Assembly (NCBI RefSeq): GCF_000466425.1
Contig: NZ_KE992177.1
Span: 27,174-62,586, forward strand
Source: Capnocytophaga sp. oral taxon 863 str. F0517
Lineage (GTDB): Bacteria > Bacteroidota > Bacteroidia > Flavobacteriales > Flavobacteriaceae
Direction: 5' to 3'
Length of the DNA: 35,413 bases
The number at the start of each line of letters is the position of its first letter. The stretch's first letter is position 1. The position numbers and the translations under genes are program-made. Under the pieces are notes generated by a model. That model worked only from the letters and a program-made list of their open reading frames with translations. It did not search any database and was not told where the DNA came from. This document shows positions 1-35,413 of the stretch, one piece after another.

Positions 1-100
1 GGGGGCTAGGGGGATGTAGAAAAAAATATATTGAGTATCAATGAATTAATGTGTAAAGTATATTGTTTTAACTATTGATTCGCATTATTGATCATTAACC

Positions 101-117
101 ATATATATATATATATT
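101..117. repeat. (AT)8 dinucleotide tract at a start codon
   Basis: Eight AT units run from 101 to 116, directly before the preferred ATG at 118. The tract fills the place where a ribosome site would lie. Dinucleotide tracts of this kind can change length by slipped-strand mispairing, which here would alter leader spacing rather than reading frame. Confidence 0.8.
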
Positions 118-897
118 ATGAAGTATTTCTATTTGTTATTCCTTATGCCCCTATTGGCAAAGGCGCAGATCATCTTTACCGAGAGTCTTGCTACCCCTAT
201 TGATACGACCAAACAGATACAAGGCACCATCGCTCCAGAGTTCAATTTCAAGACCGAACGAGAGAACTTTTTCCAGCTCAAGAACAATGCCAATATCTCC
301 TTTTTGGTAAAGAACCGGCATGCCCTGACCTTCCTCAATCAGGTGGAGATGATCCGCTCTGGAGCGGATATTTCTGTCAATAACGGGTTCCTGCATGGGG
401 AATACCGCTATATAGTACGGAAAGCCATAGAGATCTACCCTTTTATGGAATCGGTATGGACCCCCTCGAGAGGGTTGGAGCTGAAATTGGCCGCGGGGCT
501 ACAGTCCCGTTTCCATTTAATACATACCAATCATTTTATTTGGCTGATGGGGCTTGGTTTCTTTGGTGAATATGAACAGTGGAACTTCGATGGGGTACCA
601 CTTCCTCATAACTATGTAGGTCATAAGTACCAAAGGAGTATCAAGTCCCAAATACATACCGGTTTTAAGTTTCAGCTAACAGAAAAATGGCTGCTGATAG
701 CCAGTGCCTATATGCACAATCGTCTGGATAGCAATATAGTCAATCCACGTTGGGCATTAGCTTTAGACCTTCGGCATAAGATCACCGAGCATTTCGGAGT
801 ATGGTTCTCCTACCAATACCTCTATCATACCCGGCCAATCGTGCCTGTCCGTAAGGGCTATACGGTCACCACTGGAGGGGTATTTATCTCGTTTTAA
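118..897 (+). CDS. Predicted outer-membrane beta-barrel protein
   Basis: The protein has 259 residues if it starts at 118; an upstream in-frame ATG at 88 would add ten residues encoded largely by the AT tract. I prefer 118 because the product then begins with a clean signal peptide (MKYFYLLFLMPLLAKAQ) ending at an A-K-A-Q cleavage site. The mature part alternates polar and hydrophobic residues with many aromatics and ends in the pattern GGVFISF, a C-terminal phenylalanine typical of BamA-recognised barrels. It resembles DUF481-like or small porin-like barrels, but I do not recognise a named family. No gene on the same strand precedes it. It is followed by a weak A/T hairpin at about 902-919. 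Confidence 0.7.
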   Translation: MKYFYLLFLMPLLAKAQIIFTESLATPIDTTKQIQGTIAPEFNFKTERENFFQLKNNANISFLVKNRHALTFLNQVEMIRSGADISVNNGFLHGEYRYIVRKAIEIYPFMESVWTPSRGLELKLAAGLQSRFHLIHTNHFIWLMGLGFFGEYEQWNFDGVPLPHNYVGHKYQRSIKSQIHTGFKFQLTEKWLLIASAYMHNRLDSNIVNPRWALALDLRHKITEHFGVWFSYQYLYHTRPIVPVRKGYTVTTGGVFISF

Positions 898-941
898 GGG
901 AAAAAAAGCCGATTTTTTTTCAAGGAATAGAAAATCTTTTA

Positions 942-949
942 TATCTTTG
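942..949 (+). promoter_or_regulatory. TAtcTTTG promoter box for a short transcript
   Basis: The eight bases match the Bacteroidota -7 consensus TAnnTTTG. No ordinary gene follows on this strand before the hairpin at 1078-1102, so the predicted product is a transcript of about 150 nt. Confidence 0.5.
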
Positions 950-971
950 TAGTTGAATTTTACGACAGTAG

Positions 972-1076
972 GTAAACTATAAGTGTACTTATGGAAGGGA
1001 AAATAAACTTAGAAAACAAGCTATAGATAAATACCAAGAAGGGATAGACAGGCTAAAAAGATATCTACAAGCATAA
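972..1076 (+). pseudogene. Short ORF or gene remnant, possibly part of a small RNA
   Basis: One frame is open from 972 to the TAA at 1074-1076 but has no ATG. It reads as a helical, charged peptide ending DKYQEGIDRLKRYLQA. In a neighbouring frame an ATG at 991 gives only an 11-residue peptide. The helical reading suggests the C-terminal remnant of a small gene or a short protein broken by a frameshift. A non-coding RNA starting after the 942-949 box is an alternative. I do not recognise a family. Confidence 0.3.
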
Positions 1077-1077
1077 A

Positions 1078-1102
1078 AAAACTGCCCTTTTGGGGCAGTT
1101 TT
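1078..1102 (-). terminator. Rho-independent terminator after dps
   Basis: AAAACTGCCC at 1078-1087 pairs with GGGCAGTTTT at 1093-1102 around a five-base loop. On the minus strand the stem is followed by a run of T, 18 bases after the dps stop codon. It may also stop the short plus-strand transcript. Confidence 0.8.
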
Positions 1103-1119
1103 CAAGTAATAATCCAACT

Positions 1120-1599
1120 TTAGATGGTCTCATTGAGGTAGGACTTAAGCATCCAAAGGTTCTTTTCTTGTTCTACTATAAAATCGCTGATAAGGGTATT
1201 AGTTCCCTCGTCGTTAATCTCATCGGAGAGGTTAAGGAGCTCTCTTTCAGAAGGTAATAGCGCTACGATGCTATCGATGATAAGGCGAACCGCTTTGTCG
1301 TCATCGCTAATGTTCTCTCCTACAGGAATGGTGGCATGCTTTACGTAGCTAGCCAAAGTGTTGAAAGGTACTCCCCCAAGGGTTAAGATACGTTCTGCGA
1401 TTTGATCCACTTGCTCCTGAGCCGCATTGTAAAGCTCCTCAAACTTCACATGGAGTTCGAAGAAACGCTTTCCCTTGATATTCCAGTGTACCCCACGGAG
1501 GTTCTGATAATAGGTTTGATAATTAGAAAGGAGCACATTGAGCGCCTGGATTTCTTTTTCTACTTGGGCTTTGTTAAGCCCTAAACTGTTTAAACTCAT
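1120..1599 (-). CDS. dps: Dps-family DNA-protecting ferritin
   Basis: The 159-residue protein has the length and helical pattern of Dps, a dodecameric cytoplasmic ferritin that oxidises Fe(II) with hydrogen peroxide and protects DNA in starvation or oxidative stress. The inter-subunit ferroxidase ligands keep the E. coli spacing: H38 (in VHWNIKG), H50, E54, D65 and E69. The N-terminal tail is short and poor in lysine, so non-specific DNA binding through the tail is not obvious. The gene stands alone, with its own promoter box at 1628-1635 and terminator at 1078-1102. In anaerobes and capnophiles Dps is commonly under peroxide control; no OxyR site was identified here. Confidence 0.95.
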   Translation of the reverse strand: MSLNSLGLNKAQVEKEIQALNVLLSNYQTYYQNLRGVHWNIKGKRFFELHVKFEELYNAAQEQVDQIAERILTLGGVPFNTLASYVKHATIPVGENISDDDKAVRLIIDSIVALLPSERELLNLSDEINDEGTNTLISDFIVEQEKNLWMLKSYLNETI

Positions 1600-1627
1600 A
1601 TTTTAAAGGTTTTTAAATTTGACACTG

Positions 1628-1635
1628 CAAAGGTA
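1628..1635 (-). promoter_or_regulatory. TAccTTTG promoter box of dps
   Basis: Read on the minus strand the bases are TACCTTTG, matching TAnnTTTG, about 28 bases upstream of the dps ATG. No clear -33 element at the usual 19-20 base spacing was found. Confidence 0.6.
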
Positions 1636-1735
1636 CGACTTCATGATGGCAAAGTAAAGTGTTTTCTATTTTTTCTCTCTATATTAATTATAAGATTTTC
1701 TAATGATAAATAAAATCAATATAGATATAAACGAT

Positions 1736-1781
1736 AGTGACAAGTAACTCAATCCTATAGGAATAGCTGTTACTTGTCACT
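1736..1781. repeat. 13-bp perfect inverted repeat between dps and the SemiSWEET gene
   Basis: AGTGACAAGTAAC at 1736-1748 is exactly complementary to GTTACTTGTCACT at 1769-1781; the 20-base spacer contains the palindrome CCTATAGG. It lies 24 bases beyond the SemiSWEET stop codon. It could end that transcript, but no T-run follows, so a processing stem or protein-binding site is also possible. Confidence 0.6.
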
Positions 1782-1805
1782 AATTACTTGTCTTTAGGAT
1801 CACCA

Positions 1806-2096
1806 TTAGAATGCTGCGGAGTAGGCTGCTATAAAGCCAAGGATGATACCAGGAAGGTTGGCGAATACGATAGGATAGTCTCTGTCTCGCTTTAAGAAAC
1901 CATAAGCCACCCACAAGCTACAGTTGATTCCTGCAACGAAAGGCTGTAACCAAGGGCCAGTAGCATCCCCCCATGTTTTCTGAATTTGGTCAATATAGGC
2001 TACATACATGGCCACAGCCATAACAGCAGCTAAAATACTGAGAACGCGAATGAATTTGCTTTCTCCACTGGCTTGTTTTTCTTCGAATTTGTCCAT
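1806..2096 (-). CDS. SemiSWEET-type sugar transporter
   Basis: This 96-residue protein has three hydrophobic segments at about 17-36, 50-68 and 75-95, the single triple-helix bundle of bacterial SemiSWEETs, which dimerise in the inner membrane and move mono- or disaccharides down their gradient. Supporting features are the loop YIDQIQKTWGD after helix 1 (in place of the PQ-loop proline), LQPFVAGINCSLWVAYGFLK in helix 2 and PIVFANLPGIILG in helix 3. Trp62 and Asn80 are plausible substrate-pocket residues by comparison with solved SemiSWEETs. The gene is monocistronic, with a promoter box at 2132-2139. The substrate cannot be told from sequence. Confidence 0.9.
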   Translation of the reverse strand: MDKFEEKQASGESKFIRVLSILAAVMAVAMYVAYIDQIQKTWGDATGPWLQPFVAGINCSLWVAYGFLKRDRDYPIVFANLPGIILGFIAAYSAAF

Positions 2097-2131
2097 AATT
2101 TATCTAATTTTTGATGGTTCTAAGTATGTTG

Positions 2132-2139
2132 CAAATGTA
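2132..2139 (-). promoter_or_regulatory. TAcaTTTG promoter box of the SemiSWEET gene
   Basis: On the minus strand the bases read TACATTTG, matching TAnnTTTG, 35 bases upstream of the start codon. Confidence 0.55.
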
Positions 2140-2300
2140 TAAAAAAAAAATTAAATATTGAGTAAAAAAGAATAAAAAACGACGGTTGGAATTGTTAATT
2201 AACATTTTGTAACTTATTGAGTTTGAATAACTGTTTGTTTTTAACACATGAAGAAGGATAGGGTAAGGGCTTTTGGCTTGTTTTTTGCAGGAAAAAGTTG

Positions 2301-2308
2301 TATCTTTG
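2301..2308 (+). promoter_or_regulatory. TAtcTTTG promoter box
   Basis: The sequence matches TAnnTTTG, with a TTG at 2278-2280 about 20 bases upstream as a possible -33 element. It lies 45 bases before the 164-residue gene starting at 2354. Confidence 0.6.
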
Positions 2309-2353
2309 TAACCGATACTAAAAAAGTTTTAACAAATAGCTATAAAAACACCC

Positions 2354-2848
2354 ATGAAGTCTTTACAACTAACCGATCTTAAAAAACATGAAACCCTTCC
2401 TAACTCTTACCAAGTTAGTTTAGCCTATAAGGGGCGCAAGGTTGATCTTATCTTGGACAACTATGCCTATTCTCTCCAACAGCTCTTGGAAACGGCCAAC
2501 AACCTACTCGTTAGCCTTCCAGATATGGATAGCAAGGCGCGCCGATACCTCGCCCAAGAGAATATAGAGCGCTTCAATACTTGTAGGGAGCAACAGCAAG
2601 AGCCAACCGTCTCTGAGGAATACCTCGAACACGCCATGCAGCTTTCGGCGATACAACTCTTCGACGAAAGTATAGACTTCTACTATCACCTCAATTGCGA
2701 TAAGGATTATCAGCTTATCGTAGAGGTAGACCTGCTACGTGGTTACAAGAACCCCACTTTCCGTCAATGGTTTGCCGATGCTCAGGTGGAGAACAAATAC
2801 CTGAAAAAAGTCACTTCCTTCCTGAAAAAGGTATTCAAAGGGAAGTAG
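2354..2848 (+). CDS. Conserved-looking cytoplasmic protein of unknown function
   Basis: I do not recognise this 164-residue protein with confidence. It has no signal peptide or membrane segment. Residues 1-45 look like a small beta sheet, residues 45-90 are helical, and residues 100-145 read like the DUF2004/DUF2262 type of domain (DESIDFYYHLNCDKDYQLIVEVD), but that match is weak. The C-terminus is lysine-rich (KKVTSFLKKVFKGK). It has its own promoter box at 2301-2308 and is followed within 80 bases by the leader of the first SusC operon, so it is probably monocistronic. Codon use is like that of the neighbours. Confidence 0.7.
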   Translation: MKSLQLTDLKKHETLPNSYQVSLAYKGRKVDLILDNYAYSLQQLLETANNLLVSLPDMDSKARRYLAQENIERFNTCREQQQEPTVSEEYLEHAMQLSAIQLFDESIDFYYHLNCDKDYQLIVEVDLLRGYKNPTFRQWFADAQVENKYLKKVTSFLKKVFKGK

Positions 2849-2905
2849 TGAAGAGACTACTAACAACTAATTGCAAAAAAAGTAGGATATTTCATTTTTA
2901 ATTCA

Positions 2906-2913
2906 TAAATTTG
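2906..2913 (+). promoter_or_regulatory. TAaaTTTG promoter box of SusCD operon 1
   Basis: The box and the next six bases (TAAATTTGCAAGC) recur upstream of operon 2 at 12047-12059, so this is a duplicated control region. A 7-bp stem with a 3-base loop (2918-2934) follows, at the expected 5' end of the mRNA. Confidence 0.65.
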
Positions 2914-3002
2914 CAAGCTTTTCTATGAGAAAAGTTGTCTTCTTAGATTGGGAGAATGGTTCCTTTCTAATAGGACAGAAAAATCTATTTAATAATATAA
3001 AG

Positions 3003-6000
3003 ATGAATACAGTGAAAGTCAGATTTTTGCTCATGCTACTGCTTTTGATGGGTGTGTGGCATACCTCTTTTGCACAGGAGGAGATGAAAATTTCTGGATT
3101 GGTAAAGGACTCCCAATCCAAACCACTGGCAGGAGTACAGGTCAGTGTAAAAGATACTTCCCGAAGTACCTATACCGATTTCGATGGTAAATATTCCATT
3201 GAAATCACTAAGGGAAAAATCTTAGTCTTTGCTTTGCAAGGAATGAAACCACAGGAGATAGCTCCTGCTTCCCCCATTGTAGATGTTACCCTACTTCGTG
3301 AAGGAGAGGTGGCTACAGGGAAAGAAGAACAGAAGGCGCCTATGAATACCAATACTCGTGGGCAGACTTCTATCTCTAAGGAGGCTAAACCATTGTGGGT
3401 GCTTAATGGAGTAATTCTTCAGGACGATATCTCTCTAAAGCCAGAGGAACTCGTATCTGATGATGCTAAGATGCTGATTGCAGCGGCTATACCTGGGCTT
3501 AGTGCAGAGAGTATCGAAAGCTTTAAGGTGCTCAAGGATGCTTCTGCTACCGCTATCTATGGACCTCGTGCCATCGCTGGGGTGGTAGTCATTACTACCA
3601 AGAGTGGGGCTGCGGGTTCCAGCAGTATCACCTATACCAATGAGTCCACTTTCCGCTTTATCCCTACCTATGGAGAGTTCAACATCATGAACTCTCAGGA
3701 TCATATATCCCTAATGAAGGAACTCTATGAAGGAGCTTATTTCTTGGAAGGGAATACGGTAGCAAGTGCCACTAGTGGTCTTATGGCAAAGATGAACCAA
3801 CTATACAAGGTGTTGGATGCTAATGGCAATCCAAGGGTATCTAATACTCCTGAAGGACGCTTGCGCTATATGAGAATGGCAGAGAGAAGAAATACAAACT
3901 GGTTCAAAGAATTGTTCCAAACAAGTGTGATGCAGAACCATACCCTTTCCTTCTCCTCAGGTAGTGAAAAATCCACTTACTATGCTTCCTTGAGTATATT
4001 GGACGACCCAGGATGGACTAAAGGTAGCAAACTTTCTCAGTATTCAGGAAACCTTAATGCTACTTACAATCTTTCTTCTAAGATAGGGCTCAATGTAATC
4101 ACTGACCTTTCCTATAAGGATCAGACAGATCCTTACCGCAACTTATATTATTATGCACAGGATCGTTCTCGTACCTTGGATCCTAAGGAATACTATGTAG
4201 AACGATATACGCCTTTTAATATTTTCAATGAAATTGATAATTCTTATATAGACAAAGACATAGCCACAGTTCGTTTGCAAGGACAACTTACTTGGAAGAT
4301 CTCTCCTAAGGTAGAAGCCACTGCGATGGGAGCCATTCGCTACCAATCCTATAAGATGGTTACCGATCATACAGAGTACTCTAATAGAGCCATCTCTTAT
4401 CGCTATATGCCTAACTCTGAGATAAGGAATGCCAATACTTATCTGTACAAAGATCCTAATGATCCTTTTGCACAGCCAATCCCTACCTTACCTAAGGGGG
4501 GTATCCATACCCAAACCCTTTCTACCTCACAGGGAACTACCTTCCGTGCTACTTTGAGCTATATAGATAGCTTCATGGACGGCTTGCATGCGCTTTCGCT
4601 CTATGGAGGGTTTGAGATGGACAATAACAAGAATACCTATGACTCCTCAGATAACTATGGAGTGAATTTTGGTTCAGGTTATTATAGTGCTTTTTCTTAC
4701 ATAAAGTTTAAGAAAATGCAGGAAGAAGGAGATGATTACTATACTATCGCTCCTACCACTAATAACTATCAGGACTTCTATGCTAATGTGAACTATACCT
4801 TCAAGGATCGTTATACTTTCAATGGTACCCTTCGCTATGATGCCTCTAACCAGTTTGGAAAATCTCGTTATGTACGCTGGATGCCTACCTGGAATGCAGG
4901 ACTTAGCTGGGATGTAAGTCAGGAAAGTTTCTTTAAGTATTTGCCTCTTTCTTACCTTACCTTCAGTGGTTCTTTTGGGGTAACTGCCATTGCCCCTTCG
5001 GTAAGCAACTCGCTTTCTCAGATCTATACCAACCAACCTTGGCGTAACTCCAACAATCGCGAATTGGGACTTAATATAACCAATGGAGCTAACCATGACT
5101 TGACCTATGAGAAAAATCAAGAATTGGATTTGGGCGTACAGTTTGGTATCCTAAACAGCCGTCTTAACTTTTCAGTAGACTGGTTCAATCGTCATAGCTA
5201 TGACCTTATCGGGAATATAGATACCCAAGGGGTAGGCGGTGCCATCGCTAAGCAAGGAAATATGGCAGAGATGAAATCGCATGGTTTGGAATTGGCGATA
5301 GAGTCTACCAATATCAAAACAGAGAATTTCACTTGGAAGACTTCCTTTGTATACTCTCGTTCTACCAATGAGATAACCAAGCTTCTGACCAGTCCTAACA
5401 TACAGAATATGGTAGGTTATAACGAAGATGCTACTACAGTAGGGGGATTTGCTAAAGAAGGTTACCCACTTAAGTCACTTTTCTCTATTCCATTCCGAGG
5501 CTTGGACGAAAGAGGATTCCCTACCTTTACAGGACCTAATGGAGAGCTGAATCGTGAAGGATTTAACATGCAGGATTCCAATGTAGACTTCTTGAAATAT
5601 TCAGGAACCCTTATTCCTACCGATCGTGGTAGCTTTACTAACACTATCAATTACAAAGGAATTTCCTTTGGAGTAGTATTTACGTATTCTTATGGAAATG
5701 TGGTACGTCTTAGAAGAATATCTGACGCCTTGACCTATAACGACTATTCCAGTGCGCCAAGAGAACTTAACAGACGCTGGAGAATACCTGGCGATGAGGC
5801 AAGAACCAATATTCCTAAAGCTTATTCGATGGCAGATGTGCTTCACTATTCAGTGCCTCAGCTTGGAGTGGACTTGTCTCAACCTTATTCCAGCTATGAC
5901 TACTCTGATGTACGTATCGCCAAAGGAGATAACATCCGCTTGAAGGAAATATCTTTAGGATATACTTTTGACAATCAGTTTTTGAAAGAAACACATATTC

Positions 6001-6149
6001 GCCACTTGAGCTTAAAGCTACAAGCTACCAACTTGGCTTTGCTCTATGCGGATAAAAAGCTTAATGGAGATGATCCTGACTTCTTAGCCAACGGATATGC
6101 TCAAAGAGCACCCAAGCAGCTGATATTTACTTTGCGTGTAGGACTTTAA
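3003..6149 (+). CDS. SusC/RagA-family TonB-dependent importer, copy 1
   Basis: The protein has 1048 residues from the ATG at 3003. I chose this start because it gives a signal peptide (MNTVKVRFLLMLLLLMGVWHTSFAQ) and is the exact counterpart of the start in copy 2; an earlier in-frame ATG at 2925 lies inside the leader hairpin. Residues 28-98 form a CarboxypepD_reg-like beta-sandwich typical of SusC, followed by the plug, with KDASATAIYGP at 178-188 and GVVVITTKSG just after, and then a 22-strand barrel domain. SusC proteins form the outer-membrane channel beneath a SusD lid and use TonB energy. The SusD gene follows after 14 bases. The lipoproteins downstream suggest a peptide or protein-derived substrate rather than glycan; that is inference. 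Confidence 0.95.
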   Translation: MNTVKVRFLLMLLLLMGVWHTSFAQEEMKISGLVKDSQSKPLAGVQVSVKDTSRSTYTDFDGKYSIEITKGKILVFALQGMKPQEIAPASPIVDVTLLREGEVATGKEEQKAPMNTNTRGQTSISKEAKPLWVLNGVILQDDISLKPEELVSDDAKMLIAAAIPGLSAESIESFKVLKDASATAIYGPRAIAGVVVITTKSGAAGSSSITYTNESTFRFIPTYGEFNIMNSQDHISLMKELYEGAYFLEGNTVASATSGLMAKMNQLYKVLDANGNPRVSNTPEGRLRYMRMAERRNTNWFKELFQTSVMQNHTLSFSSGSEKSTYYASLSILDDPGWTKGSKLSQYSGNLNATYNLSSKIGLNVITDLSYKDQTDPYRNLYYYAQDRSRTLDPKEYYVERYTPFNIFNEIDNSYIDKDIATVRLQGQLTWKISPKVEATAMGAIRYQSYKMVTDHTEYSNRAISYRYMPNSEIRNANTYLYKDPNDPFAQPIPTLPKGGIHTQTLSTSQGTTFRATLSYIDSFMDGLHALSLYGGFEMDNNKNTYDSSDNYGVNFGSGYYSAFSYIKFKKMQEEGDDYYTIAPTTNNYQDFYANVNYTFKDRYTFNGTLRYDASNQFGKSRYVRWMPTWNAGLSWDVSQESFFKYLPLSYLTFSGSFGVTAIAPSVSNSLSQIYTNQPWRNSNNRELGLNITNGANHDLTYEKNQELDLGVQFGILNSRLNFSVDWFNRHSYDLIGNIDTQGVGGAIAKQGNMAEMKSHGLELAIESTNIKTENFTWKTSFVYSRSTNEITKLLTSPNIQNMVGYNEDATTVGGFAKEGYPLKSLFSIPFRGLDERGFPTFTGPNGELNREGFNMQDSNVDFLKYSGTLIPTDRGSFTNTINYKGISFGVVFTYSYGNVVRLRRISDALTYNDYSSAPRELNRRWRIPGDEARTNIPKAYSMADVLHYSVPQLGVDLSQPYSSYDYSDVRIAKGDNIRLKEISLGYTFDNQFLKETHIRHLSLKLQATNLALLYADKKLNGDDPDFLANGYAQRAPKQLIFTLRVGL

Positions 6150-6163
6150 TAAAAAGATAGACA

Positions 6164-7795
6164 ATGAAAAAAATATATTTTATACTTGCAACCGCTTCTC
6201 TACTCTTTTCAGGATGTAATAAGCTCTTGGATGAGTTGCCTGACAATCAGGTAGAGATACAGACGGCAGAGGATGTAAGAAAGCTTTTAGTCAATGCTTA
6301 CTCCATCAATAATAATGCCGTACTCAATGAATATTCCTCTGATAATATAGGGGATTATGGTCCTTCTGTGTATACATGGGGGCTTATCAGTGGGCAATTG
6401 GCTTATTGGCAACCTGTACAAGAATACTTTGACAATGATGGATTGTATTACAACTGGCAATCCTACTACAATGCGATCAATCATGCCAATAAAGCTTTGG
6501 AAGCAATTCAAGAGCTTGGTGGGGGGTCAGAATTTAATGCGGCTAAGGGAGAAGCGCTCTTGGCACGTGCCTATGCACACTTTGAGTTGGCTAACACTTT
6601 TTGCTTAGCTTACAACCCCACTACCAGCAGCACGGACTTAGGAATTCCTTATATGCTCCATACAGAGAAAGAGCTAAGTCCTAAGTACCCTCGCGGGACA
6701 GTAGCACAGGTGTATGACCTCATAGATAAGGACATACAGGCAGGATTGCCCTTGATTGATGATAATTATTACGAAACACCTAAGTATCACTTTAACAAAA
6801 GAGCAGCTAATGCTTTTGCGGCTCGTTTCTACCTCTATTACCAACAATGGCAAAAAGCCTTGAACTATGCCAATGAGGTACTGACCACCAACAATGCTAC
6901 TACACTCAATCTGTTGAGAAATTGGGAGGATTTTAGAGATACCTCTAAGGCAGGTACAGTAACACAAGGAAGTAGGGCGCTTTACTATACCAATGAGAAT
7001 ATTGATGCGAACTTACTCGTACTTCCGGTATATTCTCAGATAGCAATAAAATTCTATAGCAGAGATTACCGCTACAACCATAATACACTTATAGCAGGAC
7101 AAGAAACAGTAGAAGCTCCTAATGTATGGGATCCTGAAGGAAAATCAGGAGATTATGGTTATGGATATGCTTTTTATTGGTTTGAACCTATCCGTGATCG
7201 AAATGCTAATACTAATATTGTCTTATTTGATAAGTTTCCTACTTTAAGGGAAGGAACTTCCTATAATAAGTCTATCATGGTGCCTTTTACTACCGATGAA
7301 ACCCTTTTGGTACGCGCAGAAGCAAAGATTCACTTAAAACAATATGCCAGTGCAGTTGAAGACCTCAACATGTGGACATCTAAGTTTATTCAGCAAACCA
7401 CAATCACGGTTAATGGACAAACTTATTCAAGCCGTAATACAGCAACTCAGCAACAGATAATAGATTTCTATAAGGATGCGAATATGCGCTATTCTACCGC
7501 CGATGCACCTACTCAGAAGAAAACACTACATCCTTCTTTTACCATAGAAAATGATGGTATACAGGAAAATTTGTTACACTATCTTTTGCAATGTCGTCGT
7601 GTACTTACTTTAGGAGATGGCTTACGTTGGCAAGATGTAAAGCGCTATGGTATAGAAGTAGTACGCTATCGTTGTGATCTTTCGGATCGTGATAGAAATT
7701 ACCCTGCTGCTACCCTCCCTGTAAATGACCCTCGTAGAGCTATACAGCTTCCAGATGTAGCCATCAGATCAGGTATGCAACCCAATCCAAGATAA
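6164..7795 (+). CDS. SusD/RagB-family substrate-binding lipoprotein, copy 1
   Basis: This is the 543-residue lid lipoprotein partner of the upstream SusC. The lipobox is LFSG-C with Cys18, followed by the SusD-type opening CNKLLDELPDN. Helical TPR-like segments with the usual SusD landmarks follow: GEALLARAYAHFELA near 126-140 and a long C-terminal region with LLHYLLQCRRVLTLGDGLRWQDVKRYG. The protein ends in GMQPNPR, a common SusD ending. The two residues after Cys do not make the K-(D/E)2 surface-export pattern, unlike the DUF4302 partner. It lies 16 bases before the metallohydrolase gene in the same operon. No glycan-specific residues can be read from the sequence. Confidence 0.94.
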   Translation: MKKIYFILATASLLFSGCNKLLDELPDNQVEIQTAEDVRKLLVNAYSINNNAVLNEYSSDNIGDYGPSVYTWGLISGQLAYWQPVQEYFDNDGLYYNWQSYYNAINHANKALEAIQELGGGSEFNAAKGEALLARAYAHFELANTFCLAYNPTTSSTDLGIPYMLHTEKELSPKYPRGTVAQVYDLIDKDIQAGLPLIDDNYYETPKYHFNKRAANAFAARFYLYYQQWQKALNYANEVLTTNNATTLNLLRNWEDFRDTSKAGTVTQGSRALYYTNENIDANLLVLPVYSQIAIKFYSRDYRYNHNTLIAGQETVEAPNVWDPEGKSGDYGYGYAFYWFEPIRDRNANTNIVLFDKFPTLREGTSYNKSIMVPFTTDETLLVRAEAKIHLKQYASAVEDLNMWTSKFIQQTTITVNGQTYSSRNTATQQQIIDFYKDANMRYSTADAPTQKKTLHPSFTIENDGIQENLLHYLLQCRRVLTLGDGLRWQDVKRYGIEVVRYRCDLSDRDRNYPAATLPVNDPRRAIQLPDVAIRSGMQPNPR

Positions 7796-7811
7796 TAAAT
7801 AAAAAATACTT

Positions 7812-9005
7812 ATGAAAAAAATATTATATATGTTTTTGTCAGCAGCAGCCTTGGTAGGTTGTTCTCAGGATAACGATCTGGCTGCAGAAAGTTCTGTGGA
7901 AGATAAAGCAGAACAGAAAGAACAGTCACTCAATACTCAAAATGATTTGGATAAGTACTTAGAGCAGAAGATAGCCAAACCATTTAACATCAATATTCTT
8001 TATCGTTTTACCGATAATGAAAGATACGAAGGCTATTCCTTTGTGCCTACAGATTATCAAAAGGCAATTGAGTTTGCCAATGTATTTCATTACCTCTTTA
8101 TAGAGCCTTATGTAAAAATAAAAGGACAGAACTTTCTTAAGGAATATTCTTTTAGTAAGATTATTTTAGTAGGAGAATATGCCTATGAAGCAGGAGGTAC
8201 TTATGTTTTAGGATGGGCATCGGCAGGAAAGAAAATACACCTGTTGAATATTAACAACTTACAGTCTCATAATATCTACCAACTGACTTCAGGACCTTTC
8301 CAGACCCTATATCATGAAGTAGCGCATACTTGGCATCAGGCTAAGCTCTATCCTACCAGCTTTGATAGGATTACTGCTTCCGATTACAAATATGGAAACT
8401 GGACAAATCTTGTTCATGAAGAGGCTCTCAAATCAGGATTTATACAACCATATTGTGCCTATAATGCCGATGAAGACTTTGTAGAGACTATAGCACGTTA
8501 TATGGTGTATTACAATGCTAAACAAGATTGTGGCTGCGCTACTACCGACCAAAGTCGTTGGGGTAGGGCTTACCGCAATCAGGATTTGGATAGCAGTGTT
8601 ACTGATGCACAGCACTTAGCCGCTAATGTGACTACCGATGATACCGATGCCAATGTGGCTATCTATAGAGCGATCCCTGATGGTTTTGACAGAGAGCAAT
8701 ATACCGCTTGGAAAGCTAAGTTCTCTAATTATGGAGATGCAAGCGGAACATATTATTCTACCAAGGTATGGGAAGAAGAACTCAAAAAAGCAGACGAAAA
8801 AATCCGTCCTACCGAAACCTATACAGGTAAAGAAAAATTGGAACAAAAGATGGTTATCATCAAGAAATACCTACAGGACGAATGGCAGCTTGACTTGGAT
8901 GTACTCCGCAAAGAAGTACGCAGCCGCTATCCTTATGTAGTAGGAAAGGATTTTGAGGGCAATACTGTGCCTCGTAAGGATTTCTCAACATTAAATCTTA
9001 ATTAG
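7812..9005 (+). CDS. Substrate import-associated zinc metallohydrolase lipoprotein, copy 1
   Basis: This 397-residue lipoprotein (lipobox ALVG-C, Cys17) belongs to the family named for its constant link to SusC/SusD pairs (TIGR04549-like, related to the Mx1 zinc metallopeptidases). The zinc site is HEVAH at 168-172 within TLYHEVAHTWHQ; E225 in NADEDFVETIARY is the likely third ligand. A Cys pair follows in QDCGCAT. Compared with copy 2 it carries about 35 extra residues after that pair, around 247-282. The residues after the lipid cysteine (SQDND) are acidic, loosely like a surface-export signal. Only one base separates it from the DUF4302 gene. The family's substrate has not been established to my knowledge; a protease role in feeding the importer is the natural inference. 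Confidence 0.9.
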   Translation: MKKILYMFLSAAALVGCSQDNDLAAESSVEDKAEQKEQSLNTQNDLDKYLEQKIAKPFNINILYRFTDNERYEGYSFVPTDYQKAIEFANVFHYLFIEPYVKIKGQNFLKEYSFSKIILVGEYAYEAGGTYVLGWASAGKKIHLLNINNLQSHNIYQLTSGPFQTLYHEVAHTWHQAKLYPTSFDRITASDYKYGNWTNLVHEEALKSGFIQPYCAYNADEDFVETIARYMVYYNAKQDCGCATTDQSRWGRAYRNQDLDSSVTDAQHLAANVTTDDTDANVAIYRAIPDGFDREQYTAWKAKFSNYGDASGTYYSTKVWEEELKKADEKIRPTETYTGKEKLEQKMVIIKKYLQDEWQLDLDVLRKEVRSRYPYVVGKDFEGNTVPRKDFSTLNLN

Positions 9006-9006
9006 G

Positions 9007-10347
9007 ATGAAAAAATATATTACTTTATTACTCACCGCTTCTTTTATAACTTCTTGTAGTTATAAGGAAGATAACCCTTTTGGAGATGATCGACAAGCCT
9101 TGCAGCGTATACCTGAGCTGATGCAAGGATATAAAAAAGCTTGGGAGAATGACAGCTATTGGTTATTTACGGTTTTCCCAGGGGAAAATAAAAGCTTTCA
9201 AGGGCTTCCTGCAACTAACCAAGGCAGAGGAGGATATAACTTTGTCATCAAGCTCAAAGATGGAAAGGTAATCGCTTCTTCTGAAGTAGCTTCTGATAAC
9301 AACGAGGTAACTTCTTATTTTACCTACAATGCTAATGAAGCTCCAGGAGTGAGCTTTGATACCCATAACAAAATTTTGCATCACTTCTATGTATCCTCTT
9401 ATGATTATCCTCGCGGTAAAGGTGGAGATGTGGAATATCTTATAGAAAAAGAAGAAAATGGAACCTATATTTTCAAGGGAAAACTCTCTGGAAATACAAT
9501 GGTTCTTACCAGTCTGACAGGTGATAGGGCAACTTTTCTAAACAAAATACGTGAAAATAGATTTTTCTTATTTGGAAAAATATTAGCTCCGGTGCAGATT
9601 AATGGTAAAACAGTGAATATGTTATTCTCTTCGTTAGAGCGTCAAATTGTTTTTAGCTATGATGGGAATAATGTTCAACAAGCTTTTGCACTTACTGAAA
9701 AAGGGATAAAATTCTATGAACCCGCGGATGTTAATAGTGTCAAGATAACAGAATTGTATATCAATAATGCCAAGACTGCCTTGACTACTCCCGATGGAGC
9801 TATAACTATTAACTTTGTAAATCCTCCTATTATCTTTAATGGAACTGATGATATCAAATGGGCTACTTTTGATACAGGTTCAGCCTCTCAGGATTTGTTA
9901 GATCAGTACGCTACTTTGAATACAGCTGTAAAAGATTTGTATTATTGGTATGATTTGAATGTAGATAAAGATCTGCAAATTAGGCTTCTTCACAATGATG
10001 ATTCAGGGTATGTGGTAGGTTTCAAAAAATATTTGTCCTTTGATGAAAGGTGGTCAGGAGGTAATGATACTTTCTATGAAATCAATTTTGATGCAGTAGT
10101 AGGGCATCCTGACCAAATAGCCATAAGCCTTCGAGGAGAGCCAAAATCTCAATATTACAAGGTGGATCATCCAGATGAAGATCTATTACAAAATCGTTAT
10201 AGTTGGTTTGCTAGCCCTATGTACAATTTTTATTCGTATATAGCGAGCAAATCTCCCTATACAGTGGCAGATGATCCTAATAATGCTAACTATTACAAGC
10301 TCACCAGTGTAAAAGATAGCAACACATGGTTCTTACTTAGTAAATAA
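9007..10347 (+). CDS. DUF4302-family lipoprotein, copy 1
   Basis: This 446-residue lipoprotein (lipobox FITS-C, Cys17) has the DUF4302 hallmarks: an N-terminal GYKKAWENDSYWLFTVFPG, GGYNFVIKLKDGKV at about 78, and a C-terminal VVGHPDQIAISL motif near 365 with a final TSVKDSNTWFLLSK. After Cys the residues are SYKED, which fit the X-K-(D/E)2 lipoprotein export signal described in Capnocytophaga, so it is probably displayed on the cell surface. It is the last gene of operon 1, followed by a terminator at 10370-10394. DUF4302 proteins commonly travel with SusCD and the HExxH lipoprotein. The function is unknown; a surface binding or lid-accessory role is likely. Confidence 0.9.
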   Translation: MKKYITLLLTASFITSCSYKEDNPFGDDRQALQRIPELMQGYKKAWENDSYWLFTVFPGENKSFQGLPATNQGRGGYNFVIKLKDGKVIASSEVASDNNEVTSYFTYNANEAPGVSFDTHNKILHHFYVSSYDYPRGKGGDVEYLIEKEENGTYIFKGKLSGNTMVLTSLTGDRATFLNKIRENRFFLFGKILAPVQINGKTVNMLFSSLERQIVFSYDGNNVQQAFALTEKGIKFYEPADVNSVKITELYINNAKTALTTPDGAITINFVNPPIIFNGTDDIKWATFDTGSASQDLLDQYATLNTAVKDLYYWYDLNVDKDLQIRLLHNDDSGYVVGFKKYLSFDERWSGGNDTFYEINFDAVVGHPDQIAISLRGEPKSQYYKVDHPDEDLLQNRYSWFASPMYNFYSYIASKSPYTVADDPNNANYYKLTSVKDSNTWFLLSK

Positions 10348-10369
10348 CATCTTTTCATAATTTATACAG

Positions 10370-10394
10370 AACCTCTCCTTGTGGAGGTTTTTTT
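10370..10394 (+). terminator. Terminator of SusCD operon 1
   Basis: AACCTC at 10370-10375 can pair with GAGGTT at 10384-10389, followed by a run of T to 10394. It lies 22 bases after the DUF4302 stop codon. Confidence 0.75.
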
Positions 10395-10484
10395 GAAATC
10401 GTGAGATAAAATAGTGAGCTAAGCAGCACAAAAGAGGGATGAATATCATATTTACCCCTCTTTCTCATTATGATAACTCCAAAA

Positions 10485-11270
10485 TTAAGCGCCTGCAAAG
10501 CGGTATTCCGCCTGTACATCTAAGGTTAAGCGGGTAAATAGGCCGTCAAGTAAGTCCTTACTTACCTGTAATACATCGGCTAAGGAGATGCGATTTTCCC
10601 CTTGTACGAATACAGGAAAATTGTTTTTAGTTACATCATTCTCTATTTCAGGGCTAAAGAGCGCTTGCAAAGCCCATACACGTGGGTAGTTATAGGTAGT
10701 ATCAAGTTTCTCATCACGAATATAAGCCTTATGGAAGTCAAAAATACCCTTGTTAGGGTCATATAGCTTGTGGGTAATGGCAAATTCAATCAGGTCTTCA
10801 CTGCCAAGAAAATGGTGGTTGTCCTTAGGATCATATTCGCGCAAGCGTGCCTGATTAGCTGTTACAAAATAGACATTGCTGGGAATACGGCTGGCAATCC
10901 AGCGGTGGCCAGAGGCGGTTTCCAAATACCATATCTCCTTTTGGTCTATAAAACCTACTCCGAAGCCTTCTGCAATGCCATATTTTTCTATAAGTACCCC
11001 CAAGCGTTCTACACCTTCTTTGGCACTGTGGATATAAGGAAGCACTACCGAAGTAATGGAGATTTCGCCTAAGCCATTAGAAACTAAGGGGGCAGCAGCC
11101 AAGGCTTTTTTACTACTGAAAATACTTTCGGTAGCACTCATACCCACACCAGCGGTATTGAATCCAGCATTTTCCCACTGGTCGGGGTACTGATAAGGAG
11201 GCATTCCCATATATCCCAGCGCTTCTTTTGGTAGAGGACAACGGAAACCATTGTTGAAGGAGACAAGTTC
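10485..11270 (-). pseudogene. C69-family dipeptidase fragment
   Basis: The minus strand encodes the central part of a C69 (U34) dipeptidase: LPKEALGYMGMPPYQYP, AGFNTAGVGMSATESIF, VLPYIHSAKEGVERLG, EIWYLETASGHRWIA and YFVTANQARL are the expected landmarks in the expected order. The enzyme starts at a nucleophilic cysteine about 80 residues before this fragment begins; that part is absent. The 3' end also lacks the later part of the family and closes with LFTRLTLDVQAEYRFAGA, which is either a rejoined C-terminus or unrelated sequence. An ATG-started frame extends to 11471, but its first 60 or so residues are only the antisense of a DUF4302 fragment. It is very probably inactive. Confidence 0.85.
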
Positions 11271-11915
11271 TTTGAGCCAGTCACTATAGAAGGAGTTACT
11301 ATAGATGAACTTTATTTCAATGAAGCCAAAACAGCTCTTATTTCCCCCGACAATGTCATTACAATCACTCTTCAGGCGGCTCCTTTCCAAGTAACCGAAA
11401 GTCCGATGAAAGTACAATTTGAGGATGGTTTGGTATCTTCGGATCTTATGGGTACTTATAATACCACACATGAATGGATCAAATGGGCTTATAGTTGGTA
11501 TAATTTTAAAAGAGAAGGATATACTAACCTTAATATATCAGTAATTAAGGGAAATGACAATGAGGCTGTGACAGGATTCTCCAAGTACATTCCTCAGGAA
11601 AGTCAGTTTGATTATGTATATGAAGATGGGACAAGATATGTTTATGGAGTGGACACTTACTATGAAGTAGATATAGTAGGAGTAGGGGATCACCCTGACC
11701 AAGTACGTTTTATTCTCAAAGATCCTTCTGATAATTTGGCTCTTAGAACAGGTGAACATAGAAATCAAATACAATTCTACTCTTGGATTGTTACGATTCT
11801 CTATAAGACAATGGTTGATAACGGGCCTTACACAGTAGAAGATAAAGGCGATTACTACCTACTTACTTCTGTGAATAATAGCGAGGTATGGTTCCATCTT
11901 AAGAAAAGAAATTAA
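11241..11915 (+). pseudogene. 3' fragment of a third DUF4302 lipoprotein gene
   Basis: The plus strand encodes the C-terminal half of a DUF4302 protein from about 11241 (upstream stop TAG at 11232): FFEPVTIEGVTIDELYFNEA matches EPAEIKGVTFDELYFNED in copy 2, and VGVGDHPDQVRFIL matches the GHPDQ motif of both intact copies. It has no signal peptide or lipobox. An ATG at 11406 could express 169 residues, but these would lack export. The end (TSVNNSEVWFHLKKRN) aligns with the ends of copies 1 and 2. The sequence is diverged from both, so it is a third family member and not a recent copy. It abuts the C69 fragment head to head at about 11240-11280. Confidence 0.85.
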
Positions 11916-11950
11916 TAAAATAGCATTTCTCATATCATCCAATATTTATC

Positions 11951-11988
11951 AAGGGGTTGCCGAGCTATCGGCAACCCCTTCTTGTTTT
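11951..11988 (+). terminator. Strong terminator before SusCD operon 2
   Basis: AAGGGGTTGCCGA (11951-11963) pairs perfectly with TCGGCAACCCCTT (11968-11980) around GCTA, followed by CTTGTTTT. The 13-bp GC-containing stem, 35 bases after the DUF4302 fragment, implies that a transcribed operon once ended here. Confidence 0.9.
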
Positions 11989-12022
11989 AACATATCTTGC
12001 CCTACATAAATAGCGGAAAATA

Positions 12023-12054
12023 CTTGTTTTTTCTTTGATTTATTCGTAAATTTG
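12023..12054 (+). promoter_or_regulatory. Promoter of SusCD operon 2
   Basis: CTTG at 12023-12026 and TAAATTTG at 12047-12054 are separated by 20 bases, close to the Bacteroidota TTTG-N19-TAnnTTTG layout. The sequence downstream (GCAAGC, a short palindromic hairpin at 12059-12073, AGGACAGAAAAA, CTATTTAATA) is shared with operon 1. Confidence 0.7.
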
Positions 12055-12117
12055 CAAGCCTTTTTCAAAAAGGAGATTTCCTTAATAGGACAGAAAAAAT
12101 CTATTTAATACATAAAG

Positions 12118-15054
12118 ATGAATACAGTGAAAGTCAGATTTTTGCTCTCATTTTTGCTTCTCTTAGCAGTGGGGCAGACCTCTTGGGCACAGGAGGAACT
12201 GAAAAAATCGGAGCAGGGCAAGGAGACCAAAGCCAAGCCTAAACCTACTCAAAAAACGCCTATGAATACCAATACTCGTGGGCAAACATCTATCAACCAG
12301 GAAGCCAAGCCCCTATGGGTACTCAATGGAGTGATCCTTCAGGACGAAATTGACCTCAAACCCGAAGACCTCGTCTCCGAAGATGCCAAGTTGTTGATCG
12401 CTTCGGCTATTCCAGGCCTTACAGCCGAAAGTATCGAGAGCTTTAGAGTACTTAAGGATGCCTCTGCTACGGCTGTATATGGGCCTCGTGCCATCGCAGG
12501 GGTTGTGGAAGTGGTTACCAAAAAAGGGGCTGTGGGGGCAAGTAGTTTTACCTATACCAACGAATCTACTTTCCGTCTTATTCCTACCTATGACCAGTAC
12601 AATATCATGAACTCTCAGGAGCAAATGTCTGTTATTCAGGAACTGATGCAGGGAGGGCACTATGAGTTTCAAAATGTAGTAACCCAAAAGAACAAAGGGG
12701 TTGTAGGAAAAATGTACGAACTCTTCTATGAGCTTGATGGTCATGGCAACTCCCGCGTACTCAACACTGAGGCAGGACGTAGAGCTTACCTACAAGAAGC
12801 TGAAAGACGTAATACCAACTGGTTTAAGCAGCTCTTCCAAACTTCTGTGATGCAGAACCATACTCTTTCTTTTTCCTCCGGAAATGAAAGATCTACCTAT
12901 TACGCTTCCCTAAGCCTTCTCTCCGATCCGGGTTGGCAAAAAGGAAATAAGTTCTCTCAGTATGCGACCAACCTCAATGCTAATTATAACCTTTCTTCCA
13001 AGGTGCGTTTAGGCTTGATCACTGACCTCTCTTACCGCGACCAAACTGCTCCCATACAGGATGGTTATAAGTATGCCTTGAACCACTCTCGTACGCTAAG
13101 TGCTAAGGACTATTATACAACTAACTATGCTCCTTATAACATCTTCAATGAGATAGACAATGCTTATATAGATACTGATATAGCAACCCTTCGTATACAG
13201 GGGCAGCTCTCATGGAAGATTACCCCTAAGTTGGAGGCAGCCCTTATGGGGGCTATTCGCTACCAAAGCAATACTCAAAAGACAGAGTATAAGGAAAATT
13301 CCAATTCGGTGCTCTCCTATCGTGCTATGCCCAATACGACCGTAAGGGATAAGAATACCAACCTATACAAAGACCCTAACGATCCTTTTGCACTTCCTAT
13401 AGTAGCCCTACCCAAAGGGGGAATTCGTGAGAAAAGAGACAAGACCTCACTGGCCAATAACCTTCGAGCAACTCTTAGCTATAAGGATACTTTTGCCGAA
13501 GGCCTACACAATATCGCTCTATTCGGGGGCTTCGAGATGGACAACGCTAAGAATACCAATGATATGAACCGAAACTATGGTTTGCTTTATAATGCAGGGA
13601 ACTATGCTTCTTTCTCTTACTTGATGTTCAAGAAGCTACAAGAGGAGTTCCGTAACTACTATACCATAGCCGATACAGAGAATAACAACCAAGCTTTCTT
13701 TGCCAATGCTTCTTATACCTTCAATGGACGCTATACCGCCAATGGTACTTTGCGTTATGATGCTTCCAACGCCTTTGGCCCCTCTCGCTACCTCCGCTGG
13801 ATGCCTACTTGGAACGCAGGAGTAAAGTGGGATGTTACTCAAGAGAAATTCTTTACTTTTCTCAAGCCTCTTTCTCGCCTAAGTCTCAAGGCTTCCTTTG
13901 GGGTAACGGCTGTAGCTCCTTCAGTGAGCAACTCTCTAGAACAGCTCTATATCAACAACCCTTGGCGTAATTCTGCTCAGCGTGAGTTAGGATTGGAAAT
14001 TCAGAATATCGCCAACCATGACCTTACCTATGAGAAAAACCAAGAGTTGAATATAGGAGCAGATATGGGCTTCCTTGACGATCGCATCAACCTTTCTGTA
14101 GAATGGTTCCACCGCCATAGCTATGACCTGATAGGAGATATTGTTACTCAAGGTACAGGGGGCTTCACTACCAAAAAAGGGAATATGGCTCAAATGCATA
14201 TCCGCGGGCTTGAAATAGGCTTAGAGACAACCAATCTCAAAACGGCTGACTTCTCCTGGAAGACTTCCTTTATCTATTCTCGGGCTAAGAATGAGATTAC
14301 AGAGCTACTTACCACTCCTACCATTCGTGATATGATTGGCTATTCAACCAGTGCTACTTCACAAGGGGGATTCGCTCGTGCAGGCTATCCACTTAAGTCT
14401 ATCTTCTCAGTTCCTTTCAATGGGCTGAACGATAGGGGACTACCTACTTTCCTTGACGAACGCAACCAATCCACTATCGGTGGCATCCGCTTCGATAGCC
14501 GTAATGTAGATTTTCTAAAATATGCTGGTACCCTCATCCCTACCGATAAAGGGAGCTTTAGTAATACCTTCCACTACAAGGGAATCTCCTTGGGGGTAGT
14601 GCTTACTTACTCCTATGGAAATGTGGTGCGTCTTAGAAAGCTAAGCAATATCTATACCGACTATGGAAATCTGCCTCGTGAGCTCAACAACCGTTGGCAA
14701 TTCGCTGGTGATCAGGCCAAAACCAATATTCCTGTAGTCTATACCACTTATACGCAGCAAGTCTATGGCTACAATGAGGTTATTCAGGCTTACAATACCT
14801 ATGACTATTCCGATATCCGTATTGCCAAAGGGGATAATATTCGTCTGAAAGAGATTTCTTTAGGCTATACCTTTGATAAGGATTTCTTGCGTGAGACTCG
14901 TATTCGTCAGCTTAGTGTCAAGCTGCAAGCCACTAACTTAGCTTTACTCTATGCCGATAAGCGCCTCAATGGAGATGACCCTGATTATTTAGCGAATGGA
15001 TATACTCCTATCTCTCCTAAACGATTGATATTTACTTTACGTGTAGGACTTTAA
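12118..15054 (+). CDS. SusC/RagA-family TonB-dependent importer, copy 2, lacking the N-terminal domain
   Basis: The protein has 978 residues, with the same signal peptide opening as copy 1 (MNTVKVRFLL) and cleavage after TSWA. Instead of the CarboxypepD_reg-like domain it has a short charged linker at 26-48 (lysine- and glutamate-rich) that joins directly to the plug sequence MNTNTRGQTSI shared with copy 1. From there the plug (KDASATAVYGP) and barrel align throughout with copy 1, including DPNDPFA, WMPTWNAG, LTYEKNQEL and the C-terminal FTLRVGL. About 66 residues are missing relative to copy 1. The importer core is intact, so it is probably functional. SusD follows after 12 bases. A different regulation or partner choice is possible but not shown. 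Confidence 0.95.
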   Translation: MNTVKVRFLLSFLLLLAVGQTSWAQEELKKSEQGKETKAKPKPTQKTPMNTNTRGQTSINQEAKPLWVLNGVILQDEIDLKPEDLVSEDAKLLIASAIPGLTAESIESFRVLKDASATAVYGPRAIAGVVEVVTKKGAVGASSFTYTNESTFRLIPTYDQYNIMNSQEQMSVIQELMQGGHYEFQNVVTQKNKGVVGKMYELFYELDGHGNSRVLNTEAGRRAYLQEAERRNTNWFKQLFQTSVMQNHTLSFSSGNERSTYYASLSLLSDPGWQKGNKFSQYATNLNANYNLSSKVRLGLITDLSYRDQTAPIQDGYKYALNHSRTLSAKDYYTTNYAPYNIFNEIDNAYIDTDIATLRIQGQLSWKITPKLEAALMGAIRYQSNTQKTEYKENSNSVLSYRAMPNTTVRDKNTNLYKDPNDPFALPIVALPKGGIREKRDKTSLANNLRATLSYKDTFAEGLHNIALFGGFEMDNAKNTNDMNRNYGLLYNAGNYASFSYLMFKKLQEEFRNYYTIADTENNNQAFFANASYTFNGRYTANGTLRYDASNAFGPSRYLRWMPTWNAGVKWDVTQEKFFTFLKPLSRLSLKASFGVTAVAPSVSNSLEQLYINNPWRNSAQRELGLEIQNIANHDLTYEKNQELNIGADMGFLDDRINLSVEWFHRHSYDLIGDIVTQGTGGFTTKKGNMAQMHIRGLEIGLETTNLKTADFSWKTSFIYSRAKNEITELLTTPTIRDMIGYSTSATSQGGFARAGYPLKSIFSVPFNGLNDRGLPTFLDERNQSTIGGIRFDSRNVDFLKYAGTLIPTDKGSFSNTFHYKGISLGVVLTYSYGNVVRLRKLSNIYTDYGNLPRELNNRWQFAGDQAKTNIPVVYTTYTQQVYGYNEVIQAYNTYDYSDIRIAKGDNIRLKEISLGYTFDKDFLRETRIRQLSVKLQATNLALLYADKRLNGDDPDYLANGYTPISPKRLIFTLRVGL

Positions 15055-15066
15055 CCCTTCAAAAAA

Positions 15067-16680
15067 ATGAAAAGAATATACTATATATTAGCTATTACTT
15101 CCCTCGCGCTGACCGCTTGTAACGATCAGCTGGATAAGATGCCGGACAATCGTCTGCTGATTGATTCGCCTGAAAAGGTTCAGCAGACCCTCACCAATGC
15201 CTATCCCCAGATAGCCACCACCCTTATTAACGAATTTTCTTCGGATAATATAGATGATATAGGGGCGGATAATATCTATTCTAACTTCCTCACTCGTGAG
15301 GCAGCCTATTGGCAAACCATCTTGGAATACAACTATCTGGACGGTTTGCAGAATATTTGGGACTTTCACTACAAGGCGATTAGCCATGCCAATGCAGCCT
15401 TAGAGGCTATTGAGACAACCTTAAAAGGAGATCCTGCTCTCAATCCTGCCAAAGGGGAAGCCTTAGTAGCGCGTGCCTATGCTCATTTCTGCTTGGCCAA
15501 CCTTTTCTGCCAAGCCTACAACCCTACCACCAGTGCTACCGACTTGGGGATTCCTTATATTACCGAGCCAGAAGCACAACTTGACCCCAAACGTGACCGT
15601 GGTACGGTAGCCCAACTATATCAGCAAATTGACCGAGACCTCCAAGTAGGCCTTCCGCTCATTGAGGATAGTTATTACCAAATGCCTAAGTATCACTTCA
15701 ATAAGAAAGCAGCTTATGCCTTCGCTGCTCGCTTCTACCTCTATTACCAACAATGGCAAAAAGCAGTAGAGGCTGCCAATGTGGTGCTTACTACCAATGC
15801 AGCTACCACTAAAACACTGGTACGCCAATGGTCGGACTTCCGCGATGCCCAAAAGACTGGTATCCGTTCTATAATTGCTTATGGACAAGCCTATGCCCGT
15901 GAGAGTGAGGTGGCCAACCTTATGTTACAGCCTGTCTATTCAGAACTCTCTACTACTTATTTTGTAGAAACCAACAATCGCTTCTCCCATGCTTATAGAG
16001 TGGCAGAACAGGAAACCTTCTCCACTACCAATCTTTGGGATCCTCATGCGGTGTCCAAAAATAATGGTTATGACTTCTACTGGTTTATGCCTTTTACCCA
16101 GCGTGCCGATCTAAGGGATATCGTCTTACTACCTAAGTTCTCTACCTTCAAAGATGGTTCCTATACCCGTACTATCTTAGTGCCTTTTACCACCGATGAG
16201 ACACTCTTGGTACGCGCCGAGGCTAAAATTATGCTTGGAGAGCTTGATAGTGCAGTGGAAGATCTTAATATATGGACTTCTAAGTATCTGAAAGGAAGTC
16301 AGGATGATAATCCTAATCCTAATGGTAATACTTTTACCAAGGATCAGATAATCAACTTCTACAATAGCTTGGCTTATAGCCAAAGTACCCCGAGTGGAGC
16401 CACTCAAAAGAAGCAGTTACATCCTTCTATTACACTCACATCCGAACAGGAGTCGCTGATTCACTATGTATTACAGTGTCGCCGTATTCTTACTATGCAT
16501 GAGGGACTTCGTTGGCAGGATATTAAGCGCTATGGAATAGAGGTAGCGCGCTACCAACATACCAAAGAGGAGAGAGACATCTCTACCATACAAGGGGTCT
16601 TAGCTCCTGTTGATGCCCGCCGTGCTATACAGCTTCCAGGTACCGCTATAGGTGCCGGTATGCAACCCAACCCAAGATAA
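15067..16680 (+). CDS. SusD/RagB-family substrate-binding lipoprotein, copy 2
   Basis: This 537-residue paralogue of the SusD at 6164 is colinear with it: lipobox LALTA-C (Cys18), CNDQLDKMPDNRL, KGEALVARAYAHFCLANLF, YHFNKKAAYAFAARFYLYYQQW, PFTTDETLLVRAEAKI, HYVLQCRRILTMHEGLRWQDIKRYG and the final GMQPNPR. The similarity is high in the core and low between about 270 and 340 and around 395-430, where lid loops that contact substrate usually lie; this suggests a different ligand. It lies 15 bases before the metallohydrolase gene. Partner SusC is copy 2. Confidence 0.94.
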   Translation: MKRIYYILAITSLALTACNDQLDKMPDNRLLIDSPEKVQQTLTNAYPQIATTLINEFSSDNIDDIGADNIYSNFLTREAAYWQTILEYNYLDGLQNIWDFHYKAISHANAALEAIETTLKGDPALNPAKGEALVARAYAHFCLANLFCQAYNPTTSATDLGIPYITEPEAQLDPKRDRGTVAQLYQQIDRDLQVGLPLIEDSYYQMPKYHFNKKAAYAFAARFYLYYQQWQKAVEAANVVLTTNAATTKTLVRQWSDFRDAQKTGIRSIIAYGQAYARESEVANLMLQPVYSELSTTYFVETNNRFSHAYRVAEQETFSTTNLWDPHAVSKNNGYDFYWFMPFTQRADLRDIVLLPKFSTFKDGSYTRTILVPFTTDETLLVRAEAKIMLGELDSAVEDLNIWTSKYLKGSQDDNPNPNGNTFTKDQIINFYNSLAYSQSTPSGATQKKQLHPSITLTSEQESLIHYVLQCRRILTMHEGLRWQDIKRYGIEVARYQHTKEERDISTIQGVLAPVDARRAIQLPGTAIGAGMQPNPR

Positions 16681-16695
16681 AAAATACTCAAGCTT

Positions 16696-17796
16696 ATGAA
16701 AAAGATTATATATATACTTTTGGCAGCAGCCATGATAAGCTGCTCCGTGGATAATGCTCTTACTGCCGATAGTGTTGTCCCTAAGGACAATGAGCAAGAT
16801 ACCTCTCAGCAAAAGGTGCTCAATCCACCTAACCCTTTGGATACTTACATACAAGATCACTTTACCACTCCGTACAATATTCGCATTCTCTACCGCTTTG
16901 TGGAGAAAGAAACTACTCGTAGCTGGGTGCTCACCCCTACCAAGTATGATAAGGCGGTACAGTTCGCCTCCGTGTTCAACTATCTATTTATAGAACCTTA
17001 CATAGAGGTGACCTCCAAGGAGTTCATGAAGGAACATTCGTTCAATACCCTGATTCTTATAGGAGAGAATGCCTATCACCCTACTCGTGTCCCTTTGCGA
17101 GGCTTGGCAGACAATGGAGTGAAGATCCATATGATGAATATCAATAACATACGTCCTAACAGTATCTTCTACCTCAATGACAATGCCTTACATACACTCT
17201 ACCACGAGACGGCTCATACCTGGCACCAATCGGTGGATTACCCTACCGATTACAAGCGTATCTCGGGTACGGACTACAAGAGTAATAGTTGGTTGAATAG
17301 CTGGACAGGTACCGATTACCTCAAGGCGGGCTTTATCAGCGCTTACGGAAGTAAGGATTCTGATGAGGACTTTGTGGAGATGATCTCTCGCTATATCACC
17401 TACTTCAATGCCACACAAGATTGTGGTTGTGCTACCGAGGATACCACTTTGGATACCAATGGAGATGGTTTCGACGATGCCCTCTATACAGCTTGGAAGC
17501 GTAGTTTTACTAACTATAACAATGGTGCCTCAGTGGCTTCCTATGACTCGGCTCGTGTATGGGAAGAACAATTGGAATTGGGCAATGCCAAAATCCGTTC
17601 TACAGAGCAATATACCGGTAAGGAGAAGCTCCAGCAGAAGATGGATATGATCCGTCGTTACCTCACCACAACTTGGAATATCGACTTAGATGTCTTGAGA
17701 AATAAGATCCGCGAACGCTATCCTTATGTGGCAGGACGTACCTTGAGTGGGCAGGTAGTCCCTCAGAAAAATTTTTCTGATCTAACTAATAATTAA
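16696..17796 (+). CDS. Substrate import-associated zinc metallohydrolase lipoprotein, copy 2
   Basis: The 366-residue paralogue of the gene at 7812 has lipobox AMIS-C (Cys16), zinc motif HETAH at 170-174 in TLYHETAHTWHQ, and E228 in DSDEDFVEMISRY as the likely third ligand. The QDCGCAT cysteine pair is kept, but the 35-residue insertion after it in copy 1 is absent; here the stretch DTNGDGFDDA looks like a small calcium-binding-type loop. The C-terminal half (YTGKEKLQQKMDMIRRYL, RERYPYVAGR) is strongly conserved between copies. Five bases separate it from the DUF4302 gene. It is predicted to be an outer-membrane-anchored hydrolase acting beside the importer. Confidence 0.9.
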   Translation: MKKIIYILLAAAMISCSVDNALTADSVVPKDNEQDTSQQKVLNPPNPLDTYIQDHFTTPYNIRILYRFVEKETTRSWVLTPTKYDKAVQFASVFNYLFIEPYIEVTSKEFMKEHSFNTLILIGENAYHPTRVPLRGLADNGVKIHMMNINNIRPNSIFYLNDNALHTLYHETAHTWHQSVDYPTDYKRISGTDYKSNSWLNSWTGTDYLKAGFISAYGSKDSDEDFVEMISRYITYFNATQDCGCATEDTTLDTNGDGFDDALYTAWKRSFTNYNNGASVASYDSARVWEEQLELGNAKIRSTEQYTGKEKLQQKMDMIRRYLTTTWNIDLDVLRNKIRERYPYVAGRTLSGQVVPQKNFSDLTNN

Positions 17797-17801
17797 AAAT
17801 A

Positions 17802-19103
17802 ATGAAAAGATATATTACTCTATTTTTAGCCTTTTCACTCCTTTCGGCTTGTGAATATAAGGAAGAAGCTGTATTCGAGAAGGAAGCCAGTAACCGTACC
17901 TCTACTACACTTGAGACTTACAAGGGCATTATAGAAGGCTATGATGGCTATTGGTTGCTCTCCTATTACCCAGGGGTAAGCCGTAGTTTCGGGGGCTTCC
18001 CTGTGGCACCACGTAGTATAGGCGGCTACTCCTTTGTCTTGAAACTCAAAGATGGCAAGGTAAAAGCCTCTTCCGAGGTAAGACCTACCAATGCCGAGGA
18101 AGAATCCTATTATACATACTCCAATACCGAAGGGCCTACCTTGAGCTTTGATACCTTCAATAGTGTATTAGACCATTTCCGTTTTGTCTCTCCAGTATTT
18201 ACCAATGCCAGAGGAGGGGATATTGAGTTTATCTTCCTTAAAGAAGAAAACGGAGTACTTACCCTAAGGGGGCGTACTTCCAATAACCTAATGACACTCA
18301 CCAAACTTACAGGCGATAGGGAAGCCTTCCTTACCAAGCTCCGTGAGAATACTCAAGTGCTCAAGGGTAAAGGGCTCTCTCCTATCACCATAGAAGGTAC
18401 TGAGGTGAAGATCACTCACTTCCCAAGTTATCGTCAATTGGTATTTAGCTACGAAGGACAGACCGTGCAGCGCGCTTTTACGCTTACTGAAAGAGGAATT
18501 AAGCTTTATGAACCTGCTGAAATTAAAGGAGTTACCTTTGATGAACTCTATTTCAATGAGGATAAAACTGCTTTGGTAACGCCCGATGGAGCTATTTCCT
18601 CCGCTTTAGTGCCTTGTCCTATTACCTTCTCCACGACTTCCTCTCGTTGGATATCAGTAGCAGAATACTACACCTCCCAAAGTTATATAGATATTCATAG
18701 GAACTTGGACAATCAGGTACGCCGTGGCAAGTGGAGAAACTACTCTCTCAATACCTATTTTTCCTTCAGAGAACTGATCGAAGGAAATGATGGGGGAACC
18801 TCCACAGCTATAACCTTGAGCCTAAGGAATACCAATCCTAATAACGGTCGTTACAAGGACTATACTTCGGATTATGAGGCCGATTTTGTAGGAGTAGCTG
18901 GCCATCCAGATCAGATAGAAATCTTCCTCAAGGATGCGAACCTTGCTAGCGGATTCTCGCAGTACTTCCCCTACCTTACTCCTATCGTTGATGAGGTAGT
19001 CAATAACAGTCCTTATCAAATAGATGCCACTACCTATGATTACTACTACAATCTGCGTAGTATTAAGAATGGGGAAAATAGCTGGTTCCTATTGAGTAAG
19101 TAA
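17802..19103 (+). CDS. DUF4302-family lipoprotein, copy 2
   Basis: This 433-residue lipoprotein (lipobox LLSA-C, Cys17) has EYKEE after the cysteine, again a good K-(D/E)2 surface-export signal. Its DUF4302 landmarks are ETYKGIIEGYDGYWLLSYYPG, IGGYSFVLKLKDGKV, GVTFDELYFNEDKTALVTPDG, VGVAGHPDQIEIFL and the ending NGENSWFLLSK. It is the last gene of operon 2. The middle third differs most from copy 1, which fits a ligand-facing region if the family binds substrate. No catalytic motif is evident. The export signal and its place in the operon suggest a cell-surface accessory of the importer; the role is otherwise unknown. Confidence 0.9.
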   Translation: MKRYITLFLAFSLLSACEYKEEAVFEKEASNRTSTTLETYKGIIEGYDGYWLLSYYPGVSRSFGGFPVAPRSIGGYSFVLKLKDGKVKASSEVRPTNAEEESYYTYSNTEGPTLSFDTFNSVLDHFRFVSPVFTNARGGDIEFIFLKEENGVLTLRGRTSNNLMTLTKLTGDREAFLTKLRENTQVLKGKGLSPITIEGTEVKITHFPSYRQLVFSYEGQTVQRAFTLTERGIKLYEPAEIKGVTFDELYFNEDKTALVTPDGAISSALVPCPITFSTTSSRWISVAEYYTSQSYIDIHRNLDNQVRRGKWRNYSLNTYFSFRELIEGNDGGTSTAITLSLRNTNPNNGRYKDYTSDYEADFVGVAGHPDQIEIFLKDANLASGFSQYFPYLTPIVDEVVNNSPYQIDATTYDYYYNLRSIKNGENSWFLLSK

Positions 19104-19127
19104 TTAATAGTTAAGCAATAATGGATC

Positions 19128-19163
19128 ATAGGGATATAGGAGGGAAGCCAACTATATCCCTAT
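19128..19163 (+). terminator. Possible terminator stem after SusCD operon 2
   Basis: ATAGGGATATA (19128-19138) pairs with TATATCCCTAT (19153-19163) across a 14-base loop, 24 bases after the last gene. There is no T-run, so it may be a 3'-end stabilising stem, with termination at the next hairpin. Confidence 0.45.
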
Positions 19164-19181
19164 ATCTTATAATCCTATAAG

Positions 19182-19210
19182 TCCAAGTAAAAAACTTGGA
19201 AACTTTTTTT
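19182..19210 (+). terminator. Hairpin and T-tract overlapping the RND gene promoter
   Basis: TCCAAGT (19182-19188) and ACTTGGA (19194-19200) flank an A5 loop, followed by AAC and a seven-T tract. This is a good intrinsic terminator for operon 2. The end of the T-tract also supplies the TTTG of the next promoter. Confidence 0.75.
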
Positions 19211-19238
19211 GTTTATTAAGTTTTTTGTATTACCTTTG
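19208..19238 (+). promoter_or_regulatory. Consensus promoter of the RND permease gene
   Basis: TTTG at 19208-19211, 19 bases, then TACCTTTG at 19231-19238 is an exact match to the Bacteroidota primary sigma consensus TTTG-N19-TAnnTTTG, 24 bases before the start codon. Confidence 0.85.
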
Positions 19239-19262
19239 CCCCCGATTTAGAAATTACTTGCG

Positions 19263-22200
19263 ATGGATATTATCAAACTCTCTATCAAGCGACCCAGTGT
19301 CCTAATTGTGATGCTCTCCTTATTGCTCTTGGGGGGGCTCTATTCCTATAAGCTCCTGAACTATGAGCTGATTCCGAAGTTCGAGGTCAATGTGGTGACC
19401 ATCTCCACCATATATGCGGGGGCATCTCCTTCCGAAATTGAGAGTACCGTAACTAAGAAAATAGAGGATGCGGTCTCTTCTCTGGAGAATATCAAAAAGA
19501 TACAATCTCACTCCTATGAGTCTCTTTCGGTGGTAATCATACAGCTAACCAACGATGCCAATGTGGATAATACGCTCAATGAAGCACAGCGTAAGATCAA
19601 CGCTATCCGTGCCAACCTTCCCACCGATGCCAAGGAGCCTTCTCTTTCCAAGTTCTCCCTATCGGACTTACCGATTATCTCCATGGGGGTGACTTCCAAT
19701 CTTTCTTCTCAAGAGCTTTATGACTTGGTGGATAAGAAGATACAGCCTGAACTCTCTCGTGTACCTGGGGTAGCGCAGGTCAATATCATCGGCGGACGTA
19801 AGAGGGAAATCCGTGTTAGTGTCGATGCTCAGAAGCTCGAAGGCTATGGTATTACGATCGCTCAAGTACAGCAGCTTATTGCGGCTTCCAATTTGGAAAT
19901 CCCTGCCGGTAAGCTCAAAACACGTGAGAATAGTACTTCCATTCGTGTCTTGGGGAAAATTCAGGATGTGGAGCAACTACGTAATTTGCCACTTGTCTCT
20001 CAAAAAGGGATCGAAATCCGCCTTTCTGATGTAGCGGATGTACAGGATGCCGAAGAGGATGCCGAAAAAATAGCCCGTATCAACCAAGAAAATACGCTTT
20101 TGCTGCGAGTGCTCAAACAAACCGATGCCAATGCTGTATCGGTAAGTGAACAGGTACGCAAGAAAATGGCTCAGATAGAAAAAAACTATGCCAATGAAAA
20201 TCTAAAGCTGCAATTGGCAGAGGATACCAGCGAATTTACACTGCATGCGGCTAATTCGGTGATGTTTGACCTTTTCTTGGCGATTGTGCTTGTGGCCGTG
20301 GTGATGTACTTCTTCCTACACAGTTTGCGTAATGCGCTCATTGTAATGGTCTCTATCCCGACCTCGCTCATTGCAGCTTTTATTGGGATGTACTTCTTTG
20401 GCTTCACGCTGAATCTGATGAGCCTTGTAGCTCTTTCAATGGTGGTAGGGATCTTGGTGGATGATGCCATCGTGGTCTTGGAGAACATACACCGCCATAT
20501 GGAGATGGGCAAGAACAAGGTACGTGCTGCCTATGATGGTTCTAAGGAGATTGTCCTTACCGTTATGGCCATTACCTTGGTGATTGTCGTGGTATTTGTG
20601 CCGATTTCTATAGGAAATAGTATTGTGGTGAATATCGTAAAAGAGTTCTGCCTTACGGTGGCTATCGCAACCTCACTCTCCTTATTGATGTCTTTTACCA
20701 TAGTGCCTTGGCTCTACTCTCGTTTTGGAAAGTTGGAACACCCTGATCCTAAATCTTTTATGGGGAAAATCTCTATTGGCTTTGAGAACTTTATCAATCG
20801 TATGACTCATTTCTTCTCGGATCTATTGGTATGGTCGTTCAAGCACAAATGGAAAACCTTCATCCTGGTATTCTTCCTCTTTGCAGGGTCTTGTTCGCTC
20901 ATTCCTACAGGTTTTGTAGGGGCAGACTTTATGCCTAATATGGATAGGGGTAAGTTTTTGGTACAGTTTGAATTAAACAAAGACACCTCTTTGGAGCAAA
21001 CCAACTTTATCACTCAAAAGGCAGAGAATTACCTACGTAACCTCAAGGTGCCTGGTACCAATAGGCCATTGGTAGAGCGAATGATTACCACTGTAGGACA
21101 GTCCACCAGTGGTATGGGATCCTCTCTGTCTACCGCCTATAAGTCTGAAATACAGATTACTCTTGTGGATAAGAAAGAACGTAGCGAATCCACTACGGTA
21201 ATTGCAGCCAAGCTCAAACGAGAACTGAGCCAATACTTAGTTGATGCCAAAGTGAAGACTGTACCTGTAGGTATGATGGGGGCAGAACAAGCGCCAATTG
21301 CTTTGGTAGTTACCTCCGATGATGTTAAGGTAGCCCAAGAATATGCAGAGAAAACCGCTGAACTGCTCAAGACGATACCAGGAGCTACAGAGATAAAGCT
21401 TTCCTCAGAGGCAGGGAACCCAGAGATCAATGTACAACTGGATCGTGATAAGATGTCTATGTTGGGGCTTAATATCGCTACTGTAGGAGTAACGATGCGT
21501 ACAGCCTTCAATGGAAATGATGATAGTAAGTTCCGTACCGGAGATTCTGAATATGATATTAATATCCTATTCGAAGAAGGACATCGTCAGTCTATAGAAA
21601 ACATACAGAATATGGTCTTTATCAATAATGCAGGTCAGCAGATAAAGCTCTCCCAGTTTGCCAAAGTGTTCTATGCTTCAGGACCTACCCTGTTGGAACG
21701 TTATGATAAGTCACCTTCGGTAACCGTACAAGCCCAATCTGTAGGACGTCCTACAGGTACCATTGTTTCTGAGTGGAAATCAAAACTTGATGCGATGGAA
21801 AAACCAGCCAATGTGCATTTTACCTTCTCAGGAAATCAAGAAAACCAAGATGAAGGCTTTGGAACACTCTTTGTATCACTCATTGCGGCCATCCTATTGG
21901 TATATATGGTAATGGTAGTGTTATATGACAGTTTTTCTCGTCCGTTTGTGGTCTTGTTCTCTATTCCACTTTCTTTCATTGGGGCTTTGGTCGCTTTGGC
22001 ATTGGCCAATATGTCGCTCAATATCTTCACCCTTTTGGGTATTATCATGCTCATCGGGTTGGTAGCTAAGAATGCGATCATGATTGTGGACTTCGCCAAC
22101 CACCGCAAGGAAGAAGGCGAAGATACCGTAACGGCCTTGATACAAGCCAACCATGCACGTTTCCGTCCGATTCTGATGACCACCATCGCCATGGTGGCAG

Positions 22201-22439
22201 GTATGATACCATTGGCAATAGCCTCCAGTGCAGGAGCTGAGATTAACAACGCCTTAGCGATTGTAATCATCGGGGGGCTACTTTCCTCACTGTTCTTGAC
22301 TTTGATTATCGTACCACTCGTATACCTAATCTTTGATAACATTGGTAAGCGCTTCAGTAAAGGTACTAAGACCGACTACGACCGCCTGATGATCGCCGAC
22401 TACGAACATAAAGAAATCAAAGGTGAACACGAGATATAG
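19263..22439 (+). CDS. RND-superfamily efflux permease (AcrB/HAE1 type)
   Basis: The 1058-residue inner-membrane protein has the full AcrB plan: helix 1 at about 11-30, porter domain 1 with the YAGASPSEIESTV motif at 51-63, helices 2-6, porter domain 2, and helices 8-12. The proton-relay residues are present: Asp400-Asp401 in VGILVDDAIVVLENI and Lys936 in GLVAKNAIMIVDFAN, equivalent to AcrB Asp407, Asp408 and Lys940. Such pumps export drugs, dyes or lipids by proton antiport through a periplasmic adaptor and an outer-membrane channel. Neither partner gene is in the window: upstream is operon 2 and downstream a protease. It has its own consensus promoter and a long hairpin after the stop, so it appears to be a single-gene unit that borrows partners. 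Confidence 0.95.
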   Translation: MDIIKLSIKRPSVLIVMLSLLLLGGLYSYKLLNYELIPKFEVNVVTISTIYAGASPSEIESTVTKKIEDAVSSLENIKKIQSHSYESLSVVIIQLTNDANVDNTLNEAQRKINAIRANLPTDAKEPSLSKFSLSDLPIISMGVTSNLSSQELYDLVDKKIQPELSRVPGVAQVNIIGGRKREIRVSVDAQKLEGYGITIAQVQQLIAASNLEIPAGKLKTRENSTSIRVLGKIQDVEQLRNLPLVSQKGIEIRLSDVADVQDAEEDAEKIARINQENTLLLRVLKQTDANAVSVSEQVRKKMAQIEKNYANENLKLQLAEDTSEFTLHAANSVMFDLFLAIVLVAVVMYFFLHSLRNALIVMVSIPTSLIAAFIGMYFFGFTLNLMSLVALSMVVGILVDDAIVVLENIHRHMEMGKNKVRAAYDGSKEIVLTVMAITLVIVVVFVPISIGNSIVVNIVKEFCLTVAIATSLSLLMSFTIVPWLYSRFGKLEHPDPKSFMGKISIGFENFINRMTHFFSDLLVWSFKHKWKTFILVFFLFAGSCSLIPTGFVGADFMPNMDRGKFLVQFELNKDTSLEQTNFITQKAENYLRNLKVPGTNRPLVERMITTVGQSTSGMGSSLSTAYKSEIQITLVDKKERSESTTVIAAKLKRELSQYLVDAKVKTVPVGMMGAEQAPIALVVTSDDVKVAQEYAEKTAELLKTIPGATEIKLSSEAGNPEINVQLDRDKMSMLGLNIATVGVTMRTAFNGNDDSKFRTGDSEYDINILFEEGHRQSIENIQNMVFINNAGQQIKLSQFAKVFYASGPTLLERYDKSPSVTVQAQSVGRPTGTIVSEWKSKLDAMEKPANVHFTFSGNQENQDEGFGTLFVSLIAAILLVYMVMVVLYDSFSRPFVVLFSIPLSFIGALVALALANMSLNIFTLLGIIMLIGLVAKNAIMIVDFANHRKEEGEDTVTALIQANHARFRPILMTTIAMVAGMIPLAIASSAGAEINNALAIVIIGGLLSSLFLTLIIVPLVYLIFDNIGKRFSKGTKTDYDRLMIADYEHKEIKGEHEI

Positions 22440-22458
22440 TAACCAATGACAAACGACT

Positions 22459-22500
22459 AATGACCAATGCTGAACCTATTTAGGTTAAGCATTGGTCATT
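22459..22500 (+). terminator. Long hairpin after the RND gene
   Basis: AATGACCAATGCT (22459-22471) and AGCATTGGTCATT (22488-22500) form a 13-bp stem, continued past one mismatch by AACCT/AGGTT around loop ATTT. It starts 20 bases after the stop codon and probably ends or protects the transcript. Confidence 0.6.
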
Positions 22501-22556
22501 TATCATTTAAAGAGTGACAATTAACAAATGATAATTGGCAATTAACAATTAAAACG
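22501..22556. repeat. Short AT-rich direct and inverted repeats
   Basis: TATCATTT (22501-22508) is complementary to AAATGATA (22526-22533), and the word CAATTAACAA/CAATTAACAATT occurs twice (from 22518 and from 22540). Such low-complexity TTAACAATT repeats are frequent between genes in Bacteroidota; no function is implied. Confidence 0.45.
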
Positions 22557-22558
22557 CT

Positions 22559-22566
22559 TATATTTG
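22559..22566 (+). promoter_or_regulatory. TAtaTTTG promoter box of the M48 protease gene
   Basis: It matches TAnnTTTG, with a TTG at 22535-22537 (21-base spacing) and a start codon 26 bases downstream. Confidence 0.6.
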
Positions 22567-22592
22567 CACTTGGTAATTATAAAGAGATTTAT

Positions 22593-23399
22593 ATGAAAAA
22601 AACAATTTTGACAGTCTTGTGTATGGTAGCGGTAGCTACTGCGCAAGCACAGATTAATATTGGAAAGATGGCCAGTGCCGCTACCAAAGGCGTACAAGCA
22701 CTTTCCTTTAGCAATGAGGATGCTCAAAAACTATCTAAAGAATCGGTAGACTGGATGGATGCCCATAACAAAGTGGCTGATGCTAAAAGTCCTTATACCA
22801 AGCGATTGAATCGTCTCTTCGGCAAACACAAAAACGAAGATGGTATGACCCTGAACTACAAGGTGTATTTGGTGACCGATATCAATGCCTTTGCCTGTGC
22901 TGATGGAAGTGTGCGTGTCTTCTCCTCTCTTATGGACTTGATGACTGATGAGGAGCTTTTGGCAATCATTGGTCACGAAATCGGTCACGTAAAGAATGAG
23001 GATACCAAGGATGCTATTAAGGCTGCCTATACCAGAGCCGCCCTACAGGAAGCTGGAGCCGCGGCCTCCAGTACCGTAAAGGCCTTGAGTGAAAGTCAAT
23101 TGGGGGAAATAGCAGAAGGCTTACTGGATGCCAAGCACAGCAAAAAGCAAGAATCTCAGGCCGATGAGTACTCCTATAATTTCATGAAGAAGCATGGCTA
23201 TGATGTAGTAGGGGTATATACCGCTTTTAAGAAATTGGCGCTCCTCTCTGGCGGGGAGACTCAAAGCCGCTTCCAAAAGATGATGAGCTCTCACCCTGAT
23301 AGTGAAAAGCGAGCCGAAGCAGCTAAGAAACGCGCCATTAAGGACGGCCTTTGGAAAGACCCAGGAGAAGTGAAGCTCCCTACAACACCTATTAAATAA
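22593..23399 (+). CDS. Secreted M48-family zinc metalloprotease
   Basis: The 268-residue protein begins with a signal peptide (cleavage near ATAQAQ, residue 20) and has no lipobox cysteine, unlike E. coli YcaL and LoiP. The M48 core is clear: ITD-like LVTDINAFACADGSVRVFSSLMDLMTDEEL, zinc motif HEIGH at 128-132 and third ligand E187 in KQESQADEYSYNFM (family pattern ExxxD). It has no membrane segment apart from the signal peptide. Related proteins act in periplasmic quality control of outer-membrane proteins, for example LptD maturation by BepA; the present one lacks BepA's TPR domain. It is monocistronic, with promoter 22559-22566 and a perfect terminator at 23421-23460. Confidence 0.93.
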   Translation: MKKTILTVLCMVAVATAQAQINIGKMASAATKGVQALSFSNEDAQKLSKESVDWMDAHNKVADAKSPYTKRLNRLFGKHKNEDGMTLNYKVYLVTDINAFACADGSVRVFSSLMDLMTDEELLAIIGHEIGHVKNEDTKDAIKAAYTRAALQEAGAAASSTVKALSESQLGEIAEGLLDAKHSKKQESQADEYSYNFMKKHGYDVVGVYTAFKKLALLSGGETQSRFQKMMSSHPDSEKRAEAAKKRAIKDGLWKDPGEVKLPTTPIK

Positions 23400-23420
23400 C
23401 AGTGCTTTCTTAAAAACTAA

Positions 23421-23460
23421 ATTCTTTTGTTACAGCTCGTAACAAAAGAATTTGTTTTTT
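23421..23460 (+). terminator. Terminator of the M48 protease gene
   Basis: ATTCTTTTGTTAC (23421-23433) and GTAACAAAAGAAT (23439-23451) form a perfect 13-bp stem around AGCTC, followed by TTGTTTTTT. Confidence 0.9.
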
Positions 23461-23482
23461 ACAGCGAATAGTTTTATTTTTG
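23451..23482 (+). promoter_or_regulatory. Promoter overlapping the terminator, ahead of a gene remnant
   Basis: TTTG (23451-23454), 20 bases, then TATTTTTG (23475-23482) fits the Bacteroidota promoter layout. The -33 element lies in the terminator's T-tract. It may serve the DUF4304 gene or the remnant at 23483-23602. Confidence 0.5.
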
Positions 23483-23602
23483 CATAGCAAACAACACTAT
23501 ATCACCATTACACCTGCCCTTAAAACAGAAATTTACCAAGCTCTTTCTGACTTTTTAGAAGCCTATAAAGCCGAAAATACCTCCGCTAGTGCGAGTTGGT
23601 AG
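23483..23602 (+). pseudogene. Short gene remnant without start codon
   Basis: One frame is open up to a TAG at 23600-23602 and reads like protein: PLKTEIYQALSDFLEAYKAE, then NTSASASW. There is no in-frame ATG between the promoter box and this segment. It looks like a C-terminal piece of a helical protein or of a small gene that lost its start. No family was recognised. Confidence 0.35.
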
Positions 23603-23676
23603 CTCGTGTCTATTATGATAGTCTCTTGTATCTTTCAGTTGGATATGGAGCAGGATGGTACCCGAAAATGATTACT

Positions 23677-24282
23677 ATGAAGACAGCTACACAAATTAAA
23701 TTCGATACGATTGTAAAAGAAGGTTTTACGCCTTTGTTAAAGCCTCTTTCTTTTAAAAAGAAAGCCTTGAACTATTATCGCAGGCTTGCTGAGGTAGGGC
23801 ATATTATCAATATACAGAAAAGCAGTTATGGGGATAGAGATAACATTAGGTTTCGTATCAATATAGGGATTTTTGAACCTAAATTTTGGTTGGGCTATTA
23901 TGATTTTAAGCATACGGGACAAGTGCCTGATTATCCTACAGAACCTGTTTGTATTATCCGTAAAACGATTAACAAATTGCGTGGTAGAAATGATTTGTGG
24001 TACGAAGTGGATGAAAATACCGATGAACAAGAGTTGATTAAGAGAGTACAGGAAGATATACAACAATATATTCTGCCTTTTTTTAACCAATATAATAGTG
24101 TAGAGAAGATTTTTTATTCGACTGATTCAATTTTTTCTCCTTTTGGAGTATTGGTATTTTATGGAGAGCACGGGTATATAGAGAAAGCCCAAGCGGTATA
24201 TAACGAACTTTTGCAAAGGGTGAATCCTTTGGCTGAAAGAACTTTAAAGGGGTATGCTAAAAAGTATGGTCTGAATATTTAA
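23677..24282 (+). CDS. DUF4304-family protein
   Basis: From the ATG at 23677 the product has 201 residues; an ATG three codons earlier (23668) is equally possible, whereas the frame's first ATG at 23596 would add an unfamiliar tail overlapping the previous remnant. The DUF4304 pattern is visible: FDTIVKEGFTPLLKPLSFKKKALNYYR, then IINIQKSSYGDRDNIRFRINIGI, and a later region with two helices (RVQEDIQQYILPFFNQY). It is cytoplasmic, with no signal peptide. Members of this family often sit in accessory clusters of small proteins and may be immunity-type or stress proteins; no function is established. The surrounding fragments support an accessory locus. Confidence 0.85.
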   Translation: MKTATQIKFDTIVKEGFTPLLKPLSFKKKALNYYRRLAEVGHIINIQKSSYGDRDNIRFRINIGIFEPKFWLGYYDFKHTGQVPDYPTEPVCIIRKTINKLRGRNDLWYEVDENTDEQELIKRVQEDIQQYILPFFNQYNSVEKIFYSTDSIFSPFGVLVFYGEHGYIEKAQAVYNELLQRVNPLAERTLKGYAKKYGLNI

Positions 24283-24290
24283 ATAATTAT

Positions 24291-24468
24291 ATGAAATACC
24301 TTGTTACTTTTTGTATGTGTGTCATTAGTTTTATAGCTTTTGGACGAAGGCGTTAAGCACCCCGATGATATGTCGGCTATGATACTCACAAGTTATTATA
24401 GGCATCTTTTGGAAAAAGAAATAGACTTTGAAGGACAGCTAACAACATACAAAAAACAGGCAGAATAA
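24291..24468 (+). pseudogene. Frameshifted exported-protein remnant, DUF6794-like
   Basis: An ATG at 24291 encodes a signal-peptide-like start (MKYLVTFCMCVISFIAFG) that stops at 24354-24356. The next frame, open from 24337 to the TAA at 24466-24468, encodes KHPDDMSAMILTSYYRHLLE and a final EGQLTTYKKQAE, which resembles the end of the DUF6794 type domain (HPDDMSxIIL..YHR). The middle of the gene is missing and the two pieces are joined out of frame, so this is a deleted gene. The family name is from memory and tentative. Confidence 0.55.
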
Positions 24469-24507
24469 TAAAACAAACTATCATACTGTTAAGTTGTGGA
24501 ATTGTAA

Positions 24508-24678
24508 TATAAGCCAAAATCCCTGAACTTAAAACTCAAAACCAAGAATAAAATATACCTCTATACCCAAGACAGACATAATTGTCAGTTTCGCTTTCTT
24601 ATCATCAGAAAAGAGGGCGAGTGGAAGATTGGCGAATGCCAATGGCACGATGGGGGCTGGACTAAATATGGATTGTAA
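24508..24678 (+). pseudogene. C-terminal remnant of an unknown gene
   Basis: A frame without ATG runs from 24508 (after a TAA at 24505-24507) to the TAA at 24676-24678. It reads as genuine protein: KIYLYTQDRHNCQFRFLII, RKEGEWKIGECQWHDGGW and a final TKYGL. The beta-rich, tryptophan-rich end resembles C-termini of small immunity-like or NTF2-like proteins, but no family was recognised. It stops two bases before the DUF1697 start codon, so the lost gene was probably cotranscribed with it. Confidence 0.55.
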
Positions 24679-24680
24679 TA

Positions 24681-25244
24681 ATGAAAACAAAAGACAAAAA
24701 ACCTTATATAGCTTTATTGCGAGGAGTAATGCCTACGGGAAAAAACAGAATCCCCAAAATGGCAGAGCTACAAGAATTACTCTCCTCAGAATTTGAAGGG
24801 GTACGCACTTATATCCAAAGCGGAAATATAGTGTTCTTATCTGACAAAGTACGTAATGAAATAGCCCCCAAAGTCTCCCAATTAATAAAAGAACATATAG
24901 GTCCTGACTTACCAACTGTTGTAGCAACTCGTAAGGAAGTACAGGAAATGCTTGATATGAATCCTTTTATAGGAGAAAATTACGATATAGCTCGGGTATT
25001 TTTTACGCTCACAAATAGTGTTTTAGCACCTGATTTAGTAGAAAAGTTGAAGAAAGAAACTTTTGATGGAGAAGAATTGGCTATAGTGGATGATAGAATA
25101 TATCTATACCTTCCTAAGGATGCTTCAAGGTCTAAATTGAATAACAATTATGTGGAAAAGAGACTTAAAATAGTAGCTACAACGCGCAATTTTAATACTT
25201 TGAGCAAACTTATTACAATGGTTGATGAACTTACTAAAGAATGA
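24681..25244 (+). CDS. DUF1697-family protein
   Basis: This 187-residue cytoplasmic protein fits DUF1697: YIALLRGVMPTGKNRIPKMAELQELL, then the diagnostic VRTYIQSGNIVF at 41-52, and later NPFIGENYDIARVFFTLT and LPKDASRSKLNNNYVEKRL, with the family's final T-T-R-N-x-N-T pattern (ATTRNFNTLSKL). In place of the common GINVGG the sequence reads GVMPTG. The family is widespread and functionally uncharacterised. It overlaps the next gene by four bases (ATGA), so the two are translationally coupled. Confidence 0.92.
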   Translation: MKTKDKKPYIALLRGVMPTGKNRIPKMAELQELLSSEFEGVRTYIQSGNIVFLSDKVRNEIAPKVSQLIKEHIGPDLPTVVATRKEVQEMLDMNPFIGENYDIARVFFTLTNSVLAPDLVEKLKKETFDGEELAIVDDRIYLYLPKDASRSKLNNNYVEKRLKIVATTRNFNTLSKLITMVDELTKE

Positions 25245-25576
25245 AAACAGCAAAACAACTTATAGAAGATGAACTTCAGAAAACAATTCATCAGCTTAAA
25301 GAAGTTTCTCTTTTGCAAGAGGAGAAACAAGCACTTGTAAGCTATAAAAAGGAGTTAGAGCAGTTATTGTTTCTCAAAAAATTTTCGGATACTTATCATT
25401 TGGAACCTAAAGAGATAGAGCATATTGTTGTATTGCCTCCGCCTCGTACAGATTTTGCTAATTTTCGTATTGTAGATGATGCTGAAACGGAAGAAAAACA
25501 ATGGTGGGAGGAGTTAAAGATAGAAAATGAACCCCTTTGGCTTTGTGAAGGAGATATTTTGATTAAGAAAAGATAA
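25241..25576 (+). CDS. Small coiled-coil protein, function unknown
   Basis: This 111-residue protein begins with two amphipathic helices likely to form a coiled coil (about 5-50, rich in Leu, Glu, Lys and Gln), then a region with LPPPRTDFANFRIVDD and a tryptophan-rich end (KQWWEELKIENEPLWLCEG). There is no signal peptide. It overlaps the DUF1697 stop by four bases and precedes the methyltransferase by 18, so all three likely share a transcript. I do not recognise a family. Confidence 0.75.
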   Translation: MKTAKQLIEDELQKTIHQLKEVSLLQEEKQALVSYKKELEQLLFLKKFSDTYHLEPKEIEHIVVLPPPRTDFANFRIVDDAETEEKQWWEELKIENEPLWLCEGDILIKKR

Positions 25577-25594
25577 TTCAATAATATAAATACA

Positions 25595-26320
25595 ATGAAA
25601 GATATATCCCAAATATTAAAAGCTGATATAAAAATAGAAGATGGTATTTTTTGCTGTATGAATGACCATTTTGTCAGTGGAGACAATCAAAAATATATGA
25701 AAATGTACGATTGGATGTCTTTCTTTTATGATTTTGGAGAAAAATGGATAGGAAAACTCAAGTATGGAAATGCCATTGACTGCCTGCGTACGGAATTGAT
25801 GAGCCGCTTGGAATGGAAGAATGCTATTTCGGTGCTTTATGTTTCCATAGGTACAGGGGCGGACTTGCGTTATCTACCCCAAGGGATTGATCTGAAAACA
25901 ATAGACCTTGTAGGGGCTGATATTTCTATGGGAATGCTCAAAAGATGTAAGAGGCAGTGGCAAAAGAAAACAAACCTTACCCTTGTGCAATGTCCCGCTG
26001 AAGAGTTACCTTTTGCTGATAATACTTTTGATATTGTTTTTCACAATGGAGGCATTAATTTTTTCAACGATAAAGCCCTTGCTATGAGCGAAATGCTCCG
26101 AGTTGCCAAACCAGGAAGCAAGTTGCTTATTGCCGATGAGACTGCCGACTTTGTGGAGACCCAATACAAGAAAAGCGTCTTTTCTAAATCCTATTTTGAA
26201 GGCAAAACAGTTGATTTGAACGCCATAGAACAATGTATTCCAGCATCAGTGACTGAAAAGAAAACAGAATTGTTCTGGAATAATAAGTTTTATGGAATCA
26301 CTTTTAGAAAAAGCAACTAA
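25595..26320 (+). CDS. Class I SAM-dependent methyltransferase
   Basis: The 241-residue protein has a Rossmann-type methyltransferase core: motif I VLYVSIGTGADLRYL at 80-94, motif II VGADISMGMLKRC around 106-118, the post-motif LVQCPAEELPFADNTFDIVFHNGGINFF, and a post-core LRVAKPGSKLLIADET. This is the Methyltransf_11/25 type, related to UbiE-like small-molecule methyltransferases. In motif I the usual DxGxGxG is SIGTGAD, with Ser in place of the first Asp. An N-terminal extension of about 60 residues may cover the substrate site. The substrate is unknown; it is the third gene of the DUF1697 operon. Confidence 0.9.
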   Translation: MKDISQILKADIKIEDGIFCCMNDHFVSGDNQKYMKMYDWMSFFYDFGEKWIGKLKYGNAIDCLRTELMSRLEWKNAISVLYVSIGTGADLRYLPQGIDLKTIDLVGADISMGMLKRCKRQWQKKTNLTLVQCPAEELPFADNTFDIVFHNGGINFFNDKALAMSEMLRVAKPGSKLLIADETADFVETQYKKSVFSKSYFEGKTVDLNAIEQCIPASVTEKKTELFWNNKFYGITFRKSN

Positions 26321-26401
26321 ATGAATACCTTACAAAAACTTAAAAACAATCAAATTCAAGACATATTTCTATTCAAATACTTTATTTTTGGAGAAAAAAC
26401 T

Positions 26402-26409
26402 TATCTTTG
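26402..26409 (+). promoter_or_regulatory. TAtcTTTG promoter box
   Basis: It matches TAnnTTTG. A second box, TATTTTTG, lies at 26383-26390. Both fall around or downstream of the ATG at 26388, which supports the later start at 26436 for the lipoprotein gene. Confidence 0.55.
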
Positions 26410-26435
26410 CCCTTGTAAAATTAAAATTATGTATT

Positions 26436-27254
26436 ATGTTTAGATCATTTATTTTTCTACTTGTATCACTATTATTAGTATCTTGTAAAACTTCATCGCA
26501 TAGAGAAAAGGATTGGAAAGATCAAAATCTTCACGGAAAAGTGAAAAAACTCATTGTAACACTATATAGAATCTCTAACTCTGATTTTATAAAGAGAGAG
26601 GATGGAACCCCTTTTATATCTCAAGAAAGATTAACTGTTAATATTTTTAACAATAAAGGACTCTTAATGGAAGAGACTGATTCTATATATAATAAACCAA
26701 AAGTTAGATTTGTTTATAATTATCTAAAAGATAATGTTGTAGAAATTGATATGTATGGAGAAGGTAGGAAGGTAAATAAAACAACCTTAAAATACAATAA
26801 TAAAGGAGAGATAATAGATGAAGAGATGCTAGAATATATATTAGTCAATGGACAAGATAGTACCTATATTAAAGAGGAAACTTATAAACTGGTAAATAAA
26901 TATGATGAAAAAGGAAATATAATCCGGAAGGAGAAACTAAGTCCTTATATTAAGGATTCCGTAAGAGGTTTTACAGAATTTAAATATGATGAAAAGGGAA
27001 ATGTTATTGAAGTTATTGAAAATTACCGCCATGGGATTAAATTAAAAAGAAAATTTGAAATAGATAATAAAGGGGATATATTATCAATAAAAATGTATTA
27101 TTTAGATGATGAATTAATACGGGAGTATTCATTTACGGATTATGTATATGATGAAAAACATAACTGGATATCTAGAAAAATAGTGGAAAGGAATAAAAAT
27201 AATGAATATATAGGAACAAAAATAGAAAAAAGAATTATTAGCTATTATGAATAA
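26436..27254 (+). CDS. RHS-like repeat lipoprotein
   Basis: From 26436 the product has 272 residues and a clear lipoprotein signal (MFRSFIFLLVSLLLVSC, Cys17); an ATG at 26388 would add 16 residues but lies in the promoter. The body consists of imperfect repeats of about 30-40 residues with a Y/F-(N/D)-x-K-G-(N/E/D)-I/V pattern: KYNNKGEIIDEEML, KYDEKGNIIRKEKL, KYDEKGNVIEVIEN and IDNKGDILSIKMYY. This resembles the YD/RHS-type beta repeats found in many Bacteroidota lipoproteins of unknown role. Its codon usage is more AT-rich than the genes around it, which hints at separate origin. No enzymatic motif was seen. Confidence 0.8.
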   Translation: MFRSFIFLLVSLLLVSCKTSSHREKDWKDQNLHGKVKKLIVTLYRISNSDFIKREDGTPFISQERLTVNIFNNKGLLMEETDSIYNKPKVRFVYNYLKDNVVEIDMYGEGRKVNKTTLKYNNKGEIIDEEMLEYILVNGQDSTYIKEETYKLVNKYDEKGNIIRKEKLSPYIKDSVRGFTEFKYDEKGNVIEVIENYRHGIKLKRKFEIDNKGDILSIKMYYLDDELIREYSFTDYVYDEKHNWISRKIVERNKNNEYIGTKIEKRIISYYE

Positions 27255-27391
27255 GAGATGTTAAACAGAACTTACCGTATACTCAATCACCTTTAGAAGA
27301 TCTTTTTGACCAAAAAACAGAAGGTAATATAGACCTCAAAACGTATCTATTAAAGAAAAAGGAATTAGAAAAAATATTAGTTACTGATTAA
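27251..27391 (+). pseudogene. C-terminal remnant of an unknown gene
   Basis: A frame open from 27251 (after a TGA at 27248-27250) to the TAA at 27389-27391 has no ATG. It encodes a protein-like sequence: VKQNLPYTQSPLEDLFDQK, then EGNIDLKTYLLKKKELEKI and LVTD. It overlaps the lipoprotein's last codons in another frame and ends just before the start of the leucine-rich repeat gene, so it is the tail of a lost gene. No family was recognised. Confidence 0.45.
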
Positions 27392-27392
27392 A

Positions 27393-28325
27393 ATGAGTTA
27401 CATTACCTTTAAGAGCAAGCTTATAGAGCAAAAAGTAAAGCAATATCTGAAAAAGAAACACGAAGACCTTCTTGTAAAAGAGGGAAGGAGGGTGTTGGTC
27501 AAAGAAGAAGGAGTGCCTTTGATTACCAAAATGCTCATTCATAACGATGATTTGCACTCGGAGGACTTAGCCGACTTGAAAATGTTCCCCAATATAAAGG
27601 AATTAGAGTTGCTATCGGACAATATAACTCACTTGGAAGCCTTGCCTCCCTTGGAGAGGCTACAAAAACTCTATTTGAATGTCAAGGCAACAGATTATAC
27701 GCCCCTTGCCAGGTATAAAAAACTGAAAAAAGTAGAGGTTTATGACAGTGGCGTGAGTGATATAACTCCTTTTTGTGAACTTTCCAAGCTAACAGTGTTG
27801 AAACTATCGTGTAATAAGCTCTTTTCTTTAAAAGGAATCGCTAAATTACAAAACCTTACCGAACTTTGGTTGGATAGAAATCAAATCACCGATATATCCC
27901 CTTTGGCGTGGTTGCCCAATCTTGAATATTTGCAGTTAGATAGGAACCACATCAGCGATTTATCTCCATTGAAAGCCCTCAAGAAGCTCAACACCTTATA
28001 TTTGTATCACAATGAAGTAAAAGACCTTTCTCCTTTGAAGTATTTATCTTTAGAGGAATTGAACTTAGAGCAAAACAAGATAGAAGACCTTAGTGATTTG
28101 GTAGGTATGGAGACCCTTAGGAACTTAAAGATATGTTTTAATCCTATAAAAGATGCCTCTCCTTTGCTGAAAATGTCTCATTTAGAGTTTGTTTGTACAG
28201 ATGCAAAGGATATCTACTTACCTTTAGAACGTTACCTCGGTAAAACTGTAGTAAGAGAAGTCTTTGGAGGGCAGTATCCGAACTTTGAAGAAGCTGACAC
28301 CTATATATTTAGTAGAAAAGAATGA
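27393..28325 (+). CDS. Leucine-rich repeat protein, cytoplasmic SDS22/internalin-like
   Basis: This 310-residue protein has at least eight LRRs of about 22 residues between about 60 and 270, with the bacterial L-x-x-L-x-L-x-x-N-x-I-x-D-(I/L)-x-x-L pattern: NLTELWLDRNQITDISPL, NLEYLQLDRNHISDLSPL and KLNTLYLYHNEVKDLSPL. There is no signal peptide, wall anchor or lipobox, so unlike secreted internalins it should stay in the cytoplasm. Residues 1-55 are a lysine-rich helical cap. It overlaps the next gene by four bases (ATGA), indicating translational coupling with a lipoprotein. Binding partner unknown. Confidence 0.9.
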   Translation: MSYITFKSKLIEQKVKQYLKKKHEDLLVKEGRRVLVKEEGVPLITKMLIHNDDLHSEDLADLKMFPNIKELELLSDNITHLEALPPLERLQKLYLNVKATDYTPLARYKKLKKVEVYDSGVSDITPFCELSKLTVLKLSCNKLFSLKGIAKLQNLTELWLDRNQITDISPLAWLPNLEYLQLDRNHISDLSPLKALKKLNTLYLYHNEVKDLSPLKYLSLEELNLEQNKIEDLSDLVGMETLRNLKICFNPIKDASPLLKMSHLEFVCTDAKDIYLPLERYLGKTVVREVFGGQYPNFEEADTYIFSRKE

Positions 28326-28864
28326 AAAAAATGACCTTATTAGCCTCTTTGTTAGCGTTGTTTTCTTGCAAAAGAGCGACAGAAGAGCGTAAAGCCACAG
28401 AAGCCTTTGCGATACAATCCCTACTTACCTATGAGTATTGTGGAGAAAAGGATGGTTTTCAGTATTTCTTATTGGGGAATAGTTGGGAGCGAACCCTATT
28501 CAAAGTAAAAAGTTCAGAAATACACATTGATCCTCAATACGTCTTCCACGCTGAGCCTTCTTTTGAACATAACCTACCTATCACACCCGTTGAGCAAGAA
28601 AGGGTTTTTGCCGAAATCCCCATGAGTGGGCAAAAACTTTATTTGTATAAGGATAATATTGTACAGCGTTATTTCCTAGGCTGCTCCGATTTGCACAAAC
28701 AAGCTACAGACCACCCTACTTATCTATATGATGAGGTAAGTCAGCAGGATGCCGAGGCACACCAAGAGGAACGCGCCTACTATATAGGCTATTACAAAGG
28801 GGAACAACTCCTTCATTATCAAAAAATATATAGGGGCGAGGTACTTATGGAGAAAAAATTTTGA
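28322..28864 (+). CDS. Predicted lipoprotein, function unknown
   Basis: This 180-residue protein has a lipoprotein signal (MKKMTLLASLLALFSC, Cys16) followed by KRATEER. The rest is mixed alpha/beta with many Tyr and His residues (EYCGEKDGFQYFLLG, YYIGYYKGEQLLHYQ) and no recognised domain. It overlaps the leucine-rich repeat gene by four bases, so the two are made together, although one is predicted cytoplasmic and the other membrane-anchored. No terminator was seen before the convergent gene at 28981. Confidence 0.8.
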   Translation: MKKMTLLASLLALFSCKRATEERKATEAFAIQSLLTYEYCGEKDGFQYFLLGNSWERTLFKVKSSEIHIDPQYVFHAEPSFEHNLPITPVEQERVFAEIPMSGQKLYLYKDNIVQRYFLGCSDLHKQATDHPTYLYDEVSQQDAEAHQEERAYYIGYYKGEQLLHYQKIYRGEVLMEKKF

Positions 28865-28980
28865 GTATTAGTTTGACAGTGGGGAAAGCCTGTACGCTAC
28901 TTTTATCGCTGTAGGATTAGGCTTAATTAGTTTGTATGGCTTTCTTCTTTGTAGCTGATACCTATGTCCACAAGTCTAAT

Positions 28981-29382
28981 TTACTTATTTTTCTTTCTTG
29001 AAAGGCGGCTAAAAAGTACAAACAAAGTACTGTAAATAAGTGTGATAGCTATATTGCAAATAAGTAAATAAATATCCTTCATTAGATGAAAGGCATCCTT
29101 AAAGGCATACCCAACGCCTCGCTCACTATCTGAGCCTAAAAGGAAAGCGCTCATAAAAACCATTATATAGCAGGCTATAAAAGTATATAAGACAACGTAC
29201 TTAAACGCTTTCACCTGAAAGGAATTTAATAGATTTGTATATAGTAAGATAACAATAAAAGTGACGGGAAGCATTTCTAATAGAAATAGTCCGGCAAAAC
29301 TATTATCTATTAGGCTAAAAGCAAGAAAAAAAGCGATTACCGAGAGGATAAATGCTATCAGAAAGGCATAAATTATTTTCAT
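28981..29382 (-). CDS. Small four-helix membrane protein
   Basis: The 133-residue protein has four hydrophobic segments at about 4-26, 30-50, 60-82 and 105-124, and ends in a basic tail (SRLSRKKNK). Lys and Arg are concentrated at the C-terminus, as for an inner-membrane protein. I do not recognise a family. Its start lies 11 bases after the stop of the hydrolase-methyltransferase, on the same strand, so it is probably the last gene of the lipid cluster transcript, though a role in that pathway is only inferred. Confidence 0.75.
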   Translation of the reverse strand: MKIIYAFLIAFILSVIAFFLAFSLIDNSFAGLFLLEMLPVTFIVILLYTNLLNSFQVKAFKYVVLYTFIACYIMVFMSAFLLGSDSERGVGYAFKDAFHLMKDIYLLICNIAITLIYSTLFVLFSRLSRKKNK

Positions 29383-29393
29383 ATTCCCTTAGA

Positions 29394-31094
29394 TTATTTC
29401 TTTACCTCTGCTAAGCTAACGGTAAAAATCCCAAAATCATCAATTAGCATGCTTTCTTTCTTTACCCCTTGGAGAGCGAAAAGTCCGTCCAATTCTCGCT
29501 GGCTACGGCGACGCATCACCCAGTCTTTCTCTTGGTGACTCTTCAGTACAAAGGCAATGGTTTTGAGCTGAGGATGCCATGGTTGCCCTGTATAGACGAT
29601 ATAACCATTATCCAAGATAGAAACTACCCCTTTGATGGCCTCAGCGGCTAAGGCATTGTCTCCAAAAAGCTCAAAAATACCTGAGATAATAGTGATATTG
29701 GGCGTGTAATTCAGTTTGCGGTAGGTGTCTGCCTCAAAACAGCTGTAGTTGGTAAAGCGTATATGCTGATAGCCACGTTCTTTGATGATCTGTTCGCCCT
29801 TTTGTATATTGGTAGGCAGGAATTCATTGATGACGATCTCTACTTCAGGATGGCGCTCCTTGATGTCAAAGAGGTAGTTACCCACCCCACCGGCGATGTC
29901 CAATATTTTCACCTTCTTCCCTTGTGCTTGTAGGGCTTGTATGGCCTTTTCTACTTGTTGTAATAGGTGACCCTTTCGGATACGTACCCCACGCCAGCCT
30001 ATGGCATTGAGATAACTCTTGTCCATCCAGCGACCTACTCCCCATTTGCCTTGGGGTGTATTCTTATATACGTAATCCATAGAAGCACCAGAGTCAAATC
30101 CGTGTGTGAGTCCAACGGTCATCCCTTCGCTGAGGTGTCCTAATTTGCCCAATGCCCATTTCTGAAATCGGTAGTTTCGTCTTTCTCCGCTGGGGATAAG
30201 TTCGTATTGCATGGTTTCAAACTCCTTTTGGGTAAAGAGGTCTGGGGCAAGCGTAGGGGCAGGCAGGGGTGTTGAGAAAGCCTTTTGAATAAAGCGTTGT
30301 AGGATTTTGTATACTTCCTCTCTGCCTTGCTCAAAAAGGATGCCATGGTGAAAGCCTTCCAAGGTGATAAATTCTTTTGTTTCAGAAGAAAGATTTACAT
30401 AGAATTGTTTCTGTTGGCGGTTAATCACCACAAAGTCTTTTTCTGCTGAAAGCAGTAGGGTAGGGGTAGTGATAGCAGCGGCATCTTCCACCAATCGCTT
30501 GCCTGCGTTGGCTAGGTCAATAAGGAGTTTGCCATTGATAGAGCGGGTGATAAAGCGGTCAGTATCGTAAGCACGCTGTTGCTCAGGGTCACGAGTGAGC
30601 ATCTTGGATTTCACATAGCTCTTTACAATGAGCTTAGGATTGACCTTTAGTATCAGTTCAATGGCTTGCTTGGCCAAAGGGACAATAAGGTTTATTTCAA
30701 AGGCAGGCGCCAAAAGGGCCATACCTGCAATGCGTGGGGCAAAGTCATGTACCCAAGCCGATACGATGACCCCTCCGATACTGTTGGCTACCACAAAGAT
30801 GTCTTCCTCGCGTACCCCATAGCGCTGCCCAAGGAACTTGGCAAAGGTGTCTAAATCCCGTACCGAGTCCATGAAAGCAGGCGATACAGCTGCCTTGGTG
30901 TGTCCATGTCCGCGCATGTCAAAAGCAAAGATATTGTAGGAGGTAAACAGTGGGTGCGTGGCAAACTCCTGCAAGCGCTCGCCATACTCATGTCCTCTGT
31001 GGATTACAATAAGGGTCTTTTGCCCTGCTTTGTAATTCCATTCGTAGAAGAATAACTCTTCCCCTTCGTGACTTTTGAAAAAACCTGTGTTCAT
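29394..31094 (-). CDS. Bifunctional alpha/beta hydrolase and SAM-dependent methyltransferase
   Basis: This 566-residue fusion has an N-terminal alpha/beta hydrolase (about 1-270, monoacylglycerol lipase-like Hydrolase_4) with nucleophile Ser105 in VVANSIGG, acid Asp220 in LLLSAEKDF and His249 or His250 in EGFHHGILF; the oxyanion stretch is IHRGHEYGER. The C-terminal part (about 290-566) is a class I methyltransferase with SAM motif ILDIAGGVGNYLFDI at 397-411 and a downstream INEFLPTNI acidic loop. The same fusion is known beside lipid genes in other bacteria. A hydrolase that trims an acyl chain and a methyltransferase that modifies the product would fit one pathway. The gene has its own promoter box at 31115-31122. 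Confidence 0.92.
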   Translation of the reverse strand: MNTGFFKSHEGEELFFYEWNYKAGQKTLIVIHRGHEYGERLQEFATHPLFTSYNIFAFDMRGHGHTKAAVSPAFMDSVRDLDTFAKFLGQRYGVREEDIFVVANSIGGVIVSAWVHDFAPRIAGMALLAPAFEINLIVPLAKQAIELILKVNPKLIVKSYVKSKMLTRDPEQQRAYDTDRFITRSINGKLLIDLANAGKRLVEDAAAITTPTLLLSAEKDFVVINRQQKQFYVNLSSETKEFITLEGFHHGILFEQGREEVYKILQRFIQKAFSTPLPAPTLAPDLFTQKEFETMQYELIPSGERRNYRFQKWALGKLGHLSEGMTVGLTHGFDSGASMDYVYKNTPQGKWGVGRWMDKSYLNAIGWRGVRIRKGHLLQQVEKAIQALQAQGKKVKILDIAGGVGNYLFDIKERHPEVEIVINEFLPTNIQKGEQIIKERGYQHIRFTNYSCFEADTYRKLNYTPNITIISGIFELFGDNALAAEAIKGVVSILDNGYIVYTGQPWHPQLKTIAFVLKSHQEKDWVMRRRSQRELDGLFALQGVKKESMLIDDFGIFTVSLAEVKK

Positions 31095-31114
31095 GGCGTA
31101 ATAGATTAATGCGA

Positions 31115-31137
31115 CAAAAGTAGAAAATTATTTTCTA
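31115..31137 (-). promoter_or_regulatory. Internal promoter box with adjoining palindrome
   Basis: Read on the minus strand, TACTTTTG (31115-31122) matches TAnnTTTG, 20 bases before the hydrolase-methyltransferase ATG. TAGAAAAT-T-ATTTTCTA (31121-31137) is a perfect 8+8 palindrome overlapping the upstream edge of the box, a plausible operator. Confidence 0.5.
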
Positions 31138-31142
31138 ATGAC

Positions 31143-31907
31143 CTAATTTCTAGCGCAAGAATTAGCAGGCGTTTGCATCCATTTGGCTTTTCTGTACATA
31201 AGTAGCGATAACAAGGACTTGGGCAGCAACGAAAGTAGCTGCATAAGCCACTTCATTCGCTTGGGGAATAGGTGTAGGGGCTTCTTCTGAGCAATAGCAC
31301 GGCTGATTTCCGCTACGGCTTGTGCTTCACTTACCACAAAGGGTTTCTTAGACAGGTCGTTTTGGTTCAGATCGTGTAGTTTTCGGGTGGCTACATACCC
31401 TGGTGCAATGGTGGTTATACAGATACCCAAGGGGCGCAAGGCGCGCCTATAAGCATCTGCTATTTGCAGCACACTGCGCTTGGTCTTGGAGTATAGGCTC
31501 GATTCAGGATAATCCAAAATCCCTGATATAGAAGCCAGTAGAACGATCTGCCCACCGCTATCTCTCATGAGTTCTCTCCCTATCTCTACGGTATTGATAG
31601 CACCTATGATGTTGGTTTGTAACATTGCCACAGCCTCCTCATAGGTAATCTCTCCTGCTACATCTTCGGCGTAGTGGCCTGCACAGTTGATGAGCAATGA
31701 GAGCGTATCTGTGCCTACAAATTGGCGTATGACACTATCTAACAGTTCCTTGTCTATAACATCGGCTTGAAACTTCTCAAAGCGTGACTCACTAGCGAGT
31801 CTCTTGAGATCTCTGCCACATACCCCAACTCGGTTGCCTTCTCGCTGATAGAAGTCCGCTAAGGCATAGCCGATCCCAGAGGTACCTCCTATGATAAATA
31901 CATTCAT
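31143..31907 (-). CDS. SDR-family oxidoreductase
   Basis: The 254-residue protein is a classical short-chain dehydrogenase: nucleotide motif GGTSGIG at 7-13, NCAG at 74-77, catalytic Ser126 in LLASISG, and Tyr139-x-x-x-Lys143 in LYSKTKRS. Arg32 in the CGRDLKRL loop after strand 2 suggests NADPH. The C-terminal 40 residues are hydrophobic and basic (KRMKWLMQLLSLLPKSLLSLLMYRKAKW), like SDRs that sit on membranes and act on lipid or sphingoid ketones. The start overlaps the patatin gene's stop by four bases (ATGA). By context the substrate is probably a lipid intermediate, such as a 3-keto lipid. Confidence 0.92.
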   Translation of the reverse strand: MNVFIIGGTSGIGYALADFYQREGNRVGVCGRDLKRLASESRFEKFQADVIDKELLDSVIRQFVGTDTLSLLINCAGHYAEDVAGEITYEEAVAMLQTNIIGAINTVEIGRELMRDSGGQIVLLASISGILDYPESSLYSKTKRSVLQIADAYRRALRPLGICITTIAPGYVATRKLHDLNQNDLSKKPFVVSEAQAVAEISRAIAQKKPLHLFPKRMKWLMQLLSLLPKSLLSLLMYRKAKWMQTPANSCARN

Positions 31908-32944
31908 GGTCTAAAGGTGTTAAGTATAGTTTGGTAGCCATAGTCCCATTGTTGCTCTATCTGCTGGCGGTAAGTGGGGTAATCTTTTGGAAAGCGAATA
32001 CCTATGCTTAGTTGCTTCCAGTTGATATATTTTTCTGAGTAATAACCTTTTAGTGCCGTTGTTGCCCTACGTGTATCTATCCATTGGGCAGGATAAGAGG
32101 CCACAGAAGCTAACCGCTCATTGCCGCTAAAGCCAAGAACAGCACGCACCAAGGCCTCTTCGGTAGGGGAGTAGGCTTGTTTCTCTTCGGCAATAACGTT
32201 TGTTGAAAGAGCACTTGCCAGCTCCATAGGGACAAGGTCAATAGCCCCGCCTGCATAATAGGCACCTTTGTAAGCCACAGGTGCTACATAGAACATATCC
32301 GATATAGAAATTCGCGCAGCTGTGAGCATAGGCATTTCTGTCTCAATAAGTATGTCAGCCGTTATGGCCGAATGGGTATAGTTGGCTTCGGTATGCTTTA
32401 TAGCCGAGAGATTTATCCTCTGGGCGGTCATGGGGTCAGTCATGAGCACTTCTTGGTATAGCTTCCGCTCACCTCTGGGCTTGCCACACTCATGGGGGGC
32501 AAACAGCATCCTTGCTCCTATGACAATGGTAGGCAAAGTAGCTGAAAAAGACACCTGTGCCAAAGAGGGCAATAAGCAAGAAAGATCTTCTCGCATAGTC
32601 ACCAAATAGCGCTGATACACATCCTCTACCAAGGGAGCACGGCGCTTGTTATACCGCTTTTGCAAAGCTAAAATTCCCAAGCGGTGTAGCTTGCTATAAG
32701 GAGTAAGGGACAGGCTTTTGATAAACTCGTAAAATTCTTCCGATTGCAAATAGGCTTTTCGCTCCTTGTCCGTAGCAAAGGCATTGATTACCAAGGCGGC
32801 AAAGGCGCCCCCACATGAGGCGATGAGTAAGTCAGGGGCTTTGCCCAAGGCATGTAGTGCAGCATACATGCCGTTGTATAAGGCAAAGCGGGTACCTCCA
32901 CCTGAGAGGAGCAGACAGTTGTGGAAAGGTTTTATCGTATCCAT
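31904..32944 (-). CDS. Patatin-like protein with altered active-site motifs
   Basis: The product is 346 or 350 residues, depending on whether the ATG at 32944 or 32956 is used; I prefer 32944, which gives the shorter overlap with cdsA. The glycine-rich oxyanion motif GGGTRF is present at 19-24 (numbering from 32956). The nucleophile elbow reads LLIASCGGAF, so Ser47 is kept, but the usual first glycine of GxSxG is Ile. The partner motif DGG/DGA reads YYAGGAIDLVP, with Ala235 where the dyad Asp is expected; Asp240 lies five residues on. It may use another acid or have become a lipid-binding, acyl-transfer or regulatory subunit. It lies in the middle of the lipid operon, coupled at both ends. 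Confidence 0.85.
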   Translation of the reverse strand: MDTIKPFHNCLLLSGGGTRFALYNGMYAALHALGKAPDLLIASCGGAFAALVINAFATDKERKAYLQSEEFYEFIKSLSLTPYSKLHRLGILALQKRYNKRRAPLVEDVYQRYLVTMREDLSCLLPSLAQVSFSATLPTIVIGARMLFAPHECGKPRGERKLYQEVLMTDPMTAQRINLSAIKHTEANYTHSAITADILIETEMPMLTAARISISDMFYVAPVAYKGAYYAGGAIDLVPMELASALSTNVIAEEKQAYSPTEEALVRAVLGFSGNERLASVASYPAQWIDTRRATTALKGYYSEKYINWKQLSIGIRFPKDYPTYRQQIEQQWDYGYQTILNTFRP

Positions 32945-33708
32945 AAGTAAAACCAAATACAGTTGTACAATAGGCTGTCTATACGGTCTAAGAGACCTCC
33001 GTGTCCAGGAATAAGGCTACTTGTGTCCTTTACGCCTGCACGCCGCTTGAGGTAGGAAAAACTTACATCTCCCCAGAAACCGAAAAAACTAAGAGCCAAT
33101 CCCACTAAGGCCAAAGTAGGTAGTGCAGTAGGTAGCCCTAACAACCTACCTAAGCCCATACTCAAGAGCGGGGTAAGTAGTAGCCCTCCTGCAAAACCTT
33201 CTACGGTTTTATTCGGGCTCACCTTGGGCAGAATCTTTCGCTTACCGAAGCGCTTACCCGTGAGGTATTGGAAGATGTCATTGAGTTCTGTGGTAACTAC
33301 CAAAAAGAGGATCCACAGCACCCCTTGGGGTTCCATACGTAAGAAAGTCAGGTGCGGGTAGGCTACCAAGACAATCAGCAAGGAAAGGGGGAGGCCTAAG
33401 GGGACTTGCCTTAAGCAGAGACTTAGGATAAGGCTGACACCAACCAAGGCGCCAGCTCCTACCATATAAGTGGGATAAGTAGGACAGCTCACAAGGAGTA
33501 TGCCTTGTAATAGGGGAATGGCTATACGCCAATAGGTAGCATCGAAGGCAAAAAGACACCCCAGTTCTCTAAGGGCTTGAAAACTCACCCATAGGGAAAA
33601 GAGGTACATCGCGTAAGGGTGCGAAATAGCAGCAGCAAAGACACAGATAATCACCCCCCAACTCCTAATACGCAGTGGTACATCGGCATATTTGTTATCG
33701 TGTGGCAT
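32932..33708 (-). CDS. Phosphatidate cytidylyltransferase (CdsA-like)
   Basis: This 258-residue inner-membrane enzyme has seven or eight hydrophobic segments and the family signature at 213-245: GDVSFSYLKRRAGVKDTSSL then PGHGGLLDRIDS, including the KDxxxxxPGHGGxxDRxDS block with the metal-binding acids. An upstream SPNKTVEGFAGG at 164-175 is also typical. CdsA makes CDP-diacylglycerol from phosphatidate and CTP. The usual housekeeping copy would be found with other essential genes; this one lies next to a CDP-alcohol transferase that would use its product. Its ATG overlaps that transferase's end by 14 bases. It probably serves a dedicated pathway, unless it is the only copy in the genome. Confidence 0.93.
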   Translation of the reverse strand: MPHDNKYADVPLRIRSWGVIICVFAAAISHPYAMYLFSLWVSFQALRELGCLFAFDATYWRIAIPLLQGILLVSCPTYPTYMVGAGALVGVSLILSLCLRQVPLGLPLSLLIVLVAYPHLTFLRMEPQGVLWILFLVVTTELNDIFQYLTGKRFGKRKILPKVSPNKTVEGFAGGLLLTPLLSMGLGRLLGLPTALPTLALVGLALSFFGFWGDVSFSYLKRRAGVKDTSSLIPGHGGLLDRIDSLLYNCIWFYLWIR

Positions 33709-34300
33709 AGAGTCCCTTTTTAAGACGAATAAAAGTACTCAAGAGCAATAGGGCAATGACAATGGCGAAAATCACTTTGGAATAAGCCGCTATTCCTACC
33801 CCAAAGTAGGCCAGTAGCCCATAGATACCCACCAGTAGCGCACGATCGCTCTTGCCCATAGGTCCCTCGTAGCGCCTTTCCCCTCCTAATACCTTGCCCA
33901 TGACGCCAGCAAACTCATTGAGTACACTCAGTACGATAAAGGCCACCACTAAGTAAAGGCTTTCAGGGTGATACTTAAGCAAAGGGAAGAAAATAAATAC
34001 ATCGGAAACTGCATCGCCCATCTCATTGAGCACCTCTCCTAAGCGGGAGGTTTGCCCAAATTCACGCGCCATCATGCCGTCAAGGGCATTGAGAATCATG
34101 CGAATCAACAGCCCTATGGGTAGCGCCAAAAAGAAGAGTGGTACCTCAGAAGCCTCCCAAAAGAGCACACCGATTCCTAAGGAAAACACAATAGCCACTA
34201 TGGTAATCTCATTGGCGGTAATCCCTCTTTGGTGTAGCCATACCAATAGGGGGTGCAGTAGCTGCTGGAATTTAGGTTTTAGTTTATAAACGGAAATCAT
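33695..34300 (-). CDS. CDP-alcohol phosphatidyltransferase with two Asn substitutions in the signature
   Basis: The 201-residue membrane protein has about six hydrophobic helices and the start typical of the family (GITANEITIVAIVFSL). The active-site motif DxxDGxxARx8GxxxDxxxD is recognisable at 71-96, but reads NALDGMMAR and GEVLNEMGD: Asn71 replaces the first Asp and Asn92 the third; Asp74 and Asp96 remain. All four Asp coordinate metal or activate the alcohol in canonical enzymes. The rest of the motif, with A78-R79 and G88, is intact. The family joins an alcohol (glycerol phosphate, serine, inositol phosphate) to CDP-diacylglycerol. The headgroup is unknown, and the substitutions suggest unusual chemistry. 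It leads the five-gene set. Confidence 0.9.
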   Translation of the reverse strand: MISVYKLKPKFQQLLHPLLVWLHQRGITANEITIVAIVFSLGIGVLFWEASEVPLFFLALPIGLLIRMILNALDGMMAREFGQTSRLGEVLNEMGDAVSDVFIFFPLLKYHPESLYLVVAFIVLSVLNEFAGVMGKVLGGERRYEGPMGKSDRALLVGIYGLLAYFGVGIAAYSKVIFAIVIALLLLSTFIRLKKGLYATR

Positions 34301-34316
34301 GGGTTAAAGGGCTAAT

Positions 34317-34526
34317 TTAGTTTACAGCTTCTTCTAAGTCATCAGCAAAGAGAGGTTTAGTGGCAGCACTATCTTCACTTATTAAGGACAGAAATTCGCC
34401 TACTGTAAGCTCATTCTCTTCCTGTGGTTGGGCTTCTATTTTATCTAAAAGTTTCAGGAAATCTTCATTGGGCATATCCTCAATACTTTTTCTAAAACGT
34501 TCTAAAAGGATATCTGTTTCTTTCAT
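34317..34526 (-). CDS. Small acidic helical protein, function unknown
   Basis: This 69-residue protein is highly charged: MKETDILLERFRKSIEDMPN, then EDFLKLLDKIEAQPQEENE, and an acidic tail. It is predicted to be all helical with no signal peptide. Its ATG overlaps the TGA of the fragment at 34523-34744 (ATGA), so the two belonged to one operon, and it ends 16 bases before the CDP-alcohol transferase. Antitoxin-like or adaptor proteins can have this size and charge, but I have no family match. Since its upstream partner is broken, it may be a leftover. Confidence 0.6.
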   Translation of the reverse strand: MKETDILLERFRKSIEDMPNEDFLKLLDKIEAQPQEENELTVGEFLSLISEDSAATKPLFADDLEEAVN

Positions 34527-34744
34527 TTTACTATTTTTTTAGAGATAATATTCATATCTTCTTTATTATGAAAATAATAAAAATAGATACTGTCTATATA
34601 AGTGTAATTGGGTTTGTATGAGGTAAATGTTATTTCTAATTGCCTTCTATTGGAAGAGAAAACATCTTTTACTTTAATAGCTTTATAATCAAACAATATG
34701 CCACTTTTGCCACTATAGAGAAACTTAATGATTCTACTTGTTGC
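34523..34744 (-). pseudogene. C-terminal fragment of an unknown gene
   Basis: The minus-strand frame from 34744 to the TGA at 34523-34525 has no ATG start of its own. It reads as protein: IIKFLYSGKSGILFDYKAI, KVKDVFSSNRRQLEITFTS and YIDSIYFYYFHNKEDMN. It overlaps in another frame with the end of the HipA-like piece, so the two were joined by a rearrangement near 34735-34760. The stop overlaps the next start, which shows the original gene was coupled to the 69-residue protein gene. No family was recognised. Confidence 0.5.
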
Positions 34745-34747
34745 CTA

Positions 34748-34989
34748 AAAAAAGCTAATTTTTCTACAGGATTCAATAGGTTCTGTGTCAGATTTTGTTT
34801 AGAAAACCATTCCAATATGAGTTTATTCCCGAAAGCATCTGGGAAGGTATCGGCCAATAGAGGGGGGAGATTCTTGAAAGTATCCAAACTCTCTCTTGGA
34901 TTAGAGAAGTATAATGTGTCATTCAGAGGCATTATCAGCGGAGATAGTTCTTCTCCTGTTTTTACATAATTTGCGACAGCAATATCCAT
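34748..34989 (-). pseudogene. HipA N-terminal-region fragment
   Basis: The minus strand encodes a segment typical of the start of HipA-type Ser/Thr kinase toxins: GEELSPLIMPL, then LPPLLADTFPDAFGNKLI and NPVEKLAFF, in the right order and spacing. The expected continuation (the GxRGMGAL-type segment) and the kinase domain are absent; after NPVEKLAFF the frame runs into unrelated sequence and ends at 34669. The usual hipB antitoxin is not beside it. It is a dead piece of a toxin gene, roughly one fifth of the normal length. Confidence 0.8.
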
Positions 34990-35089
34990 CTTCCCACTTT
35001 AAAGAAGCTAGCTATTCTTCGCAATCTAAGTCTGTTTTAAAGCGTTCAGTAAACTCTAAGAGGCTTTGTCCCTTAAATAATTCCATCAT
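34964..35089 (-). pseudogene. IS1595-type transposase N-terminal fragment with a stop codon
   Basis: From ATG at 35087-35089 the frame reads MMELFKGQSLLEFTERFKTD and DLDCEE, then a TAG at 35012-35014, and in the same frame LASLKWEDGYCCRKLC. This matches the opening of IS1595-family transposases (FKGQxLxEFxxRFKTDxDCxxYLxxLKWxxGYxCxKC), with the TAG standing where Tyr is expected. The zinc-ribbon start is the last recognisable part before the join to the HipA fragment near 34960-34975. Catalytic domain and inverted repeats were not seen. Confidence 0.75.
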
Positions 35090-35107
35090 ACATTCATTTT
35101 CAGAGTG

Positions 35108-35137
35108 CAAATATATGAAATTATTTTGACGCCTCAA
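35108..35137 (-). promoter_or_regulatory. Promoter upstream of the transposase fragment
   Basis: On the minus strand TTG (35135-35137), 19 bases, then TATATTTG (35108-35115) fits the Bacteroidota promoter layout. It now drives only remnants and possibly the 69-residue gene and lipid operon downstream. Confidence 0.6.
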
Positions 35138-35141
35138 TTAA

Positions 35142-35413
35142 TTATTTAAATTTGTATACATAAATTCTATCATCTTCTTTAGGATAGACCATTATAAGCC
35201 TATCTTTTAAAAACACTTCAAAGTTCCTAATTGTATCTTTTCCGTCTATAAGGCAATCCAGTTTTCTATTTATTAATATTTTATTACTATACCCCCTATT
35301 TTTGAATATAATATTTCCATCACTTTTATTTCTTGTGTGAATAATAAAACCCTCTGCAGCACCATCATATATTTGCAAAATACCTAAACTATCGTAAATA
35401 ACTTTTTCTTCAA
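35142..35413 (-). CDS. Partial protein of unknown function, running off the right edge
   Basis: The frame is open from the right edge to a stop at 35142-35144, giving the last 89 residues of a longer protein. It begins at the edge with EEKVIYDSLGILQIYDG; the TTG at 35376-35378 is not a likely start because the frame continues upstream of it. The fragment is beta-rich with many Lys, Asn and Asp residues (GNIIFKNRGYSNKILINRKL, MVYPKEDDRIYVYKFK) and resembles the C-terminus of an accessory or immunity-type protein; no family was recognised. Base composition is AT-rich, like the fragments beside it. Confidence 0.55.
   Translation of the reverse strand, partial: EEKVIYDSLGILQIYDGAAEGFIIHTRNKSDGNIIFKNRGYSNKILINRKLDCLIDGKDTIRNFEVFLKDRLIMVYPKEDDRIYVYKFK

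Follow-up and report, generated by a model that had tools for sequence, protein, structure and literature searches.

The five lipid-type genes at positions 29394-34300 of the window (the whole 35,413-nt stretch of contig NZ_KE992177.1 of Capnocytophaga sp. oral taxon 863 str. F0517 analyzed here) form a cluster of the ynb type, named after ynbABCD of Escherichia coli. We read this cluster, at a probability of about 0.6, as a dedicated branch for making glycerophospholipid, separate from the housekeeping route, in which a patatin-fold protein and a short-chain dehydrogenase/reductase (SDR) would replace a PlsC-type acyltransferase; chemistry, step order, and product are what we infer. The genes are abbreviated A (YnbA-type transferase), B (YnbB-type CdsA), P (patatin-fold), S (SDR), C (YnbC-type fusion), and D (YnbD-type phosphatase).

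Gene set and sequence context

All five ORFs lie on the minus strand (Table 1). In the ORF list, A, B, P, and S are chained by overlaps, which amount to 14, 25, and 4 bp for A/B, B/P, and P/S, respectively, as calculated from the coordinates; a 48-bp gap separates S from C. Coordinates and Pfam matches are in good agreement with the first-pass annotation, which had described five lipid-type genes on one strand, four of them overlapping. The two halves of C score 176.8 bits against PF12146 (cut-off 27) and 297.6 bits against PF12147 (cut-off 21). P starts with TTG, and an in-frame ATG follows four codons downstream.

Table 1. Features of the ynb-type cluster, with positions in the window.
Feature	Positions	Strand	Remarks
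A, YnbA-type CDP-alcohol phosphatidyltransferase	33695..34300	-	201 aa; PF01066 35.6 bits, cut-off 22
B, YnbB-type CdsA paralogue (CDP-lipid synthase)	32932..33708	-	258 aa; PF01148 174.5 bits, cut-off 24
P, patatin-fold protein	31904..32956	-	350 aa; PF01734 34.1 bits, cut-off 27.7
S, short-chain dehydrogenase/reductase	31143..31907	-	254 aa; PF00106 97.5 bits, cut-off 26.6
C, monoglyceride-lipase-like hydrolase + class I methyltransferase fusion	29394..31094	-	566 aa
TAnnTTTG box upstream of C	31115..31122	-	present before C in 6/6 genus copies

TAnnTTTG is a promoter element of Bacteroidota. The box lies in the 48-bp gap and is kept before C across the genus, including two genomes in which C stands alone; this makes it probable that C has a promoter of its own, separate from A-B-P-S.

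The GC content of the cluster is 0.470, as opposed to 0.398 in the remainder of the window. This contrast is merely suggestive of a recent transfer, since two other own loci have GC contents of 0.423 and 0.443. A plasmid origin was set aside, as no near match was found among 72,556 plasmid records, and so was a defence system, since a PADLOC scan of six proteins gave zero matches.

A, B, and C are homologous to E. coli K-12 YnbA, YnbB, and YnbC (43%, 40%, and 37% identity, respectively) and occur side by side in the window. At least 80% of ynbABCD is present in 4242 of 5426 complete E. coli genomes. The excerpts of the E. coli literature consulted assign no function to the ynb members, and no product of a ynb-type cluster was found in the open-licence literature searched, in line with the first-pass annotation, which knew of no assigned product.

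Recurrence across bacteria and within the genus

Gene neighbourhoods were surveyed in the best 80 of at least 576 loci, selected by C only; some of them lie on short contigs (e.g., L091, L095, L120), where absence means little, and two (L060, L061) come from the same genomes as genus members G013 (contig C23) and G014 (contig C7). In this sample, A is found near C in 73, B in 70, and D in 66 of the 80 loci. PlsC accompanies C in 38 loci and P in 32, while no locus carries both. Ten carry neither, and this counts against the synthesis reading, as does the E. coli K-12 operon, which is devoid of any acyltransferase gene. S adjoins P in all 32 P loci of these best 80. As 29 of the 32 are Bacteroidota and of one lineage, the mutual exclusion of P and PlsC does not represent 32 independent events.

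In a Bacteroidota phylum sample, C is present in one of 296 genomes. Five genomes of this sample have A but not C, and in all four of these that were examined A, B, and PlsC form a trio on their own. Gly-Ser-FAHFA-phospho-diacylglycerol lipids are reported for Capnocytophaga and many Bacteroidota in the portion of PMC11052126 consulted; we provisionally set them aside as the product because C, by contrast, occurs in a single genome of the sample.

Within the genus, A, B, P, and S are all present in each of the six C-positive genomes, although far from C in two; a YnbA-type gene was not seen in any of the 14 genomes that lack C. Eight other relatives have weak PF12147 matches (17.9-25.9 bits, four over the cut-off) in short frames of 245-258 aa. 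Recurrence across phyla together with this co-inheritance, which holds even when the genes are unlinked, places the five-gene set far beyond chance. The earlier claims that related sets exist in other bacteria and that the lipid genes belong together around a CdsA-like enzyme and a transferase, are borne out.

A search for the YnbD-type PAP2 and dual-specificity phosphatase, which covered 17 of 20 genus genomes, gave no match in the window's genome. The sister species G003 carries a decayed remnant of the PAP2 part of D, interrupted by stops, and four other genomes of the genus show weak matches (18.9-40.5 bits). Since D is missing from 14 of the best 80 of at least 576 loci, we regard it as a frequent rather than constant member of such clusters. 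The ynbABCD link, the phosphatase loss, and the separate promoter-like box of C were absent from the first-pass annotation.

In Pantoea (L112), TssF and TssG lie downstream of the cluster. As TssF-like genes occur within 7 kb in just four of the best 80 of at least 576 loci, this neighbourhood is taken as local, and a link to type VI secretion was set aside.

Active sites and competing readings

P falls into the patatin fold family PF01734 but lacks the Ser-Asp dyad (GxSxG and DGG/A) of patatin-like phospholipases. Cys48 occupies the position of the Ser nucleophile in 32/32 filled alignment rows, none of 33 rows retains the Asp of DGG, and a new Asp220 is invariant. In the AlphaFold2 model (mean pLDDT 91.7), the strand and helix surrounding residue 48 resemble an elbow, and a profile match to the patatin-like phospholipase PlpD (5fqu) spans the glycine-rich loop as well as the stretch following the Asp. 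S retains a TGxxxGxG-like site (G7, G11, and G13 in 37/37 rows) and YxxxK (Y139 and K143 in 36/37); no PDB match was obtained at E 1e-15. In C, Ser105 is found in 80/80 filled rows, and Asp220, His250, Asp399, and Gly403 in 82/82. The methyltransferase half matches general methyltransferases alone in the PDB (best E 0.00018), and the model of C's own half has a mean pLDDT of 92.1.

These sites bear on a remodelling pathway, in which P and C would cut acyl chains from ordinary phospholipid and A and B would re-form a common lipid. It is consistent with the PDB profile match of the hydrolase half of C to monoglyceride lipase (E 1e-18), and with Aas- and LplT-like genes (named by eye) that follow D in three Campylobacterota loci; Aas and LplT serve lysophospholipid recovery. 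However, such genes occur in only three of the best 80 of at least 576 loci, and the smallest unit, A-B-PlsC, which contains neither P nor C, reads as synthesis. The family-wide Cys for Ser and the missing Asp render patatin-type remodelling by P doubtful, and overall we consider a remodelling pathway unlikely. Of the earlier proposal, the phospholipid core of CdsA and transferase stands, while its patatin-like remodelling step is now in doubt. A role of P in synthesis appears likelier, as its site is altered and it occupies the place of the PlsC-type acyltransferase of relatives; the same Cys-containing, Asp-free site could also mean weak or lost activity.

B is distinct from the housekeeping CdsA, which is encoded on contig C10 of the window's genome. 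In the tree, 36 cluster copies group in a single clade that excludes the 15 housekeeping CdsA (support 100/99); they comprise 27 of the 70 B-carrying loci, the window, YnbB, and seven further cluster copies. L084, one of 28 loci picked, is absent from the tree since its B is fragmented into short frames. The genome thus carries a cdsA besides B; had B been the sole copy, this would have counted against the first-pass reading by that annotation's own criterion. In the consulted part of PMC6362211, YnbB failed to complement the loss of cdsA, in support of the synthesis branch. Its overproduction increased MPIase, a different glycolipid, in E. coli, which counts against that branch. This increase would fit a backup role, with B making GlcNAc-PP-diacylglycerol and its neighbours modifying that glycolipid. 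Yet the same source reports that knockout of ynbB left MPIase without notable change, and the constant partner of B, a CDP-alcohol transferase, is unneeded for GlcNAc-PP-diacylglycerol formation. We regard such a backup as very improbable.

A belongs to the fold family PF01066, for which PMC6506517 gives, in the part consulted, the motif D1xxD2G1xxAR...G2xxxD3xxxD4. In A, the four-Asp site is replaced by N71-x2-D74-G-x2-A-R ... G88-x3-N92-x3-D96 (74/74 filled rows), and its Asn align with Asp of AF2299. Asn takes the D1 and D3 positions in 81 of 83 YnbA-type proteins; one exception is matched out of register, the other (L117) is an incomplete frame and the sole A frame in the best 80 of at least 576 loci that deviates from the N-D-N-D pattern. 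Among 31 other PF01066 loci, 19 have four Asp, two are themselves YnbA-type, and ten misfit the pattern spacing and were left uncounted. By its motif, A is a variant subfamily of the CDP-alcohol phosphatidyltransferases; its N-D-N-D metal site might signal reduced or abolished activity and, like the altered site of P, counts against the synthesis reading.

The best NCBIfam models for A, both below cut-off, are archaetidylinositol-phosphate synthase (72.9 of 180 bits) and phosphatidylinositol-phosphate synthase (44.4 of 170 bits). They count against the synthesis reading and point to an inositol lipid, with A as phosphatidylinositol-phosphate synthase and D as the matching phosphatase (cf. BT_1523 and BT_1525). 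Along this line, the A-B-PlsC genomes G112 and G200 contain an inositol-phosphate synthase. But this enzyme was not found in eight of ten genomes, namely G099, G135, and all six cluster-carrying genomes of the genus, for which reason we set an inositol-lipid product aside; E. coli, with its ynbABCD, was not among the controls matched in this search, and Asn stands at two motif Asp positions of A. We give such a product little chance. The slimmest chance falls to A replacing PgsA and making phosphatidylglycerol in the window's species. In its favour, PF01066 proteins number just two in the window's genome (A and a PssA-like protein), and A shows a weak match to the pgsA model (26.7 of 109.1 bits). 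Against it, 5/5 other cluster-carrying genus genomes have a third predicted PF01066 protein in addition to A, for which reason the idea was set aside, and PgsA and YnbA coexist in E. coli.

Proposed pathway and comparison with known systems

In the synthesis branch that we favour, acylation would first give a phosphatidate-like lipid, by the Cys-patatin P and the SDR S here and by a PlsC-type acyltransferase in many relatives. B would activate this lipid with CTP, A would transfer the activated lipid to an alcohol or alcohol phosphate, and C would strip an acyl group and methylate the product or an intermediate. Phosphatase D, kept by relatives, would have been lost from the window's cluster. 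A more specific version is tentative: P, as an acyltransferase with a Cys nucleophile, and S might make the phosphatidate-like backbone, e.g., by acylation of dihydroxyacetone phosphate and reduction of the product, from which a specialised YnbB/YnbA pair, with Asn in its metal site, would build an undescribed class of phospholipid. E. coli and many other bacteria would then be able to make it.

The ynb-type membrane-lipid pathway proposed here is widespread and occurs in most E. coli, and the window's version has P and S in place of the ordinary acyltransferase. The comparative pattern narrows the question to the phospholipid that would arise when acylation is combined with a second CDP-lipid synthase and a transferase whose metal site is altered. 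A new type of enzyme is predicted as well, with a patatin fold, a Cys nucleophile, and a role in synthesis. Both the question and the prediction are open to testing in E. coli.

Among known systems, the inositol-lipid cluster BT_1522-BT_1526 of Bacteroides thetaiotaomicron likewise combines a CDP-alcohol transferase and a lipid phosphatase in one cluster, but it includes an inositol-phosphate synthase, and the members named in the part of PMC9246714 consulted comprise no CdsA-like protein, patatin, SDR, or methyltransferase. E. coli K-12 ynbABCD (b1408-b1411) has homologues of A, B, and C that are arranged relative to one another as in the window; it contains the phosphatase YnbD and lacks P and S, whereas the window contains P and S and lacks D. 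The PlsC-type A-B-C-D clusters (e.g., L090, L112) share the core and the C fusion with the window and have a PF01553 acyltransferase at the position that P and S occupy there.

The gene set in the window and its CdsA-like member

The five lipid-type genes named by the first-pass annotation are present on the minus strand where it placed them, and a Pfam search returned the same families: a YnbA-type CDP-alcohol phosphatidyltransferase (A), a YnbB-type CdsA-like protein (B), a patatin-like protein (P), an SDR (S), and a YnbC-type hydrolase-methyltransferase fusion (C). The chain A/B/P/S is held together by overlaps of 14, 25 and 4 bp, and C starts 48 bp beyond the end of S. The box in the gap ahead of C also precedes it in the five other genus copies.

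Features of the window and of a related genome, with their coordinates
Feature	Position	Strand	Description
Two tandem sets	2925-10347; 12118-19103	+	SusC/SusD/HExxH-motif lipoprotein/further lipoprotein, judged by eye
Gene cluster	29394-34300	-	A, B, P, S, C
TAnnTTTG box	31115-31122		In the gap ahead of C
Short frame	34669-34989	-	Upstream of the cluster; resembles HipA N-terminal domain (PF13657, 18.1 bits; cut-off 22.5); probably a gene remnant
D match in Capnocytophaga genome G003	C1:967930-968604		Adjoins SDR

B is not the only copy of cdsA: a second CdsA was found on contig C10 of the same genome. Because of this second copy, and because a single branch (support 100/99) in a tree of 51 proteins splits 36 cluster copies of B from 15 housekeeping CdsA proteins, B is not the housekeeping enzyme. 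For the E. coli homolog, the portions of PMC6362211 dealing with YnbB report that it fails to rescue a cdsA knockout by complementation, overproduction included, and that its overproduction increases the glycolipid MPIase.

Co-occurrence across bacteria and a minimal unit

A C-based scan of genome contigs yielded at least 576 confirmed relatives, and the 80 best of them served as the set of loci. Flank profile searches in these 80 recovered A in 73, B in 70, P in 32, S in 36, and D, a YnbD-type phosphatase with PAP2 and dual-specificity parts, in 66. Within this same set, the order is A-B-P-S-D-C in 26 of 29 Bacteroidota loci (three of the 26 have one gene split into two frames), the remainder being two Capnocytophaga loci without D and L075 without a recognised B; many Campylobacterota and enterobacterial loci show A-B-acyltransferase-C-D, and pseudomonad loci show A-C-D with B further on. 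The acyltransferase belongs to PF01553 (PlsC) in all three copies scanned.

Searching 6 kb around C for P and 7 kb for PlsC, we found P in 32 and PlsC in 38 of the best 80 of at least 576 loci, both in none, and neither in ten; S accompanies P in 32 of 32. As 29 of the 32 P loci are from Bacteroidota, these cases are not independent events. The same rule of P without PlsC holds in Fusobacterium (L089), Undibacterium (L107), and Desulfobacterales (L132). In the tree of 51, B of L132 sits beside those of Marinomonas, Psychromonas and a pseudomonad, a placement which suggests an exchange of P and S in L132.

Further genes were observed around these loci. In eleven enterobacterial loci (L112, L115, L116, L119, L121, L124-L128, L134), D is followed by a membrane-like protein that is small (about 127-133 aa) and forms one similarity group, with differing frame lengths in L121 and others; the L112 copy has no Pfam match, and a further pathway member is possible. 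Three Campylobacterota loci (L090, L094, L096) carry ArsR-, Aas-, and LplT-like genes, named by eye, downstream of D. In L103, L104, L105, L106, L108, and L109, C is followed by a second gene, 324-332 aa in length, whose L104 copy is a methyltransferase (PF00891 and others). A TssF-like type VI secretion gene lies at most 7 kb from C in L112, L114, L115, and L127, and in L112 TssF and TssG are directly downstream of the cluster.

In a phylum sample of 296 genomes, C and P occurred only in the window's own genome and A in six. Of the remaining five A genomes, four were inspected; A, B, and PlsC are adjacent in all four, and D, P, and the C fusion were found in none of them. In three of the four, a free-standing alpha/beta hydrolase gene no more than a few kb away gives a weak match to the C profile (16.8-25.3 bits); L148 also carries a general SDR at a distance of about 5 kb. 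The recurrence of A-B-PlsC in four of four points to a core of acylation, CDP activation, and transfer, so that C, D, and P with S would be additions or replacements.

Inheritance within Capnocytophaga

Six of the 20 genomes from the genus gave strong matches to C; none of the 40 other relatives did. All five genes stand together in four of the six, while in G003 and G017 C is alone and A-B-P-S lie far off on the chromosome, all five being kept. In the C-negative group of 14, PF01066 loci are present in 13 genomes, none with the YnbA-type motif; the fourteenth, 88% complete, gave no PF01066 match. That these genes are inherited together even where unlinked is the strongest argument for a joint function of all five.

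D was searched in 17 genus genomes. The sole strong match (264 bits), in G003, covers positions 1-217 of 438 with two internal stops, and the window's genome gave no match. The remnant is a D gene decaying in Capnocytophaga; given this decay and the absence from the window's genome, the window's cluster most likely derives from A-B-P-S-D-C by loss of D.

Active sites, proposed pathway and the ynb operon

The transferase family motif, as described in the relevant part of PMC6506517, comprises four Asp by which two metal ions are bound; the fourth Asp is also presumed to act as the base. YnbA-type proteins have Asn at the first and third positions (74 of 74 filled alignment rows; 81 of 83 proteins), whereas the full set of four Asp occurs in E. 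coli PgsA and in 19 PssA-type loci of the genus, ten further loci falling outside the spacing of the motif pattern. A profile alignment with AF2299 places both Asn on the replaced Asp. In P, Cys48 occupies the position of the nucleophile Ser (32 of 32 filled rows), aligning with the GTSMG Ser of PlpD; the residue ahead of GG is Ala, Met, Leu, Thr, Phe or Ile (33/33) and Asp220 is invariant (33/33). In an AlphaFold2 model (27 sequences, mean pLDDT 91.7), strand 43-47 and helix 50-59 flank Cys48, a predicted arrangement as in a nucleophile elbow. By alignment, C retains its Ser-Asp-His triad and SAM-site residues. Both phosphatase motifs are present in 43 of 67 D frames (fragments included), the PAP2 motif alone in 23, and neither in one.

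We propose that P and S would make or finish the acylated backbone supplied by PlsC elsewhere, which B would convert to a CDP-lipid; the transferase A would then pass the lipid on to an alcohol or an alcohol phosphate. In loci that retain D, this enzyme would take off a phosphate, and C would remove an acyl chain and methylate. That relatives keep a phosphatase suggests a phosphorylated acceptor, and loss of D in the window then suggests that another phosphatase steps in or that the product stays phosphorylated. Inositol phosphate, whose synthase occurs in two A-B-PlsC trio genomes, is an unlikely acceptor in Capnocytophaga, as none of the six cluster-carrying genus genomes has this synthase.

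The earlier remark that no assigned product was known for related sets is in agreement with the open-licence literature searched (preprints excluded), which gave none for the ynb operon. In the parts concerned, PMC7413402 ascribes no function to YnbD, which did not rescue growth of strains without C55-PP or PGP phosphatases; PMC3781023 calls YnbA uncharacterised, an earlier guess having been withdrawn; and PMC2435150 reports that a possibly polar ynbC disruption altered intron protein localisation in a polyphosphate-tied screen. The portions of PMC13313352 and PMC13031359 naming ynbC and ynbA do so in gene lists only. In three E. coli matches (H1-H3), an insertion element inside the match and a twice-annotated CDP-alcohol transferase indicate an interrupted operon.

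The ynb operon was known before as an old orphan; the core, the replaced acylation step, and the two family-wide active-site changes were not met in the open-licence literature searched. Compared with E. coli K-12, where the order is ynbA-ynbB-ynbC-ynbD, A, B, and C share 43%, 40% and 37% identity with YnbA, YnbB, and YnbC, respectively. The cluster is a real, widely conserved phospholipid-type set in a different arrangement, and the core, acylation replacement, and active-site changes together make the pathway question testable in E. coli K-12.
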